Part shown: one piece after another, positions 1 through 64,000 of the stretch
Layout of the letters: every line of letters begins with the position of its first letter
How positions within the stretch are numbered: the first letter of the stretch is position 1
Assembly: GCA_026396835.1 (NCBI GenBank)
Contig: JAPLWA010000004.1
Coordinates: forward strand, 1 to 64,000
From: Candidatus Falkowbacteria bacterium
Lineage (GTDB): Bacteria > Patescibacteriota > Patescibacteriia > Patescibacteriales > Patescibacteriaceae
DNA length: 64,000 nucleotides
Direction: 5' to 3'
Position numbers and translations under genes: made by a program
The notes under the pieces: generated by a model
Told to the model about the DNA's origin: nothing
Seen by the model: only the letters and a program-made list of their open reading frames with translations
Database searches by the model: none

Positions 1-29
1 GCAATGGTCGAGTTTGTATAAACGTGCAT
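1..29 (-). CDS. 5' end of an unidentified gene leaving the window
   Basis: Only the first nine or so codons lie in the window, so the product cannot be named. An ATG on the minus strand at 29-27 opens a frame that stays open to the edge. A strong Shine-Dalgarno match (AAGGAGGTG, complement of 43-51) lies about 14 nt upstream, rather far for an ideal spacing, so the true start could be slightly different. A good sigma70 promoter lies further upstream on the same strand. Confidence 0.35.
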
Positions 30-69
30 TTGTAATATATTTCACCTCCTTACTAGTTTAGCTACTTTA

Positions 70-97
70 ATTATAGCCCCATGGGCTACGCCATCAA
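70..97 (-). promoter_or_regulatory. sigma70-type promoter of the minus-strand gene at the left edge
   Basis: Read on the minus strand, TTGATG (97-92), a 16-nt spacer and a perfect TATAAT (75-70) are followed by a Shine-Dalgarno sequence and an ATG. It would direct transcription out of the window to the left. Confidence 0.5.
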
Positions 98-104
98 ACG
101 CACA

Positions 105-128
105 CGCCCGCTACCGCGGGCGGTTTTT
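105..128 (+). terminator. GC-rich hairpin with T-run
   Basis: A perfect 7-bp stem (CGCCCGC / GCGGGCG) with a 4-nt loop is followed by TTTTT. The T-run side fits plus-strand transcripts, but no plus-strand gene is visible immediately upstream inside the window. It may be a barrier between divergent units. Confidence 0.5.
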
Positions 129-135
129 GGATAAT

Positions 136-186
136 AAAAAATGTAGAGACATCCGCCGATTCGGCGGATGTCTCTACATTTTTTTT
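136..186. repeat. GTAGAGAC palindrome, copy A (bidirectional terminator-like)
   Basis: A perfect 19-bp inverted repeat around one central base, with arms starting ATGTAGAGACATCC, is flanked by an A-run on the left and a T-run on the right. As RNA it would be an intrinsic terminator in both directions. The same arm family recurs at 3776-3803 and 40879-40913. Confidence 0.75.
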
Positions 187-261
187 GTTTCTCTTGCCAC
201 ACTTAGTGCTTTATTATAGACTAAAAGAGATATAATTTTTGCTAATTTTACTAATAAACAT

Positions 262-504
262 ATGACAGAAGAAGATATTGTTCGTAAATTAGAGGAAAAT
301 ACTGCAACGCTGGAAGAGTTAAAAATAGTTACCTTAAAAACCGCAAGGTATGTTAAGTGGCTTAGAATAATGGATATTTTAAAGCTTTTGCTTATTATTG
401 TGCCTTTGATCGCGGCCTATATTTATTTGCCTAGATTACTGCAAGATATAGCAGGGTCTTATGGTGAATTAATTCCAGGCGGCTTAAACTCGTTGTTAAA
501 ATGA
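262..504 (+). CDS. hypothetical single-pass membrane protein (80 aa)
   Basis: I do not recognise a family. The N-terminal ~30 residues are charged and probably helical, followed by one hydrophobic segment (about residues 38-58) and a short polar tail. Its TGA overlaps the ATG of the next gene (ATGA), so the two are translationally coupled and it likely heads the operon running to the cyclophilin gene. A TATAAT at 231-236 could be its -10 box, giving a leader of about 20 nt. Confidence 0.6.
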   Translation: MTEEDIVRKLEENTATLEELKIVTLKTARYVKWLRIMDILKLLLIIVPLIAAYIYLPRLLQDIAGSYGELIPGGLNSLLK

Positions 505-824
505 GTCTTAAGACCATAAGCGATAAAGCTTTTTCTAAATCTGTTTGGGTTTTGACTAAACAGATTCCTCGGGGTAAAGTGACGACTTATAGTCTTTTAG
601 CTAAAGCTCTTAAAAAGCCGCGAGCCTTTCGTGCGGTTGGTAATGCTTTGAATAAAAACCCTTATGCGCCAATAGTTCCATGCCATCGAGTCGTTCGCTC
701 GAACGGTCAAGTTGGTGGTTTTGCCTCGGGTTCGACGAATAAAATTAAATTATTGCGTAGCGAAGGAGTTATGATTGCTAAGCAGAAAGTTCAAGAACTA
801 GAAAAATTTCTTTATCATTTTTAA
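501..824 (+). CDS. O6-alkylguanine-DNA alkyltransferase, DNA-binding/catalytic domain only (MGMT/ATL family)
   Basis: This matches the C-terminal DNA-binding domain of methylated-DNA-protein cysteine methyltransferases. The signature PCHRVV is present with the acceptor cysteine at residue 61, and a G-G-F-A-S-G segment follows it. The Cys is retained, unlike alkyltransferase-like (ATL) proteins, where it is usually Trp or Ala, so suicidal alkyl transfer is possible. At 107 residues it lacks the N-terminal domain of Ada/Ogt proteins, as many short homologues do. It overlaps the upstream gene by 4 nt and is 2 nt from the CCA-adding enzyme gene. Confidence 0.85.
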   Translation: MSLKTISDKAFSKSVWVLTKQIPRGKVTTYSLLAKALKKPRAFRAVGNALNKNPYAPIVPCHRVVRSNGQVGGFASGSTNKIKLLRSEGVMIAKQKVQELEKFLYHF

Positions 825-826
825 AC

Positions 827-2263
827 ATGAAAATTCCTTTATTTGTAAAAAATATAATTAATACACTGTCTCAAAATAATTATGAGGCCTATATTGTTGG
901 CGGCAGCGTTCGCGATTTACTTTTAGGTAAAGAGCCAAAAGATTGGGATATCACGACTAATGCTCTGCCAGAAAAAACCGTCACTTTATTTACTGATGCT
1001 AAATATGAGAATCGTTTTGGTACAGTTATTGTTCCTTTAAGAAATGAGGCCGGCGAATTAGAAAACGTTGTTGAAGTTACAACTTACCGCAGTGAGCAGG
1101 GCTATAGTGATCGAAGACATCCTGATGAAATTGTATTTGAAGATAACTTGGAAGCTGATTTAGGACGCCGCGATTTTTCTATCAATGCCCTAGCTATGGA
1201 TGGCGCTGGTAAAATTACTGATTTGTTTAATGGTGAAAAAGATTTGCGTCTTAAAGTTATTAGAACAGTTGGTGAACCAAGCGATCGTTTTAAGGAAGAT
1301 GCTTTGCGCATGATGCGTGCCGTTCGTTTTAGTTGTCAGCTTGGTTTTACAATCGAGGGCAAAACTGAGCGCGCAATTACCAAGTTAGCTGGTAGTATAA
1401 AATTTGTGGCCAATGAAAGAATCCGCGATGAGTTAGTTAAAATTTTATCATCTGATAGTCCGGCAGCGGGAATTATTAAATTACAAGAATTAAAATTATT
1501 ACATTATATTATTCCTGAGTTAGAAGAGGGTATAGAAATGAAACAAAATCATCATCATATTTATAATGTGTTTGATCACGCTGTTTTAGCTTTAAAGAAT
1601 TGTCCCAATAAACAGTGGCAAGTTCGCTTAGCTAGTTTGATGCATGATATTGGAAAACCGCGAACTAGAAAAATCGTGAACAACGCCGCAACTTTTTATA
1701 ATCATGAAATAGTGGGCGCTAAAATTGTTGAGCGTTTCATGAAGCGATTAAATTTTTCAACTGAAGACAGTAAGCGTGTGGTAAATTTAGTTCGCAATCA
1801 CATGTTTTATTACAATGTCGATGAAGTCACGGCTGCGTCAGTGAGACGCTTAATCGTTAAAGTAGGGGAAGAAAATTTATCAGATTTAATTGATTTGCGT
1901 ATTGCCGATCGTCTTGGTTCAGGGGTGGCTAAGGCTATGCCTTACAAACTACGTCATTTGCAGTATATGATGGATAAGGTGCGCCATGACCCAGTTTCTG
2001 TTAAAATGCTTAAAATCAATGGCGAAGACCTTATGGAGCTGCTTAAAGTCGAACCTGGGCCTCAAATTGGGGCTATATTGGACGTTTTGCTGGCCGAGGT
2101 TATAGATGACCCTGAGCTCAATAATAGGGCTAATCTCGAGGCTAGGAGCCGAGATTTAGTAGGCATGCCTTTAGCTGAATTACGAGCTAAAGCGAAAGAA
2201 TTAATCTCTGAAAAAAGAGAAGAAGAAGATCAAAAAATTAAAAAAGATTATTACGTAAAATAA
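827..2263 (+). CDS. cca: CCA tRNA nucleotidyltransferase with HD domain
   Basis: This enzyme adds or repairs the 3' CCA of tRNAs. The class II nucleotidyltransferase head is clear: G-G-S-V-R-D at about residues 25-30 and the metal-binding D-W-D at 39-41, followed by the RRD-type motif (G-R-R-D-F-S-I-N-A). The poly(A)-polymerase RNA-binding region follows, then an HD domain with H-D-I-G-K in the middle. The 478-residue length fits the bacterial CCA/HD form. It matters here because tRNA-Ser and tRNA-Asn in this window lack an encoded CCA, while tRNA-Ala and tRNA-Pro carry it. The charged Lys/Glu tail is probably disordered. Confidence 0.93.
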   Translation: MKIPLFVKNIINTLSQNNYEAYIVGGSVRDLLLGKEPKDWDITTNALPEKTVTLFTDAKYENRFGTVIVPLRNEAGELENVVEVTTYRSEQGYSDRRHPDEIVFEDNLEADLGRRDFSINALAMDGAGKITDLFNGEKDLRLKVIRTVGEPSDRFKEDALRMMRAVRFSCQLGFTIEGKTERAITKLAGSIKFVANERIRDELVKILSSDSPAAGIIKLQELKLLHYIIPELEEGIEMKQNHHHIYNVFDHAVLALKNCPNKQWQVRLASLMHDIGKPRTRKIVNNAATFYNHEIVGAKIVERFMKRLNFSTEDSKRVVNLVRNHMFYYNVDEVTAASVRRLIVKVGEENLSDLIDLRIADRLGSGVAKAMPYKLRHLQYMMDKVRHDPVSVKMLKINGEDLMELLKVEPGPQIGAILDVLLAEVIDDPELNNRANLEARSRDLVGMPLAELRAKAKELISEKREEEDQKIKKDYYVK

Positions 2264-2268
2264 GTTTT

Positions 2269-3078
2269 ATGAAAAGAATTTTATTAGTTTTATTTATCAT
2301 TGTCATTGGTACCACTGGCTGTAGTTTTGGTGCTAAAAATAGTTTGCCGGTAAGTGCTTTATCTAAGATTGATGAGCGAGCTCAAGCTCCTAAGACAATA
2401 GAAAAACCAATAAAAAATTATGAGCTTTATGAGGGTAATATTTGGGATGCTAAGCCAGAAAATTGTTCAGGCGATATATTGTGTTTAGAAAAATATGCAA
2501 AAGATTGCGCCCTAGCTAAGGGGGTATTTTCAGCTTCTTATATCGATTCTTTTGGTAATAATCATAAAGAAAATTATGAGCTAGGCATTCAGGGTATAAA
2601 ATTTAGTAAGTGTCAGATGTATTTTAAAATTTTAAGTAAAGATGGGCCAGAAACTAATTATCAAATGTGTCGATTTGATAGTAAGTCCGATTTAGTTGAC
2701 GTTATAAAAGATAGTTTCATTAATGACGTGGGTTTATTTACTAGTGAACAAGCTAAATTTCCTGTGGTATGTATAGCACATAGACAGCTAGATAATTTAA
2801 ATAAAATTAATAGCGTAAATTACAGTTTGGTAAAAGGCGAGGCTATAGAGGATGCTACTCAGAACCTAAGAATTATTCTTAAAACTTTTGATTTATCAAA
2901 AGCAGTCACTTTTACAATCATTAAAGATAGCCAGAAGGAAGATGTAACTATTTTACTAGGGGAAGAAAAAACTATTTTAGGCTATAAAATTAAGCTACTA
3001 GAATTTGGTGAAAAAAATGTTGGCTTAGATAAAAATGATATGTTTGAGCCAATGGTAAATTTTTATGTTAGTCAATAA
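2269..3078 (+). CDS. hypothetical lipoprotein (269 aa)
   Basis: The N-terminus is a lipoprotein signal: Lys-Arg start, hydrophobic core and lipobox T-T-G-C with the Cys at residue 18. The mature part contains several cysteines (C-S-G-D-I-L-C and others) that could form disulfides outside the membrane. I recognise no domain. It begins 5 nt after cca and precedes another lipoprotein gene, so it is probably part of the same transcript. Confidence 0.7.
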   Translation: MKRILLVLFIIVIGTTGCSFGAKNSLPVSALSKIDERAQAPKTIEKPIKNYELYEGNIWDAKPENCSGDILCLEKYAKDCALAKGVFSASYIDSFGNNHKENYELGIQGIKFSKCQMYFKILSKDGPETNYQMCRFDSKSDLVDVIKDSFINDVGLFTSEQAKFPVVCIAHRQLDNLNKINSVNYSLVKGEAIEDATQNLRIILKTFDLSKAVTFTIIKDSQKEDVTILLGEEKTILGYKIKLLEFGEKNVGLDKNDMFEPMVNFYVSQ

Positions 3079-3109
3079 TTAAGAAATTATTTATTAATTT
3101 ATATTTTTT

Positions 3110-3763
3110 ATGAAAAAAATTGTTTATCTGTTCCCTTTATTTTTCATCCTGCTTTTGTCAGGCTGTGCTAATAAAACTAATTATTATGGTAATGAAACTA
3201 GTGTAACAAAAACGCCCGTTTCAACCGAAACAAAAAATTCTATGAACGTACCAACAGAAATAAATCAAGATTTAGCTAAGCAGTATTCCGGCGCCGTTCT
3301 CGTGACTAATTTTGGTCGTATTGAGTTAGCATTCTACGACGAGTCTCCGATAACTGTCAGCAACTTTTTGACATTAGCTCAAAAAGGTTTTTATGACGGA
3401 ACTTTATTTCACCGAGTGATTAAAGGTTTTATGATTCAGGGTGGTGACCCAAATTCAAAAAATGCTGATCGTTCAACTCATGGTATGGGTGGACCAAGCT
3501 ATAAATTTGCTGATGAGTTTAATGAACATAAATTAGTTAAAGGTTCTTTAGCCATGGCTAATGCTGGAGCTAATACAAATGGTTCACAGTTTTTTATCGT
3601 GACCGCTGCCGCAACTGATTGGTTAGATGGCAAACACACAAATTTTGGTTATGTAAAAAACGGCATGGACGTCGTAGAAAAAATTGATAATGTAAGAACC
3701 GATGCCAATGATCATCCAATAGAAGATGTAAAGATTGAATCGATTGAATTGATAAAGAAATAA
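3110..3763 (+). CDS. cyclophilin-type peptidyl-prolyl cis-trans isomerase, lipoprotein
   Basis: This is a protein-folding enzyme that isomerises prolyl bonds, here probably on the outer face of the membrane. A lipoprotein signal ends at the lipobox L-S-G-C with Cys19, followed by a Thr/Ser/Asn-rich linker and then a cyclophilin domain from about residue 60. Diagnostic segments are F-H-R-V-I-K-G-F-M-I-Q-G-G-D-P, N-G-S-Q-F-F-I and W-L-D-G-K-H-T-N-F-G, so the catalytic Arg and the substrate-binding residues are kept. Transcription probably ends at the hairpin just downstream (3763-3822). Confidence 0.92.
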   Translation: MKKIVYLFPLFFILLLSGCANKTNYYGNETSVTKTPVSTETKNSMNVPTEINQDLAKQYSGAVLVTNFGRIELAFYDESPITVSNFLTLAQKGFYDGTLFHRVIKGFMIQGGDPNSKNADRSTHGMGGPSYKFADEFNEHKLVKGSLAMANAGANTNGSQFFIVTAAATDWLDGKHTNFGYVKNGMDVVEKIDNVRTDANDHPIEDVKIESIELIKK

Positions 3764-3822
3764 AAATGTGCCCCCGTAGAGACGCGCCATGGTGCGTCTC
3801 TACAAACCAGGCACATTTTTTT
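3763..3822 (+). terminator. terminator enlarged by a nested GTAGAGAC palindrome (copy B)
   Basis: An outer 10-bp stem (AAAATGTGCC / GGCACATTTT) encloses an inner palindrome, GTAGAGACGC...GCGTCTCTAC, at 3776-3803 and is followed by a 7-T run. It ends at the base before tRNA-Ala, so the tRNA must either rely on read-through or be transcribed from within this element. Confidence 0.75.
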
Positions 3823-3896
3823 GGGCTTATAGTATAGTGGTAGCACGCGGCATTCGCATTGCCGAGACGCGGGTTCGATTCCCGCTAAGTCCACCA
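3823..3896 (+). tRNA. tRNA-Ala(CGC)
   Basis: A complete cloverleaf. The acceptor pairs GGGCTTA with TAAGTCC and includes a G3-U70 wobble, the classic alanine identity element. The anticodon stem CGGCA/TGCCG holds the loop TTCGCAT, giving anticodon CGC (codon GCG). The T-arm is GCGGG-TTCGATT-CCCGC. Discriminator A is followed by an encoded CCA (3894-3896). Confidence 0.95.
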
Positions 3897-3899
3897 ATT

Positions 3900-4298
3900 A
3901 TGATTACTCCAATCGTTAAAGTCGCGGCAATAATTATCAAGAATAAAAAAATCCTTATGGTGACTGCTAATAGGGATTTTTATTGGACCCCGGGCGGTAA
4001 AGTTGAAGCTGAAGAAAAAATAGAACAAGCGCTAGTTAGAGAATTAAAAGAAGAGCTCAATATAGAGGTTACTAGCTTTAAACCATATGTTAAATATTTG
4101 TCTGAGACAGAAGAGGATGATTCAATTCGTGAAGTAAATAATTATTTTATTGAATATAAGGGTAATTTAGAACTGAGCGGAGAGTTAACTGATATGGTTT
4201 GGTTTGGACGTGAAGATTTTGTTCATGGTAAAATAAAGATACAAAACGGGGTAAGAGATAAACTTATCCCCGCGCTTATAAAAGATAATTTAATATAA
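3900..4298 (+). CDS. NUDIX hydrolase
   Basis: A NUDIX box is present at about residues 33-55: G-G-K-V-E-A-E-E-K, then R-E-L-K-E-E-L, matching GX5EX7REUXEEXGU. The family hydrolyses nucleoside diphosphates linked to another moiety; the substrate cannot be told. I place the start at the ATG at 3900. An upstream in-frame start at 3789 would run through tRNA-Ala and the terminator and is not credible. The protein is 132 residues, normal for a single NUDIX domain. Confidence 0.9.
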   Translation: MITPIVKVAAIIIKNKKILMVTANRDFYWTPGGKVEAEEKIEQALVRELKEELNIEVTSFKPYVKYLSETEEDDSIREVNNYFIEYKGNLELSGELTDMVWFGREDFVHGKIKIQNGVRDKLIPALIKDNLI

Positions 4299-4302
4299 TT
4301 AT

Positions 4303-4608
4303 ATGAACAGCAAATTAGTTTGGAATAGTTTGGTTAATGCGTCAGCAACCTTTATCTATAGTTCTTTGGTTGCTTGGTTCTTGTTTAATGCCAACAGTGT
4401 TTTCGGTAAAGTGAATGACTTTACAGGCCCACTTTTCATGTTAATGCTACTAATAATTTCGGCTACAGTAACTGGTTATTTCGTGCTTGGTAAGCCAGTT
4501 CAGCTCTATTTTGAAAATCACAAAAAAGAAGCTGTTAAAATGTTGTTTACTACTTTGGCTTGGTTATTCTCTTTCTGCTTGGTTTTAGCCCTAGCTCTCT
4601 TGAAGTAG
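4303..4608 (+). CDS. hypothetical membrane protein with three predicted TM segments (101 aa)
   Basis: Three hydrophobic stretches (about residues 10-30, 43-63 and 80-100) suggest a small integral membrane protein. No family recognised. It starts 4 nt after the NUDIX stop and is probably co-transcribed with it. Confidence 0.65.
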   Translation: MNSKLVWNSLVNASATFIYSSLVAWFLFNANSVFGKVNDFTGPLFMLMLLIISATVTGYFVLGKPVQLYFENHKKEAVKMLFTTLAWLFSFCLVLALALLK

Positions 4609-4619
4609 ACTTTAACTAA

Positions 4620-4648
4620 TTGAAAAACCCTTAAAAAACAGCTATAAT
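4620..4648 (+). promoter_or_regulatory. sigma70 promoter of mscL (leaderless)
   Basis: TTGAAA (4620-4625), a 17-nt spacer and TATAAT (4643-4648). The expected start point, about 7 nt further, falls on the ATG at 4657, so the mRNA should have essentially no 5' leader. Confidence 0.7.
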
Positions 4649-4656
4649 ATTGTTAT

Positions 4657-4998
4657 ATGTTAAAAGACACTTTAGAAATTGCAAAAAAAGGAAAAAGCTT
4701 TTTTCAGGGTTTAACGGTTTTCCTAAAACAGTACTCTGTGATTGGCCTAGCTATTGGTGTTGTCGTCGGACAAGCCTCTAAAGATTTGGTTGATTCTATC
4801 GTTAAGGGAGCTTTTACGCCCTTAATTAAACTTATTGTTCCGGCTGCTTTGTCTGGACTAACTTTTACGGTTGATGGCGCTGTCTTTGATTTCGGTATAG
4901 TTTTAAACGCTGGCCTAACATTCGTTATTGTTATGGCTTTTTTATATTTTGTTATTAAATTTATTATCAAGAACGAAGCAGTGCTTGATAAAAAATAA
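4657..4998 (+). CDS. mscL: large-conductance mechanosensitive channel
   Basis: An emergency turgor-release channel in the cytoplasmic membrane. The first helix has the typical segment V-I-G-L-A-I-G-V-V-V-G followed by the S-K-D-L-V-D-S-I-V motif and an F-T-P-L-I stretch. A second membrane helix lies near the C-terminus. The 113-residue length is slightly short for MscL (about 120-150) because the periplasmic loop and the cytoplasmic helix are reduced. It has its own promoter and sits 17 nt before another small membrane protein gene. Confidence 0.88.
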   Translation: MLKDTLEIAKKGKSFFQGLTVFLKQYSVIGLAIGVVVGQASKDLVDSIVKGAFTPLIKLIVPAALSGLTFTVDGAVFDFGIVLNAGLTFVIVMAFLYFVIKFIIKNEAVLDKK

Positions 4999-5015
4999 TA
5001 TTTAATCAAAATCAT

Positions 5016-5360
5016 ATGAATTTAATTATAAGGTGGTTGCTGGCAACGATTGCGATTATCATAACCAGTTATATTCTGCCAGGAGTTGTCTTAAGCGGTT
5101 TTTGGACCGCCGTTTTAGTGGCTTTAGTTATTGGTATTATTAATGCTGTTATAAAACCAATTCTACTTATACTTACTTTGCCGATTAACATTTTAAGTCT
5201 TGGTTTATTTACTTTAGTGATTAACGCCTTGTTGATTTTATTGTCTTCTAAGATTGTTGATGGCTTTTCTGTGGCTAGTTTTTGGACAGCTTTATTGTTT
5301 AGCATAATTCTTTCAATTATTAGTTTCTTTTTGGGTAAATTAGCGCCGAGCAAAAAATAA
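5016..5360 (+). CDS. phage holin family (superfamily IV-like) membrane protein
   Basis: A 114-residue, strongly hydrophobic protein with four predicted helices and the pattern L-P-G-V...I-N-A-V-I-K-P-I-L-L...L-P-I-N. This is characteristic of the widespread '4 TMS phage holin' family (Pfam PF04020 from memory). Despite the name, chromosomal members are rarely linked to phages and their role is unknown; no phage genes are nearby here. Probably co-transcribed with mscL. Confidence 0.8.
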   Translation: MNLIIRWLLATIAIIITSYILPGVVLSGFWTAVLVALVIGIINAVIKPILLILTLPINILSLGLFTLVINALLILLSSKIVDGFSVASFWTALLFSIILSIISFFLGKLAPSKK

Positions 5361-5383
5361 TTTGTAATCTTATAAGCTGCCTA

Positions 5384-5413
5384 CCGACAGATAAACGTCA
5401 GGCAGTTTATAAT
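5384..5413 (+). promoter_or_regulatory. possible promoter of tRNA-Pro
   Basis: CCGACA (5384-5389, 4 of 6 matches to TTGACA), an 18-nt spacer and TATAAT (5408-5413), with the tRNA starting only 5 nt later. The same stretch can fold as a short hairpin (CTGCCT 5377-5382 with AGGCAG 5400-5405), which could instead end the preceding transcript. The two readings are not exclusive. Confidence 0.45.
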
Positions 5414-5417
5414 TTTA

Positions 5418-5491
5418 CGGGGTGTAGTATACCGGTAGTACACACGCTTCGGGTGCGTGTAGACTGGGTCCAATTCCCAGCATCCCGACCA
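5418..5491 (+). tRNA. tRNA-Pro(CGG)
   Basis: A cloverleaf with acceptor CGGGGTG / CATCCCG (C1-G72, as in bacterial proline tRNAs), anticodon stem CACGC/GCGTG and loop TTCGGGT, giving anticodon CGG (codon CCG). Discriminator A and an encoded CCA end at 5491. The T-loop reads TCCAATT, with C rather than the near-universal T at position 55. Confidence 0.93.
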
Positions 5492-5790
5492 TTCGACTCG
5501 ACTTAGCTTCGCTAAGTCTCGCTCATGGTCTATGACCAATATAAGTAGCAATTTCAATATACATAAGTCGAATGGTTCCGAGCGAACGAAGTGAGTCGAG
5601 GAGCTAAACATCTTTATTTTTCTCAGCTTCGCTAAGTCTCGCTCATGGTCTTTGACCAAAAGAAATTGAGTTACAACTATTTGCATTTAGGAAAGTTGAG
5701 TCGAGCTGAATGTTCCTAGTCTTGAGCCCCGAGCGAAGCCTGAGTTTTCGAAGACTGAGTCGAGGGGTCGAAGGGCTGAGTTTCTCCTCC
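5490..5790. repeat. repeat-rich intergenic stretch after tRNA-Pro
   Basis: About 300 nt without a credible gene. It holds two direct copies of a 35-nt unit (5505-5539 and 5625-5659, one mismatch) that starts AGCTTCGCTAAG and contains a TGGTC-tat-GACCA hairpin. ATTCGACTCGACTTA near 5491 is answered by the inverted AAGTCGAAT near 5575. Further fragments of the GAGTCGAG / CGAAGCGAGC type run to about 5785. The short open frames here are repeat-driven shadows. Confidence 0.7.
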
Positions 5791-5806
5791 GTTAAATTAT
5801 TAACAT

Positions 5807-6070
5807 ATGGAGAAAAAATATTATGTTTATTTGTTGCTTTGTAGTGATAGAAGTATATATTGTGGTTCAACTTCTAATTTAAAGAATCGTCTAAAAAGAC
5901 ATAATCAAGGAGATGGTGCTCAATGGACAAAAAAACGTTGCCCAGTAAAACTTGTGTATTCTGAGATCCATGATACTTTAGTATCTGCTCGTCGTCGTGA
6001 GTTGCAAATAAAAGGGTGGACAATAAAAAAGAAATTGAATTTAATTAATGGTGTTTGGATTAAAATGTGA
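5807..6070 (+). CDS. GIY-YIG domain endonuclease-like protein
   Basis: An 87-residue single GIY-YIG domain of the UPF0213/YhbQ type. Y-V-Y-L-L-L-C takes the GIY place and S-I-Y-C-G-S-T takes YIG, followed by N-L-K-N-R-L-K-R-H-N with the catalytic Arg/His region and a conserved Glu near E-L-Q-I-K-G-W. Such proteins cleave or nick DNA in homologous families, but the cellular role of these short ones is not established. Its TGA (6068-6070) lies just before the next gene. Confidence 0.88.
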   Translation: MEKKYYVYLLLCSDRSIYCGSTSNLKNRLKRHNQGDGAQWTKKRCPVKLVYSEIHDTLVSARRRELQIKGWTIKKKLNLINGVWIKM

Positions 6071-6078
6071 TTTTAAAT

Positions 6079-8172
6079 ATGAATGAATTTCTTAAATGTT
6101 TAACAGATATAATTGGTCAGCTCGGTAACTGGGGTTATGCTTTGCTTGCTTTAATTTCTTTTCTTGAAGCTATTCCTTTGGTTGGTTTTTTTATTCCCGG
6201 AGTTATTATTTTAATTCTTGGAGGTTTTTTAGTAGCTGAACATGTTTTTAATTTTTTTGACCTAGTAGTAATTTGCGCTTCCTTTACTTTATTGGGGGAC
6301 ATGGTGGCTTTTGCTTTAGGCCACCGTTTTTCAGGCTCTTTCAAGAAGGAGCATAAGATAATGAAAGAAGAATACCTTACGGGTGCTAGAAACTTTATTA
6401 CTAAGCGCGGTAGTTCAGGTATATTCTTTGGACGCTTTATTAGTCCGGTCCGCTCAGCTTTATATTTTGTACTCGGGCTTATTAAAATGCCTTGGCTAAA
6501 GTTTATGCTTCCGGTTGCTACTAGTAGTTTTATTTTTGTTTCATTTTACGTTTTAATCGGCTACTTAGCTGGAAATGCTTGGCAAACAATTGAAGCTTGG
6601 TCTGGGCGTTTAGCCGTGGCAGTAGCTGCTACAATTATAGTTTTATTTGCTTTGTGGTGGTTTAAGGGATTTTTAGTTCATCAAGGCAGGCAACTAAGGA
6701 CCCTAGCTGCTAATGCGCTCAGTACTTTTTTTAATTGGTATCAGCAAACAAATTTTTGGAATAAGTTTTCTAAAAAATTCCCAGCCTTTAGTCAGCGCTT
6801 TATTAAGCTAAGTAATCCAAGTAGTTTTTTTTCTCTGCCGTTTAGTTCTTTAATTTTATTAAACATTGTTTTAGTTAGTTTAACTTTTTGTCTTGGTTCT
6901 TTAGTGCTTAAAACTAGTGGTTTCGTAGTTGAGCTAGACTATAGATTAGAGGCTTTTGTTAAACTTTTTGCAGAGCCGCATTTAGCAACGGTTTTATTTT
7001 TTATTACCATGCTTGGTTCCCCTTACTTTGTTCTATCCATTGCTTTAGTTTTTAGTATCTGGTTAATTTTAGAAAGAAGAAGATCTTATTTTATCGGTTT
7101 ATGGATAACAATTGCAGGAACATTTTTATCAGGCTCATTAATTAAATTTATCATTGCTCGTCCAAGACCAGCACCAACATTTTTCTTTGAAAACTCATAT
7201 GCTTTTCCTTCTCTACATTCTGCCATGGCAATTGCGCTCTTATTGTATTTAACTTATTACGCTGTTCGGGTTTATCCTCGTTTATCAAGAAATATTAGCT
7301 TGGTTTTAATTGCCGTATTTTTTACTCTAGCGATTGGTTTCAGCCGTATATATTTAGGGGTTCATTATTTATCAGATGTTCTTGGTGGCTATATGGTCGG
7401 TGGTTTTTGGTTTGTTGTCGCTATAGTTAGTCAACGTTTTTATCAAACGATTGATAAGCCGCGACGCCTTTCTAGATTATTTGAAATCAGTGTTATTGCC
7501 GGTGTAACAGTCTTATTGCTAGGTATTTATTTATCACAAATTATTAAACCTAATGATGTTACTGGTGGTTTTTATAATTCTTTAAGTATTGCTGCCAATA
7601 AACAAAAAGCTTTATCAAATAATAATATTTTTCACGACTCTTTGGTTACGGAAAATTTGAGAGGTACCAACCGTCAACCAATTACTTTTATTTTCAATAG
7701 CAATGAATCAGTCTTGGCTGGAATTTTAACAAAGTCTAATTGGATTAAGCGTTTAGATCCAAGCTTGTCTAATGTCCTGGGTCGTTTATCTAATCTTATT
7801 ATTAAAAAAGACTATTCAGCAGCTCCTTTACAACCACGTTACTGGAATAACCAACCAAACTATTTGACCTTTACTAAGTTAGTGCCAAGTAATAAAGCTA
7901 TTGATTTTTACATACTTCGTTTGTGGCAAGTTAAAGATTCGCAGAATAATAATCAGGAGAGTTTTATTGCTGAGCTAGCTGTTAATCAAGATTTTTCTTG
8001 GAAGAAGATTTCTAAGCAAGAAATTTTTTCTATTGCTACTAAAGACTTACTGAATGATATTATGACTAGTCCTAACTTTTCTAATTCAGAAACTAAGTTT
8101 GTTAAAGTAAAATTAAGTGATGAAATAAAAGACGAGATCGACGCTACGATTTATACAGTAAATTTTAAGTAA
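6079..8172 (+). CDS. DedA - PAP2 phosphatase - LssY-C fusion membrane protein
   Basis: Three modules in one chain. The first ~200 residues are a DedA/SNARE-associated domain (G-F-F-I-P-G and F-G-R-F-I-S-P-V-R-S). The middle is a PAP2 lipid phosphatase with all three motifs: K-F-I-I-A-R-P-R-P, F-P-S-L-H-S and S-R-I-Y-L-G-V-H-Y-L-S-D, so the catalytic His residues are present. The C-terminal ~200 residues are soluble and resemble the LssY C-terminal domain. DedA proteins are implicated in lipid-carrier flipping and PAP2 enzymes dephosphorylate lipids such as undecaprenyl-PP, so a role in lipid-carrier recycling is a fair inference. Start: ATG 6079 is preferred; a GTG at 6067 overlapping the previous stop is possible. 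Confidence 0.88.
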   Translation: MNEFLKCLTDIIGQLGNWGYALLALISFLEAIPLVGFFIPGVIILILGGFLVAEHVFNFFDLVVICASFTLLGDMVAFALGHRFSGSFKKEHKIMKEEYLTGARNFITKRGSSGIFFGRFISPVRSALYFVLGLIKMPWLKFMLPVATSSFIFVSFYVLIGYLAGNAWQTIEAWSGRLAVAVAATIIVLFALWWFKGFLVHQGRQLRTLAANALSTFFNWYQQTNFWNKFSKKFPAFSQRFIKLSNPSSFFSLPFSSLILLNIVLVSLTFCLGSLVLKTSGFVVELDYRLEAFVKLFAEPHLATVLFFITMLGSPYFVLSIALVFSIWLILERRRSYFIGLWITIAGTFLSGSLIKFIIARPRPAPTFFFENSYAFPSLHSAMAIALLLYLTYYAVRVYPRLSRNISLVLIAVFFTLAIGFSRIYLGVHYLSDVLGGYMVGGFWFVVAIVSQRFYQTIDKPRRLSRLFEISVIAGVTVLLLGIYLSQIIKPNDVTGGFYNSLSIAANKQKALSNNNIFHDSLVTENLRGTNRQPITFIFNSNESVLAGILTKSNWIKRLDPSLSNVLGRLSNLIIKKDYSAAPLQPRYWNNQPNYLTFTKLVPSNKAIDFYILRLWQVKDSQNNNQESFIAELAVNQDFSWKKISKQEIFSIATKDLLNDIMTSPNFSNSETKFVKVKLSDEIKDEIDATIYTVNFK

Positions 8173-8177
8173 ACGTT

Positions 8178-8450
8178 ATGTTGGATGATTATAAGACACA
8201 ATTAAAAGAGACAGGTAAAATAAGTTTACGTATTAAGGTTCATGCTGGGGCAAAAACTACTCGTATAAAATCAATTTTGTCCGATAACACAATAAAAGTT
8301 GATATTGCCAAGGCCCCGGAAGACGGCAAGGCTAATGAAAGTTTAATAAAACTATTAGCCGATGAATTTGAGGTTAGTAAGAGTTCTGTTCAAATAGCTG
8401 CCGGTAAATTTTCTGGAGATAAGCTGGTGAATATTATTAAAGTTAGCTAA
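8178..8450 (+). CDS. DUF167 (UPF0235/YggU) family protein
   Basis: A 90-residue protein matching the YggU family: V-H-A-G-A-K-T-T-R-I near the N-terminus, then the conserved P-E-D-G-K-A-N-E-S-L-I-K-L-L-A motif and a terminal S-G-D-K segment. Function is unknown across the family. It begins 5 nt after the fusion phosphatase and is followed by a terminator. Confidence 0.9.
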   Translation: MLDDYKTQLKETGKISLRIKVHAGAKTTRIKSILSDNTIKVDIAKAPEDGKANESLIKLLADEFEVSKSSVQIAAGKFSGDKLVNIIKVS

Positions 8451-8535
8451 GAGTTGCTTTATTGCATAAGCTTCCACAGTGATTATGTAATTAGAGTGAC
8501 TTGTTAATATAAATTTAAGTATTAGAAAAAAATCA

Positions 8536-8573
8536 AACCCGCCTCTTTTTTAAGAAGCGGGTCTTGGTTTTTA
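8536..8573. terminator. hairpin terminator between convergent genes
   Basis: AAACCCGCCTCTT pairs with AAGAAGCGGGT around a T-rich loop and a T-rich tail follows. It separates the plus-strand DUF167 gene from the minus-strand lipoprotein gene and could serve both. Confidence 0.7.
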
Positions 8574-8577
8574 AATC

Positions 8578-9228
8578 TTATTTCTTGCCTGACCTGAATG
8601 GACAGAACGATGTAGATCTAGTGACCCAGCCATCAAACCAATAGTGAAGGTTTGTTGTTGCTGGATCTGGGTTAAACACGTGTGGTTCCAACCTTCTGTT
8701 GTCCGCGAGGTAAACTGTATCACCAGTCCTATTAGCAGTTATATTTTTTAACTCGCCGGTAAATAGATTAAACACACTTATATTATTTTGAGCCTCATCA
8801 TAACACAGAACAAGTTGACGATTCTTAACAACGCTTACTCCGTTGTATGGATGAGTGGAGCTATAGGTCGGCATTTCGGAATATTTATAAGGAGTCAATC
8901 TGGCCGGGACATTAAAAGTATCGGCAGACAAATACTTTAATTTGAATATTCCAAATTCTCTGTTATTTGGATCAACTGATGCTCCAACTATTTGTGCAGC
9001 TGGAGGTAGAGTTGAATGAATAACATTTGGCTCTGACGGCAGTATATAAAATACTACTGGGTCGTCAAAACCACTCCCATAGCCATCACCAGCGCTTATA
9101 TAAAGATTGCCCTGCTCCAAAGCGTCGGTGCTGCTGTTTTGCTGGGACCCGGTTAGATTTTCCGAGCAGCTTGTAAATGCAAATGTTACGATAAATAATA
9201 CCGTGAGTAACAAAAATGATCTTTTCAT
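8578..9228 (-). CDS. hypothetical lipoprotein (216 aa)
   Basis: The lipoprotein signal is clear: K-R start, hydrophobic core, lipobox F-T-S-C with Cys20, then a Ser/Thr/Gln-rich linker. The rest shows no recognised domain. It alternates short beta-prone stretches with D-P, N-P and G-Y turns, and has two cysteines near the end. It is a lone minus-strand gene bounded by hairpins on both sides, which suggests an independent, perhaps recently acquired unit. Confidence 0.65.
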   Translation of the reverse strand: MKRSFLLLTVLFIVTFAFTSCSENLTGSQQNSSTDALEQGNLYISAGDGYGSGFDDPVVFYILPSEPNVIHSTLPPAAQIVGASVDPNNREFGIFKLKYLSADTFNVPARLTPYKYSEMPTYSSTHPYNGVSVVKNRQLVLCYDEAQNNISVFNLFTGELKNITANRTGDTVYLADNRRLEPHVFNPDPATTNLHYWFDGWVTRSTSFCPFRSGKK

Positions 9229-9381
9229 TGTTTCTATATTTAGTTAAAAAAAATTAATTGGTTATTTTTACCCTTCATTATTTAATGAAAAACAAGAAGA
9301 ACCAATTAATAAAACAATGATTTTTTAAAGAACTAATTGTGTATTAAATCACACTTATCAGTTATTGTCAATAATGAACTA

Positions 9382-9408
9382 AAAACCCCCTTATAATTAA
9401 GGGGGTTT
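9382..9408 (-). terminator. asnS terminator
   Basis: An 11-bp perfect stem (AAACCCCCTTA / TAAGGGGGTTT) with a 4-nt loop. On the minus strand a T-run follows, as expected for the end of the asnS transcript. Confidence 0.8.
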
Positions 9409-9423
9409 AATTGGGTTCTAAGA

Positions 9424-10716
9424 TTAAGGAGTTATTCTGTAAATCGTTCTTGGGAAAGGAATGGCTTCTCTAATATGTTCAAGCCCACAAACCCAAGCTG
9501 TAATACGCTCAAGTCCAAAGCCAAATCCACCGTGCGGCACTGAGCCATATTTTCTTAAATCAAGATACCAATCATAATCTTCAACTTTTAAGCCAAAGTC
9601 TTTTATCTTTTTGGTCATTAAATCAAAGTCATCTTCACGCTGTGAGCCGCCGATGATTTCGCCGTAACCCTCAGGAGCTAATAAGTCAGCTCCTAAAACG
9701 CGGCTCTCGTCAGCTGGGTCGGTCTTCATGTAAAAAGCTTTTATTTCCTTTGGATAGCGCGTGACAAAAATTGGGTTGTCGTATTTTTTAGTTAACATGG
9801 TTTCATCATCAGCGCCCAAGTCATCGCGTTCACCAATATCTGAGCCCATGTCTTTTAATTCATTAACAGCTTGAACATGAGTCATGCGATAAAATGGTTT
9901 TGAAATATTTTCCAAAGGCTTAACATCTCTTTCTAAGATAGCTAGTTCTTCTTGGTTTTTTTCCAGTACGGCTTGAACCATGAATCTAACTAAAGCTTCT
10001 TGAGTATCAAGGTTTTGATCAAGATCAACAAAAGCCATTTCGGCGTCCATCATCCAAAATTCAGTTAAGTGACGTCTAGTTTTTGATTTTTCGGCGCGGA
10101 AGGTTGGACCAAAATCAAAGACACGACCATGAGCAAACATCGCAGCTTCTAAATAAAGTTGTCCGGTCTGTGATAAATAAGTTGTAGTATCAAAATAATT
10201 TACTTTGAATAAATCAGTCGTATTTTCTCCGGCGTTAGCAGTAATAATTGGTGAATCAATTTTTATAAAATTGTTTTGACGCATGAAATCATAAGTTGCA
10301 TGAATCAAAGTATCACGCACGCGCTGAATTGCCCATTGACGAGGGGAGCGTAACCAAAGATGACGTTGATCTAAAAGAAAATCAATGCCGTGATCTTTTT
10401 TGGAGATCGGATATTCAGCCGCAATTTGATAAAAACTAAAATCAGTTACTTGAATTTCATATTGTTCAAGTTTTGGATGCTTAGTAACTTTACCAGTCAG
10501 CTTAACAGAGCTTTCTAGGCTAATTTTTTGTGCTTCAGTCCATAGCTCGTCCGAAATCTCATCGGCTGATAAAATAGCTTGGCAAGTAGCTGAACCATCA
10601 CGCATTTGCCAGAAGGAAATTTTACCTGAAGAGCGGAAATTATAAACCCAGCCTTCAATAGTAACTATTTGGCCATCGTGCTCGTTTAAGTTTTTGATTA
10701 AGATTGTTTTTGTCAT
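9424..10716 (-). CDS. asnS: asparaginyl-tRNA synthetase
   Basis: A class IIb aminoacyl-tRNA synthetase of 430 residues that charges tRNA-Asn. The N-terminal OB-fold binds the anticodon (G-W-V-Y-N-F-R-S-S-G). The catalytic core has motif 2 around F-R-A-E-K-S-K-T-R-R-H-L-T-E-F and motif 3 in G-F-G-F-G-L-E-R. The terminal E-A-I-P-F-P-R is typical of AsnRS/archaeal-type AspRS. I favour AsnRS over a non-discriminating AspRS from the overall pattern. Its substrate tRNA is the intron-split gene at 40209-40868. Its presence implies that GatCA (32882-34629) serves mainly Gln-tRNA(Gln) formation. Confidence 0.88.
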   Translation of the reverse strand: MTKTILIKNLNEHDGQIVTIEGWVYNFRSSGKISFWQMRDGSATCQAILSADEISDELWTEAQKISLESSVKLTGKVTKHPKLEQYEIQVTDFSFYQIAAEYPISKKDHGIDFLLDQRHLWLRSPRQWAIQRVRDTLIHATYDFMRQNNFIKIDSPIITANAGENTTDLFKVNYFDTTTYLSQTGQLYLEAAMFAHGRVFDFGPTFRAEKSKTRRHLTEFWMMDAEMAFVDLDQNLDTQEALVRFMVQAVLEKNQEELAILERDVKPLENISKPFYRMTHVQAVNELKDMGSDIGERDDLGADDETMLTKKYDNPIFVTRYPKEIKAFYMKTDPADESRVLGADLLAPEGYGEIIGGSQREDDFDLMTKKIKDFGLKVEDYDWYLDLRKYGSVPHGGFGFGLERITAWVCGLEHIREAIPFPRTIYRITP

Positions 10717-10759
10717 ATTGATTTATAACGCCAAAATATTGTTTGGGATTATTTACAAT

Positions 10760-10779
10760 TCCGAAGCTTTAGCGAAGGA
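10760..10779. repeat. TCCGAAGCTT..AGCGAAGGA hairpin repeat
   Basis: A short near-palindrome in the asnS/10872 intergenic region. A very similar hairpin occurs inside the group I intron at 40699-40727, so this is a dispersed repeat family. Confidence 0.55.
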
Positions 10780-10834
10780 TTGTTAAGAATGTTTTTATAT
10801 TATCAGCCAAAAAGCCCTTTGTCTAGTTTTTTCT

Positions 10835-10863
10835 TTGAAAATTGGCTGTTTTTACAGTATGAT
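10835..10863 (+). promoter_or_regulatory. sigma70 promoter of the polysaccharide operon (leaderless)
   Basis: TTGAAA (10835-10840), a 17-nt spacer and TATGAT (10858-10863). The first ATG is at 10872, so the predicted start point lies at most 2-3 nt before it. It probably drives the long colinear run to 20272. Confidence 0.65.
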
Positions 10864-10871
10864 AAGTATAT

Positions 10872-12284
10872 ATGACTAAGCTAGTTAAAAGATTGCGCCT
10901 TTATTGGATAATTGCCTTGGGCTTATTGTTAGTCTGGCTCTTGGGCCAGGCAATAGTGCCTTGGGGAAAAATTACTTATCAAACTGATTTTAAGGATCAG
11001 TCCTATTTTATTGGTAAATTATCACCAGCCGAAAGAGTGACTGAATCTAATTCGGGTCAAAAGATAATTGCTGAACCAGTTTACTTTTCGCTTTTTACGC
11101 CACGACCTTTTTCTAAAGCCACGGTGACTTTAGAATTTTCTAATCCACCAAACACTCTAGAGCTTGGAGTCCGTCAAGATAAAACAGTTTGGAACTTTAA
11201 TTTAAAGCCAGTTTATTCAAAGCTTTTGGAAAGTTTGCGTTTAGATAAAAAAACCATTGTTGAAGGAGATAATCTTTTATGGCAAAAAGAAAAAACCTTT
11301 TCTAGCTTGGCAGATTTTAATAAAAAACAACCAGCTAATAATAAAATCATGGTTTACAACTATTTATTAGCCAATAATTATAAACTAGAGAGCGCGGCCT
11401 TGTTAGCGCAAGACAGAGTAGTACCAATTAATTTGCGCGGTGCCTGGCAACTTTATACTTATAGCCAAGGTCAAGCAATAAAAATTGATTTTTATGTTAA
11501 AGATAGAAATGAAAATTCGGATCCTGATACTGTTGAAGTAAATCTTTATCAAGGCAATAAAATAATTGCGACCGCTAGTTTAGTTGATGATACTAAAAAC
11601 GATGGAACAGAAAGAATTTTAAGTTTAAAAACAAAAAATCTTTCAGCTGGAATTTATCGTCTTGAATATAAAGCTAATAATGACATAGTGACAACGCAAA
11701 TTAAAACAGCTCAGGCCAAATTAGCTTTTCCCGGCTCACTGTGGTTAGCAGAGAATGATAATAAAAATATTAATTTATATACTGATAGTCAATCTATAAA
11801 TATTCAAACTAATAATCCTCGTAGCCGACAAAATATTAAGTTTGATAATTCTGAATATTCATTAGCGAGTACTTATAAACAATATAATTTTTCTAATAAG
11901 GATTTTAGTTCTCGAATTAAGGCTATAAATTTTAAGAACGGTGATTTAACTATCGCCAGTAATAGTTTGTTAGCTTTTTCAGAAGCTGATTATTTCAATC
12001 CTTTGATTAATCAATTGCCAAGAAATGCCACTGATACAAATTTGGGTGCAGATTACATTGTGGCCAACTATAAACCAGCTAAAAAACTAGCTAATGGTAA
12101 TTGGGAAGTTGCTCTAGATTTTGATTTAAGTGCGGCCTATCGAGAAAAGAATAAATATTCTCTCATGTTATCGGCGCCGCAGCTAGATAGTCAGACTAGT
12201 GATTTTGTTGTGAAAAATATAAGGGTCGATTTAGCAGAGCCTAATCTATGGCAGTATATTTCTAAAATGTTTCAAAAGCTATGA
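10872..12284 (+). CDS. hypothetical membrane-anchored extracytoplasmic protein (470 aa)
   Basis: One N-terminal hydrophobic helix (about residues 12-29) preceded by K/R residues suggests an uncleaved anchor with the remaining ~440 residues outside. The large domain is rich in beta-prone segments, Asn and Ser, with no catalytic motif that I recognise. As the first gene of the rhamnose/glycosyltransferase run it may act in polysaccharide assembly or export, but that is inference from position. Its stop overlaps the next gene (ATGA at 12281-12284). Confidence 0.65.
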   Translation: MTKLVKRLRLYWIIALGLLLVWLLGQAIVPWGKITYQTDFKDQSYFIGKLSPAERVTESNSGQKIIAEPVYFSLFTPRPFSKATVTLEFSNPPNTLELGVRQDKTVWNFNLKPVYSKLLESLRLDKKTIVEGDNLLWQKEKTFSSLADFNKKQPANNKIMVYNYLLANNYKLESAALLAQDRVVPINLRGAWQLYTYSQGQAIKIDFYVKDRNENSDPDTVEVNLYQGNKIIATASLVDDTKNDGTERILSLKTKNLSAGIYRLEYKANNDIVTTQIKTAQAKLAFPGSLWLAENDNKNINLYTDSQSINIQTNNPRSRQNIKFDNSEYSLASTYKQYNFSNKDFSSRIKAINFKNGDLTIASNSLLAFSEADYFNPLINQLPRNATDTNLGADYIVANYKPAKKLANGNWEVALDFDLSAAYREKNKYSLMLSAPQLDSQTSDFVVKNIRVDLAEPNLWQYISKMFQKL

Positions 12285-12490
12285 AATTAAATAATGAAAT
12301 TTTAAAAGAAATAAATCTAGCGTTAAGTGTTTCTTTGGGCTGTTTACTGGTTCTAGAAACTCTTTGGCCAGGTTCAGTTTTAGCCTATATTAACCTAAAT
12401 TATTGGTTGATTTCATGGGTTTTAAGTGTTATACTACTATTGTTTAGCTCTAATTCTAAAGATAATTTACATGACAGAATTAATCATTAA
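12281..12490 (+). CDS. hypothetical small membrane protein (69 aa)
   Basis: Two hydrophobic helices (about residues 13-33 and 38-55) with short polar ends. It overlaps the upstream gene by 4 nt and the downstream epimerase-like gene by 20 nt, which supports real, coupled translation. No family recognised; possibly a partner of the preceding membrane protein. Confidence 0.55.
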   Translation: MKLNNEILKEINLALSVSLGCLLVLETLWPGSVLAYINLNYWLISWVLSVILLLFSSNSKDNLHDRINH

Positions 12491-12920
12491 AAAAATAGCC
12501 AAATATGATGATGATCGCGGTTGGTTGGCCGAGATTTTTCGTAATGACGAAACAGATTATGTACCAGCTATGGCTTACGTTAGCGTAACTAAGCCCGGCG
12601 TTGTTCGCGGACCACACGAACATCACGATCAATCAGATTGTTTTGTCTTTGTTGGACCAGGTAACTTCGAACTTCATCTTTGGGATCGTCGCGAAGATAG
12701 TCCTAAAATGGGTGAGCATCAAGTGTTAATCGTGGGCGAAGAAAATCCTACTATGGTAATCGTTCCACCCGGCGTTGTTCATGGTTATAAATGTGTTAGT
12801 GCTGCTGCGGCTTACTCAATTAATTTGCCAGACAAATTATATCGCGGCAAAAATAAAGCCGACGAAATTGATGAGATTCGCTGGGAGCAAGATCCTAATT
12901 CACCTTATAAAATTTTATAA
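12471..12920 (+). CDS. rfbC: dTDP-4-dehydrorhamnose 3,5-epimerase family cupin (RmlC-like)
   Basis: A cupin of 149 residues. Recognisable segments are D-D-D-R-G-W-L-A-E-I-F near the start, K-P-G-V-V-R-G-P-H-E-H-H-D-Q and V-I-V-P-P-G-V-V-H-G-Y. With rfbB, rfbD and rfbA close by it completes the four-step dTDP-L-rhamnose pathway, so it most likely converts dTDP-4-keto-6-deoxyglucose to the L-lyxo isomer. It is shorter than classical RmlC (about 180), so a related sugar-nucleotide isomerase role is possible. Start at ATG 12471; the longer frame from 12426 is inside the previous gene. Confidence 0.8.
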   Translation: MTELIIKKIAKYDDDRGWLAEIFRNDETDYVPAMAYVSVTKPGVVRGPHEHHDQSDCFVFVGPGNFELHLWDRREDSPKMGEHQVLIVGEENPTMVIVPPGVVHGYKCVSAAAAYSINLPDKLYRGKNKADEIDEIRWEQDPNSPYKIL

Positions 12921-12929
12921 TTTAAAAAT

Positions 12930-13340
12930 ATGGAGAAAACAATTTTTTCTAAAATTGCTAATCGAGAAATTCCAGCTGATATAGTTTGGGAAGATGAAAA
13001 CTTCATCGCTTTTCTTGATGTGCTACCAGTTCATCTTGGCCACACAATTGTAATTCCAAAAAGACAGGTGGCTGACTTAGAAGACTTATCAGCTGAAGAG
13101 TTAGGCGGTCTAATGCTTGCTTCACAAAAAGTTGGTGCTGCGATGTTAAAAGGTTTAGATGTTAAAGGCTACAGTTTATTTTTAGATAATAAAGATGCGG
13201 CTAGTCGCCACGTACCTCATGTTCACATGCATGTCGTGCCACGTGTTGAAGGGGATAGTCTAAGTCGTTGGCCACAAACAGCTTATGATGCTGGTGAGGC
13301 TGCAAATTACGCTGAAAAGATTAAGCAAGCCTTGGCTTAA
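12930..13340 (+). CDS. HIT family nucleotide hydrolase/transferase
   Basis: A 136-residue histidine-triad protein with the signature H-V-H-M-H-V near residues 94-99, preceded by the conserved P-V-H-L-G-H-T-I-V-I-P-K segment. HIT proteins hydrolyse adenosine phosphoramidates or dinucleotides; the specific substrate is not deducible. It sits inside the rhamnose cluster with 9 nt and 6 nt gaps but is probably a general housekeeping passenger. Confidence 0.9.
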   Translation: MEKTIFSKIANREIPADIVWEDENFIAFLDVLPVHLGHTIVIPKRQVADLEDLSAEELGGLMLASQKVGAAMLKGLDVKGYSLFLDNKDAASRHVPHVHMHVVPRVEGDSLSRWPQTAYDAGEAANYAEKIKQALA

Positions 13341-13346
13341 TAATTT

Positions 13347-14312
13347 ATGAAACTTCTCGTCACTGGCGGAGCTGGTTTTATTGGCTCGCATTTTATTCGT
13401 CAATGGTTTTTAGTTCATCCTGATGATGAAATTATAAACTTGGATATTTTGACCTACGCCGGTCGTCTCGAGAATTTGTCTGATGTAGAATCCAATCCAA
13501 AATACAGATTTGTTAAAGGTGATATTTGTGATGAAAAATTAGTTGCTGAATTAATTGAAGAAGTAGATTTAGTTGTTCACTTTGCGGCCGAGAGTCACGT
13601 TGATCGATCGATTGAATCTAGCAAAGATTTTATTAGAAGCAATGTTGAAGGTACAAGAGTTTTGTTAGAAGCCGCTCGTAAAAAAAATATTCCACCGCGT
13701 TTTCACCATGTTTCAACTGACGAAGTTTTTGGCTCACTGAAATTAGATGATAAAAAGTTTACTGAATTGTCGTCTTATGATCCGCGTAGTCCTTACAGCG
13801 CTTCAAAAGCTGCTTCTGATCATCTAGCTAGAGCTTATTTCCATACTTACGGTTTGCCAATAACAATTTCCAATTGTTCTAATAACTATGGTCCTTATCA
13901 GTTTCCAGAAAAGTTGATTCCTCGCTTTGTCACTAACATTTTATTAGATAAAAAGCTGCCTTTATATGGACAAGGAGAAAACGTTAGAGATTGGATTTAT
14001 GTAATTGATCATGTTGAAGGTATAATGAAAGTTATTGCTCAAGGTAGAATTGGTGAAACTTATTGTTTGGGCGGTGATAATGAATTAAATAATTTAACAA
14101 TTGCTAAGGAAATTTTAAAGTTATTAGACAAAGATGAAGCAATGGTTGAATACGTAGCTGATAGATTGGGACATGACTTACGTTACGCAATCGATTATAC
14201 TAAAGCTAGGACAGAACTTAATTGGTCGCCAAATACTACTTTTACTGAAGGACTTAAACACACGACAGAGTGGTACAAAAATAATAAAACTTGGTGGCAG
14301 TCACTTATATAA
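13347..14312 (+). CDS. rfbB: dTDP-glucose 4,6-dehydratase
   Basis: Second enzyme of the dTDP-L-rhamnose pathway. This extended short-chain dehydrogenase has the NAD-binding T-G-G-A-G-F-I-G at residues 6-13, D-I-L-T-Y-A-G, H-F-A-A-E-S-H-V-D-R-S, the catalytic S-T-D-E-V-F-G and Y-S-A-S-K (YxxxK), and N-C-S-N-N-Y-G-P-Y-Q-F-P-E-K. At 321 residues it has the normal length. Neighbours are rfbC, rfbD and rfbA. Confidence 0.95.
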   Translation: MKLLVTGGAGFIGSHFIRQWFLVHPDDEIINLDILTYAGRLENLSDVESNPKYRFVKGDICDEKLVAELIEEVDLVVHFAAESHVDRSIESSKDFIRSNVEGTRVLLEAARKKNIPPRFHHVSTDEVFGSLKLDDKKFTELSSYDPRSPYSASKAASDHLARAYFHTYGLPITISNCSNNYGPYQFPEKLIPRFVTNILLDKKLPLYGQGENVRDWIYVIDHVEGIMKVIAQGRIGETYCLGGDNELNNLTIAKEILKLLDKDEAMVEYVADRLGHDLRYAIDYTKARTELNWSPNTTFTEGLKHTTEWYKNNKTWWQSLI

Positions 14313-14316
14313 TTAT

Positions 14317-15030
14317 ATGGCAGTTCAAGTAAAGGATAAAAAAATATTAGTTAGTTTAATTGTCAGCGCCAATCTTAATTGGCGTGAAGATATTTCTAAG
14401 CTTAAAGACTTAGGCATTAATGAACTGGCTTTGTTTGTTGAATCTTTTACGCTTGATCAGCGCAAGGAACTCTACCGCTTGCTGGAAAGTTCAGGTATAG
14501 TATCAATTCCTTATGTACAAATTTCTAATAATTTCGAAGAAGGGGAATTAGATTATTTTATAACAAATCATGGTACTCAGGTTTTTGGTTTAGCGTTGAA
14601 TAATTCAACGTTTAGTTTTATTTCTACTTTAACAAAATTTGCAAGCTTAGTAGCGCCGGAAAATCCTACTGAAGATAAGTATGTTAACTTGTTTACTGAT
14701 GAATCTTTGAGCCATTCTAATGTCAGTGGTGTATGTTTAGATATTATGACTTTAGAATATGATCGTTTGTTTTATAAAAAGAAATATCAATCAGCTATAC
14801 ACGCCTTAGATCATCATCCTTTACTGGCTACACAAATTGGACCAGTGCCTGAGAGCTGGCTTAAGAAGAGTTTACGTCTTAAATCTCGTCGTCTAACGAC
14901 TTTAACTGATCTACATTATCTTAAAAATATTCCTAAAACTTATTTGGCCGACTTATTAGTTTTGGATCTTAAAAATTCTTTAGAGGAACAATTGGAAATT
15001 AAAGCTTATCTTGAGTTAATGTTAAAATAA
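14317..15030 (+). CDS. conserved hypothetical protein in rhamnose cluster (237 aa)
   Basis: Not recognised. The opening beta strand (K-I-L-V-S-L-I-V-S-A-N), then alternating helices and strands with L-A-L-F-V-E-S-F and G-V-C-L-D-I-M-T-L-E-Y-D-R, look compatible with a TIM-barrel such as a sugar-phosphate isomerase/epimerase-like fold, but this is a guess from secondary-structure rhythm. Position between rfbB and rfbD suggests a role in sugar-nucleotide metabolism or its control. ATG 14317 is chosen because the longer frame from 14173 overlaps rfbB by 140 nt. Confidence 0.6.
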   Translation: MAVQVKDKKILVSLIVSANLNWREDISKLKDLGINELALFVESFTLDQRKELYRLLESSGIVSIPYVQISNNFEEGELDYFITNHGTQVFGLALNNSTFSFISTLTKFASLVAPENPTEDKYVNLFTDESLSHSNVSGVCLDIMTLEYDRLFYKKKYQSAIHALDHHPLLATQIGPVPESWLKKSLRLKSRRLTTLTDLHYLKNIPKTYLADLLVLDLKNSLEEQLEIKAYLELMLK

Positions 15031-15031
15031 T

Positions 15032-15901
15032 ATGGTAATTCTTATTTTAGGTGCCGCCGGCAATCTAGGAACAGCTTTTCGCGAGTTATTATCCAAGCAG
15101 GAAGATGTTTCTGTTGTAGCTTGGGATAAGACAGAGTTAGATGTTACTGACCAAGGTATTTTAGCTAAAAAAATTTCTGATATAAAACCAAATATAATAA
15201 TCAACAATGTTGCTTACAACGATGTTGATGCTTGTGAAAAAGACGAAGCCGCGCAAGAAATTGCTCGGCGTTTGAATATTGATTTAGTTAGTTCCCTGGC
15301 GGATATTACTCTAGCTATGAATGCAACTTTAATTCATTATTCTTCGGATTATGTTTTTAAGGGTGATGATAGTAAAGGCTATAAAGAAGATGATGTGCCA
15401 GCGCCACAGAATTTTTATGGTGAAACTAAATATGAGGGTGAACAAGAATTAATTAAATTAAGTGGCAAAGGCTTGAAATGGTATCTTATTCGAACTTCAA
15501 AATTATTTGGGCCTAAAGGTAGTAGTCCAAGCGCTAAACCTAACTTTTTTGAAATAATGAAAAATTTAGCCGCAGAAGGTAAAATTATTAAAGCGGTTGA
15601 TGATGAAGTTGGCTCTTTTACCTATACACGTGATTTAGCTAAAGCTTCTTGGGATTTGATTGATGAAAATTGTGCCTTTGGTGTTTATCATTTAGTGAAC
15701 GATGGTCAAGCTAGTTGGTACGAGGCGGCTAAGTATTTTCTTAATAAAATTGGCCAAACAGTTGACATTACAGCGGTTAAGAGTCAAGATTTTCCTCGTC
15801 CTGCCAAACGGCCAAATTACTCAATATTGTTGAATACTAAGCGCCAGGTTTTGCGTTCTTGGCAGGCAGCCATTGATGATTATATTAATCAAGAAAAATA
15901 G
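15032..15901 (+). CDS. rfbD: dTDP-4-dehydrorhamnose reductase
   Basis: Last step of dTDP-L-rhamnose synthesis, reducing the 4-keto group with NAD(P)H. This SDR fold starts with I-L-G-A-A-G-N-L-G-T-A-F, and has the typical A-Y-N-D-V-D-A-C-E, S-S-D-Y-V-F-K-G and Y-G-E-T-K-Y-E-G-E segments; the last holds the YxxxK catalytic pair. It has 289 residues, normal for RmlD. One nucleotide separates it from both neighbours. Confidence 0.93.
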   Translation: MVILILGAAGNLGTAFRELLSKQEDVSVVAWDKTELDVTDQGILAKKISDIKPNIIINNVAYNDVDACEKDEAAQEIARRLNIDLVSSLADITLAMNATLIHYSSDYVFKGDDSKGYKEDDVPAPQNFYGETKYEGEQELIKLSGKGLKWYLIRTSKLFGPKGSSPSAKPNFFEIMKNLAAEGKIIKAVDDEVGSFTYTRDLAKASWDLIDENCAFGVYHLVNDGQASWYEAAKYFLNKIGQTVDITAVKSQDFPRPAKRPNYSILLNTKRQVLRSWQAAIDDYINQEK

Positions 15902-15902
15902 T

Positions 15903-16628
15903 ATGAAAGGAATAATTTTATCAGGCGGTAAAGCCACGCGTCTTCGTCCTTGCACTAAAGTAACCAGCAAGGGCTTATTGCCGATTTATGATCGGCCAAT
16001 GATTTATTATCCGCTTAATACTTTATTAAAAGCTGGTGTTAAAGATATTTTAATTATTGTTGGCCCTGAGCATGCTGGGCATTATTTAAATCTTTTAGGT
16101 AGTGGTTCGCAATTTAATGCGCGCATTACTTATGAAATACAAGATGAGCCACGCGGCATTGCCGACGCTTTTATTATTGGTGCGTCATTTATTGGCGATG
16201 ATAATGTCGTTATGATTCTTGGTGATAATATTTTTGCTGATGATTTAAGCGCTGATATTAAATCTTTCAAATCCGGCGCTAAAATATTTGCTAAAACCGT
16301 GCCTGACCCAGAGCGCTTTGGCGTCGTCGAAGTTGATGCTAACGGTAAGGCTGTTTCAATTGAAGAAAAACCAAAAAATCCAAAAAGTAATCTTTGTATT
16401 ACTGGTTTATATCTCTATGATAATCGTGTTATAGAAATTGCTAAAAATGTTAAACCAAGTTCACGTGGTGAATTAGAGATTACTGATTTGCATAATTGGT
16501 ATTTAGAACACGGCGAGCTAGAAGTTGCAACAGTTAATAATGAATGGATTGACACAGGAACTTTCGATAGTTTATTAGAAGCGCAAAATTTAGCAAAAAC
16601 AAAACTTAAATCCCAGATGATTATTTAA
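15903..16628 (+). CDS. rfbA: glucose-1-phosphate thymidylyltransferase
   Basis: First step of the pathway, making dTDP-glucose. The nucleotidyltransferase signature is G-G-K-A-T-R-L-R-P with a following K-G-L-L-P-I-Y-D-R-P-M-I-Y-Y-P-L, then the metal-binding G-D-N-I-F and E-E-K-P. The length (241 residues) matches the short form lacking the C-terminal extension of E. coli RmlA (about 290). Start at ATG 15903, two bases after the rfbD stop; an upstream frame from 15873 is inside rfbD. Confidence 0.93.
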   Translation: MKGIILSGGKATRLRPCTKVTSKGLLPIYDRPMIYYPLNTLLKAGVKDILIIVGPEHAGHYLNLLGSGSQFNARITYEIQDEPRGIADAFIIGASFIGDDNVVMILGDNIFADDLSADIKSFKSGAKIFAKTVPDPERFGVVEVDANGKAVSIEEKPKNPKSNLCITGLYLYDNRVIEIAKNVKPSSRGELEITDLHNWYLEHGELEVATVNNEWIDTGTFDSLLEAQNLAKTKLKSQMII

Positions 16629-16630
16629 TT

Positions 16631-17578
16631 ATGTCAGACAATAGTAATCCAACAGTCTATCTTGGCTTTATAACTTTCGGCGCGTTAACCGCGCCGTATT
16701 TATCAACTTTTTTAGAAAGCTTAGCGAAGCAGACTTTTAAGGATTATAAAGTTGTGGTTTATGATAATACAGTTGCTAAAGAAACTGAGCATTTAAAAAT
16801 ATTACCTGACACTGTTGATATCTATCGATCAAGTGAGAATATTGGTTTTTCTAGGGCTTACAATAAATTAATTAGTGAGGCAATAAATAAAGGAGCTAAG
16901 TATTTTTTAGTAATTAATCCCGATACTTATTTAATGCCAGATGCTTTAGAAAAATTGGTTAAATCTTTGGAGGCTGATGAAACATTAGCTAATGCTTGTC
17001 CAAAGTTATTGCAATGGGATTTTAAGAATAATCAACTGACAAATATAATTGATAGTTGCGGATTAGTTATGCGCCCTGGTTTAGCTTTCTCTGATTTAGG
17101 CCAGGCCGAAGTTGATAATGGGCAATATGATAAAGCTAGTATCATTGGCCCGTCCGGCGCCGCGGCACTGTTCCGCTTAAGTGCCTTAGAAAAAGTTAAA
17201 GAAGAAAACGCCTATTTTGATGATAATTTTTTCATGTATAAAGAAGATTGTGATTTAGCTTATCGTTTAAATTTAGCTGGTTTTAAGAGCCAGTTAATTC
17301 CTGAAGCAATTGTTTATCATGATAGAACTTCTAGTGGTGGAAATTTATGGCAAAAATTTGTTAAGCGTCGTTCTCGTTCGCTTGATGTGAGACGCTGGGC
17401 TTTTATTAATCAACATTTTCTATTTTTCAAATACTGGTCTAAGCAAAGTTTTTATAGTCGTTTAATGATTTTAGTTAGAGCTAAGATTATGTTTTTAAAT
17501 GCTTTATTATTTGAACAAGCTTTACTAGCTTCTTATAAAACTATTTTTAAGCAAGCCAAAAAGCTTAAGCGGTATTAA
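16631..17578 (+). CDS. glycosyltransferase family 2
   Basis: A GT-A fold transferase of 315 residues related to rhamnosyltransferases: nucleotide-sugar site V-V-V-Y-D-N-T, S-E-N-I-G-F-S-R-A-Y-N-K, the N-P-D-T DxD-like motif, then G-P-S-G-A-A-A-L-F-R and M-Y-K-E-D-C-D-L-A-Y-R. With dTDP-rhamnose synthesis directly upstream, rhamnosyl transfer onto a surface glycan is the likely role. First of four consecutive GT2 genes. Confidence 0.9.
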   Translation: MSDNSNPTVYLGFITFGALTAPYLSTFLESLAKQTFKDYKVVVYDNTVAKETEHLKILPDTVDIYRSSENIGFSRAYNKLISEAINKGAKYFLVINPDTYLMPDALEKLVKSLEADETLANACPKLLQWDFKNNQLTNIIDSCGLVMRPGLAFSDLGQAEVDNGQYDKASIIGPSGAAALFRLSALEKVKEENAYFDDNFFMYKEDCDLAYRLNLAGFKSQLIPEAIVYHDRTSSGGNLWQKFVKRRSRSLDVRRWAFINQHFLFFKYWSKQSFYSRLMILVRAKIMFLNALLFEQALLASYKTIFKQAKKLKRY

Positions 17579-17579
17579 T

Positions 17580-18407
17580 ATGGATTTTTCAATTGTCATT
17601 GTTGCCTGGAATGTTAAAGATAAATTAAAAACTAATTTATCAGCTTTATTGCAAAGTACCGGCGTTAATATGGAAATTTTTGTGGTTGATAATGCTTCAG
17701 TTGATAAGACAGCCGAGATGGTGGCTAGTGATTTTCCGCAAGTAAAGTTGATTAGCAATGAAATTAATTTAGGTTTTGCTAAAGCTTGTAATCAAGCGAT
17801 TAAGCAATCAAGCGGTCGTTATGTTTTGTTGCTTAATCCTGATATGAAAGTTAAACCAGATACTTTAGCGTCAAGCTTAAGTTGGCTAGACAGTAATGAG
17901 CAGGCAGCTATCACTGGTATTCGCTTAACTGATGAGCAAGGCAAAACTGTTCCTCAGGTTAGAAATTTCCCAACTTTGTTTGATCAATTTTTAGTAGCTT
18001 CAAAATTAGCGCATGTCATGCCCTTTTTATTAAATAATTATTATTGTCCGAAATTTAATTACGAAGTAGCTTCTAAAGTTGATTCTATTCGTGGTTCGTT
18101 TTTTATAATTAGAAGATCAACCATTGAACTTTTAGGTTTATTAGATGAGCAATATTTTATTTGGTTTGAAGAAGTTGATTATTGTCGTTTGGCTCATGCG
18201 AAAGGTTTAGAAACTTGGTATACACCAGTAGCTAGTGCGACTGACTATGTTGGACAAAGTTTTAAGCAAGTTGATATTAAAATCAAGCAAACTTATGTTA
18301 AGGCTAGCATGTTATCATATTTTAAAAAGTGGCATAAAACTTGGGAGATTTTTGTTTTACGTTTTGCCTGGTGGATCGGAGATTTAATTGTTAAACTCTT
18401 TACTTAA
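17580..18407 (+). CDS. glycosyltransferase family 2
   Basis: 275 residues with an N-terminal GT2 domain: I-V-I-V-A-W-N-V-K, V-V-D-N-A-S-V-D-K-T, N-L-G-F-A-K-A-C-N-Q and L-L-N-P-D-M-K. An acceptor-side W-F-E-E-V-D-Y-C-R motif follows. Separated by 1 nt from the gene before and after, so one polycistronic unit. Donor and acceptor sugars are unknown. Confidence 0.9.
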   Translation: MDFSIVIVAWNVKDKLKTNLSALLQSTGVNMEIFVVDNASVDKTAEMVASDFPQVKLISNEINLGFAKACNQAIKQSSGRYVLLLNPDMKVKPDTLASSLSWLDSNEQAAITGIRLTDEQGKTVPQVRNFPTLFDQFLVASKLAHVMPFLLNNYYCPKFNYEVASKVDSIRGSFFIIRRSTIELLGLLDEQYFIWFEEVDYCRLAHAKGLETWYTPVASATDYVGQSFKQVDIKIKQTYVKASMLSYFKKWHKTWEIFVLRFAWWIGDLIVKLFT

Positions 18408-18408
18408 T

Positions 18409-19461
18409 ATGAAAAAATTAGCTGTCGTTATTAGTCCAAATTATAAAGATTACGCCAAGAAATATCTTAACGATTGTTTAGCTAGTTTACGTGCGCAAAC
18501 TTATAAAGAGTTTGATATTTTTTTGGTTGATAATGAAAGCACACTAGAGACTTGTTTATTTTTACAAATGGCTGCGCCTGAAGCAACCGTAATTCCTTTA
18601 GAAAAGAATGAAGGCTTTGCTGGCGGGAACAATGCCGCGTTAAAGGTGGTAATTGAAAAAGGCTATGACTATGCATTTTTAATTAACATGGATGCCGTGG
18701 CCGAAGTCGATTGTTTAGAAAAGCTTGTTAATTTTGCTGATAAAAATCCTCAGCTTGGTGCTATTCAACCTCGTCTAATGCTGTGGCCGGAAAAAGATTT
18801 AATAAATAGCCTTGGCAATGAAACGCACTTTCTTGGCTTTGGTTATTGCAATGCTTATAAAAAGAAATTTGATCCTACAACCGACAACTTAACGAAAGCA
18901 ATTTCTTATGCCTCTGGCGCCGGAGTTTTATATCGCGTAAGTGCTCTCAAACAAGTTGGTTTATTTGACGAAGTTTTTTGGATGTATAATGAAGATCAAG
19001 ATATTTGTTTAAGAATGTGGTTCGAAGGTTTTCCGGTATATGTATTTAGTGAAGCGGTAGTTTATCATAAATACGAATTTAATCGTTCGATTAAGAGTTA
19101 TTACTGGTTAGACCGTAACCGTATTTTAATTTTATTAAAATATTATCATTGGTTAACCTTGATTTTAATTAAACCAGCCGCTTTAATAATGGAACTTGGT
19201 TTACTAATGTTCTCAATTAAGAATGGCTACTTAAAAGAAAAGCTACGTGTTTGGGTTTATTTAATTAAGCCTAGTACATGGCGCTATATTTTTGCGCAAA
19301 GAAAAGTTATTCAGCCTTCAAGGAAAATGTCTGATCTAGAATTACTAAAATTATTTACTGGCGAGATCGCTTTTCAAGAATTAGCTTCACCTCTACTTAA
19401 ATTAGCTAACGTTTTTCTTAAGGCCTATTGGCAAATTATTCGTTTTATAATATTCTGGTAA
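18409..19461 (+). CDS. glycosyltransferase family 2
   Basis: About 350 residues. GT2 core (F-L-V-D-N-E-S, E-G-F-A-G-G-N-N-A-A, L-I-N-M-D-A) and M-Y-N-E-D-Q-D-I-C-L-R. N-M-D-A replaces the usual N-P-D-x. A hydrophobic C-terminal region (about residues 240-270) suggests membrane association. ATG 18409 follows the previous stop by one base; the longer frame from 18388 overlaps that gene. Confidence 0.88.
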   Translation: MKKLAVVISPNYKDYAKKYLNDCLASLRAQTYKEFDIFLVDNESTLETCLFLQMAAPEATVIPLEKNEGFAGGNNAALKVVIEKGYDYAFLINMDAVAEVDCLEKLVNFADKNPQLGAIQPRLMLWPEKDLINSLGNETHFLGFGYCNAYKKKFDPTTDNLTKAISYASGAGVLYRVSALKQVGLFDEVFWMYNEDQDICLRMWFEGFPVYVFSEAVVYHKYEFNRSIKSYYWLDRNRILILLKYYHWLTLILIKPAALIMELGLLMFSIKNGYLKEKLRVWVYLIKPSTWRYIFAQRKVIQPSRKMSDLELLKLFTGEIAFQELASPLLKLANVFLKAYWQIIRFIIFW

Positions 19462-19465
19462 AGCT

Positions 19466-20272
19466 ATGGATATAAGTATTGTTATTGTTAACTATAAAAA
19501 CAAGGGCTTAACATTAAATTGTATTCGCTCTGTTGAAGAGTCAGCTTTGAATAATTTAAAGCATGAAATTATTGTGGTTGATAATAACTCCGATGACAAT
19601 ATCGGTCAGATTTTAGCTTGGCAATATCCTAAAGTTATATTTATCGAAAATAAAAGCAATGTTGGAATGGGAGCGGGGAATAACGTTGGCTTAAAACGAG
19701 CTCGCGGCAAATATGTTGTAGTTATGAATCCTGATACTTTTGCTTTCCCTGATACTTTGGCAAAACTGTTTGTCTTTATGGAGGCAAATCCTAGTGTTGG
19801 TGTGGTTGGACCAAAACAATATAATCCAGATAAAACTATTCAAGATTCTTGTTACCGCTGGCACAGTTTTTTTACTCCATTTTTCAGGAGAACTTTTTTG
19901 GGCCGCTCTGGTTTTGCTAAACAAGAAATTGATCGCTACTTAATGCAAGATTATGATAAAAAAACCATTCGAGAGGTCGATTGGCTGCTTGGTTCTTGTT
20001 TGTTTATGAGAGCTAAAGCCTTAAAAGAGATTGGCTGGTTTGATGAAAGATTCTTTCTGTATTTTGAAGACACTGATTTATGCCGTAGATTCTGGGATAA
20101 GAAGTGGCATGTAGTTTATAACCCTGAAGTCGAGATAATCCATAATCATAATCGTGAATCAGCCCGTGAGCCTTGGTATACTTGGTTTATGAATTCAGCT
20201 AGTCGCCAGCATCTTAAATCATGGTGGCTCTATATGTTGAAGTGGGCTTTTAGAACCCCTGAGTCTAGATAG
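19466..20272 (+). CDS. glycosyltransferase family 2
   Basis: 268 residues; S-I-V-I-V-N-Y-K-N, V-V-D-N-N-S-D-D, N-V-G-M-G-A-G-N-N-V-G and M-N-P-D-T motifs, then L-G-S-C-L-F-M-R and Y-F-E-D-T-D-L-C-R-R-F. This is the classic rhamnosyl/mannosyl GT2 layout, without added domains. Last gene of the polysaccharide run; the DUF559 inverted-repeat unit begins 14 nt after its stop. Confidence 0.9.
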   Translation: MDISIVIVNYKNKGLTLNCIRSVEESALNNLKHEIIVVDNNSDDNIGQILAWQYPKVIFIENKSNVGMGAGNNVGLKRARGKYVVVMNPDTFAFPDTLAKLFVFMEANPSVGVVGPKQYNPDKTIQDSCYRWHSFFTPFFRRTFLGRSGFAKQEIDRYLMQDYDKKTIREVDWLLGSCLFMRAKALKEIGWFDERFFLYFEDTDLCRRFWDKKWHVVYNPEVEIIHNHNRESAREPWYTWFMNSASRQHLKSWWLYMLKWAFRTPESR

Positions 20273-20285
20273 ATTTCTTCATGAC

Positions 20286-20777
20286 AACTCACCCCTAACC
20301 CCTCTCTACGCTATCGCGTAAAGAGGGGTAACTTGTATATTGAAGGTTTTCTTAAAAAATAATATATGAAAGTTAATAAAATATTGTTTGTAAGAGAGCT
20401 TAGAAAACTCCAAACTCCTAGCGAAAATAGTTTATGGCAGTTATTAAGAAACAGAAAATTATTAAACCTAAAATTTCACAGACAGTATATAGTTGTCGGT
20501 TTTATAATAGACTTCTATTGCCCAGCTTTAAAGCTAGGAATAGAAGTAGATGGCGGGATCCACAAACTGAAAGATAGTATTATTTACGACAAAGAAAGAG
20601 AAAGTATTATTAAACAATACAACATTAGTATTTTAAGATTTTCCAACAAAAGCATTGAAAATAATCTATCAGGAGTTATAAACCAAATCAAAGCACGAAC
20701 CAAGAAAATACAACAAAACAAGTATCAATAGTTTCCCCTCTTTACCCCGCAGGGGTAGAAAGGGGTAGGGGTGAGTT
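20286..20777. mobile_element. putative small mobile unit: DUF559 gene between inverted repeats
   Basis: The left end (20286 on) reads AACTCACCCCTAACCCCTCT. The right end, read inward from 20777, starts AACTCACCCCTACCCCTTTC, a near-perfect terminal inverted repeat. Each end also folds on itself: the left as CCCCTCT..TACGC / GCGTAAAGAGGGG, the right as CCCCTCTTTACCCC / GGGGTAGAAAGGGG. The only gene between them encodes a DUF559 nuclease-like protein. No target-site duplication is obvious. The mobility claim is inference from this architecture. Confidence 0.6.
20366..20731 (+). CDS. DUF559 domain protein (Vsr/restriction-endonuclease-like fold)
   Basis: A 121-residue protein of the DUF559 family, which shares the PD-(D/E)XK-type fold of very-short-patch repair nucleases. 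Visible hallmarks are S-E-N-S-L-W-Q-L-L-R-N-R, K-F-H-R-Q-Y, I-I-D-F-Y-C-P, L-G-I-E-V-D-G-G-I-H and the C-terminal L-R-F-S-N. The D-F-Y..E-V-D-G pair fits the metal-binding acidic residues. It stands alone between inverted repeats, not next to a methylase, so a homing or transposition-related role is more likely than restriction. Confidence 0.85.
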   Translation: MKVNKILFVRELRKLQTPSENSLWQLLRNRKLLNLKFHRQYIVVGFIIDFYCPALKLGIEVDGGIHKLKDSIIYDKERESIIKQYNISILRFSNKSIENNLSGVINQIKARTKKIQQNKYQ

Positions 20778-20798
20778 TAATTAGTAATGGTTAATATA

Positions 20799-20830
20799 AA
20801 ACAGAGACTCACAACGGTAAGTCTCTGTTT
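20799..20830. terminator. bidirectional hairpin terminator
   Basis: AAACAGAGACT pairs with AGTCTCTGTTT around a 10-nt loop, with A-rich and T-rich flanks on the two sides. It lies between the plus-strand DUF559 unit and the end of the minus-strand PEGA gene. Confidence 0.75.
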
Positions 20831-20848
20831 TCAGTTTTTCTAATTTTT

Positions 20849-22189
20849 TTATAGAGCTAATTTAAATATTCCTGTCTTGCCGTCATAATCTCCATAAACA
20901 TAAAGCGTCTTATTGTCTTTAGATACAACCACTAGTTTAGTATTTTTTATCGGCGCTAAGGTTATAGCGAAAGGCTGGCTGCCGTTAACATAAACTCTTA
21001 TATCATCTGGCGTGGCGACGATGATGGAATTCCTTTTATTAACCGGCCAGAGTTCATTAATGGCTGAACCAAATCGAGTTAACAAATATTCTTGACCCTC
21101 TTTATCCCAACGTCTTAATTCTAAACCGCTAGCATAGGTTAAAGAATTGTCTTGCCAATGCCCAAGCTTGAAATGAGTTGAGACTTCTAATAGGCGAGGC
21201 TTTGAAAATAGTGCTAATGGTTCGTCAATTACATAAATATTATTTTCATCAATCAAGACTGGTTTAGGTGAGTCGTCGGTTTTAAATTTGTAGTTGCCAG
21301 TCGGCAAACTGAGTGATGTTAGCTGACCCTCGATTGAGCCGATTAATAAACTCTTAGTATTTCTGCTACTGACAATTATATATATTTGGTCACCTTTAAT
21401 TAAATAATCAACAATGTCTTGATTGTTAAGTTGTGAATTTAAAGCTAGCTCGCTAATATTTTTATTGCTCTCGGTGTAACGTAGTATTTTTTTGTTACTT
21501 ACAAAATATACCATGCTTTCATTATCGCTCCAGCGAAGCAGGGAAACATTTTTTTTAGTATCACTAGCTAGGTTACTGACTGTTTTTTTATCAAGACTGA
21601 TGATGTAATTACCGATTGATATTTTTTTATTGTTACTTGCCCAGTTAATCTCAGCTTCAGTGTCTAGGTTGTTTAATTCCAATTCTTGATTAGACCCGCT
21701 GTTAACATCAGTTATGGTTAATAAGTTATTTTTAAGTAAGGCAATTTTTTCTCCATTTGGTGATAATACAAGCTCAGCTTTATCTAAACTATAGACTAGT
21801 TCTGGTTCGGCTTGGCTGAAAAGACCAATTGTACCAAAGTTTGTTACTCCGCCAGGTGATAAACGGAATTTTTCTTCCCATGGCCAATAGCCATTTTTTT
21901 CTAGTCTAATTGTATATTCTCCGGGTGCTAAATTATTTACTTTAGCTTTAGTTATTAAGGGTGTTTTACCTTGAAAAACTTCTAGGAAGTTACTGTTTAG
22001 CTTTTCGCCATTTAAAAAGACAGTTGCGCCGTTCGGCTCACTGTCTATTAGAATACTGCCAGTTTTTTCTAAGCTTAGACGACTCCAGTTAATAGTATTG
22101 CCAGTAGCATAGATTAAAATTACTGGGACAAGAATACAAAATAACAAGACAAAGAAAGAAAATATAATTCGACGATATACAATGTTCAT
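20849..22189 (-). CDS. PEGA domain membrane-anchored protein (446 aa)
   Basis: An N-terminal signal-anchor helix (about residues 8-28) is followed by a PEGA domain at about 44-115: I-D-S-E-P-N-G-A-T-V-F-L-N-G, P-G-E-Y-T-I-R-L-E-K-N-G-Y. The remaining ~330 residues alternate short strands in a WD40/beta-propeller-like rhythm (repeated L-S-P-N-G-E-K, W-S-D-N-E-S). PEGA proteins are common on Patescibacteria surfaces; function is unknown. It lies 90 nt downstream of murA on the same strand, separated by a hairpin. Confidence 0.82.
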   Translation of the reverse strand: MNIVYRRIIFSFFVLLFCILVPVILIYATGNTINWSRLSLEKTGSILIDSEPNGATVFLNGEKLNSNFLEVFQGKTPLITKAKVNNLAPGEYTIRLEKNGYWPWEEKFRLSPGGVTNFGTIGLFSQAEPELVYSLDKAELVLSPNGEKIALLKNNLLTITDVNSGSNQELELNNLDTEAEINWASNNKKISIGNYIISLDKKTVSNLASDTKKNVSLLRWSDNESMVYFVSNKKILRYTESNKNISELALNSQLNNQDIVDYLIKGDQIYIIVSSRNTKSLLIGSIEGQLTSLSLPTGNYKFKTDDSPKPVLIDENNIYVIDEPLALFSKPRLLEVSTHFKLGHWQDNSLTYASGLELRRWDKEGQEYLLTRFGSAINELWPVNKRNSIIVATPDDIRVYVNGSQPFAITLAPIKNTKLVVVSKDNKTLYVYGDYDGKTGIFKLAL

Positions 22190-22229
22190 AATTTATTGAT
22201 TGTCCAGTATTTTAGTAGAGAGTTACTTG

Positions 22230-22282
22230 TAGCCCGAAGCTCTCCGACGCTCGCGCAGCGAGCTATGGAGAGCGTAGGGCTA
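22230..22282. repeat. hairpin repeat overlapping the murA stop codon
   Basis: TAGCCC-n2-AGCTCTCC pairs with GGAGAGC-n3-GGGCTA around an inner CGCTCGCGCAGCGAG hairpin. The outer arm includes the TAG stop of murA (22282-22280). It can act as a terminator or mRNA-stabilising structure for murA. Its vocabulary resembles the repeats at 5490-5790. Confidence 0.6.
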
Positions 22283-23542
22283 TTCAGCTCGCTTGATATC
22301 TAAGCCAATGGCTTTTAGTCGTTCGTCAATTTTTTCGTAGCCTCTTTCGATTTGATAAATATTATCTATTTCAGTATGACCCTCGGCAATAGCACCAGCA
22401 ATGATCATGGAAATACCAGCTCTTAAGTCAGGTGAAGTTAGGGCACGGCCGCGTAAAGGAGTTGGTCCTTGAATAACTACGCGATGTGGATCGCACATAG
22501 TAACATTAGCGCCCATTTGCGTTAACATGTCAGTAAACAAAAGACGACGATCGTAAATTGTTTCGTGAATAATCGAAGTTCCTGTGGCCTGAGTCATTAA
22601 AACTGTAAAAGGTGATTGTAAGTCAGTTGGGAAACCAGGGTATTCATGAGTCTTAAGATTATAGGCTGGAAGAATTTTTGGCACCTCAACTATTTTTAAC
22701 CAATCTTCACCTTGCTCAAAAATAATTCCTAATTTTTTGAAAATAGTTAAGAGAAATTCAAGATGATCAGGACGACATTTTTTAATTGTTAGCTGGGCAC
22801 GAGCGGCAGCAGCTAGAATGGCAAAAGTACCAGCTTCGATTCGATCAGGAATGATTTCAATTTCACCACCAGTTAAAGCTTCAACACCAACAATCTTAAT
22901 AGTTGGTGTGCCTGCTCCAGTAATTTTAGCGCCGCATTTATTTAGGTGCTCAGCTAGAGCAACAATTTCTGGTTCCATGGCGCAATTTTTTATTATACTT
23001 GTCCCCTCAGCAAGAACGGCAGCCATTATAAAGCTTTCGGTTCCTGTTACGCTCACGGTTGTGAAAAAATATTCACAAGCTTTTAAGCGTTTAGCGCTAA
23101 TGTGATAATATGAATCTTTATATTCAACCTTAGCGCCCATAGCCTGAAAGCCGTCAATAAAAAGATCGATCGGTCTAAGTCCGGCACCGATGACGCAGCC
23201 GCCTGGATGAGGGAACATTACTTCACCAGTGCGCGCCAGTAAAGGCGCAACAAACATAATTGAAGATCTAAGTTTATTTGCAAACTTAGCCTCTATTGTT
23301 TTTTTACTAATCTGCTCCATCTTCAAAGTTAGTTGGTGGTCATTCTTTTCGATTGTGCCTCCAAGATCTGCAAATATTTCTAATAACCTTTTAACATCTT
23401 CAATGTCAGGAGTATTTTTAATCACCACGGCTGATTGAGAAAGAATCGCCGCAGGAATTATTTTTAGGGCAGCATTTTTAGCTCCGCCCACAGTAATTTC
23501 GCCTTGTAAGGGCTTTTGCCCTTGAATAATGAATTTAGACAT
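22280..23542 (-). CDS. murA: UDP-N-acetylglucosamine 1-carboxyvinyltransferase
   Basis: The first committed step of peptidoglycan precursor synthesis, transferring enolpyruvate from PEP to UDP-GlcNAc. The EPSP-synthase fold starts with G-G-A-K-N-A-A-L-K (Lys22/Asn23 region). The catalytic loop carries the active-site Cys in P-G-G-C-V-I-G. After it the sequence reads G-A-G-L-R-P-I-D-L where E. coli has G-A-R-P-V-D-L, a two-residue insertion. Length 420 is normal. It has its own promoter, divergent from the S41 protease. Confidence 0.94.
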   Translation of the reverse strand: MSKFIIQGQKPLQGEITVGGAKNAALKIIPAAILSQSAVVIKNTPDIEDVKRLLEIFADLGGTIEKNDHQLTLKMEQISKKTIEAKFANKLRSSIMFVAPLLARTGEVMFPHPGGCVIGAGLRPIDLFIDGFQAMGAKVEYKDSYYHISAKRLKACEYFFTTVSVTGTESFIMAAVLAEGTSIIKNCAMEPEIVALAEHLNKCGAKITGAGTPTIKIVGVEALTGGEIEIIPDRIEAGTFAILAAAARAQLTIKKCRPDHLEFLLTIFKKLGIIFEQGEDWLKIVEVPKILPAYNLKTHEYPGFPTDLQSPFTVLMTQATGTSIIHETIYDRRLLFTDMLTQMGANVTMCDPHRVVIQGPTPLRGRALTSPDLRAGISMIIAGAIAEGHTEIDNIYQIERGYEKIDERLKAIGLDIKRAE

Positions 23543-23554
23543 ATAGTGATTATT

Positions 23555-23583
23555 AGTGTAGCTGAAATGCCATATAATTTCAA
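23555..23583 (-). promoter_or_regulatory. sigma70 promoter of murA
   Basis: On the minus strand TTGAAA (23583-23578), a 17-nt spacer and TACACT (23560-23555); the ATG at 23542 follows 12 nt after the -10 box, so the leader is about 5 nt. Confidence 0.6.
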
Positions 23584-23625
23584 TCCTTTTGTTAATTATA
23601 AGCTCTTTTTATAAGCTTGTTACTA

Positions 23626-23634
23626 TGATACAAT
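23626..23634 (+). promoter_or_regulatory. extended -10 promoter of the S41 protease gene
   Basis: TG-n-TACAAT (23626-23634). A T-rich stretch near 23606-23611 is a weak -35 candidate. The predicted start point (about 23641) lies between the two possible ATGs (23638 and 23644), favouring ATG 23644 on a leaderless transcript. Confidence 0.5.
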
Positions 23635-23643
23635 ATTATGTAT

Positions 23644-24879
23644 ATGACAAATCAATTCTACACTAAAAAATCAACTAAACAAGTAGTCTTTTATAGCTTA
23701 CTAGTTATCGTTGCTCTAGCCGGGTCTTTTTTTGCCGGCTTCTATTTTGCTGGTAAAAATAACGTAAGTACTAGCTTTAATATTTTAGAAGGTAAGGTCT
23801 TGAATAAGGATCAAGTTTCTAATGACGTTGATTTTAAAATGTTCTGGGAAGTTTGGAACACAATTAAGCGAGATTATGTTGATCGCGATAATTTAAGTGA
23901 GAAAAAACTTTTTTATGGAGCGCTGCAAGGTTTAGTCGCTTCAACTAAAGATCCATATTCTGTTTTCATGAATCCAGAAGAAGCTAAATCATTCGAGGAA
24001 GACTTGTCAGGAACTTTTGAGGGGATCGGTGCCGAAATTGGTTTCCGTAATGAGATTTTAACAATCATTGCTCCAATCGAAGGTATGCCAGCGGTTAAAG
24101 CAGGAATTTTGGCCGGTGATAAAATTTATGCGATTGACGGCAAGACTGCCGCAGGTATGAGCGTAGAAGATGCCGTGAAAAAAATTCGCGGACCAAAAGG
24201 AACAAAAGTTACAATTACTGTTGTTCGAGCTAAGGTTGATAAACCAATTGATTTTTCAATTGTTCGCGACACCGTTGTCGTTAAGAGCGTAACAACATCA
24301 TTTAACGAAAAAAATAAAATTTTCACAGTTAGAATTTCAAGTTTCAACAATGACTCAGAAGATTTGTTCAATCAAGCGGTTCAAGAAGCGGTCATTAAAA
24401 AACCAAAAGGTATAATTTTTGATTTGCGTAACAATCCAGGTGGTTATTTAGAAACGGCTGTATCAGTCGCTAGTGAATGGGTTAAAGAAGGCCCAATTGT
24501 AATCGAGCAATTTGGTGATGGTAAAAAAGTTGAACATACTGCGAAAGGCAATCCACGTTTAGCCGGTATTCCGACCGTTGTTTTGGTTAACGAAGGCAGT
24601 GCTTCAGCTTCAGAAATTGTGGCTGGTGCTTTAAAAGATGATGGCTTAGCTAAATTAGTTGGTCAGAAAACTTTTGGTAAAGGATCGGTTCAAGTTTTGC
24701 GACAATTAGAAGACGGTTCGGTGGTTAAAATAACTACGGCTAAATGGTTAACCCCAAAAGGAACTTATATTAATGAGCAAGGAATTGAGCCAGACACAAA
24801 AGTTGAAATATCGGCCGAGGACAGAGAAAAGAATAGAGACCCACAGTTAGACCAAGCACTTAAAATTTTGCTGCCTTAA
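23644..24879 (+). CDS. S41 family C-terminal processing peptidase (CtpA/Prc-like) with PDZ domain
   Basis: A membrane-anchored serine protease acting outside the membrane. An N-terminal TM helix (about residues 15-35) is followed by a helical region, a PDZ domain (G-I-G-A-E-I-G-F ... A-G-I-L-A-G-D-K-I-Y-A-I-D-G) and the tail-specific protease core. Its catalytic Ser lies in N-E-G-S-A-S-A-S-E-I and its Lys in T-F-G-K-G-S-V-Q. Length about 410 fits CtpA. It precedes the pseudopilin genes by 11 nt. ATG 23638 is the alternative start. Confidence 0.92.
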   Translation: MTNQFYTKKSTKQVVFYSLLVIVALAGSFFAGFYFAGKNNVSTSFNILEGKVLNKDQVSNDVDFKMFWEVWNTIKRDYVDRDNLSEKKLFYGALQGLVASTKDPYSVFMNPEEAKSFEEDLSGTFEGIGAEIGFRNEILTIIAPIEGMPAVKAGILAGDKIYAIDGKTAAGMSVEDAVKKIRGPKGTKVTITVVRAKVDKPIDFSIVRDTVVVKSVTTSFNEKNKIFTVRISSFNNDSEDLFNQAVQEAVIKKPKGIIFDLRNNPGGYLETAVSVASEWVKEGPIVIEQFGDGKKVEHTAKGNPRLAGIPTVVLVNEGSASASEIVAGALKDDGLAKLVGQKTFGKGSVQVLRQLEDGSVVKITTAKWLTPKGTYINEQGIEPDTKVEISAEDREKNRDPQLDQALKILLP

Positions 24880-24890
24880 TTGTTTTCGCA

Positions 24891-25451
24891 ATGAAAAAAA
24901 GAACTAAAAAACAATCTGCTGGTTTTACTTTGATTGAAATAGTAACCACCCTAGCTATTGTGGCTGTTATTTTTAGTATTGCTGTGTCTAGCTCTAATCG
25001 AATGAGTTCAAGATCTAATATTAATTTAGTGACTGAATCTCTGGTTAGCGATATTCGTACAACGGCTATGTCGGCCATGAATTCAGAACAATTTCAAACT
25101 CAATCTCCGATTTACTGGGGTATTAGATTGAAAACTGATGAAACTCCGGCTAATTATACTGTATTTGCCGACACTAACGGAGACTCATTTTATAATAATA
25201 ATGAAAAATTTAAAGCGATTTTTTTAAATAAAAATATAAGATTAAATTGTACAACCTTCCATAACCAGTGTTGGGGAACAGGTTCGGTTTTATTTACCGC
25301 TGGTGAGGCTAAGCCATATTTTGAGGGTGGTGGTGACGTCTTGGGGGTTGATACTAAAAACGGAGATGTCTCTATTGAATTAGAAGATATAACAACAGGG
25401 GATAAAAAAGTTATTGTTATAAATGCGCTAGGCTTAGTTGACCCTCAGTAA
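24891..25451 (+). CDS. minor pseudopilin / prepilin (GspH-FimT-like)
   Basis: A type III signal typical of prepilins: basic leader K-K-R-T-K-K-Q-S-A-G, then F-T-L-I-E with Glu at +5, and a hydrophobic N-terminal helix. A prepilin peptidase should cut after the Gly. The C-terminal globular domain (about 130 residues) looks GspH/FimT-like. It is the first of four adjacent pilin-type genes and probably forms the initiation/tip complex of a type IV pilus or competence-type pilus. Confidence 0.85.
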   Translation: MKKRTKKQSAGFTLIEIVTTLAIVAVIFSIAVSSSNRMSSRSNINLVTESLVSDIRTTAMSAMNSEQFQTQSPIYWGIRLKTDETPANYTVFADTNGDSFYNNNEKFKAIFLNKNIRLNCTTFHNQCWGTGSVLFTAGEAKPYFEGGGDVLGVDTKNGDVSIELEDITTGDKKVIVINALGLVDPQ

Positions 25452-25454
25452 TAT

Positions 25455-25985
25455 ATGAAATTTTTTAAGCTAAAAGAAGGTTTTACTTTATTAGAAGTCG
25501 TGGTTGCTTTAGGATTATTGATTTTAATTTTTGGCAGCGTTGTTTCTTTGGCTATTTTGACCAGGGAGGCTGAGCAAGCTTCAAAAAATAATTTAATTGC
25601 TGCCTATCTAGCCAAAGAGGGACAAGATCTAGTTCGTTATAGACGTGATAAAAATTATCTTGATGCTGTATCAGCCTTTAATAGTCTTGTTGCAGAAGAG
25701 GTTAATAACTCGGTTTATTATTTTTATATTGACTATACCAACAGTATTCGTTCGGCATCTGCAAATGATGTACAATCATCAGTTCCTTTAAAATATTTTG
25801 AAAGTTTTTATGGTAATGGTAATGACGGAGAAAATACTATATTTAAGCGACTGGTGACAACTACTTACCATGAAGCCGCAGGCCTAATGCCAGCCTATAT
25901 CGATGTTAAGGTCGAAGTCTATTGGAAGAGTGACACAAAGCAAGATACTTACACTTTAAATAGTCAGTTAAGTGATTGGAACTAG
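25455..25985 (+). CDS. minor pseudopilin (PilV/GspI-like)
   Basis: Prepilin signal K-L-K-E-G / F-T-L-L-E-V with Glu at +5 and a long hydrophobic helix to about residue 35. The 176-residue product resembles the minor pilins PilV/GspI by its V-V-A-L-G-L helix and following A-A-Y-L-A-K-E-G-Q-D. 3 nt separate it from the previous gene, 12 nt from the next. Confidence 0.83.
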   Translation: MKFFKLKEGFTLLEVVVALGLLILIFGSVVSLAILTREAEQASKNNLIAAYLAKEGQDLVRYRRDKNYLDAVSAFNSLVAEEVNNSVYYFYIDYTNSIRSASANDVQSSVPLKYFESFYGNGNDGENTIFKRLVTTTYHEAAGLMPAYIDVKVEVYWKSDTKQDTYTLNSQLSDWN

Positions 25986-25997
25986 CCTTTAAATTTT

Positions 25998-26567
25998 ATG
26001 AAAGAAAATAGTATAAAAATAGAATCAGGTTTTACTCTTCTGGAAATGATGATTGCGGTAAGCTTGTTTACTGTTGTCATGCTTATTTCTTCTAGTATGT
26101 TTTTAAGCTCAATTGACAGTCAATCCAGAGCAATTGGTTCAAAAAACATACAAGAGAGTTTAAACTTTGCATTAGCTAGTATGTCTAATGAGATAGCCAA
26201 GGCGGTCGTTGACCCCGGGCCTTGTGACGGAAGGTGTGACGGCGCGTCAGTATTTTGTGTTTTAGGTAGTGGCCTAGAAAAGAAAATAATTTTTAAAGAA
26301 CTGGACAATACTTGCATTGCGTATCAGCTAACAACTTTTTCTAGCGATGTCCGTGTTTTATCTATGTCGCGCGATGGTTTAACTCCAGTTTATTTAACGC
26401 CGCGTAATATTAATATTTCCGACCTTAATTTTAATACCGAATATGTTACTAATGTAACTAATTATATTGCTAAGGCTAGTGTTTCAATAACTGGTCAAGG
26501 TTTAAATAGAGAAAATCATCCTGACATTGTCTCTATTCAAACTTTGGTAACAGTTGGGAATTATTAA
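25998..26567 (+). CDS. minor pseudopilin (PilW/GspJ-like)
   Basis: Prepilin signal E-S-G / F-T-L-L-E-M-M-I-A-V with Glu at +5. The globular part has a Cys-containing loop (G-P-C-D-G-R-C-D-G) that may be disulfide-bonded outside the cell. Order after the GspH-like and GspI-like genes matches minor-pilin operons (H-I-J/W-X), which supports the assignment. Confidence 0.83.
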   Translation: MKENSIKIESGFTLLEMMIAVSLFTVVMLISSSMFLSSIDSQSRAIGSKNIQESLNFALASMSNEIAKAVVDPGPCDGRCDGASVFCVLGSGLEKKIIFKELDNTCIAYQLTTFSSDVRVLSMSRDGLTPVYLTPRNINISDLNFNTEYVTNVTNYIAKASVSITGQGLNRENHPDIVSIQTLVTVGNY

Positions 26568-26572
26568 AAAAT

Positions 26573-28204
26573 ATGAAAAAAACATTTTTAAATTTATTAA
26601 ATAGGCAACCGAGTGGAATGGCGATGGTTATTGTTTTAACCGTGGCCTTTGTCGTTTTAATAACAGTGGCTGCCGGGGCCGTTATTATATCTAATAATCT
26701 AAATAAATCTGGTGGTCAGGCTAGTAAGGCTAGGGCCGAAGAAAGTGTTTCAATTGCTTTAGAAAGATTGAAGGGAATTTATAAAATAGACGGCGCTTTA
26801 CTTAAAACTTGTAGTCAGGGTGATTGCGTCGACTTAACTAACGGCGTTTGCGTTTCCTGTTCTGACGCAGCGGCTTTTTATAAGCAAGGAGATGTGAAAT
26901 ATAAAGTAGAGCTTGGGAAAATAGCTCAGCCCGAAGGACTTACTGTAGGTTTTGCTGATTTAGTTGTGACTGGTTATTACAAAAATATTAGTAAGCAAAA
27001 ATCAACTCGGGTTTGTCTGAACTATTGCGCTGGTAAGGGATTTACTTGTGGCGATAATGGTTGTGGCGGAACTTGCGGAACTTGTCGGTCGCCGCAAACC
27101 TGCGATGCTGGTACACAAAAATGTAGCGGCGAAGTTGTAACTGGTTGCGGTGATATTAATGTAGAGTGTGCAACTAATTGTCCAGTCGGAACAGTTTGCG
27201 GCGGAGGGACAGTGGTTGATGATGTAAATTATATAGTTGTGTCTGACTCCGGTTGTGATAGCGGTAGTTGCAATCAATCAACTGATTATTATACTCGCAT
27301 ATGGGATGAAGGTCATTTTTCTGATACAGGGGCTAATGATCAAAGTGATGGTAGAAATAATATGAGCCACCTAACTAGCTCCCAGTATAGTGCCGCTCTA
27401 TATTGTAGTGACGCAGCTTATAATAATTTTTCGGATTGGTACTTACCGTCTAACGAAGAACTTCTCACTCTTTATAATGCTTCGCAAAATGCTTATGGCA
27501 CCGGCTATGCTCAAGATGGTTGTTATTGGTCTTCGTCTCAATATGACAAAGGGCCAATCGAAGCTGCTGTTATAGGTGGTTTTGGTGAAAATTTTAATTC
27601 TTGTCGTGAAAGGATCGCTACTACAAAGAGTGAAAATACTTATACTCGATGTATAAGACGTTATAACACGCAAGCAGCTGCTTGTAGTGACGTTAATACT
27701 GAATGTACCGCTGATTGCGTTGCGGGTGACCGTTGCGGAGGAGGAGCTTTAATTGATGTATCTAACCATGTTATTGCTTCTTTATCTGGCTGTGATGGGT
27801 CTACTTGTTCAGAGACAACTGATAATGCCGTTAGAGCATGGGAAAGCAACGCAATAATCCATGATTTTACTAATGCTCAAGATCCCAATGACGGGAAACG
27901 TAATACTGATACGATCGTTGCCTTTGGTCCTAATTTTGATGCAGCCCTTATGTGCTCTAATGCCTCTTATTATGGCTTTGGCCATTGGTGGTTGCCTGCT
28001 ATTAATGAGCTGGAAACAATGTATAATGCTTCCTCAAGTAACTGGACTTCTGGTTATGCTGATGCTTGCTATTGGTCATCAACTGAAGAAAAACGAAAGG
28101 CAGACGTGGCTCTTATTGGCGGTATGGGCGCAAAACATGGTATGTGTCCACAAGCTTACGGTAAAGCAGATAATGCATATGTCCGCTGCTTAAGACGATG
28201 GTAG
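26573..28204 (+). CDS. PilX-like pilus protein with Cys-rich linker and two Lcl/DUF1566 heads
   Basis: 543 residues. The N-terminus (G-M-A-M-V-I-V-L, hydrophobic to about residue 42) is PilX/GspK-like without the F-T-L-x-E motif. A Cys-rich segment (C-G-D-N-G-C-G-G-T-C-G-T-C) follows at about 155-195. Then come two tandem ~165-residue modules, each opening with C-x-D-x-N-x-E-C and ending in a W-Y-L-P-S/W-W-L-P-A ... C-Y-W-S-S ... Y-x-R-C-x-R-R pattern. This is typical of the Lcl/DUF1566 family, which I recall as belonging to the C-type-lectin-like clan. Adhesive tip function is inferred. The internal duplication is clear. Confidence 0.78.
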   Translation: MKKTFLNLLNRQPSGMAMVIVLTVAFVVLITVAAGAVIISNNLNKSGGQASKARAEESVSIALERLKGIYKIDGALLKTCSQGDCVDLTNGVCVSCSDAAAFYKQGDVKYKVELGKIAQPEGLTVGFADLVVTGYYKNISKQKSTRVCLNYCAGKGFTCGDNGCGGTCGTCRSPQTCDAGTQKCSGEVVTGCGDINVECATNCPVGTVCGGGTVVDDVNYIVVSDSGCDSGSCNQSTDYYTRIWDEGHFSDTGANDQSDGRNNMSHLTSSQYSAALYCSDAAYNNFSDWYLPSNEELLTLYNASQNAYGTGYAQDGCYWSSSQYDKGPIEAAVIGGFGENFNSCRERIATTKSENTYTRCIRRYNTQAAACSDVNTECTADCVAGDRCGGGALIDVSNHVIASLSGCDGSTCSETTDNAVRAWESNAIIHDFTNAQDPNDGKRNTDTIVAFGPNFDAALMCSNASYYGFGHWWLPAINELETMYNASSSNWTSGYADACYWSSTEEKRKADVALIGGMGAKHGMCPQAYGKADNAYVRCLRRW

Positions 28205-28247
28205 TAACCCTATCTTATTACAGCAAGAGGGAAGTGGTCATAAATAA

Positions 28248-30377
<2,130 letters not shown>

Positions 30378-30381
30378 AATA

Positions 30382-31614
30382 ATGTTAAAAATTTTTTCTA
30401 AATCAAAAGGTTTTACTTTAATTGAATTATTAGTGGTCGTTGGGATTATTGCGATTCTGTCTACTTTGTCTTTTGTTTTTTTTGATACAGCCCGCATGAG
30501 TTCGCGAGATGCTCGTCGCGTGTCTGATATAAAACAATTACAGCTGGCTTTGAAAATGTATTATAACGACACTGGAATTTATCCAACGACTTTGACTGCC
30601 AATAGTAGCATCACTGATAAAGGTAAAAATTATTTATTGCGCGTACCAGCTAATCCAACGCCGCGAGCTGATAATGGCTGCGTTGATCAAGACTACAAAT
30701 ATACACAATTAGAAAATGGCCAGCGCTATAGTTTATCTTTTTGCTTGGGTGACAAAACTGATGACCTTGATGGTGGTAATCACACTTTAACTGCTAATGG
30801 AATTTTAAATTGTCCAACTGGTTATGTTTCTGTGCCTGGAAGTTATGAATTTAATACTAACGATTTTTGTGTAATGAAATGGGAGGCTAAATGTGCTAGT
30901 ACCGATGATTTAACTATAGGTCTTGCAGATGCTTTAACGGCAAATAGTTCTTATGATAATTCATCCATCCCTTGTGACGTTGACAATGCGAGAGTCCCGG
31001 TATCAGTTTCTTCTGGAAACCCAATTGGAAATATTAGCCAGATTGACGCAGTTACTTATTGTCAAACAATAGGGGCTCATCTTATGACAAATCAAGAATG
31101 GATGACAATTACTCGTAATTTAGAAAATGTCACAACAAATTGGTCAGATGGAGTAATTGATGATGTCGGCTCTATTTTAAATGCTGGTAATTACAGCGGG
31201 AGCGTAGTCTATGACGGATCAAATGAATATGTAGGGGGTTCGGAAACTCATGATTGGAGAAGAACTTCTTATTTATCTAACGGAGAATCAATCTGGGATA
31301 TTACTGGCAATATTGCTGAATGGCTTGATACAAGTTGTTTAACTTCTCAATATTATGGCGCTCCCGGTCAAACAGATTGGCCTGACTCTAATTTAGATGA
31401 CTACGAAAGGTCTGCGGCAGGCCCTTTTAGCGCCGCTCTCAGTAAGCGAAATTATATAGGTACATACATTGGTTGCGCTTCTGACTCTAATTATTTTTTA
31501 AGGGGCGGCTCAGCTGATGATAGTGGGATTTCTCCTGGAATTTTTGCATTAGATCTGGCTAATAATTCATCTTATTATAGTAATTTTACCGGCTTCCGTT
31601 GCGTTCGTAATTAG
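30382..31614 (+). CDS. prepilin with FGE-sulfatase-like (C-type lectin fold) C-terminal head
   Basis: 410 residues. Prepilin signal K-S-K-G / F-T-L-I-E-L-L-V-V, then a type IV pilin helix and small globular pilin domain (D-A-R-R-V-S-D-I-K-Q-L-Q-L-A-L-K-M-Y-Y, Y-P-T). From about residue 155 an FGE/SUMF1-like domain follows: C-V-M-K-W-E-A-K-C, A-H-L-M-T-N-Q-E-W, W-D-I-T-G-N-I-A-E-W, L-R-G-G-S-A and the terminal G-F-R-C-V-R. Such heads are binding domains in many surface and DGR-target proteins; catalytic FGE activity is not implied. It starts 4 nt after ligA. Confidence 0.82.
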   Translation: MLKIFSKSKGFTLIELLVVVGIIAILSTLSFVFFDTARMSSRDARRVSDIKQLQLALKMYYNDTGIYPTTLTANSSITDKGKNYLLRVPANPTPRADNGCVDQDYKYTQLENGQRYSLSFCLGDKTDDLDGGNHTLTANGILNCPTGYVSVPGSYEFNTNDFCVMKWEAKCASTDDLTIGLADALTANSSYDNSSIPCDVDNARVPVSVSSGNPIGNISQIDAVTYCQTIGAHLMTNQEWMTITRNLENVTTNWSDGVIDDVGSILNAGNYSGSVVYDGSNEYVGGSETHDWRRTSYLSNGESIWDITGNIAEWLDTSCLTSQYYGAPGQTDWPDSNLDDYERSAAGPFSAALSKRNYIGTYIGCASDSNYFLRGGSADDSGISPGIFALDLANNSSYYSNFTGFRCVRN

Positions 31615-31615
31615 T

Positions 31616-31644
31616 TTGACCCAATATTGGTCGCGGGTTACAAT
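31616..31644 (+). promoter_or_regulatory. sigma70 promoter of the second FGE-headed prepilin
   Basis: TTGACC (31616-31621), a 17-nt spacer and TACAAT (31639-31644), giving a leader of about 15 nt before ATG 31667. It means the second paralogue can be transcribed independently of the first. Confidence 0.7.
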
Positions 31645-31666
31645 GTAGTAGATAGTATTTAGTTTT

Positions 31667-32881
31667 ATGAAAAAAAATAATCAAGGCTTTACCTTAATAG
31701 AATTATTAGTCGTAATTGGCATTATTGCAATTTTGTCTACTTTAAGTGTGGTTTATTTTGAAACTGCTCGTATGTCAGCCCGCGATGCAAGACGTATCTC
31801 TGATGTTAAGCAAATCCAAGTAGCTCTAAAAATGTATTATAATGACACTGGTATTTATCCAACCGTAATTACAGCTGGTAGTAGTATATCTGTTGGTGGT
31901 ACTAATTATATATTACGAGTCCCGGCTAATCCTGTGCCAAGGAATGATGGAACTTGTGTTGATCAAGAATATCAGTACACTCAACTAGAAGGCGGACAGC
32001 GTTATAGCTTATCTTTTTGTTTAGGTGATAAAACTGATGACCTTGATGCTGGCAACCATTCAGCCACGCATAACGGAATTTTAAATTGTCCAACTGGATA
32101 CGTGGCTGTGCCTGGTAGCTCAACTTTTCAAACTAATGATTTTTGCGTGATGAAGTGGGAAGCTAAATGTGCCACCTCAACCGAGCAAACGATTGGTTTA
32201 TCCGATGTGTTAACAGGAAACTCAAGCTACGATAATAGTAGCACTCCATGCAACGAGGGAAACTCTAGAATTCCAGTTTCAGTTTCGTCTGGTAATCCAA
32301 TTGGAAATATCAGCCAAGCTGATGCCATAACTTATTGTCAGACTATTGGCGGACATCTCTTAACAAACCCAGAATGGATGACAATCGCTCGTAATCTAGA
32401 AGCCACTTCTAGTAACTGGTCTAATGGGGTGGTCGGCGATACTTCTGTAAACTTAGGCAACTTTGATGGGGCACAAGCTATGGATGGAACAAGTGTTTAC
32501 GGAAGCGGCGGGAGTTCGTTTGATTATTTAAGAACTAACAGTTTATCAAATGGAGAGGTAATTTGGGATTTTTCTGGTAATATAGATGAATGGCTTGATA
32601 AAACTTGTACATCTGCTGAATATGTTGATCTTGGCGGGCTGGATGAATGGACTAATCCTGGTATTAGTACAGCGGCACATGATGCTTCCGGGCCGCTTGA
32701 CCCTTTGTTTAATTCTACTTATGGTATAGGAAATTATTTTGGCTGCATTTCTGATGGTAATGTCTTTTTAAGAGGTGGTTCAGCTGATAATAGTAGTTAT
32801 AAAGGAGGATTGTACTCCTTGTATTTAGCATATAATAATTCCGTGACCAGTCCTTTGGCCGGTTTTCGTTGCGTTAAATAA
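31667..32881 (+). CDS. prepilin with FGE-sulfatase-like head (paralogue of 30382-31614)
   Basis: 404 residues with the same architecture as its upstream neighbour: N-Q-G / F-T-L-I-E-L-L-V-V, pilin core nearly identical to the paralogue, then an FGE-like head (C-V-M-K-W-E-A-K-C, G-H-L-L-T-N-P-E-W, W-D-F-S-G-N-I-D-E-W, L-R-G-G-S-A-D-N, terminal G-F-R-C-V-K). The pilin part is better conserved than the head, especially the stretch between the R-G-G-S and G-F-R-C motifs, as expected for diversifying ligand-binding surfaces. The stop directly abuts gatC. Confidence 0.82.
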   Translation: MKKNNQGFTLIELLVVIGIIAILSTLSVVYFETARMSARDARRISDVKQIQVALKMYYNDTGIYPTVITAGSSISVGGTNYILRVPANPVPRNDGTCVDQEYQYTQLEGGQRYSLSFCLGDKTDDLDAGNHSATHNGILNCPTGYVAVPGSSTFQTNDFCVMKWEAKCATSTEQTIGLSDVLTGNSSYDNSSTPCNEGNSRIPVSVSSGNPIGNISQADAITYCQTIGGHLLTNPEWMTIARNLEATSSNWSNGVVGDTSVNLGNFDGAQAMDGTSVYGSGGSSFDYLRTNSLSNGEVIWDFSGNIDEWLDKTCTSAEYVDLGGLDEWTNPGISTAAHDASGPLDPLFNSTYGIGNYFGCISDGNVFLRGGSADNSSYKGGLYSLYLAYNNSVTSPLAGFRCVK

Positions 32882-33178
32882 ATGACTTTTTCAAATAATG
32901 ACATAAAGCATATTGCTCGTCTGGCGCGCTTAACATTGACTGAGCAGGAAATAAAAAAGTACCGCCGAGAGATCAGCGGTATTGTTGGCTATGTTGATAA
33001 ATTAGCCAGCGCTAATGTAAGTAATCAGGAGGCCACTTTAAGTTTAACTAGCGCTGATAATTTATTAAGAAACGATTTAGTAGCTGATTGGGATAAGCTA
33101 GAAAAAGAAAACACTTTAAACGCGGCGCCTCGTAAAAAAGGACGCTTAGTGGTTGTGCCTAAAATATTAGAATCATGA
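32882..33178 (+). CDS. gatC: Asp-tRNA(Asn)/Glu-tRNA(Gln) amidotransferase subunit C
   Basis: A 98-residue GatC with the typical I-K-H-I-A-R-L-A-R-L-T-L-T-E-Q-E start and a C-terminal R-L-V-V-V-P-K-I-L-E-S in place of the usual V-P-K-V-x-E. GatC stabilises the A-B interface. ATG 32882 directly follows the prepilin stop. Its TGA overlaps the gatA ATG by 4 nt. gatB is not in this window. Confidence 0.92.
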   Translation: MTFSNNDIKHIARLARLTLTEQEIKKYRREISGIVGYVDKLASANVSNQEATLSLTSADNLLRNDLVADWDKLEKENTLNAAPRKKGRLVVVPKILES

Positions 33179-34629
33179 AATTGAATGAACTTACAATAAA
33201 AGAAGCAAGCTTAAAATTAGCTAAAAGAGAAATTACAAGTCTACAATTAACTAAAGATTGTTTGGCTATGATTAAGCGTCACAACAAAGAACTCAACGCT
33301 TGTCTTTTGATTGATGAAATTGGTGCGCTTAAAGCTGCAGCTAAAGCTGATAAAAGAATAAAAGAAGGGGAGCGCAATATTTTACTTGGCATACCTTATT
33401 TAGCTAAAGATAATATTTTAACCAAGGGTCTTAAAACAACCGCGGCGTCTAAAATGTTAGCTAACTATGTCGCACCTTATGATGCAACAGTTATTAAACA
33501 CTTAAATAAAGCTGGCGCAGTTTTGTTAGGCAAAACCAATTTAGATGAATTTGCTCATGGCGCCTCAACTGAATATAGTGCTTTTGGCGCAACTAAAAAT
33601 CCATGGAATAAAAAATTAGTGCCTGGCGGTTCTTCGGGTGGCTCAGCTGCAGCAGTGGCTGCTAACTTTTGTTTATTTGCTCTTGGAACTGATACTGGTG
33701 GTAGTGTGCGTCACCCAGCTGCTTTTTGTGGTACTGTGGGCTTAAAACCAAGTTATGGTTTGTGTTCTCGTTTTGGCTTAATTGCGATGACAAGTTCAAC
33801 CGATGTGCCTGGCTGCATTACTAAAACAGTTGAAGATTCGGCCTTGGTTTTACAAACTATGGCAGGACTTGATAAAAATGACGCCACGACAGTTGATAAA
33901 AAGGTTCCTGATTATAGTAAATCGTTAAAGAATTTTAATTGGAAAAATATTACTATTGGTATACCTAAAGAAATTGAAAGTGCTCCAATTGCTGCCAATG
34001 TTAAAAAGTCCTGGCTAAAAATGAAGGAAGACATAAAGCGTGCAGGCGGAAAATTTGTTAACATATCACTACCTTCGATCGAATACGCACTAGCCGCTTA
34101 CTATATTATTACACCTTGTGAGATAAGCTCTAATTTGGCGCGTTTTGATGGTTTACGTTTTGGTTTAACTAAAGAGGATAATAAAATAATTGCCACTGCT
34201 TATGAGAAAGTTCGGGAAGCTGGTTTTGGATCTGAAGTTAAACGCCGTATTATTTTAGGAACTTATTGTTTGAGCGCTGGTTATTATGAAGCTTATTATT
34301 TACGCGCACAAAAAGTAAGAACGAAAATTATTAATGAGTTTAATAAAGCGTTTAAAGCATGTGATATTATCATGACGCCAACGACGCCGAGTTCTGCGTT
34401 TGCTTTTGGTTCTAAAACCAAAGATCCATTGAAAATGTATTTAGAAGATTATTTCTTAGTACCAGCCTCTTTAGCTGGTTTACCGGCTATCTCGGTGCCT
34501 TTAGCAAAGAAACCATTACCGACCGCTGTTCAGTTCATTTCTCCGATTTTTAATGAAGCTAAATTATTAGCCATCGCGGCTGCTAGTGAAGAATTTTCTC
34601 TAGACCATGATCTTAAACCAACTTTGTAA
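33175..34629 (+). CDS. gatA: Asp-tRNA(Asn)/Glu-tRNA(Gln) amidotransferase subunit A
   Basis: The amidase-signature subunit that releases ammonia from glutamine for transamidation. The catalytic Ser-cisSer-Lys triad is visible: Lys in Y-L-A-K-D-N, and the Ser pair in P-G-G-S-S-G-G-S-A-A-A-V with D-T-G-G-S-V-R-H-P-A. Length 484 is typical. As AsnRS is encoded nearby, the complex probably makes Gln-tRNA(Gln); that depends on whether glnS is absent from the genome. Confidence 0.96.
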   Translation: MKLNELTIKEASLKLAKREITSLQLTKDCLAMIKRHNKELNACLLIDEIGALKAAAKADKRIKEGERNILLGIPYLAKDNILTKGLKTTAASKMLANYVAPYDATVIKHLNKAGAVLLGKTNLDEFAHGASTEYSAFGATKNPWNKKLVPGGSSGGSAAAVAANFCLFALGTDTGGSVRHPAAFCGTVGLKPSYGLCSRFGLIAMTSSTDVPGCITKTVEDSALVLQTMAGLDKNDATTVDKKVPDYSKSLKNFNWKNITIGIPKEIESAPIAANVKKSWLKMKEDIKRAGGKFVNISLPSIEYALAAYYIITPCEISSNLARFDGLRFGLTKEDNKIIATAYEKVREAGFGSEVKRRIILGTYCLSAGYYEAYYLRAQKVRTKIINEFNKAFKACDIIMTPTTPSSAFAFGSKTKDPLKMYLEDYFLVPASLAGLPAISVPLAKKPLPTAVQFISPIFNEAKLLAIAAASEEFSLDHDLKPTL

Positions 34630-34638
34630 TTATTTTTT

Positions 34639-35451
34639 ATGAAAAAACCATATAACGCTTTTAAAGCTGCTCAACTAACTAATGCTTTGCGCATCCTTGT
34701 TTTTGCATGCATAGCGGCGATTGTTTTAATGATTGTTTTATATTTTTCTATGGCTGAAAATCGTCGTCAGCTAATGAGTTGGTTTGGTATTAATGAACCA
34801 AATTTAAGTAAAACTGAAAATAAGACCGCTGATCAAAATGACGTTGGCCTTAATGGTTCAGTCTCGGTTAATGAATCAATTAATGTTCGCCCGCTTGATC
34901 GTGAAGATCATCTTTGGGGGCCGATTGACGCGCCAGTTAGTTTAATCATTTATGATGACTTTGAATGTCCATTTTGTGCTCAGTTTTACGACACAGTTAA
35001 TCGCGCCAAGGCTGAATTTGGTACCAGTTTAGTAGTGGCTGTTAGACATTTTCCTTTAATAAGTCATGACCAGGCTATTACGGCAGCCGTGGCTTCTGAA
35101 TGTGCGGCTGAGAAAGGGAAGTTTTGGGACATGTATAATTTACTATTTGAAGACAATAAGGCTGGTAAGCTTAAGAAAGATGAAATAATTAAAAATGCTG
35201 AAACAATTAGCCTAGAGCCAGTCTCGTTTCTCGGCTGTTTGACTAAAGAAAAATATAAAGATAAGATATTGTCTCAAAAGGAAGAGGTGAAAAAACTAGG
35301 AGTAATTGGTACTCCGGCTAGCTTTATTAACAATCAATATGTTCCAGGAGCTTTGCCTTATGCTGATTTTTCTTATCCCGATGGTACTAATGCCCCTGGT
35401 CTAAAGTCTCTTATTCAGCAGAAGCTAGATGAATTCAAGAATAAGAAATAA
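34639..35451 (+). CDS. DsbA-like thioredoxin-fold oxidoreductase, membrane-anchored
   Basis: 270 residues: one N-terminal TM helix (about 18-40), a linker and then a thioredoxin-like domain with the redox site E-C-P-F-C near residue 112, helical insert typical of DsbA, and the cis-Pro loop I-G-T-P-A-S-F. It likely introduces or isomerises disulfides outside the membrane. That fits with the many Cys-containing pilin heads and lipoproteins encoded in this window, but the link is inference. tRNA-Ser follows 30 nt downstream without an obvious promoter. Confidence 0.9.
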   Translation: MKKPYNAFKAAQLTNALRILVFACIAAIVLMIVLYFSMAENRRQLMSWFGINEPNLSKTENKTADQNDVGLNGSVSVNESINVRPLDREDHLWGPIDAPVSLIIYDDFECPFCAQFYDTVNRAKAEFGTSLVVAVRHFPLISHDQAITAAVASECAAEKGKFWDMYNLLFEDNKAGKLKKDEIIKNAETISLEPVSFLGCLTKEKYKDKILSQKEEVKKLGVIGTPASFINNQYVPGALPYADFSYPDGTNAPGLKSLIQQKLDEFKNKK

Positions 35452-35481
35452 TGCTTTTTAGCCGTTATTAAACGGCCTAAA

Positions 35482-35566
35482 GGAGGGTTCGCATAGCGGT
35501 CTAGTGCGCACGCTTGGAAAGCGTGTGTACCGAAAGGTACCGAGGGTTCGAATCCCTCACCCTCCG
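35482..35566 (+). tRNA. tRNA-Ser(GGA)
   Basis: A class II tRNA with a long variable arm (TGTACCGAAAGGTACCG). Acceptor GGAGGGT / ACCCTCC, anticodon stem CACGC/GCGTG and loop TTGGAAA give anticodon GGA (codons TCC/TCT). T-arm GAGGG-TTCGAAT-CCCTC. Discriminator G; the next bases are CAT, so CCA is not encoded. Confidence 0.95.
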
Positions 35567-35625
35567 CATAAATAGAAAGAAGTTAAACATAAAAATAAAT
35601 TTTGCATAATATTTACTTAAATATC

Positions 35626-36567
35626 ATGAAAGAATCATTTGTTAAATATTTACTTTGTCCAGGTTGTAGAAATAGCAATTTTATTTTAGAGAATAAGACA
35701 GAAGATGATAGAGAAGTAAGAGATGCTGATTTAGTTTGTCAATCTTGTAAAAAGGTTTACGCTATTAAGCGCGGACTTATTTTTTTATATGATACTTTAA
35801 GTCCAGAGGTTTTATATGAACGCGAGGCTTATGCGAAAGACAATGCTACCAGATTTACTAAGGATGATAGAGAAGTAAGAATGATGCAGCTTTCAAGAGA
35901 GAATGCTTTTTCTGTTTTGGCGAAGGAAAATGACTTAAAAACAAAAAAGATTTTAGAATTAGGTGCAGCTAATGCTTGGCTGTCTTCATATTTAGCCAAG
36001 AGCAATGATTGTGTTGCAATGGATATGTACTATGAAAAGCCCAATGGCTTAGAGGCTGCTGAAGAGAACATGAAAACAAATAATGTTTTTTTAGAAAGGG
36101 TAGTCGCTGATATGATTGATTTGCCCTTTATCAACGAAGCTTTTGATATGGTGATTATTTGTGCAGCTCTTCATCATAGTTCTAACTTAGCTACAACTCT
36201 AAATGAAATTCAAAGAGTTCTAAAAGACGGCGGTAAGTTACTATTATTAAATGAACCAAGTAACGGAATGTTTGGCACAAATGAACGTGCAATTATTGAT
36301 AATGATATGGTAGAAGGGTTTAACGAAGAGCGCTATTCTATCTTGACTTGGTTAAGATATGTTAGGCAGGCCGGTTTCCAAGCTAAAGCTTATCTACCTG
36401 ATAATATGTCTAGCGTTCTTTCGTCTCGAAATCATAATTTTTTGGCTGCTCTATGGAGATCTTCTTTTGAAAAAATTAAGTTTATAAAATCTTTTCTATC
36501 ATTGCCAATTTTGACTGTTTTTGATGGATTTTTTAATATAGTGGCAATAAAAGCCACTAAGAGATAA
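35626..36567 (+). CDS. SAM-dependent methyltransferase with N-terminal zinc ribbon
   Basis: About 313 residues. The first ~60 carry a Trm112-like zinc ribbon (C-P-G-C ... C-Q-S-C). A class I methyltransferase follows: motif I I-L-E-L-G-A-A-N-A-W-L, D-M-I-D-L-P-F, A-L-H-H-S and a UbiE-type V-L-K-D-G-G-K-L-L-L-L-N-E-P. The substrate is unknown. The last ~70 residues include a hydrophobic patch. ATG 35626 is preferred to an upstream TTG at 35602. A CATAAT preceded by TG (35603-35610) may be its -10 element. Confidence 0.83.
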   Translation: MKESFVKYLLCPGCRNSNFILENKTEDDREVRDADLVCQSCKKVYAIKRGLIFLYDTLSPEVLYEREAYAKDNATRFTKDDREVRMMQLSRENAFSVLAKENDLKTKKILELGAANAWLSSYLAKSNDCVAMDMYYEKPNGLEAAEENMKTNNVFLERVVADMIDLPFINEAFDMVIICAALHHSSNLATTLNEIQRVLKDGGKLLLLNEPSNGMFGTNERAIIDNDMVEGFNEERYSILTWLRYVRQAGFQAKAYLPDNMSSVLSSRNHNFLAALWRSSFEKIKFIKSFLSLPILTVFDGFFNIVAIKATKR

Positions 36568-36576
36568 TATAAAAGC

Positions 36577-36981
36577 ATGAGATTAATCATTGATCAAAGC
36601 CAGTTGTCTACGCCCTACCATAACTTTTTACGTTTAGCAGGCTATTCTTACATGCCTAATAGAAAAACAGGTCAGGATAGTTTTGTGCGACCTTTTGGAA
36701 ATAATAATTATCCTCGTTTCCATATTTACGTTAATGAAGAGGTAGATAAAATAATTTTTAATGCACACCTTGATCAAAAGCAAGCGAGTTACGAAGGTAC
36801 CTCAGCTCATAGCGGGGAATATGACAGCCCGCTAGTTAAGCAGGAGTTAGACCGTTTGAAATCTTTAATAGGCAAGCCATCGCCTTCGGCATTTAGAACT
36901 CGACCAAAAAATGATAGTCCAATAGAAAATAATGATGATGGACGAGCACGTCGTTTTTCCAATCTTTTTAGAAACAATTAG
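36577..36981 (+). CDS. conserved hypothetical protein upstream of dnaG (134 aa)
   Basis: No recognised domain. The N-terminal half (Y-H-N-F-L-R-L-A-G-Y, F-H-I-Y-V-N, I-I-F-N-A-H-L-D-Q-K) looks like a compact alpha/beta fold, and the last ~35 residues are polar and probably disordered. It lies 5 nt upstream of dnaG and is probably co-transcribed with the replication/transcription pair. Confidence 0.6.
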   Translation: MRLIIDQSQLSTPYHNFLRLAGYSYMPNRKTGQDSFVRPFGNNNYPRFHIYVNEEVDKIIFNAHLDQKQASYEGTSAHSGEYDSPLVKQELDRLKSLIGKPSPSAFRTRPKNDSPIENNDDGRARRFSNLFRNN

Positions 36982-36986
36982 TTTTT

Positions 36987-38849
36987 ATGTTAAATACATC
37001 AGACGAAATAAAATCACGACTCGATATTATTGAAGTTATAAGACAGTACGTGCCATTAAAACCAGCCGGCTTAAACTTTTTAGCGCGCTGTCCTTTTCAT
37101 AATGAAAAATCTGCTTCATTCACCGTAAGTCCGACTAAGCAAGTTTGGCATTGTTTTGGTTGTGGTCGTGGCGGAGATTTGTTTTCTTTTGTTATGGAGA
37201 TTGAGAAGATAACTTTTGTTGAAGCTCTCAGGTTATTGGCGCCGCGCGCTGGCATAGTTTTGAAGCAAGAAAGTGGACCCGAGGCATCTTTGCGTAATCG
37301 CATTCTTGATATTCTTGAACAAGCGACTGATTTTTATCATCGAACATTTATTAATGATGTTAACTCACGTCAGGCCAGACATTACGTTGCTGGTCGGGGA
37401 TTGAGTGAAGATGTTATTCGTGATTGGAATATTGGTTATGCGCCTGATTCATGGGATGACTTAATTATTTTTCTAAAGCAAAAAGGTTTTACTGACAAAG
37501 AAATTATTTTGTCAGGTTTAGCAATTGATCGTAATGAAGGCGGGCGTTGTTATAATCGTTTTCGAGGTCGAATAATGTTTCCGATCAGAGAAGTTAACGG
37601 TAATGTCGTTGGTTTTACTGGCCGACTATTACCAGAATTTGAAAAGCGAGATTTAGGCCAAGGTAAATATGTTAATAGTCCACAAACGGCTGTTTATGAT
37701 AAAGGAAAAGTTTTGTTTGGACTTGATAAAGCTAAGCAGGCAATTCGTGAAGGTAATCTAGCAATTGTCGTTGAAGGACAGATGGATTGTTTAACCGCTC
37801 ATCAATTTGGTTTTACCAATGTAGTAGCTTCTTCAGGGACAGCTTTAACAATTGAGCAAGCGGCGATTTTAAAGCGCTATGCGAATAGAGTAGCTTTTGC
37901 TTTTGATATGGACCCAGCTGGACGTCAGGCTCTAGATCGCGGCAGCGAACAAGCTTTTGCTTTTGAGTTAGAAGCTTTGGCTGTTAGTCTGCCAGCCGGA
38001 AAAGATCCAGATGAATGTATTCGCAAAGATTTAGACGGTTGGAAAAATAGTTTAAGTTCAGCTGAGCCAGTCATGCAATATTATCTTAAAGAAGTTTTAG
38101 CCGCCAATGATAGTGAAACCGCGACTGGACGCCGCGCTATTGTACAAAAGTTTTTACCACGCGTCGCCCGCATTGCTAATATAATCGAAAAAGATTTTTG
38201 GTTGAAAAAACTAAGCCAGGCAGTTGACGTAGGGGAGCACTTTCTACATGAAGCTATGGCTGCGGCTAATAAATCAAAGGTTTTAGATAAGATTAGTGTT
38301 ATTGAAAAAGTCGCACCAAAGGCTGAACAGGTGCCACGCAACCGCGAAGAAATATTATCAGAACAATTAGTCGCTTTATTGGTTGCTTTCCCTGATTTAA
38401 TCCCAGCTATTAGTCCTTATGTTCCATCAGAGCAGATAATGGGACAATCTAGCCAATTACTTTACAGACAGCTCGTTGTCTATTATAATAAGAACATTGC
38501 TCATATTGAAGACGGAGCACCTGTTTTCGAATATGGCGAATTTAGAACTTGGTTATCCAAGCAAGGATTTACGGCGGGCGATATTCAGGAATTGGATCGA
38601 CTCGCTATTTTAATTGAAAAAAACTTTTCAGACATTAAAGCCGAAGAAGCTAATTCTGCTATTAAAGGAATTCAAAATGAGCTTCGACGTTCTTATCTTA
38701 ACCGACGCATGAAAGCCGTCGCCAAATTGATTGGCGAAATGGAATCACAAAACTCAAGCGTTGAACGAGATGAACGACTCGATACTCTTTTGAAGGAATT
38801 TAATGATCTAGCAGAAGAAGTGCGTCAGCTGTCTTCTTCGGTTGAATAA
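36987..38849 (+). CDS. dnaG: DNA primase
   Basis: Makes RNA primers at the replication fork. The N-terminal CHC2 zinc finger is intact (C-P-F-H ... W-H-C-F-G-C-G, about residues 35-63). The primase core follows with G-R-I-M-F-P-I and the TOPRIM domain (V-V-E-G-Q-M-D at about 261; D-M-D-P-A-G). The C-terminal part is the DnaB-interacting helical region. Length 620 is normal. It is followed 9 nt later by rpoD, the old dnaG-rpoD arrangement, without rpsU. Confidence 0.96.
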   Translation: MLNTSDEIKSRLDIIEVIRQYVPLKPAGLNFLARCPFHNEKSASFTVSPTKQVWHCFGCGRGGDLFSFVMEIEKITFVEALRLLAPRAGIVLKQESGPEASLRNRILDILEQATDFYHRTFINDVNSRQARHYVAGRGLSEDVIRDWNIGYAPDSWDDLIIFLKQKGFTDKEIILSGLAIDRNEGGRCYNRFRGRIMFPIREVNGNVVGFTGRLLPEFEKRDLGQGKYVNSPQTAVYDKGKVLFGLDKAKQAIREGNLAIVVEGQMDCLTAHQFGFTNVVASSGTALTIEQAAILKRYANRVAFAFDMDPAGRQALDRGSEQAFAFELEALAVSLPAGKDPDECIRKDLDGWKNSLSSAEPVMQYYLKEVLAANDSETATGRRAIVQKFLPRVARIANIIEKDFWLKKLSQAVDVGEHFLHEAMAAANKSKVLDKISVIEKVAPKAEQVPRNREEILSEQLVALLVAFPDLIPAISPYVPSEQIMGQSSQLLYRQLVVYYNKNIAHIEDGAPVFEYGEFRTWLSKQGFTAGDIQELDRLAILIEKNFSDIKAEEANSAIKGIQNELRRSYLNRRMKAVAKLIGEMESQNSSVERDERLDTLLKEFNDLAEEVRQLSSSVE

Positions 38850-38858
38850 TTTTAAATT

Positions 38859-40076
38859 ATGGCTACAAAGCCTAAAAAAAAGATAATGAAAAAACCAGTG
38901 CTTAAGCGAAAAAAGGTGGTAGCTAAAAAAATAGTCCACACTAAAGCTAAGCCAGTCCTAACTAAGTCAACTGGTGCTAAACCAGACTACAAAGTGATTG
39001 ATGATTTAGTGGCCAAAGTTAGACCACGTGGTTTTGTTACTGAGACAGAGCTTTTACAAGCCCTGCCTAGTGTTGAGTTTTATGTTTATGAATTTGAACT
39101 ATTATTAGAACGCTTACAGAAAAACAGTATTCGTATTGTTGAAGATTCAGGCAGCTTTTTAGACGCGGATGCTAATGTTAGAAAAGCTGAACAGCTTACT
39201 TCTATTTTAGGTAGTGACAAAGATCGTTTGAAGTTTGATATTTCTGAATTATCAGCTGATTCAATTCAAATGTATTTGCGTGAAATTGGTAAAGTGCCAT
39301 TGCTCACAACCGAAGAAGAAGTCGAACTAGCTAAGAGAAAAGAACGCGGCGACAAAGACGCTGAGAGAAAACTAATTGAAGCTAACCTTCGTTTAGTTGT
39401 TTCGATTGCTAAAAAATTTGCAGGGTCTAAGGGTTTGAGCCTATTGGATTTGATTCAAGAAGGAAATATTGGCTTGTTCCGTGCCGTAGAAAAATTTGAA
39501 TATCGTAAAGGTTATAAGTTCTCAACTTACGCGACTTGGTGGATTCGTCAGGCCATTACTCGATCATTAGCCGACCAATCTCGTACCATTCGTATTCCCG
39601 TTCACATGGTTGAAACAATTAACAAGTTCCAGCATATTCAACGTCAGTTAATTCAAGACTTAGGACGTGAGCCATTACCAGAAGAAATTGCTGCTGAAAT
39701 GAATGAGACAATTGATAAGGTTCGCTACATTATTAAAATCTCTCAAGATACAATTTCGCTTGAAACAACAGTTGGTGAAGATGACGAAGACTCCACTCTC
39801 GAAGACTTTATTGAGGATGTTAAAAATGTTACACCAGACCGTTCCGCTGCCTTACAGCTTTTGAAAGATTATGTTAAAGAAATTATTTCTCAGCTAACAC
39901 CACGTGAACAAAAGATTTTAGAAATGCGTTTTGGTTTGATTGATGGTGTGTCTCACACTTTAGAGGAGGTGGGTGCTGAGTTTGATGTTACTCGTGAACG
40001 TATTCGCCAAATTGAATATAAGACCCTAGAAAAGATTCAAAAGCATTCTCTGATCAAGAAATTGCGAGATTACTAA
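38859..40076 (+). CDS. rpoD: RNA polymerase primary sigma factor (RpoD/SigA)
   Basis: 405 residues. A Lys-rich disordered N-terminus (about 1-40) precedes a region 1.1-like helix bundle. Region 1.2 is [11 protein letters not shown]. Region 2 has [10 protein letters not shown] and the -10-reading [10 protein letters not shown]. Region 3 follows, and region 4.2 has the -35-reading helix [10 protein letters not shown]. These intact region 2.4/4.2 helices are consistent with the TTGACA/TATAAT-type promoters called elsewhere in the window. A strong terminator lies 22 nt downstream. Confidence 0.96.
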
Positions 40077-40097
40077 GTATCAATTATATTTTTAAAT

Positions 40098-40130
40098 AGC
40101 AAGGCTTCATTTAGCTGAGGCCTTGCTTTT
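40098..40130 (+). terminator. rpoD terminator
   Basis: AGCAAGGCTTCA pairs with TGAGGCCTTGCT (one G-U) around a short loop, followed by a T-run. Confidence 0.85.
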
Positions 40131-40240
40131 TTGTGTGGTTTTGTTATCATATTTAAGCCCTTTGTTTTAGCTTAGGGTGATTAATCCATAGCTTTAGTAC
40201 AGGATTATTCCGGGGTAGCTCAGCGGTAGAGCAGTTGGCT

Positions 40241-40633
40241 GTGAACACGTCCCTCTTTATCTATCATATATTTTATGAAAAAGATAGAAGGGTATATGCT
40301 GATCGAGCTGATTATTTAAAGCATGCAGTTAGTCGTCGACGTAAAGTTATACGACAAACAGCTCTTAAATATAAAGGTGATCAGTGTTCTATTTGCAATT
40401 ATAATAAATGTTTTCAAGCTTTAGAGTTTCATCACATGGAATCATCTAAAAAAGATTTTGGAATTTCAGCCTCTGGTTATACCAGAAGCTGGAAAGCTAT
40501 TAAAGAAGAGCTTGATAAATGCATTTTATTATGTGCAAATTGTCATCGTGAAGTTCACGAAGGTATAACGCAGCTTCCACAAGTGATTGTGGTTGAAAAA
40601 CAAGGTGAATTCGGGGAAGCCCTTAGCCTATAA
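40241..40633 (+). CDS. HNH homing endonuclease encoded in the tRNA intron
   Basis: A DNA endonuclease expected to spread the intron by cutting intronless tRNA-Asn genes. The zinc-binding C-S-I-C, the F-H-H catalytic motif and the C-A-N-C-H-R-E-V-H terminus form a classic HNH domain, preceded by a basic stretch (S-R-R-R-K-V-I-R-Q). The first usable codon is GTG at 40241, which straddles the exon 1/intron boundary; no in-frame ATG precedes the HNH core. It may therefore be translated from unspliced precursor RNA, or from a non-standard codon further in. About 130 residues. Confidence 0.85.
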   Translation: MNTSLFIYHIFYEKDRRVYADRADYLKHAVSRRRKVIRQTALKYKGDQCSICNYNKCFQALEFHHMESSKKDFGISASGYTRSWKAIKEELDKCILLCANCHREVHEGITQLPQVIVVEKQGEFGEALSL

Positions 40634-40830
40634 ATAAGGGTAATCCCGAGCCAATCCTAATAATTTTATTAGGCAGGTGTAGAGACTATTCCGTTTGTAT
40701 CCTCCGAAGCTTTATGCGAAGGAGGAGAGGAAGTACTTTTTTATAATTTTTTATAAATTAGGAAGCGCCTTGTCCGCTTATTTAAGCGGAATGATATAGT
40801 CCATCCCTTTGAGTAATCAGAGGATAAGTG
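40243..40830 (+). mobile_element. group I intron in tRNA-Asn anticodon loop
   Basis: A 588-nt insertion between anticodon positions 35 and 36. It ends in G and follows a U. The conserved core lies after the ORF: a P4/Q-like stretch at about 40640-40655 (GGTAATCCCGAGCCAAT), an R/P7-like stretch at 40676-40689 (GGTGTAGAGACTAT), and the 3' strand of P7 at 40796-40802 (ATAGTCC); GACTAT and ATAGTC pair perfectly. These match the core vocabulary of the cyanobacterial tRNA-Leu introns (IC3-like). I could not define P1 with certainty. A dispersed hairpin repeat (40699-40727) sits in a peripheral loop. Confidence 0.85.
40699..40727. repeat. hairpin repeat inside the intron
   Basis: TCCTCCGAAGC pairs with GCGAAGGAGGA around TTTAT. 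It is nearly the same hairpin as at 10760-10779. In the intron it would extend a peripheral helix downstream of P7, not disturb the core. Confidence 0.6.
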
Positions 40831-40871
40831 TAACCAATTGGTCGTGGGTCCGAATCCCACCCCCGGAGCAT

Positions 40872-40920
40872 AAAAAAAGTAGAGACGTCCGCCGAGTCGG
40901 CGGACGTCTCTACTTTTTTT
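40872..40920. repeat. GTAGAGAC palindrome, copy C (terminator of tRNA-Asn)
   Basis: A perfect 24-bp inverted repeat around one central G, with A7 on the left and T7 on the right; the core is the same as copy A apart from a few bases. It begins 3 nt after the tRNA and must act as its terminator. Confidence 0.8.
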
Positions 40921-41094
40921 ATTTAATTATTAAATGAACCTGGATTATCTATTGACAAAAATAAAATATTATGTTAATTCTTTATATTACTTTGTACCTT
41001 ACAAAATAAGATTAATTGGGTTAATTATTAAATTCATCTAGCATTTAGGTGGAATTAGTAATTAACCTTATTGTTAATCTTAATATTAAATCAC

Positions 41095-42108
41095 ATGGAA
41101 AAACTAACTAAACTCCCTCAGTCTCTTCTCAATGAAATGAAGATTGTTAACAAAAAAACAAGGGAAGCTAAAGACGCTTCTATTTATTTAAAGCTCGTAA
41201 AATTTTATGACAAAATAAAGGCGGTGGACTATTGGAAAACAATTTTTCTCGTGCTCATAAAATTAAGTCTTCAAAATGATAGAATTGATACAGAAAAACT
41301 ATATGGTCATAATAATGATAAATATATTGAAGAGATTCAGTATCATCTACCAATCGTTCTTCACAGTAGTGATCATAGCGCGGAAGTGGTCTATATGTTT
41401 CTTAATACATTTTCACAGCTATCACTTTCTACAAAAGTTATAATGCAACAAGCTGTTAACAATCTTGTTTGTGATAACGCGTTATCAGAGAAAGTTATTA
41501 GTGCGATTCTTAATGGAAATGGATACGGTATGGATAACATATTGTTTCCAGAGACCTTAAAGAAAATATTTCAGAACAAAAAGTATTCTAAACTTTCGAG
41601 ATGGTCGGCTCTCGGCTTTCTAGTGAGGGGTCGTAATAATTTTGTCTCGATTATCACTGAAGAAAATCTTAAGAGATGGTGTGATGAAATCAGCTTATCT
41701 TCAGTTGCATATCTTTCCTATCTTGAAGAACTCAGGGATAATGACGGTGACATAATTAAATTACTACCGAATATTGTTGATAAGGATTTTAATAACGTTT
41801 ACCCTTATCATACTGATTCTATCAGGGAACATATTCAAGATATTATTATTAATAATGGACTGAATACCTATTACACTGTCGATGAAGTCAGGTGTTCTCA
41901 GAGTGGCGCTGGTTATGTTTGCGCAATTTTTCCTAAATGTTGCTATAAAATGAGAAAGCTGATTAAAGAAACAGTAAAGGAGCTTTTTGTCCGTCATATC
42001 ATTAAAAATGATGACAAGTCCTTTATATCCGCAAAGTTTGGATTTAGGCAGTTAGCGGATGAAGAAGTATTATGGCTCGAAGAATTAAAAAAAGCAAAAT
42101 TGAAGTAA
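41095..42108 (+). CDS. hypothetical helical protein (337 aa)
   Basis: Not recognised. The sequence is mostly helix-prone, without signal peptide or TM segment. Repeating L-x-x-L patterns suggest an alpha-solenoid-like fold. The end carries a C-A-I-F-P-K-C-C segment and a K-F-G-F-R-Q-L motif. It is a lone gene with its own terminator between the intron tRNA and the ABC-F gene. ATG 41095 is chosen over the upstream 41071 start. The preceding 170 nt hold nothing I can identify apart from palindrome copy C. Codon choice (AGA, ATA, TCA) looks a little unlike its neighbours, a hint of transfer. Confidence 0.6.
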   Translation: MEKLTKLPQSLLNEMKIVNKKTREAKDASIYLKLVKFYDKIKAVDYWKTIFLVLIKLSLQNDRIDTEKLYGHNNDKYIEEIQYHLPIVLHSSDHSAEVVYMFLNTFSQLSLSTKVIMQQAVNNLVCDNALSEKVISAILNGNGYGMDNILFPETLKKIFQNKKYSKLSRWSALGFLVRGRNNFVSIITEENLKRWCDEISLSSVAYLSYLEELRDNDGDIIKLLPNIVDKDFNNVYPYHTDSIREHIQDIIINNGLNTYYTVDEVRCSQSGAGYVCAIFPKCCYKMRKLIKETVKELFVRHIIKNDDKSFISAKFGFRQLADEEVLWLEELKKAKLK

Positions 42109-42123
42109 ATTTTCATTAATGGG

Positions 42124-42155
42124 ACCCCACTTATAACCAAAAAGTGGGGTTTTTA
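42124..42155 (+). terminator. terminator of the 41095 gene
   Basis: ACCCCACTT pairs with AAGTGGGGT, followed by TTTTT. Confidence 0.85.
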
Positions 42156-42169
42156 CTTTCTGAGTATAT

Positions 42170-42198
42170 TTGACATAAGTGCTTTAAACAGCTATTAT
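42170..42198 (+). promoter_or_regulatory. sigma70 promoter of the ABC-F gene
   Basis: A consensus TTGACA (42170-42175), a 17-nt spacer and TATTAT (42193-42198). The predicted start point is near 42205, leaving a leader of about 60 nt, in contrast to the leaderless promoters elsewhere in the window. Confidence 0.75.
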
Positions 42199-42211
42199 GC
42201 AGGTGGTTACG

Positions 42212-42280
42212 ATGAGCTTAAAAACTCATTTTCTACAAAGCCTAATGGCTTTTATTTTTTTATTATGGCCGAAGAAGTAA
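42212..42280 (+). promoter_or_regulatory. candidate attenuator: leader peptide ORF plus hairpin before ABC-F
   Basis: The leader holds a 22-codon frame from ATG 42212 to TAA 42278-42280 that overlaps the ABC-F start (42265). A hairpin AAAGCC-TAAT-GGCTTT (42237-42252) followed by a T-rich run lies just before the ABC-F ATG, and an ATGAG/CTCAT pairing (42212-42216 with 42225-42229) could compete upstream. This layout matches ribosome-stalling attenuation known for antibiotic-resistance ABC-F genes. The stem is short, so the call is tentative. Confidence 0.5.
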
Positions 42281-43716
42281 TCTTGCGTTTTGATAACGTA
42301 ACGTTTGAATATTTAGAAAAGAAACCGATTTTAGAGGCGGCTAGTTTTAGTTTACGCCGCGGCGCTAAATTTACTTTGATGGGACAAAACGGTGCTGGCA
42401 AAAGTACACTTTTTGGCTTAATCCGTGGTGAATACAAACCTAAAGATGGCCGTGTCTTAACGACTAACAATGCCACTATTGGCACCGCGCTTCAGGCCGT
42501 AGCGCGCAAAGACTTCGATTTAACAGTTGAACAATATTTTGCTTCAGCCTTTGAAGTCGTACCCGGCAACTTAGCGAGCAGGATTAGTAAAGCTATGGAC
42601 GCGGTTAATTTTGACGTGCCTGTTGAACGCCGGGTAGGTGATTTGTCAGGTGGGCAACAAGCTCGCTTGCTTTTAGCTTTTGCCTTGATTCAAAATCCTG
42701 ACATTCTTTTACTAGATGAACCGACTAACAATTTAGACAAAGCGGGAATCGATCACTTGATTCAATTTTTAATCATGTATGATAAAACAGTTATTGTTAT
42801 CTCACACGACGCTGACTTCTTAAATTGTTTTACTGAAGGAGTGCTTTATCTTGATGTCTTTACACATAAACTTGAAAGCTATGTTGGTGACTATTTTTCC
42901 GTGGTTGAAGAAATTAACAAACGAATCGAACGTGAGAAAATGAAAAATGCACAACTGGAAAAAGTTATTCAGGATCGAAAAGAAAAGGTTAACTTCTTTG
43001 CCAACAAAGGTGGTAAGATGCGTAAGCTAGCAAAAAAATTAAAAGATGAAACTGAGGAGTTAGAAGAAAATAAAGTCGACGTTAGACGTGAAGATAAAAC
43101 GATTCGTAGTTTTGAAATTCCTTGTCAGGATATTAACGGAGAAATTGTTAGAATAAGTTCAGTTAAAGTTATTGTTAATCATGAAGCGATTGATAAACCA
43201 GTTGAAAAAACTTTACGTAAACGAAGTCGCTTATTAATTACTGGTCCAAATGGAATGGGGAAGAGTACTTTGCTTCGTTCTTTAATATCAGACGATCATA
43301 AAGGGGCTGTAATTTTAGAAGGCGTTCGGGTCGGTTATTATAGTCAGGATTTTGCCACTCTTAATTTTGAACAAACAGTGTTTGATTCTTTGAAAAGCGC
43401 TATGGCTGATGGTTATGACTTACAAGATATGCGTTCAATCGCTGCTGGCTTTTTAATTTCCGGAGAACTAATGGGCCATCCAGTCGCAGCTTTATCTGAA
43501 GGTCAAAAAGGGCTCTTGTCTTTTGCACGTTTAGTTTTAATGAAACCAGGTTTGTTGATTTTAGATGAGCCAACTAATCACATTAATTTCCGCCACATTC
43601 CGGTAATTGCTAAAGCGATTAATGATTATGAAGGCGCCATTATTTTAGTAAGCCACATGAGCGAATTTGTTAGTGAAATTAGGGTTGATGACGAACTAGA
43701 TTTGAAAAAAATATAA
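42265..43716 (+). CDS. ABC-F family ATPase (ribosome-associated)
   Basis: Two ABC domains and no membrane domain, 483 residues. Domain 1: Walker A G-Q-N-G-A-G-K-S-T, signature L-S-G-G-Q-Q-A-R-L and Walker B L-L-L-D-E-P-T-N-N-L. The charged linker (about 200-265) corresponds to the P-site tRNA-interaction motif. Domain 2: G-P-N-G-M-G-K-S-T, L-S-E-G-Q-K-G and L-I-L-D-E-P-T-N-H-I. ABC-F proteins act on ribosomes in translation quality control or antibiotic protection; the subtype cannot be fixed here. Its leader resembles an attenuator. Confidence 0.9.
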   Translation: MAEEVILRFDNVTFEYLEKKPILEAASFSLRRGAKFTLMGQNGAGKSTLFGLIRGEYKPKDGRVLTTNNATIGTALQAVARKDFDLTVEQYFASAFEVVPGNLASRISKAMDAVNFDVPVERRVGDLSGGQQARLLLAFALIQNPDILLLDEPTNNLDKAGIDHLIQFLIMYDKTVIVISHDADFLNCFTEGVLYLDVFTHKLESYVGDYFSVVEEINKRIEREKMKNAQLEKVIQDRKEKVNFFANKGGKMRKLAKKLKDETEELEENKVDVRREDKTIRSFEIPCQDINGEIVRISSVKVIVNHEAIDKPVEKTLRKRSRLLITGPNGMGKSTLLRSLISDDHKGAVILEGVRVGYYSQDFATLNFEQTVFDSLKSAMADGYDLQDMRSIAAGFLISGELMGHPVAALSEGQKGLLSFARLVLMKPGLLILDEPTNHINFRHIPVIAKAINDYEGAIILVSHMSEFVSEIRVDDELDLKKI

Positions 43717-43727
43717 GCCTGTTTCTG

Positions 43728-43736
43728 TGCTATAAT
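43728..43736 (+). promoter_or_regulatory. extended -10 promoter of the 43744 gene
   Basis: TG-n-TATAAT at 43728-43736. ATG 43744 lies 7 nt after the -10 box, so the mRNA is probably leaderless. The -35 is weak. Confidence 0.6.
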
Positions 43737-43743
43737 ATTATAT

Positions 43744-43905
43744 ATGGATAAGAAATTTATAATGTTAGGCATGATAGTTGGCTCAGTAATTGGTAGTTAT
43801 GCTCCCACATTTTTTGGAGTTAGCGCTTTTTCATTAACTTCAATTATTTCCGGCGCAATTGGCGGAATTCTAGGCATCTGGTTGTCTTACAAGTTTCTTA
43901 ATTAA
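43744..43905 (+). CDS. small membrane protein (53 aa)
   Basis: A short gene with its own extended -10 promoter. The product has two hydrophobic helices rich in Gly, Ile and Ser (G-M-I-V-G-S-V-I-G-S and S-G-A-I-G-G-I-L-G-I-W-L), with glycine-zipper spacing that favours helix packing. It resembles small Gly-rich membrane proteins of the GlsB/YeaQ type in outline only. No function is claimed. Confidence 0.6.
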   Translation: MDKKFIMLGMIVGSVIGSYAPTFFGVSAFSLTSIISGAIGGILGIWLSYKFLN

Positions 43906-43963
43906 TACTTGATTTTATCTTAATAACAAGTTAAGATAAGACTTATTTATAAAAATCATTCAT

Positions 43964-44086
43964 ATGTCTAAAAGAAGTACTGGCCCAGGCAAAATTCAGA
44001 AGTCTAATTCTCATAAGACTAAGAAGCGCCTTGAAGTTAAGCGCGTAATGCTTGAAGCTAAAGCCGCCAAGAAGAAGCATAAATAG
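43964..44086 (+). CDS. small basic protein (40 aa)
   Basis: A Lys/Arg-rich peptide (about 14 of 40 residues basic) starting M-S-K-R-S-T-G-P-G-K and ending K-K-K-H-K. ATG 43964 is followed by a clean frame and a strong terminator 10 nt after the stop, which supports a real gene. Its composition suggests nucleic-acid or ribosome binding, but I cannot match it to a known ribosomal protein. Confidence 0.55.
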   Translation: MSKRSTGPGKIQKSNSHKTKKRLEVKRVMLEAKAAKKKHK

Positions 44087-44096
44087 TTTAATAAAA

Positions 44097-44125
44097 ACGC
44101 CCCTGCAAATGCAGGGGTGTTTTTT
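44097..44125 (+). terminator. terminator after the small basic protein gene
   Basis: ACGCCCCTGCA pairs with TGCAGGGGTGT around AA and is followed by TTTTTT. Confidence 0.88.
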
Positions 44126-44184
44126 GATTAACACTAATTTCTTAAATAAGCTATAATTATAGTAAGCATTAATAGGCTTAATTT

Positions 44185-45288
44185 ATAAAAAATAAAAACT
44201 CAGGTTTTACACTCATTGAACTATTGGTAACAATAGCAATTATAGGTGTCTTAGTTAGCATTTCTATTCTTAGTCTTTCAGCGGTTCGTCTTAAAACCAG
44301 AGATTTAAAACGCGTGCTTGATATTAAACAAGTTCAATCAGCGCTTGAATTGTATTTTAGTTATAATGGAGTTTACCCAGCAGAGGTAACGCCGGGCGGC
44401 GCTATAAGTGATGGTAACATAACTTATTTAAGCAAGGTTCCGTCTAATCCTTTACCAAAAACTAATAGTGATTGTTTGTCTAATCAAAATTATGTTTATA
44501 CTCAAGTTAATAGTGGAACTTCTTATACAATTTCTTTTTGCTTAGAAGGGCAAACGACTGCTTTGAATTCTGGTAATAATATTGCAACACCATTAGGCAC
44601 TACTGGTGGAAGTTCAGGCAGTGGTAGTAGTCAGTTTTCTACTTGCGGCGACGATTTAGCTTATTCCGGTGGAACTTATCATACGGTACAAATTGGTACT
44701 CAATGCTGGTTTAGAAACAATTTAGATGTTGGTACACGCGTTAATGGCGTGCTTGATCAAGCTGATGCTAACGCCGGAACAATCCAAAAATATTGTTATG
44801 ATGATGATCCGGCAAACTGTACGACTGATGGGGGATTGTATCAATGGCATACAGCCATGGCTTTTGCAGCGACTTGCGACAATCACACCGCAACTTCGCC
44901 TTGTGTAGTTAGCTCAACTCATCAAGGTATTTGTCCAACCGGCTGGCATATTCCAAGTGATGCTGAGTGGACAACTTTAACTAGATTTGTTAGTGGTGAT
45001 GCTAATTGCGATCCTGATCACGGCTGTCCTCCAGCTTCAACTAAATTAAAGTCAGTAACGCCAGCCTGGGACGGCACCGATGATTATGGTTTCTCGGCCT
45101 TGCCCGCTGGTTATCGTGGAAATAATGGACAATTTACACATGATGTTAATCGTTCAAATTTTTGGACCAGTCTAATTGATGACAGTGATGAGTCTTATCG
45201 TCGTTATTTAAACAACGGAGATGCTAAAGTTAATCGTGATGATGATAGGAAAATATTTGGTTTTTCAGTTCGTTGTGTAAAGGATTAG
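44185..45288 (+). CDS. prepilin with FISUMP (Fib_succ_major) head, apparent ATA start
   Basis: 367 residues if read from ATA 44185. The prepilin signal K-N-K-N-S-G / F-T-L-I-E-L-L-V-T lies right after this codon, and an in-frame TAA lies just upstream (44179). Later in-frame starts such as TTG 44224 would delete the cleavage site. A pilin core similar to the two FGE-headed prepilins follows, then a Ser/Gly linker and a FISUMP domain (Y-H-T-V-Q-I-G-T-Q-C-W-F-R-N-N-L; G-W-H-I-P-S-D-A-E-W; F-W-T-S; S-V-R-C-V-K). It is monocistronic, with TATAAT at 44152-44157. Confidence 0.75.
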   Translation: MKNKNSGFTLIELLVTIAIIGVLVSISILSLSAVRLKTRDLKRVLDIKQVQSALELYFSYNGVYPAEVTPGGAISDGNITYLSKVPSNPLPKTNSDCLSNQNYVYTQVNSGTSYTISFCLEGQTTALNSGNNIATPLGTTGGSSGSGSSQFSTCGDDLAYSGGTYHTVQIGTQCWFRNNLDVGTRVNGVLDQADANAGTIQKYCYDDDPANCTTDGGLYQWHTAMAFAATCDNHTATSPCVVSSTHQGICPTGWHIPSDAEWTTLTRFVSGDANCDPDHGCPPASTKLKSVTPAWDGTDDYGFSALPAGYRGNNGQFTHDVNRSNFWTSLIDDSDESYRRYLNNGDAKVNRDDDRKIFGFSVRCVKD

Positions 45289-45317
45289 CTCAAGGTTTTA
45301 CTTTTTATATATTATAA

Positions 45318-45344
45318 AAGCCGGCGAAGTAATATCGTCGGCTT
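45318..45344. terminator. bidirectional terminator between convergent genes
   Basis: AAAGCCGGCGA pairs with TCGTCGGCTTT, with an A-run before and a T-rich tail after it. Confidence 0.75.
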
Positions 45345-45352
45345 TATTAAAA

Positions 45353-45634
45353 TCAGTATAAATTTGTTGTTACTTCTATTTGGTGAATTTTTTGCTTTCC
45401 ACCTTCCGCTTTTTTCTTTTCTTTATTGTACTCTTCTTGCAGTATTTCTCTTGCTTTATTTGAGCAGTTTATGTTTTTGCATATTTTTTTAGGCTCAACG
45501 AAATTTTGATCATTAAGAGAAACTTCTCTTGATACATGTATCCCGCAGCCCTCTGCGTTGGCTTCGCAAATTTTGCCACTTGTAGCTTTTGTGTAGGTAA
45601 ATTCTAATTTACCATTCCTCTTTTTTTTCTCCAT
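45353..45634 (-). CDS. hypothetical Cys-containing small protein (93 aa)
   Basis: Not recognised. Four cysteines in two groups (C-E-A-N-A-E-G-C and C-K-N-I-N-C) could bind zinc, and the C-terminal third is a charged, coiled-coil-like helix rich in Lys and Glu. No signal peptide. It lies 18 nt downstream of the receiver-like gene on the same strand, so the two are probably one operon. Confidence 0.55.
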   Translation of the reverse strand: MEKKKRNGKLEFTYTKATSGKICEANAEGCGIHVSREVSLNDQNFVEPKKICKNINCSNKAREILQEEYNKEKKKAEGGKQKIHQIEVTTNLY

Positions 45635-45652
45635 TAATAGTTATAAATTTTA

Positions 45653-46315
45653 TTAGTTAATAAAATTATTTCTTGATAAGTAGATAAAATAGTCGTCTTT
45701 CTCTCTGGGGTCTTTTGTGTGGATCATATTATTCAACCTTCGTGGGCTAACTGTTATAAGCTCTTCGCTAGGGTTATTTTCAAAATATGATCTAAAATAT
45801 TGCTGGTTAAGATAATGAAATGATTTAATTAGTTCGCTCTCCCTGTCATTATCAGTTCCAAAATATTTCTCATCCCAGGAAATAATTGTTTCGTAACTTT
45901 TTATTATTAGATGAATTGCTTTTTTTAATATTTCGCCCGGAATGTACATATTGGCGCCTAAGCCAATCATTTTTTTCCTGCATGCTTCGTTTACCTCCTT
46001 ACTTGAGGTAGTGACTATCAAAGCTGCTGGGTTTATCTTCCTGACGCTGTTTATTATGTGTGCGCTTTCATGTATTTTGCCCGGGCAATCATCCATAAAA
46101 ACATTAACTACAATTATATCTGGTCGTACCGTGTTGAAAACTTCCAGGGCATCTTTTCCACTAAAGGTTTCAATAACATTGTAGTTATTTTCCGTCCTTC
46201 TACTTATTGTTTTTGTAATTCCGGTAATATTGTATGGTGATATTACTAGTATTGCATTGTTCAACTCTGGCACCCCTGGTGCTCCGCTCGTGCTTATTCC
46301 AATGGTTTTCCCCAT
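45653..46315 (-). CDS. atypical (pseudo-)receiver domain protein (220 aa)
   Basis: Residues ~20-145 follow a CheY-like receiver pattern: A-I-L-V-I-S, then R-P-D-I-I-V-V-N-V-F-M-D-D, then A-L-I-V-T-T-S-S and G-A-N-M-Y-I-P. The usual phosphoacceptor Asp is Asn here and the conserved Lys near the end is missing, so phosphorylation is unlikely. The C-terminal ~75 residues show no known output domain. No histidine kinase is nearby. I infer a protein-interaction or signal-sensing pseudo-receiver. Confidence 0.65.
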   Translation of the reverse strand: MGKTIGISTSGAPGVPELNNAILVISPYNITGITKTISRRTENNYNVIETFSGKDALEVFNTVRPDIIVVNVFMDDCPGKIHESAHIINSVRKINPAALIVTTSSKEVNEACRKKMIGLGANMYIPGEILKKAIHLIIKSYETIISWDEKYFGTDNDRESELIKSFHYLNQQYFRSYFENNPSEELITVSPRRLNNMIHTKDPREKDDYFIYLSRNNFIN

Positions 46316-46530
46316 TTAATTTTCCTCTCGTATTAGTTTAAGTTTATTAATGTGCTATTTAAGTTTACATACTACTAAGTAATTGTGCTTTTGTCAATTA
46401 TTATATTAAGCTAATAAAAATAGCATATTTTGCTCGCTTGGGTCTTTACTTTATGTTATAATTTTAATAACGAAGTCACTTGGGGATTGCGTTGTTTTCC
46501 TAATTTTTTAGACCTTACTTCAATATTTTC

Positions 46531-49500
46531 ATGCCCGCTAAGTTGCCCCGAAAAACATATAAAAGAAAATCAACTAAACCAGAGCTAATTCCGGTTAAGT
46601 TTTCTCGCTCATTGTTTATTTCAAAAAAAGTCCGCTTTGTTGTTGGCGGTCTTGTTTTATTGGCTTTGATTATTTACCCATTTACACGAGTGAAGAAAAT
46701 CGAAGCCGAGGTTACACCCTTTTTCTCGGGTTCATGTGACGGCGGTTGGGAAAATTCTGATAAAGCAGTTGGTGCACCTAATATTATAGAGGGTGGTATT
46801 GATAAGTACAGTGATCTTAACTCAGCCTCAATTTCAAATTCTATTGCACAAATACGTTGCGGAGGGTTTAGAGGAGAAGTCCCTCAAGATGTTGTTCCAA
46901 AAAAAGTTATACTTAAGTTTTCTTGGACTAATCATCTTGAAAATGTGATAGACATAAGTCCATCAATCGATCAGGGGCCAGCATCTGTTAACGAAGTACC
47001 AGCTCAAGGATCAAATGTTGAATCAAATCAAAATGAACAACCTGCTAATCAAGCACCTCTTGAAGTATCTCCATCAGGAGAATCTTCTTTTTTGAAAAAT
47101 TTTTTCTTCACATCAACGCACGCTCAGGAGAATGATCCATCACAGGTATTACCAGTCACAAGCTCAGATGTAGTAGATCCGGCTGCCGTAAGCGCTGAAG
47201 AGCCAGTCTCGTCAGATCGACCTATTATCCCTGAAGGATCAGTTGTTGAAGTTCGCTATACGCTTGACGGCACTAAGTGGGACACGCTTGGTTATGCTTC
47301 TGATATAAATAATTCTGTAAGCTTTGAAATACCGACTGGAGTTCTTTCTGGCTTTGCTGATTTAGAAAAAATTCAAGTTGCTCTTCAAACTTTGCCGACA
47401 ATTGATAATGCACCTAAAATTTATCTTGATGCTATGTGGTTGAACGTTGAATATCAGCCATCATCTCAAGAACTTAGCCAAGGGGAGATTGATAATTTAC
47501 CAAGAGTTAGAATTGATAATGTTTTTAAGCCTACAGAAGAAGATTTTCGGGCTGACGAAAAACCAAAATTTGAAGTCGATAATACCGTGTTAGATGCTAA
47601 GACTACAGAGATTATTAATGAGCAAAAGGCAGCTTCTGAACCAGCTCCAGGGCCAATCCCTGAACCAGCACCAGAAACACTACCCAAGGCAGATACTAAA
47701 ACAGATCCAGGAACCCAACCAGAAGTGACCCCACCTGCAGCAGATCCACTACAAGAACCGTCTTCAAATGCAACACAATTAAGAAAGCTTATTTCTATAC
47801 TTGGCGGAGATTGGTTAAAAAAAACCGTCCTAACTGCTTTTGCTCAAGATGCGATTGACCCTGCGCCAGTAGCTCCTGTTGAGGCTCCAGTTGAAATACC
47901 TGCCACATTACCAGTAGATGCTCCGACTGACACTCCAGCGCCGGCCGCTACTGATACTGTAACTCCAATACCAACTGACACGGCCGCACCAACGCCCACT
48001 GATATTGTAGCTCCAATACCAACTGACACTGTTGCGCCTACATCAACTGAAGCTCCAGCTTTAGCACCTATAACAAAAGCAAACTTTAAGGTTATTAAGT
48101 CTGATGTTTTTGATCCCGAGGGAGAAAAGGCAGAACTTCAGCCAGTAATCGAAGAAATAAATGGAGCTATAAGTATTAGTCTGCCTACACCATCTGACAA
48201 TTTTTTACCAGGCAAATATAAAATGGATGTAGAAATTTTGAGAGGTAGGTTAGTCTTTGTTTCTAGCCAGGATTTTACCTGGGGAGTTTTAGCGATTAAC
48301 ACCAACAAGTCAACTTACTTACCTAAAGAAGATGCTTATCTTCAAATGGGAACTCTTAGTGATACCGGAAATACGATCTGTGATGCCAATCTTAAATTAA
48401 AAATAACCAATGTAAATTTACAAACTGAGACAGAACTTTCTACTAGCGCCGGCACAATTGAATATAGTAAAACCTGTGGCGTAAATAACATAACTGATAA
48501 TCCAGATTATTTTGCTCATTACCAAGTTGGTGATCCAGGAGTTTATGACATGACTCTACAAAAAATTGATCCAAATAATGGTTCAGTAATTTATGAGATC
48601 AAAGATTCTTTTGAAGTCAAAGATTCTTTACCCTTTGAAGTTGAAAGAATTGGCGCGACTAGAATCAATCCATTCTTATCAAAATACGTGATGAATTTTA
48701 AAGTGAAAGCGAATCAAGATTTTAATGGTGTCATTGTTGAAACTGTTCCAGTCTCCATGAAAGTTACCGAGACTGATGATACTAAACAAAAAGAAGAGAA
48801 TGGAAAAAAATATATTATCTGGGAAAAGAGTTTGAGCGCCGGACAAACAATTGATTTAAGTTATGAATATCAGGGTGCAAAAATTTCGCCTCAAGTGTAT
48901 TTATTAGGTCCTCTAAATTTTTCCAATCCAGTTAATTGGTTGCAAAGATTATTTGGAGCTGATGATAAATTGATTTTTAAAGAAGCTGGTCAATGGCAAG
49001 TCGCTTCTGACTCCTTAACCGCCACGTGGACAGGAGCGGTTAATGGTAATTGGTCTAATGGTGGAAACTGGTCCGGCGGAGTCGTACCTGGCGCTGGTGA
49101 CAACTTAGTCTTCCCTAATGGTGCGTCTAATCTTTCGAATACTAATGATTTGATTCAAAATACAATATTTAACTCGATTACCTTTTTAGGCAGTGGTTAT
49201 ACTTTAGCTGGTAACGATATTATTTTAGGGCAGGGAGTTGCCGGAATTACTGACGGCGTAGCATCAGGCGGAAATACAATTAGTCTTAATATTCGACTTG
49301 ATGCCACTAGAAATATTTTTATAACCAATAGCGCTGAGACTTTAACGATTAGCGGCATGATTGGTGGAGCTGGTGGATTTAACAAAGAGGGAACAGGTAA
49401 ACTTATTCTTTCTGGCGCCAACACTTTTGCCGGAGCAACGACGATCAACGCTGGAATTGTAAATTTAAGACATGCTGAGGCTCTTGGAGCAATTGCCGCC

Positions 49501-52500
49501 GGAACTGCCGTGGTTGGTGGAGCTGAATTGCAGTTACAAGATGGAATAAATATCGGCTATGAAGCGCTGACATTGAGAGGATTTGGAGTTTTAGGTGGTG
49601 GTGCTCTCCGAAATATTAGCGGTGACAATTCTTTTGCTGGATTGATTACTTTAGTGGCTGGTGGAGCTGAAATTGATTCTGACTCAGGCACGCTTAGTCT
49701 TACTGGTGGTGTGACTGGTACCTTTAACCTTAATATTGATGGGGCGGGCAATATTACTTTTGATATGTCACCGCTCGCTATTGCCGGTGCTACCTTGACT
49801 AAGAATGGCGCTGGAACATTAAAATATAATTTTCCAAATACATATACTGGAACAACGGTTATCAATAGTGGGACTCTTTTATATGGCGTAGACAATGCAA
49901 TTCTATCGGGAGCTATTACGGTTAATAATGGAACACTAGATATAGCAACATACTCTGATATGGTTGGAACAATTACGCTTGGATTGATTGGAGATTTATC
50001 AAACCCAACTATCACTGGTTCAACTGGAGTTTTAAGTAGTGCTACATTTACTGTTTATAGCGGAACAATTAGTGCCATCATTGCCGGCGACGGTGGAGCT
50101 TTAACTAAATCAACACCAGGAACGGTTATTTTAACTCGACCTAATCTTTATAGCGGCGCTGTTTCCGTGAGTGCTGGTATTCTTGATATTAGAGACAGCA
50201 TGGCTTTGGGCGTTATCGATGGTATAACTACTGTTTCGGCAGGTGCAACACTTCTTATAAATGGTAGTGGTCTTTCGATTCCAGAATATATTACCATCTC
50301 AGGAACTGGTATGTTATATACCGGAGCCATTCACAATGCGACAGGTAATAATACTTTAACAGGTGTTGTTACGCTTGCGGCCGCTGCTGTTATAGATTCT
50401 GATTCCAGTACCACTCTTACAATTGATCAGAAAGGAATTTCGGCTGTTTCTTTTGCGTTGACCGTGAGCGGCGCCGGAAATGTTACGACAACAACTTCGG
50501 CTCCTATTTGGGCAACGTCAGCTTCGCTTGTTAAGAATGACGCCGGAACTTTAACACTCGGTGGTTATAATAACTTTACCGGTTCTACGGTTATCAACGA
50601 TGGTATTGTTATATTAAGTGGAGCCGGCACTCTTCCGTCATCGGCTGTGACGATTAACTCAGGTGCAACCTTGACGGTTGATAATAGTGCAACTGATTTA
50701 TTGAATCGTATATCATCATCTGCTTTTACCATGAACGGTGGAAATTTTAATTATATTGGTAATAGTTTGTCTGATGCCTCAGAGTCAGCTGGAGCTTTAA
50801 CGCTCACAAGCGGTCATAATATTATTACTGTAACTCCAGGAGCTGGTGGACCGACAACTATGACCTTTGCCAGTTTGGCACGTACCGCAGGAGCAACAGC
50901 TCTTTTTAGAGGCACAAATCTTGGATCCACTCCGGCAGCCAATGTTTCTACATTGATGTTCACTACTATTGGAGCGAACTTAATCGGTGCTGCTGGTGCG
51001 GCTAACTCTAAAACTATCAGCGTTATTAAAGGTGGGTTTGGTGATACTTCTTTAAGTGGAACCGGATCAGATATGGTGACATATAACGTCGGAAATACGA
51101 ATGGTCTAAGACTTCTTAATCAAGCTGGATTTAGTGGTGAATATGCTTCCGATTTTTCTACTATTAATACCAATGTAAAATTAACTGCCGGTACGGCAGC
51201 AACAACTCAATCAGTTAACTCCTTAATTTTAAATGGTTTTGATGTAACTAATCCTGGGACTGGTCAAACCTTAACAATGGCTTCTGCGAGTTTAAGCGGA
51301 AACATTTTAATTAACAGCGCTAACAATATTGCTGGAGCTAATACGACTCTCGGTATTACAACTAATGAATTAGATATTTTAGCGAGCGCTTCTTCTACGG
51401 TCTCAGCAGTAATAGGAACAGCTGTTGCTGGATCCTTGACCTTAAGCGGAACAGGAAATGTAACTTTAAGTACAGCGTCTTTATATACTGGTTTAACTTC
51501 TGTAAATAATGTGACTTTAACCTATGGCGCGAGCAACGTTATTTCTTCTGGAGGCGTAACAGTTAATAATGGAACGCTTGATATGGGTGCAAATAGTGAT
51601 ACTGTCGGTGCAGTTATAATGCAGCGAGGAACTATAACTGGTGGAGCAGGAGTATTAACCGGATCTTCATTTGAGCTTAGAAGTGGGACAGTCAGCGCTA
51701 TTATTGCTGGTTCAGGAACTACTACTCGTATAGCGACTAATACGGCTGCTGATAGTATTGTCTTATTAACAAGAGATAATACTTACAGTGGTGTAACAGC
51801 GATTGATAATACTTACAGTGGTGTAACAGCGATTACTAGCGGAATTCTTAAACTTGGTGCAGCTGGTGGCGCAACTAATACACCACTCGGTACCGCTGTT
51901 GGTGGAACAACTATTGCAACAATTGGAGCGCTCGATTTAAATGGTTTTTCAATGACTAGCGGAGAACCAATTACTTCTTTGAATGGTTTAGGTTATGGTT
52001 CAGGTGCAACTGTTGCGAATGGAAATAGTAACATGGGCGCCTTGATGAATAGTTCATCAACTACTGTGTCTTATAGCGGTGCGATTACTCTTGGTGCAGC
52101 TGCGAGAATTGCCGCTGATGCTAGCGTGATGAATATTAGTAGCAATATTTCCGGTGCCTTCGTACTGACAATTGGAGGATTTAATGATTCAACTTTTTCC
52201 GGAACTCTATCCACTATTACTGGTGTGACTAAAGATGGCTTTGGAACCTTAACTCTTTCAGGAAATAATTCTTATGCAGGTGTTACTACGGTGAGCGTTG
52301 GAGATCTTAAATTAGGTGCCGCTGGTGGAGCCACTAATACTCCACTCGGCATTGCTGGTGCTGGTAACAATACCCTTGTGTCAGCTGGTGCTATGCTTGA
52401 TTTAAATGGATTTACTCTTGGTACAGCTGAACTATTAACAATTAACGGAACAGGATTTGGACTCGGTGATTTTGCACTTGGTGCTTTAACAAATACTTCA

Positions 52501-52902
52501 GCTAGCGCTGTAACTTATAGTGGACTTTTAACTTTAGGATCTGCTAGCACAATTATTGCCAACAACGGCGATATAAATTTAAGTGCAGCGGGTACGATTA
52601 CCGGTGCCGGATTAGGTTTAACAATTGGTGGATCTGGCAACGGAACCCTGACAAGTGTTCTCGGAACAACCAGCGGGACATTAACTAAAATTGGTACTGG
52701 TATTTGGACGCTTTCTGGTGCTAGTACATTTACGGGTGCCGCTACGATTGCTAATGGAACAATTAAGCTAGGAGTAGCCGGTGATACTTTAAATACTCCG
52801 CTTGGAGTAATTGCCGGTGCGACAACTGTTAACAGCGGGGGAGTACTTGATCTAAATGGTTTTACTATCGGAACAGCTGAACCGAAACGGTCGAGGAATT
52901 AA
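46531..52902 (+). CDS. giant surface protein, 5' part (beta-strand repeats)
   Basis: 2,123 residues up to an apparent frameshift. Order: a basic N-terminus with one TM helix (about 35-52); a folded region with two cysteines; Pro/Glu/Ala- and Thr/Pro/Ala-rich linkers (about 145-235, 365-420 and 440-515); a beta-domain region; then from about residue 825 dozens of repeats of the autotransporter-associated type (G-T-G-K-L-I-L-S-G-A-N-T-F, A-G-A-T-T-I-N-A-G) expected to form a long beta-solenoid. Proteins of this kind are adhesins or surface filaments. The sequence ends at TAA 52900 directly after an out-of-register join near 52885; the rest continues in another frame. -10 TATAAT at 46457-46462, leader about 65 nt. 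Confidence 0.85.
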   Translation: MPAKLPRKTYKRKSTKPELIPVKFSRSLFISKKVRFVVGGLVLLALIIYPFTRVKKIEAEVTPFFSGSCDGGWENSDKAVGAPNIIEGGIDKYSDLNSASISNSIAQIRCGGFRGEVPQDVVPKKVILKFSWTNHLENVIDISPSIDQGPASVNEVPAQGSNVESNQNEQPANQAPLEVSPSGESSFLKNFFFTSTHAQENDPSQVLPVTSSDVVDPAAVSAEEPVSSDRPIIPEGSVVEVRYTLDGTKWDTLGYASDINNSVSFEIPTGVLSGFADLEKIQVALQTLPTIDNAPKIYLDAMWLNVEYQPSSQELSQGEIDNLPRVRIDNVFKPTEEDFRADEKPKFEVDNTVLDAKTTEIINEQKAASEPAPGPIPEPAPETLPKADTKTDPGTQPEVTPPAADPLQEPSSNATQLRKLISILGGDWLKKTVLTAFAQDAIDPAPVAPVEAPVEIPATLPVDAPTDTPAPAATDTVTPIPTDTAAPTPTDIVAPIPTDTVAPTSTEAPALAPITKANFKVIKSDVFDPEGEKAELQPVIEEINGAISISLPTPSDNFLPGKYKMDVEILRGRLVFVSSQDFTWGVLAINTNKSTYLPKEDAYLQMGTLSDTGNTICDANLKLKITNVNLQTETELSTSAGTIEYSKTCGVNNITDNPDYFAHYQVGDPGVYDMTLQKIDPNNGSVIYEIKDSFEVKDSLPFEVERIGATRINPFLSKYVMNFKVKANQDFNGVIVETVPVSMKVTETDDTKQKEENGKKYIIWEKSLSAGQTIDLSYEYQGAKISPQVYLLGPLNFSNPVNWLQRLFGADDKLIFKEAGQWQVASDSLTATWTGAVNGNWSNGGNWSGGVVPGAGDNLVFPNGASNLSNTNDLIQNTIFNSITFLGSGYTLAGNDIILGQGVAGITDGVASGGNTISLNIRLDATRNIFITNSAETLTISGMIGGAGGFNKEGTGKLILSGANTFAGATTINAGIVNLRHAEALGAIAAGTAVVGGAELQLQDGINIGYEALTLRGFGVLGGGALRNISGDNSFAGLITLVAGGAEIDSDSGTLSLTGGVTGTFNLNIDGAGNITFDMSPLAIAGATLTKNGAGTLKYNFPNTYTGTTVINSGTLLYGVDNAILSGAITVNNGTLDIATYSDMVGTITLGLIGDLSNPTITGSTGVLSSATFTVYSGTISAIIAGDGGALTKSTPGTVILTRPNLYSGAVSVSAGILDIRDSMALGVIDGITTVSAGATLLINGSGLSIPEYITISGTGMLYTGAIHNATGNNTLTGVVTLAAAAVIDSDSSTTLTIDQKGISAVSFALTVSGAGNVTTTTSAPIWATSASLVKNDAGTLTLGGYNNFTGSTVINDGIVILSGAGTLPSSAVTINSGATLTVDNSATDLLNRISSSAFTMNGGNFNYIGNSLSDASESAGALTLTSGHNIITVTPGAGGPTTMTFASLARTAGATALFRGTNLGSTPAANVSTLMFTTIGANLIGAAGAANSKTISVIKGGFGDTSLSGTGSDMVTYNVGNTNGLRLLNQAGFSGEYASDFSTINTNVKLTAGTAATTQSVNSLILNGFDVTNPGTGQTLTMASASLSGNILINSANNIAGANTTLGITTNELDILASASSTVSAVIGTAVAGSLTLSGTGNVTLSTASLYTGLTSVNNVTLTYGASNVISSGGVTVNNGTLDMGANSDTVGAVIMQRGTITGGAGVLTGSSFELRSGTVSAIIAGSGTTTRIATNTAADSIVLLTRDNTYSGVTAIDNTYSGVTAITSGILKLGAAGGATNTPLGTAVGGTTIATIGALDLNGFSMTSGEPITSLNGLGYGSGATVANGNSNMGALMNSSSTTVSYSGAITLGAAARIAADASVMNISSNISGAFVLTIGGFNDSTFSGTLSTITGVTKDGFGTLTLSGNNSYAGVTTVSVGDLKLGAAGGATNTPLGIAGAGNNTLVSAGAMLDLNGFTLGTAELLTINGTGFGLGDFALGALTNTSASAVTYSGLLTLGSASTIIANNGDINLSAAGTITGAGLGLTIGGSGNGTLTSVLGTTSGTLTKIGTGIWTLSGASTFTGAATIANGTIKLGVAGDTLNTPLGVIAGATTVNSGGVLDLNGFTIGTAEPKRSRN
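50731..51381 (+). repeat. internal duplication in giant gene, copy 1
   Basis: Encodes about 215 residues from M-N-G-G-N-F-N to N-E-L-D-I-L. The copy at 53591-54241 is very similar in protein but differs at many synonymous sites. Confidence 0.8.
51775..51834 (+). repeat. 30-bp perfect tandem duplication in giant gene
   Basis: Two identical, in-frame 30-nt units (51775-51804, 51805-51834) that encode D-N-T-Y-S-G-V-T-A-I twice. Either replication slippage or an assembly artefact. Confidence 0.85.
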
Positions 52903-55900
52903 TGACGGTGGTGCAATAATAAATAACTCAGCTAGCGGAATAGGTTATAGTGGTGGAATTACGATTGGATCTGATGCACGTATTACAAATACTGGTGCCG
53001 GCTTGTTAACTCTTTCAGGAGCTATCGCCACTGCTGGTACAACGAGAATAGGTGGCGCAGGAAACATCACTCTGGTTACTGGAGTTGCTTCTGGAGCAGG
53101 TGGATTAACTAAAGATGGAGCAGGAACCTTAACCGTCAACGTTAGTGAAACCTATACTGGAGCCACAATTATCGAAGCGGGAAATTTTAACTATGGCGCT
53201 AGCGGTCTTTTGGCTGTCACAGCCGTATCTGTATTGGGAGGATCTTGGAATATGAACGCTGTTACTGATTCAGTGGGAACTGTGACCTTGGTCGATGGTA
53301 CTATTACTAATGGTACTCTTACTGGAACTGCCTATACAGTTGAAAAAGGAACTATCGGTGCAGTACTTGCTGGAGCAATAGCTCTTGTAAAAAATAGGCA
53401 AGGTACTGTGACAATGACCGCGGCGAATACTATTAGTAGTACAGTAACAATTAATGCTGGTGCTATTATTTTAAGTGGATCTGGTTCAGCTGCGTCTGCT
53501 ACTTTTACCGTTAACCTTGGTGGTACTCTAACACTTGATAATAGTTCAACAGCCGTGGCCAGTCGTCTTGGAGATGCGTTGGCTCTAACTATGAACGGCG
53601 GAAATTTTAATTTTATCGGCAATACGGCGGCGCTGTCTTCAGAAACAGCTGGAGCGCTGACATTATCAACGGGATATAATGTGATAACAATTACACCCGG
53701 TGCTGGTGGATCAACTACTATGACTTTTGCCAGCTTAACTCGTTCTGCTGGTTCGACTGCTTTATTTAGAGGAACTGGATTTGGTACTAATCCTGCTGCT
53801 AATATTTCGACTCTAATGTTTACCTCTATTGGAACAAACTTAATTGGTGCTGCAGGTGCCGCTAATTCAAAAACTATCAGCGTTATTAAAGGTGCCTTCG
53901 GCGACACTTCATTAAGCGGAACTGGCTCAGACATGGTTACTTATAACGTTGGAAATACCAACGGTTTAAGATTACTTAACCAAGCTGGATTTAGCGGTGA
54001 ATATGCCACTGATTTTGCCACTGCTAATGGTAACGTCAAATTAGGTGCGGACACGGCTGCTTCTACTCAATCAATCAATTCATTAATTTTAAATAATTTT
54101 AGTGTCACTAATCCAGGAACAGCGCAGACAATTACTTTAGCCACGGCCAGCTTGAGTGGTAATACCTTGCTTAATAGTGCGACTAATATTGCTGGTGCTA
54201 ACACGACTATTGGTATGACAACTCTTGAACTGCCTATGCTCGTTACTGCTAATGCTACAGTCTCAGCAATTCTTGGTACTAACGCAGCTGGTACTGTTAC
54301 TTTAGGTGGTGTTGGTAATCTAACTTTAAGTGCTGCTGGCGCTTATACTGGAACAACAACTATAAATAATGCCACGCTAACTTATGGAGCTAGTAACGTT
54401 ATTTCTTCAGGTGCTGTCACGGTTGTTAATGGTATTTATGATCTTAATGGTAATTCAGATACAATTGGCGCGCTTAACTTAAACGCAGGCACAGTTAGAA
54501 GCGGAAGCGGTACTTTGACTTTAGGAGGAACAGTGACAACTACTGCTAACAATAATGTTAGCTCAACAATTAGCGGTAATCTTGGTTTGGGTGCTGCGAG
54601 AAGTTTTAACATTGGTGATTCTGTAGTTGATAATGATGTGGTTGTTTCAGCAGTTATTAGCGGTGCCTTTGCGATTACTAAGGATACCGGCGCTGGAGTT
54701 TTAGTTTTTTCTGGTAATAATACCTACACTGGTACAACTACTATTAACGCCGGAACTTTGCGACTTGGTGCTAATGGTGATGCAACTAATACGCCACTCG
54801 GCACAACCGCTGGCGGAACCTTGGTTGTTGGTGCTAGCTCGGCGCTTGACTTAAACGGTTATACACTTGGTACAACCGAAGGTCTAAGTTTGAACGGTGC
54901 GTTGGCTGCTGGAGCCGTACAAAATCTTTCTAGTGTCAATTCTACTTATAGTGGTCTGGTTGTTCTTGCAGGTGCTAGTACGATTATTTCTAACTACGGT
55001 GATATTAATGTAACAAATGCCGGCACAATTTCCGGTGCTTTTGGTTTGACAATTGGTGGCTCTGGCAATGGAACTCTTGTCAGTATTGTTGGTACTGGTG
55101 CAAACACCTTAACGAAAAACGGTGTGGGTTTGTGGAACGTTTCTGGCGCCAGCACTTTTACCAGCACAACAACAATCAGCGCCGGAACTTTACAGCTCGG
55201 TTCGGCTGGTTCGGCTGGTAATACGCCACTTGGAACAACTGCCGGCGTAACTGCGATTACTTCTGGTGCCATACTTGATCTTAATGGAATTACTCTATCT
55301 ACAGCTGAGCCAATAACTAGCATTAACGGAACAGGAATAAATAACCGTGGAGCTATTACAACTAATTCCTCGAGTCCGACAAGTTTCAGCGGACCAATTA
55401 CTCTAGGAGCCGCTTCTCGTATTACTAATTTTGGTAGTGGAACATTTTCGTTCAGTGGCGCATTGGCTGGCGCGTTTGCGCTTACCTTAGTAAGTTCACC
55501 CGGAACAATAACACAAACTACTGCCAGCGCTTGGTCAGCCGTCGCCGGTGCAATCACCAAAGAAGGATCAGGTCTACTTATTCTTGGTGGGCAAAATGCT
55601 TTCACTGGCGCGGTTACTATTAGCACCGGGACTGTTCAACTTGGAGCCAACGGTGGAGTAACGAACACGCCTCTTGGTACAATTGGCGGAGCCACTACTG
55701 TTGCAGCTGGTGCAGATCTTGATTTATCAACTTTCACTCTTGGTGGATCTTCAACTTGGGAGCCATTAACTTTAAACGGCAGCGGAATTAATAATGCTGG
55801 GGCATTAACTAGTAGCTCTTCAGGTGCTAATACTTTTGGTGTTCTGACTCTTGGTTCAAACGCTCGTATTCAAAATTCAGGCTCAGGACTTATTACTTTT

Positions 55901-58054
55901 GCTGGTGCACCAACTGGAACTTTTAACTATGTTATTAGTGGAACAGGTCCAACAACTTTCTCCGGAATTTTTCCGGCCGTGGCTATTACTATAACTAAAT
56001 ATGATTCCGGAATTCTGACTTTAGGTGCAGCGAATCTCAGTACAGGCTTAGTGAGAATTAATGGTGGAACTTTAAAATATGGAGTTAACGATGCCTTAGC
56101 TACTGGAGCCGTTACTGTTGCTGGCGGAACATTTGATCTTAGCGGTTTTAATGAAACTAACATCGGTGCTGTCACTTTAATTAGCGGATCAATTATTAAC
56201 AGTGGTGGAGCGGCTACGCTAACTTCGACTGCTGCTTACGCCCTTGAAAGTGGAACAATCAGTGCAGTATTAGGTAGCGCTGTGGCTGCTGGTATTTCAA
56301 AGACAACCAGTGGTCAAGTTATTTTGTCTGGTAATAATACCTTTACCAGTACTTCCGCTGCTTTGTTGGTTGGTAAATTAAATTTGCAAAATAGCAACGC
56401 TCTTGGTGCTGCTGGTACTACTCATACTACAACAGTGACAGCTGGAGCTACCTTGGAGTTACAAAATAATATTACTTTACCAAGCACTAAATTAATTACT
56501 ATTAACGGTACTGGTGCAGGTGGTATTGGATCAATACGAAATGTTAGTGATTCGAATACGATTCAGGGAGCAATCACGCTCAGCTCAATCACGCCACGTA
56601 TTAAATCTGAGAGTGGAGCTCTCGTTGTTTCGGGGGCTATTAGCGGTGCAACTAACTCTTTGTTGGTTGGTGGATCTGGTAATACGACGATTTCCAGAGT
56701 TATCGGTACTACCAGCGGTACGCTTACTAAAGATGGATCCGGAACTTTAATATTAACAACAGCTACAAATACTTATACCGGTTTAACTACGATTAATGCT
56801 GGAGCGATTAATGTACGGAATGCCGCGTCGCTCGGCACAACGGCGGCTGGCACGGTTGTTAATTCCGGCGGAGCTTTACAGATTCAGGGAACTATTACAG
56901 TCGGAGCAGAAGCTTTAACTTTATATGGCAATGGTGTTTCTAATACTGGCGCTTTACGAAATATTGTTAATGATAATACTTATCAAGGAACTATTACCCT
57001 GGGTTCAAATGCTTCGATAGGTTCAGACGCCGGTACTCTGACTTTGAGCGGAACTATTACAGGTGCTACATCAATTGGCTTAACTAAAGTTGGAGCAGCA
57101 ACAGTTGCAGCGTCAAATACAATTAACGTTGGTGGAGATTTTGCTATTTCAGCCGGAACCTTAACTGCATCATCGAATACTATTACCATTGCTGGTAGTT
57201 GGTCTAACTCAGGAACTTTTACCGCAGGCTCTTCTACTGTTTTGATGAACGGAGGCAATACCGTGACAGTTTCCGGCACAACAACTTTTAATAATTTAAC
57301 TATTACACATACTGTCGCCAAAGAAGTTGATTTCCAAACCGCTGGTTCACCAATTTTTCATATTACTGGAGTATTTACGGTTACCGGACACAGTGGTGCG
57401 GCTATAAAATTATATTCTGATGCTAGTCCAACCCAATGGCGTATTCATCCAACTGGAACAGCAGTTTTAGATTGGCTTGATGTTAAAGACAGTGCTTGTG
57501 AATCCGGTTCAATAAATATGAATCCAACTAATTTTACCAACACAAATAATGGAACATGCTGGGCTATGCCTTCTATTACTATGACTATGTCTTTATCTAA
57601 TGCCACGATTAATTTTGGAACCTTAACGATGTTGTCGCCGCGTTATGCTACGAGCACACTTGGTGCAGGCGTAGAAAGTATTGCCCACACCATTGATGTG
57701 TCAACTAATGCTACCTATGGCTATACTTTATATGTTCAAGGAGATCCTTTAGCTGGTCCGGGTGGACATGTAATTACCGCAATTGGTAACACGCCAGCCG
57801 CTTCTAATCCTGGTAATGAGCAATTTGGTATTAGATCTACTGTTAGCGGGGGAGTAGCGACAGTTGCTTCAACTTATGGACATGCTAGTAACTATGGCTA
57901 TGATGCAACGGCAAGTAACCAAAGTACTATTGGAAATGCCGCAGGAGCATCAACTGATACTTTCTCTATGCGTTATTTATGTAATATCGGTTTTACAACT
58001 AACGCAGGAAGTTATTCTACGACCTTAACTTATACCGCGGTAGGTGGTTTTTAA
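52886..58054 (+). CDS. giant surface protein, 3' part (after frameshift)
   Basis: About 1,722 residues that continue the same repeat series in the +2 register from N-G-R-G-I-N-D-G-G. Elsewhere the repeat unit reads T-A-E-P, a few residues, then I-N-G-T-G-I-N; here T-A-E-P and N-G-R-G-I-N are joined through one extra base, consistent with a deletion of about 8-11 nt. The repeats continue to about 57250. A C-terminal domain (57581-58054) follows, ending S-Y-S-T-T-L-T-Y-T-A-V-G-G-F, shared with the next gene product. An upstream ATG at 52856 is in this frame but is unlikely to be a real start. Confidence 0.8.
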   Translation, partial: NGRGINDGGAIINNSASGIGYSGGITIGSDARITNTGAGLLTLSGAIATAGTTRIGGAGNITLVTGVASGAGGLTKDGAGTLTVNVSETYTGATIIEAGNFNYGASGLLAVTAVSVLGGSWNMNAVTDSVGTVTLVDGTITNGTLTGTAYTVEKGTIGAVLAGAIALVKNRQGTVTMTAANTISSTVTINAGAIILSGSGSAASATFTVNLGGTLTLDNSSTAVASRLGDALALTMNGGNFNFIGNTAALSSETAGALTLSTGYNVITITPGAGGSTTMTFASLTRSAGSTALFRGTGFGTNPAANISTLMFTSIGTNLIGAAGAANSKTISVIKGAFGDTSLSGTGSDMVTYNVGNTNGLRLLNQAGFSGEYATDFATANGNVKLGADTAASTQSINSLILNNFSVTNPGTAQTITLATASLSGNTLLNSATNIAGANTTIGMTTLELPMLVTANATVSAILGTNAAGTVTLGGVGNLTLSAAGAYTGTTTINNATLTYGASNVISSGAVTVVNGIYDLNGNSDTIGALNLNAGTVRSGSGTLTLGGTVTTTANNNVSSTISGNLGLGAARSFNIGDSVVDNDVVVSAVISGAFAITKDTGAGVLVFSGNNTYTGTTTINAGTLRLGANGDATNTPLGTTAGGTLVVGASSALDLNGYTLGTTEGLSLNGALAAGAVQNLSSVNSTYSGLVVLAGASTIISNYGDINVTNAGTISGAFGLTIGGSGNGTLVSIVGTGANTLTKNGVGLWNVSGASTFTSTTTISAGTLQLGSAGSAGNTPLGTTAGVTAITSGAILDLNGITLSTAEPITSINGTGINNRGAITTNSSSPTSFSGPITLGAASRITNFGSGTFSFSGALAGAFALTLVSSPGTITQTTASAWSAVAGAITKEGSGLLILGGQNAFTGAVTISTGTVQLGANGGVTNTPLGTIGGATTVAAGADLDLSTFTLGGSSTWEPLTLNGSGINNAGALTSSSSGANTFGVLTLGSNARIQNSGSGLITFAGAPTGTFNYVISGTGPTTFSGIFPAVAITITKYDSGILTLGAANLSTGLVRINGGTLKYGVNDALATGAVTVAGGTFDLSGFNETNIGAVTLISGSIINSGGAATLTSTAAYALESGTISAVLGSAVAAGISKTTSGQVILSGNNTFTSTSAALLVGKLNLQNSNALGAAGTTHTTTVTAGATLELQNNITLPSTKLITINGTGAGGIGSIRNVSDSNTIQGAITLSSITPRIKSESGALVVSGAISGATNSLLVGGSGNTTISRVIGTTSGTLTKDGSGTLILTTATNTYTGLTTINAGAINVRNAASLGTTAAGTVVNSGGALQIQGTITVGAEALTLYGNGVSNTGALRNIVNDNTYQGTITLGSNASIGSDAGTLTLSGTITGATSIGLTKVGAATVAASNTINVGGDFAISAGTLTASSNTITIAGSWSNSGTFTAGSSTVLMNGGNTVTVSGTTTFNNLTITHTVAKEVDFQTAGSPIFHITGVFTVTGHSGAAIKLYSDASPTQWRIHPTGTAVLDWLDVKDSACESGSINMNPTNFTNTNNGTCWAMPSITMTMSLSNATINFGTLTMLSPRYATSTLGAGVESIAHTIDVSTNATYGYTLYVQGDPLAGPGGHVITAIGNTPAASNPGNEQFGIRSTVSGGVATVASTYGHASNYGYDATASNQSTIGNAAGASTDTFSMRYLCNIGFTTNAGSYSTTLTYTAVGGF
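53591..54241 (+). repeat. internal duplication in giant gene, copy 2
   Basis: Partner of 50731-51381. The stretch around T-I-S-V-I-K-G to G-F-S-G-E-Y-A is almost invariant between copies in protein sequence. Confidence 0.8.
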
Positions 58055-58083
58055 TAGACGACTATCTAAATGTGTGCTATAAT
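58055..58083 (+). promoter_or_regulatory. promoter of the small surface protein gene
   Basis: TAGACG (58055-58060), a 17-nt spacer and an extended -10 TGC-TATAAT (58075-58083). The start codon is 58126, so the leader is about 36 nt. It lies right after the giant gene stop. Confidence 0.6.
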
Positions 58084-58125
58084 AAGAGTATATTTATTTA
58101 TCCACATAATAATTTATTTTACTAT

Positions 58126-59196
58126 ATGAGGAAATCTTCGTTAAAGCGCATTGTTAATGCGTTGGTTATAACATCACTCGTGATGGTTATGGCTAATTTT
58201 GGTTACTATGCCCAAGCCGCAAACCTAACCACCTTAAGTGACAATTTGACCCGTCTAAAGACAAGCACTTTAGCCGATCATACTATTCAGTTTGTTACTC
58301 CAACCGGAGTAGCTGCCGGTCAAACTATTACTTTGACTTTTAGTTCTGGTTTTACTATGGGTACTTTTGCAGTTAATAACGTTGACGTAGCTACGGCTGC
58401 AACTTGTGCTGGCTCATTTACTGATAAAACTTTAGCCGCTTCTCCTGCTACTACTACTTGGGGAGTAGCTCAAGTTGGCCAGGTTATTACTATTACATCA
58501 GCCACAGACACAATTGCTGCAACAAACTGTGTTAGAATCAAGATTGGTTCCAATGCTTCTATCGGTGGCGCCGGTGCAACTCAAATTACTAACCCTGCTA
58601 CTGCTCAAACTGCTACTTTAGCGGTTGCTGCCGGTAATGGTGTTGATTCAGGAACAGCTGGTATCGCGATTGTTGATACTAACTTTGACCAGGTTTCTGT
58701 AACAGCTACTGTTGACCCAACATTAACTTTTGCTTTGTCTGACAGCTCTATTGGTTTCGGAACCTTATCTTCAACAAATGCTCATTATGCTACTGGTGAT
58801 ACTCTTGGTACAACAACCCCTACGGTCGGAAATAACGTCCAGGTTTCAACTAATGCTACTTCTGGCTATACAGTTTATGTTCAGGGTGCAACTTTGACTA
58901 GTGGTGGTAATACTATTACCGCCATGCCTGCTTCCGCAGCATCTTCTACCAACAGTGAACAGTTTGGTCTTAACGTAGCTGCTGCCGGTGGAACTGGAAC
59001 CGCGAGTGCTCCTTACGCAACAAGTTCACAGTATGCTTACACGGCCACTGCAACTACCCAGACTCCTATTGGTTCTGCCACGGGTCCATCAGCAACCACA
59101 ACCTTTAGTCTTACCTATTTAGCTAACATTGCCGCTACAACTGAAGCAGGTAGCTATACTACAACTCTAACTTACACAGCGACTGGTAGCTTCTAA
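58126..59196 (+). CDS. secreted protein sharing the giant protein's C-terminal domain (WxL-like)
   Basis: 356 residues. A Sec signal peptide (R-K-S-S-L-K-R start, hydrophobic core, A-Q-A cut near residue 31) precedes a Thr/Ala-rich beta domain. The C-terminal ~155 residues (L-S-D-S-S-I-G-F-G-T-L; V-S-T-N-A-T-S-G-Y-T-V-Y-V-Q-G; E-Q-F-G-L; final S-Y-T-T-T-L-T-Y-T-A-T-G-S-F) closely match the end of the giant protein. The layout recalls WxL domains of Firmicutes, though the W-x-L itself reads T-Y-T-A. It has its own promoter and low charge; it may be an abundant surface-layer component (inference). ATG 58126 preferred over 58072. Confidence 0.75.
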   Translation: MRKSSLKRIVNALVITSLVMVMANFGYYAQAANLTTLSDNLTRLKTSTLADHTIQFVTPTGVAAGQTITLTFSSGFTMGTFAVNNVDVATAATCAGSFTDKTLAASPATTTWGVAQVGQVITITSATDTIAATNCVRIKIGSNASIGGAGATQITNPATAQTATLAVAAGNGVDSGTAGIAIVDTNFDQVSVTATVDPTLTFALSDSSIGFGTLSSTNAHYATGDTLGTTTPTVGNNVQVSTNATSGYTVYVQGATLTSGGNTITAMPASAASSTNSEQFGLNVAAAGGTGTASAPYATSSQYAYTATATTQTPIGSATGPSATTTFSLTYLANIAATTEAGSYTTTLTYTATGSF

Positions 59197-59216
59197 AAGC
59201 TATTACGCCATTAAAT

Positions 59217-60212
59217 ATGAATAAACATTCTTTCCGCCGTTTGTTGCTGGGAGTTTTGGTCGGCGGACTAACATTGGCTGTTCCTTTGTTCCAAGCTCAG
59301 GCTATGACTGTTTCACCAGTCAGAGTCGAGTTAGCTGGTGATCCAGGAAAGTCAGTTGGCGGTTTCTTTAAGGTTATTAATGAAGAGCAAGAAGCAAAAA
59401 CTTTGTACACAGTTTTTGAAAATTTTGAACCAATGGGTGAAACCGGTAGTCCTAGCTTTAAAACCGGTAATGAAGGTTTAGCGAGTTGGATTACAGCCCC
59501 TAAAGAAGTAACAATAGCTCCCGGAGAAACTAAAACAGTTGATTTTGCTGTTAATATTCCGGCTGATGCTGAGCCAGGAGGATATTTTGCTGCTATATTT
59601 TTAGCAACAACGCCACCTGATATCAGTGGAAATCAGCTTTCTATTGGTGCTCGAGTTGGCACTCTTCTTTTGTTCAGAGTTAATGGTGACATTAAAGAAG
59701 GTGGCGCTTTATTAGAATTTAAAACTAAAGATAATAATTCCTGGTATAATTCTTTGCCGGTCAATTTTTATTACCGTTTCCAGAATAGCGGCGCCGATCG
59801 CGTAATGCCTAAAGGCTCGTTGAATATAAAAAATATCTTTGGCATGTCTACTAAAGTTATTAACGCTAACTTAGGACAAGGCAATGTTTTGCCTCGCAGT
59901 ATTCGTCGTTTTGAACTGTGGTGGCAGAAAGGAACTGATTCAACAATCGTTCCGGAATTACAGTCAAATAAACTTGGATTTTTTGAAGCCGCAAAATATC
60001 AATGGAATAATTTTGCTTTTGGTCGTTACCGAGCTGATTTAGATATTAGTTATGGCACCAAGTCAGAAAAAGTTGTCTCTAGTTTTGTTGTCTGGGTCTT
60101 CCCTTGGCAACTTCTTCTAATTGAATTAGTTGGCCTGATTATAGTTCTCGTTGTCTTAGGTTTTATTATCAAACGTTATAATAAGTGGATTATTCGCCGC
60201 GCACGTTCTTAA
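59217..60212 (+). CDS. DUF916-like (WxL-interacting) membrane-anchored protein
   Basis: 331 residues: signal peptide (A-Q-A near residue 28), a first beta-sandwich like DUF916/WxL-interacting-protein domains (M-T-V-S-P-V-R-V-E-L, I-A-P-G-E-T-K-T-V-D-F, P-G-G-Y-F-A-A-I-F), a second beta domain, and a C-terminal TM helix (about 298-318) followed by a basic tail. In Firmicutes such proteins hold WxL-domain proteins at the cell wall. Here it directly follows two genes whose products share a WxL-like C-terminal domain, so the same role is a reasonable inference. Confidence 0.8.
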   Translation: MNKHSFRRLLLGVLVGGLTLAVPLFQAQAMTVSPVRVELAGDPGKSVGGFFKVINEEQEAKTLYTVFENFEPMGETGSPSFKTGNEGLASWITAPKEVTIAPGETKTVDFAVNIPADAEPGGYFAAIFLATTPPDISGNQLSIGARVGTLLLFRVNGDIKEGGALLEFKTKDNNSWYNSLPVNFYYRFQNSGADRVMPKGSLNIKNIFGMSTKVINANLGQGNVLPRSIRRFELWWQKGTDSTIVPELQSNKLGFFEAAKYQWNNFAFGRYRADLDISYGTKSEKVVSSFVVWVFPWQLLLIELVGLIIVLVVLGFIIKRYNKWIIRRARS

Positions 60213-60225
60213 TTTTTACTCTGAC

Positions 60226-61215
60226 ATGACTCGAAGAATTTTCTTCGGCGCGGCCGTCGCCGCGCCGTTTTCTATTATAAGCCTTATTTTTATAGTGATT
60301 GCTAATCCAGTATTAGCAATCAATGTTAGTGGTTCTTTGGGAGTTGATATATCTGCCGAGGTTTGTCCAGCTAGTGGTTGTCCCACAAGTGGTGGCGGAG
60401 GCGGAGGCGGAGGCGGAGGAGGCGGTGGCGGAGGAGGCGGCACCATCAATCCGTCCCCGGTAGTTGATCCTAATCTATTACCAACAACTGGAGTAGTTTT
60501 TATTGGCAGAGCTTATCCCTCAAGTAATATATCCTTGTTGCAAAATGGACGTTTGATTGTTAGAACGATTTCTGGTCCTGATGCGGCTTTTTTAATTAGT
60601 ATTTCCAATGCCACGCCAGGCAATGTTAATTACTTAATTGTTGGCGAAGATCCTTTTGGACGTCAGTCTTCTTTCAATGTTCCAGTAGTTGTAACTGCTG
60701 GAGCCACTACAACCGTTAGTGGAATTTTTATTGCACCAACAATTGATCTTAATAAGCGCCAGCTAAATTATGGTGAGAATCTTATTATTTTTGGACGCAG
60801 TGTCCCTCAATCCGACGTAACTATTTCAGTTAACTCAGATACAGGATTATTTTTAAAAACAAGTACTGACAACGGGGGAGCATATCTTTATAATTTAGAT
60901 ACAACTTTATTAAACGTTGGTCTTCATGAAGCTAAATCAAAAACGGCTTATAATGGTCAGATTTCTGACTTTAGCCAAGCGGTTAATTTCTCGGTTGCTG
61001 GAAAAGGTCAACCAGTTCCGGAAGAAGAGCCGGTTAAAGAGAAATGTGGTTTGTCCGGCGATTTTAACGGAGATTGTAAAGTCAATTTAGTTGATTTTTC
61101 AATTATGGCTTATTGGTATAAGCGAGATAATCCGCCTGTTAAAGTCGACCTAAAGAAAGATAAAAAAATTGATTTAGCTGATTTTAGTATTTTAGCGTCC
61201 CAATGGACTGGCTGA
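60226..61215 (+). CDS. secreted protein with C-terminal dockerin domain
   Basis: 329 residues. A signal peptide/anchor (about 8-30) is followed by a short Cys pair (C-P-A-S-G-C), then an uninterrupted run of 17 Gly (about 60-76), two Ig-like beta domains, and a type I dockerin. The dockerin's two Ca-binding loops read D-F-N-G-D-C-K-V-N-L-V-D and D-L-K-K-D-K-K-I-D-L-A-D, each followed by F-S-I. Dockerins bind cohesins; two cohesin-domain proteins are encoded immediately downstream. Starts 13 nt after the DUF916 gene. The Gly run is encoded by GGN triplets that could slip. Confidence 0.85.
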   Translation: MTRRIFFGAAVAAPFSIISLIFIVIANPVLAINVSGSLGVDISAEVCPASGCPTSGGGGGGGGGGGGGGGGGTINPSPVVDPNLLPTTGVVFIGRAYPSSNISLLQNGRLIVRTISGPDAAFLISISNATPGNVNYLIVGEDPFGRQSSFNVPVVVTAGATTTVSGIFIAPTIDLNKRQLNYGENLIIFGRSVPQSDVTISVNSDTGLFLKTSTDNGGAYLYNLDTTLLNVGLHEAKSKTAYNGQISDFSQAVNFSVAGKGQPVPEEEPVKEKCGLSGDFNGDCKVNLVDFSIMAYWYKRDNPPVKVDLKKDKKIDLADFSILASQWTG

Positions 61216-61223
61216 TAATAATT

Positions 61224-62123
61224 ATGAAATACATTTTTTCTACAATATTTTTAAGTTTCGCCTTACTCCTAGCAGTTTTACCAGCTCAGGCAGCTAAGCT
61301 TATATTAAAAACTGATCTTGAAACTATTCAAAAAAATGGTGGCGGTAAAATTGAAATTTTACTAGACTCACCAGACGAAAAAGTTAATGCTTTGGGTGGA
61401 GAATTATTCGTTTCATCTGGTCAGGCTACACTATCGGATATTAATGATGGGCAATCAATTATTTCAGCTTGGCTGGATCAGCCAGTTATTTCTAATAATG
61501 GTTCATTGGTTTTTTCAGGCATTATTCCTGGTGGATTCTCAGGCTTATATGCTGCTAACACGCCGAGCGTTTTACCCGGTTTAGTTTTGTCATTTAATAT
61601 AAAATCGCAAGCCAAAGGCAATGTTACTTTATCATTTAAGAATGTACAGGCTTATGCCAATCAAGGTGAGTCTGTAAAGATTATTACCGAGCCAGAAACT
61701 CTAGCAATAAATTTTGATCACTTAGCTGAAAATGTAAATTATCAGGCAGATGATAAAGTAGCGCCAACTGATATTGATTTTAGTATTATTAAGATGCCTG
61801 ACACTAAGCTTGGGTGGGTGGCTATTTTTTCAGCACAAGATAGTGGTTCAGGTATTGATCATTATGAAATTCAAGAGTCATTGTTGAGTAAGCCTGAGAA
61901 TGATGACTGGAGGAAAGCTACTAGTCCTGTTGCCTTGCAAGATCAGTCGCGAAACAAATATGTTTTTATAAAAGCCGTTGACCGAAGTGGCAACCAAAAA
62001 ATTGTTTCTTTGCCTCCTGAGCCTAATACTTTAAATAATCTGTATTACTTGGCGGCCGGCCTCATTATTATATTAGTCACAGCTGCTTTCGTAATATACC
62101 GTTTTATAAAAAATAAAAAATGA
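61224..62123 (+). CDS. cohesin-domain membrane-anchored protein
   Basis: 299 residues. Signal peptide (A-Q-A cut near 22), then a cohesin-like beta-sandwich at about 23-155 (V-N-A-L-G-G-E-L-F-V, S-L-V-F-S-G-I-I-P-G-G-F-S-G, G-L-V-L-S-F-N-I-K-S). A second beta region (G-S-G-I-D-H-Y-E-I-Q, Ig-like) and a C-terminal TM helix (about 270-292) with a Lys-rich tail follow. It could hold the dockerin protein at the membrane. ATG 61224 is chosen because it opens a proper signal peptide; a frame from 61203 overlaps the previous gene. Confidence 0.8.
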   Translation: MKYIFSTIFLSFALLLAVLPAQAAKLILKTDLETIQKNGGGKIEILLDSPDEKVNALGGELFVSSGQATLSDINDGQSIISAWLDQPVISNNGSLVFSGIIPGGFSGLYAANTPSVLPGLVLSFNIKSQAKGNVTLSFKNVQAYANQGESVKIITEPETLAINFDHLAENVNYQADDKVAPTDIDFSIIKMPDTKLGWVAIFSAQDSGSGIDHYEIQESLLSKPENDDWRKATSPVALQDQSRNKYVFIKAVDRSGNQKIVSLPPEPNTLNNLYYLAAGLIIILVTAAFVIYRFIKNKK

Positions 62124-63433
62124 AATTTTTTAGATTAAATCTTTTATTTACTTTTTTTGTCGCTATTATAATGGTGACTTTTTTTGCTAACTCGGCGAGC
62201 GCCGCTAATTTTTACTTTAGAATGGACAAGACCGCCTATAAAACTGGGGAGTCTGGCTATGTCACACTTAACATTGATACACAAAATAAAACAGTTAATG
62301 CTGTTGAGGCAGTTGTTGATTTTGATCCTAGTCTTATTGAGGTGACAAAATATGTACCTGATAAATGTATTATTAATTTCTGGGTGCAGTCACCAGCAAT
62401 TGATAATATTAACGGCAAAATTACTTTTAAGGGCGTGATTCTTAATCCAGCCTATAATGGCCCTCAAGGTAGATTGATCGGTTTTAATTTTAAATCTAAG
62501 GCACCCGGTTCTATGCCTTTTAAAGCAACTAGTCTAGTGGCCTTGGCGCATGACGGCAAGGGAACAGGTCTGGCAAGTGCAGGGACTAATCGTTCTATTT
62601 CTATCGCCGGAAAACCCTTGGCTTCTGCGGCTAACCTTGCTTTAAGTTCTTCAAGTCATCCTGACCAGTCAAAATGGTATAATAAAACAACCGCTTCAAT
62701 TTTTTGGAAAGCGGATAAAGGCGTAACTGCTGTGGCTTATGCTTTTAATCAAATTGCTAATTTTGAAGTTCCTGATTCCGCAGTAACAGAATTTTCATCA
62801 GCTATTGAAAGAGACTTAACTAGTGGCACCTGGTACGCTCATGTTCGGGCTAAAGATCAAAACTCTACCTGGTTAAAGACGCTTCACTTCAAGATAAATA
62901 TTGATAACGAAATGCCATCATCCAATGCTATTACTGTTTTACCCCGTCAAAATGATTCTTTCTTGCCCGTGATTAGAGCTAAGGCGACTGATAGATTGTC
63001 AGGTGTTGTTATTTATGAGATTTGGAATGGAACGAAGATGATTTTTAAAGATAAGGAAATAAATAATTTGCGTCTTAAGAGTTTGGTGGTTGGTAAAAAC
63101 GTTATTGAGATAAAAGCTTTTGATGCCGCTGGAAATGTCCGAAGTGACAAGTTTACTGTGCTTTATAATCCATTGCAGCCATCTAAAAAAGCAGCCACAC
63201 CAGCAGCGCCTGTAGAGCCGTCTGCTCCGGTGGTTCCTAAAATTACACCAAGTGCGCCTTCGACTGCGACCAAGCCGACCACTACTAAAAAAACAACAAC
63301 AAATCTAAAGATTGTTCAGCCAGCACCAGTTAAGCCAAAAGCACCCGTAGTAACTCCAGCTAAACCAGCCCCAGTAAGCACTCCGACCGTCACGCCAAAG
63401 CCAAAGAAAAACTACTCAGTTCTATTTGATTAA
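62120..63433 (+). CDS. cohesin-domain secreted protein with Pro-rich tail
   Basis: 437 residues, overlapping the previous gene by 4 nt (ATGA). Signal peptide (A-S-A near residue 28), cohesin-like domain at about 30-165 (Y-K-T-G-E-S-G-Y-V-T-L-N-I-D-T, V-N-A-V-E-A-V-V-D-F-D-P, I-T-F-K-G-V-I-L-N-P), then Ig/fibronectin-like beta domains (W-Y-N-K-T-T-A-S-I-F-W; G-T-W-Y-A-H-V-R-A-K-D; A-F-D-A-A-G-N-V). The last ~85 residues are Pro/Ala/Thr/Lys-rich and look wall-spanning. Lacks a C-terminal TM helix, so it differs from the other cohesin protein. Confidence 0.8.
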   Translation: MKFFRLNLLFTFFVAIIMVTFFANSASAANFYFRMDKTAYKTGESGYVTLNIDTQNKTVNAVEAVVDFDPSLIEVTKYVPDKCIINFWVQSPAIDNINGKITFKGVILNPAYNGPQGRLIGFNFKSKAPGSMPFKATSLVALAHDGKGTGLASAGTNRSISIAGKPLASAANLALSSSSHPDQSKWYNKTTASIFWKADKGVTAVAYAFNQIANFEVPDSAVTEFSSAIERDLTSGTWYAHVRAKDQNSTWLKTLHFKINIDNEMPSSNAITVLPRQNDSFLPVIRAKATDRLSGVVIYEIWNGTKMIFKDKEINNLRLKSLVVGKNVIEIKAFDAAGNVRSDKFTVLYNPLQPSKKAATPAAPVEPSAPVVPKITPSAPSTATKPTTTKKTTTNLKIVQPAPVKPKAPVVTPAKPAPVSTPTVTPKPKKNYSVLFD

Positions 63434-63449
63434 TTTATATAGACTTCAC

Positions 63450-64000
63450 ATGAAAATGATTCTAGTACGCCATGGGCAAAGTAATTATAATCTTAAAGAT
63501 CTTTGTAATGGCTTGCCAAGCAAAAAGGTGTACCTAACCCCACTAGGCAAAAAACAGGCAAGCGAGGTAGCGTTAAAATTGGCTAAGAAAAAAATTGATG
63601 TAATTTATATTTCTAAGCTTTTTCGTTCCGAACAAACCGCTAAAATAATCAACCGCTATCATAAAGTAAAAATGATAGCTGATAAAAGATTGAATGATAG
63701 GTTGATGGGGGAGTTTGAAAATAAAAGCGCGGCTTTATTTTATGCTTGGCGAGACAAAAGCAAAGAGCCGTGGGCGATCGCACCCAAAGGAGGCGAGTCT
63801 TATATTGATTTAGAAAAAAGGGTTAAATTATTTTTAAATGATTTAATCGCCAAAGATTATAAAACAGTTTTAGTTGTTTCGCATTTAACAGTTATTGCGG
63901 TAATTCAAGGATATTTTAAACGTCTAAGTAATAGAACGATTGATCGTTTGAATGAAAAGGATATTCCAAATTGTAAAGTCGTAATAGTTGATTTGCCTAA
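63450..64000 (+). CDS. histidine phosphatase (phosphoglycerate mutase-like), partial
   Basis: The frame from ATG 63450 is still open at the right edge, about 183 codons in. The catalytic R-H-G is in L-V-R-H-G-Q-S-N at residue 7, and the second His in V-V-S-H-L-T. S-K-L-F-R-S-E-Q-T-A and E-F-E-N-K complete the family pattern (phosphohistidine intermediate, phosphoester substrates). The specific substrate is unknown. It starts 16 nt after the cohesin gene. Confidence 0.85.
   Translation, partial: MKMILVRHGQSNYNLKDLCNGLPSKKVYLTPLGKKQASEVALKLAKKKIDVIYISKLFRSEQTAKIINRYHKVKMIADKRLNDRLMGEFENKSAALFYAWRDKSKEPWAIAPKGGESYIDLEKRVKLFLNDLIAKDYKTVLVVSHLTVIAVIQGYFKRLSNRTIDRLNEKDIPNCKVVIVDLP

Follow-up and report, generated by a model that had tools for sequence, protein, structure and literature searches.

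The window, meaning the whole 64,000-nucleotide stretch of DNA analysed, carries a cluster of genes on the plus strand between positions 46531 and 63433. At its left end lies a gene for a giant protein that was originally treated as a single protein but that, as read, consists of two out-of-frame ORFs (46531-52902 and 52856-58054), the frame changing near 52,878-52,902. The first frame encodes an N-terminal membrane segment, a Pro-rich region and beta-helical, autotransporter-type repeats (TIGR02601, the autotransporter repeat, E 7e-37). The second begins with PATR/beta-helix repeats (52856-57580; PF12951, E 5e-24) and ends in a domain referred to here as pilin-C (57581-58051), recognised by NF058581 and by the A8 profile (E 2e-50). 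Because the gene is split in this way, pilin-C lies, as read, on the second, 1732-aa frame.

The following gene (58126-59196) specifies a pilin of about 356 aa with a signal or membrane helix, an N-terminal Ig-like domain (about 58216-58689) and a C-terminal pilin-C domain (58723-59193), assigned from NF058581, a fold search and an AF2 model of high confidence (pLDDT 91). A start at ATG 58126 is plausible, as the model assigns mostly very low confidence to the 18 codons preceding it. Next comes a WxLIP-like, membrane-anchored protein (59217-60212) made up of a signal, two Ig domains, one PGBD-like (about 59298-59690) and one HBD-like (about 59694-60092), and a TM helix (about 60105-60206). It is followed by a secreted protein (60226-61215) with a Gly-rich linker, Ig-like domains and a C-terminal type I dockerin module (about 61057-61197), by a cohesin-like protein with a C-terminal TM segment (61203-62123), and by a protein that combines a probable cohesin domain (about 62228-62599) with an Ig-like domain and a Pro-rich tail (62120-63433).

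Over their final ~157 residues, the giant protein and the 58126 pilin are 50% identical (E 1e-27). The pairwise alignment, which compared 57551-58051 with 58711-59193 over 160 residues, has a Smith-Waterman score of 370, whereas the highest of 2000 shuffled comparisons reached 105; chance similarity was therefore rejected. The original prediction, that the two C-termini align and share a set of quoted motifs, is therefore borne out, and the search of the genome for further proteins with the same ending, which it had recommended, finds only these two. Both domains belong to NF058581, the pilin domain described for the 'Pam pilus' of CPR bacteria, scoring 62.5 bits (giant protein) and 78.4 bits (58126 pilin) against the curated NCBIfam cut-off of 55 bits, so that the immediate identity of the locus is that of a Pam-type pilus locus. 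Across 126 proteins, the C-terminal plug motif is strongly conserved, with G at position -15 (115/126), Y at -13 (122/126), an aromatic residue at -7 (113/126) and F or Y at -1 (121/126). In the window domains the two W-x-L motifs are replaced, the first by GYTV and the second by TYTA, the latter being the position at which the original prediction had correctly reported the motif to be absent. The spacing of the second motif, Y-(5)-aromatic, is common to pilin-C and Firmicutes WxL. A sequence search of the PDB with pilin-C found no relative.

The gene at 59217 had been described as DUF916-like with a C-terminal TM helix, and this description holds: the helix spans residues 297-330, and although PF06030 gives only a weak match to the single window protein (E 0.0024, below the cut-off), the match is clear when the family is used. 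Comparison of the family with Firmicutes WxLIP gives an hhalign P of 3e-11 across both domains, the family HMM retrieves intact Firmicutes WxLIPs with hmmsearch E values of 1e-13 to 6e-6, and a PDB profile search with the family also matches WxLIP. The AF2 model (pLDDT 94) has as its best PDB match 9i25_C, the WxLIP of E. faecium (Z 14.0), followed by the chaperone-usher chaperones CsuC, CfaA, Caf1M and FimC (Z 10-12). At family level the full WxLIP arrangement is present, i.e., PGBD (DUF916) and HBD (DUF3324) Ig domains and a C-terminal TM segment, and the window gene is a true WxLIP homologue. It also has the two-Ig chaperone fold of PapD, the correspondence being one of fold only. Its G1-like strand shows alternating hydrophobic residues, with K or R at position 146 in 62/75 sequences, while strand A1 retains its basic residue only in part (R or K in 44/75).

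One observation named as refuting the original prediction was occurrence of the shared domain in genomes lacking a DUF916 protein. Pilin and WxLIP-like genes are both present in 99 of the 102 pilin-bearing genomes (hypergeometric p 7e-39). In 56 of the 67 loci in which the position could be read, the gene immediately preceding the WxLIP-like one encodes a pilin-C protein or, occasionally, a second WxLIP-like protein; counting pilin-C alone gives 60 of 75. The cluster of a large and a small domain-bearing protein with a WxLIP, as seen in the window, recurs in the same order in many loci, and in many the pilin genes form a tandem set of two or three, each encoding about 350 aa. The WxLIP-like gene directly follows the last pilin in canonical PamT/PamR loci too. 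This gene, so far an unnamed component of Pam loci though linked to them almost without exception, acquires a family and a likely role. Full-text literature searches returned no Pam paper, and the NCBIfam names are the sole source for the system.

Neither PamT nor PamR was detected. Against the PamT equivalog NF058579 (cut-off 240 bits) the two pilin-C proteins score only 39.1 and 37.3, in a genome that, at 96%, may be incomplete, and the PamR equivalog NF058578 (cut-off 300 bits) has no match in the whole genome at E up to 1. PamR's place in canonical loci is taken in the window by the 60226 dockerin protein. All 26 of its homologues contain PF00404 (best E 1e-10), and dockerin chains are matched in the PDB; the window protein itself falls below the cut-off (19.1 vs 22.9), so that the type I dockerin with its duplicated Ca-binding repeat is recognised at the level of the family. 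PF00963 is found in 11 of 26 homologues of the 62120 protein (best 2e-16), the window protein reaching E 0.0045 and 17.6 bits against a cut-off of 24.1 bits. The 61203 protein is homologous to the 62120 family and conserved in position. The positions of the dockerin and cohesin-like genes are conserved among loci, which gives rise to a specific, testable hypothesis of anchoring.

If the C-terminal domain is a divergent WxL domain, then its profile might be expected to align with that of WxL. The direct comparison between pilin-C and Firmicutes WxL, a check suggested along with the original prediction, is not significant (P 0.018; the control, PGBD, gave 0.031). Iterated HMM searches begun from pilin-C and from WxL leave the two families unmerged, which also indicates that the searches did not drift. 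PF13731 (WxL) has no match in this genome, and Pfam searches with single pilins gave no WxL either. CPR genomes, however, contain small WxL proteins located in WxLIP clusters, and a profile that combines these with the Firmicutes WxL proteins aligns with pilin-C end to end (P 1.8e-5, 128 columns). The bridged score of 36.4 compares with a shuffle maximum of 13.6 and with 22.8 or lower for every control family, and removal of the closest bridge (L183) weakens P to 3.5e-4. Judged from these profiles, pilin-C is probably a distant relative of WxL, the connection running only through the bridging CPR proteins. Among solved structures the pilin-C region is best matched by 9ikk_A, titled TLP-1b (Z 8.5, 135 residues, 3.5 A, 16% identity); the WxL chain 9i25_A is not among the matches listed for the whole pilin model, most of which are taken up by the N-terminal domain, so that its absence there carries no information on pilin-C.

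The reading that we favour, with reasonable though far from complete confidence, is that of a Pam-type pilus cluster in a tiny, Falkowbacteria-like and probably episymbiotic CPR bacterium, which would form a chaperone-anchored, donor-strand pilus distantly related to the WxL/WxLIP system of Firmicutes. We propose that the pilin-C end shared by the 58126 pilin and the giant protein is a beta-sandwich that is incomplete on its own. The membrane-anchored WxLIP-like protein would receive the secreted subunits, probably by lending pilin-C a strand of its first Ig domain (hairpin and strand, residues 128-155). Donor-strand exchange would then deliver them to the growing fibre; alternatively, the WxLIP-like protein would keep the fibre's base at the membrane. 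The giant protein, carried by a C-terminal plug of the same type, would be the adhesin at the tip or surface, and pairing of the dockerin protein with the two cohesin-like proteins would stand in for PamR as a non-covalent tether outside the cell. Of this picture, the content, order and co-occurrence of the genes, the WxLIP homology, the chaperone-like fold and the assignment of pilin-C to NF058581 are shown by the data, whereas the distant kinship of pilin-C with WxL, strand transfer, polymerisation, the role as adhesin and the pairing of cohesin with dockerin are inferred.

The locus might instead be a true, if divergent, WxL system in which the pilin-C domains are peptidoglycan-binding anchors of monomeric surface proteins, with the WxLIP as membrane partner and no fibre. 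The gene set is the same as that of WxL clusters (one large, one small and one WxLIP protein), the WxLIP homology is real, and small CPR WxL proteins also occur in WxLIP clusters. This much of the original proposal of a divergent WxL system stands: a large and a small protein share a C-terminal domain and are paired with a WxLIP homologue that has two Ig domains and a TM helix. The domain, however, has a pilin family of its own (Pam, NF058581), PF13731 has no match in the genome, both W-x-L motifs are replaced, and the tandem pilins of many loci are what would be expected of subunits. A WxL system proper is accordingly an unlikely reading, and a Pam-type pilus locus with a relationship to WxL is the better label.

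A separate question is whether pilin-C and WxL are unrelated beta-sandwiches that each acquired a WxLIP/PapD-type partner independently. The issue is one of descent, and independent recruitment is compatible with the mechanism proposed above. The lack of significant direct similarity between pilin-C and WxL would fit such a history, and a T-rich amphipathic C-terminal strand could converge, but the colinear, full-length alignment obtained through the CPR WxL proteins, together with the same partner family and the same extreme C-terminal placement, makes it rather doubtful. Covalent pilins of the Gram-positive sortase or isopeptide type are brought to mind by the pilin N-domain, which resembles domains of SpaA, BcpA and EbpB (Z 8.5-9.4 for sortase pilins). 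Similar Z values are seen with BslA, YcnI and cohesins, indicating only a common Ig-like arrangement, and the pilin ends in TYTATGSF, with no LPXTG or other C-terminal sorting signal in its sequence. On the evidence of this C-terminus, a sortase pilus is very improbable and was rejected.

The proposal bears on how WxL proteins are held at the surface and on how CPR episymbionts assemble their attachment fibres. As a tentative extension of the Pam-type reading, the Firmicutes WxL system and the CPR Pam pili could possibly be two branches of one usher-less superfamily of surface systems, present in cells that lack an outer membrane. In both, a membrane-anchored, PapD-like WxLIP would donate a strand to complete the unfinished C-terminal domain of the proteins that it serves; in one branch these proteins would polymerise into pili, and in the window's lineage a cohesin-dockerin pair would tether the fibre in addition. 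If the same chaperone-anchor acts in both, then the E. faecium WxL-WxLIP complex, solved as PDB 9i25, is a template for CPR pili, and it would be worth asking whether WxL proteins exchange strands and form fibres.

The cryo-EM entry 9ikk is the best structural match of pilin-C, but the identity is 16% and the Z score middling; a literature search did not find the TLP-1b paper, and a follow-up yielded only a TasA/TapA paper. Compared with the Pam system (NF058581, NF058579 and NF058578), the window shares pilin-C domains above the cut-off and a WxLIP-like gene after the last pilin. It differs in that the locus is without a PamT equivalog and the genome without PamR, with one dockerin protein and a pair of cohesin-like proteins present instead, and in that a giant beta-helix protein bears one of the pilin-C domains. 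CPR bacteria are regarded as monoderm, and no usher is seen in the window cluster. With the chaperones of chaperone-usher systems (PapD, FimC, CsuC, Caf1M, CfaA) the WxLIP-like protein shares two Ig domains, the fold (Z 10-12) and an alternating-hydrophobic strand with a basic residue, and its partner pilin has a conserved aromatic C-terminal strand; it differs in its C-terminal TM anchor and in a sequence identity of about 10%. Firmicutes WxL clusters combine a single WxLIP with one large and one small protein (PMC9772566), and according to prediction the WxL sandwich is completed by a strand of WxLIP (PMC10599100). The window resembles these clusters (PF13731, PF06030) in its large and small proteins with a common C-terminal domain and its two-Ig, TM-anchored WxLIP homologue, but differs in the replaced W-x-L motifs (GYTV, TYTA), the lack of a PF13731 match in the genome and the extra N-terminal Ig-like domain of its pilin.

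The last 157 residues of the giant protein (57581–58051) and of the 58126 pilin (58126–59196) are 50% identical (E 1e-27). The alignment scores 370, and shuffled sequences reach 105 at most, confirming the resemblance along their length that was read from the sequence alone. Both domains, referred to here as pilin-C, exceed the 55-bit cut-off of NF058581 ('Pam pilus system pilin subunit', CPR_Pam_pilin_C; NCBIfam release 20), scoring 78.4 and 62.5 bits, and the model hits 56 of 57 wider-family pilins at E 1e-3 or better. The pilin domain is an already described family, so that, taken as a Pam pilus, the locus adds one more member; the nearest named genomes bearing the cluster are Candidatus Falkowbacteria, UBA2355 and UBA917. 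A genome-wide search for further proteins ending in the domain, using NF058581 and a deeper profile, found exactly two copies. It lies at the extreme C-terminus in 125 of 126 proteins, and 126 distinct proteins ending in it share a motif of G at −15 (115/126), Y at −13 (122/126), an aromatic residue at −7 (113/126) and F or Y at −1 (121/126).

The giant autotransporter-repeat gene occupies two ORFs (46531–52902 and 52856–58054) that overlap out of frame (52,856–52,902), the frame changing near 52,878–52,902; as sequenced, pilin-C is thus carried by the downstream, 1732-aa frame. The change is either a sequencing or assembly error or a real break. Divergent from the cluster, a gene at 45653–46315 (−) has weak response-regulator similarity and is possibly a regulator; a minus-strand gene of similar size, with no Pfam match, occupies the same place in a sister genome (L013, 7694–8332). 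Several genes for type IV pilin-like proteins, three in tandem, occur at 44224–45288 and in locus L016 (8479–11681, about 71.5–74.7 kb of its contig); their N-termini are nearly identical and their C-terminal domains vary. Pfam places Fib_succ_major on the 44224–45288 copy, while the others were judged by eye.

The product of the gene following the 58126 pilin (59217–60212, +) is secreted, 331 aa long and has a helix at its C-terminus. The original prediction called it DUF916-like, an assignment upheld by its homologues and fold. The window protein alone matches PF06030 weakly (E 0.0024), and 15 of 21 homologues match it (best 3e-8). A profile of the CPR homologues spans both domains of the solved Enterococcus faecium WxLIP (E 1e-4), hhalign pairs the WxLIP-like and Firmicutes families over 216 columns (P 3e-11), and an HMM made only from CPR loci recovers the WxLIPs of the fetched Firmicutes plasmid loci, intact ones at E 1e-13 to 6e-6. 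The AlphaFold2 model (pLDDT 94) is structurally closest to 9i25_C (Z 14.0) and 9i1y_A (Z 13.4; Foldseek E 7e-12), followed by the chaperone-usher chaperones CsuC (12.3), CfaA (11.4), Caf1M (11.3) and FimC (11.1). From these profile matches and the fold ranking, the 59217 product is a membrane-anchored WxLIP homologue of PapD-like arrangement. WxLIP-like proteins were also seen in non-CPR MAGs labelled Thermoleophilia and Actinomycetes (L134, L137, L140), which could be true occurrences or binning errors. A WxLIP sharing 74% identity with E. faecium EfmWxLIP1 is present on plasmid record CP069367.1 (hit H1), which bears the label Klebsiella pneumoniae and is probably a mixed or mislabelled assembly.

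The two families are closely associated. Searching with the WxLIP-like family gave 75 loci. Of these, 63 carry a pilin-C ORF, which in 60 is the immediate upstream neighbour in the same orientation; a looser definition, which also accepts a second WxLIP-like gene as neighbour and needs at least 1.2 kb of upstream sequence, gives 56/67. Across 381 evenly sampled genomes of the phylum, NF058581 was found in 102 and WxLIP-like genes in 174. Both occur in 99 genomes (47 expected; p 7e-39, a statistic that ignores their shared ancestry), so the domain, which had been expected to accompany a DUF916 protein, does so in 99 of 102 cases. The converse is looser, 75 genomes having WxLIP-like genes without NF058581, and some of them encode small proteins resembling WxL. 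In canonical loci, where both PamT and PamR pass their cut-offs, the genes run PamT, pilins, WxLIP-like gene, PamR, and release 20 of NCBIfam has no model for the WxLIP-like gene.

Whether pilin-C is itself a divergent WxL domain, as first proposed, depends on the comparison made. Direct comparison with Firmicutes WxL profiles gave P 0.018, not clearly better than a control beta-sandwich (0.031), in a low-confidence but colinear alignment that places GY on GW and TYTA on TWTL; iterated HMM searches kept the two families separate. The proposal fares better through CPR WxL proteins. PF13731 matches occur in 11 of the 381 CPR genomes, all 11 on the WxLIP-like list, and most of these proteins (~200 aa) sit in WxLIP-like clusters, the two genes being 5 bases apart in locus L176. 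The link between CPR and Firmicutes WxL is firm (P 3e-16), and CPR WxL reaches pilin-C at P 1.2e-4; the combined WxL profile reaches it at P 1.8e-5 over 128 columns, and small pilins at P 7e-6. Against a score of 36.4, column-shuffled controls did not exceed 13.6, and no unrelated family drawn from these loci scored above 22.8. Without the closest bridge, L183, pilin-C drops to P 3.5e-4 (score 28.8), with controls still lower. Homology of pilin-C with WxL is judged likely, if unproven. Matches listed for the whole-pilin model fall mostly on the N-domain, the only listed one specific to pilin-C being 9ikk_A ('TLP-1b', Z 8.5). Small PF13731 proteins within WxLIP-like clusters were noted in L176, L181, L174, L182, L184 and L185; WxL is mostly described from Firmicutes, and these CPR copies fall outside that group.

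A search of the accessible literature turned up no account that assigns the Pam-linked gene, with its chaperone fold, to the homologues of WxLIP, none of the probable relationship of pilin-C to WxL via CPR WxL proteins, and none of the dockerin and cohesin genes, although the authors of the Pam system may already be aware of part of this.

The F1-G1 hairpin of chaperone-usher chaperones has an analogue in the WxLIP-like strands before and after residues 131–145, with alternating hydrophobic residues at 141 and 143 and a hydrophobic stretch at 150–155. Basic residues occur at 146 (K/R, 62/75) and 36 (R/K, 44/75), a presumed parallel to the PapD pair Arg8/Lys112. In published modelling of Firmicutes WxLIP, the WxL sandwich is completed by a strand from a hairpin in the first Ig domain (PMC10599100), and 9i25 is a solved WxLIP complex with a long WxL. 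By analogy, the WxLIP-like protein would bind secreted pilin-C domains at the membrane, completing each by strand donation; in the pilus, the strand of the next subunit would take over from the donated one, with the giant beta-helix protein as putative adhesin.

Downstream lie a dockerin protein (60226–61215) and two cohesin-like proteins (61203–62123, the first, with a C-terminal TM segment, and 62120–63433), completing the recurrent order pilin-C, WxLIP-like, dockerin, cohesin-like, cohesin-like. PF00404 is matched by all 26 homologues of the dockerin protein and PF00963 by 11 of 26 homologues of the cohesin protein with a Pro-rich tail, and a dockerin gene lies within 1.5 kb downstream of the WxLIP-like gene in 39 of the 69 loci for which sequence was available. 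A CPR pilus is here associated with cohesin-dockerin modules. PamR was not found in this genome; compared with other Pam loci, its place in the window's branch is taken by the dockerin protein, which may replace it functionally.
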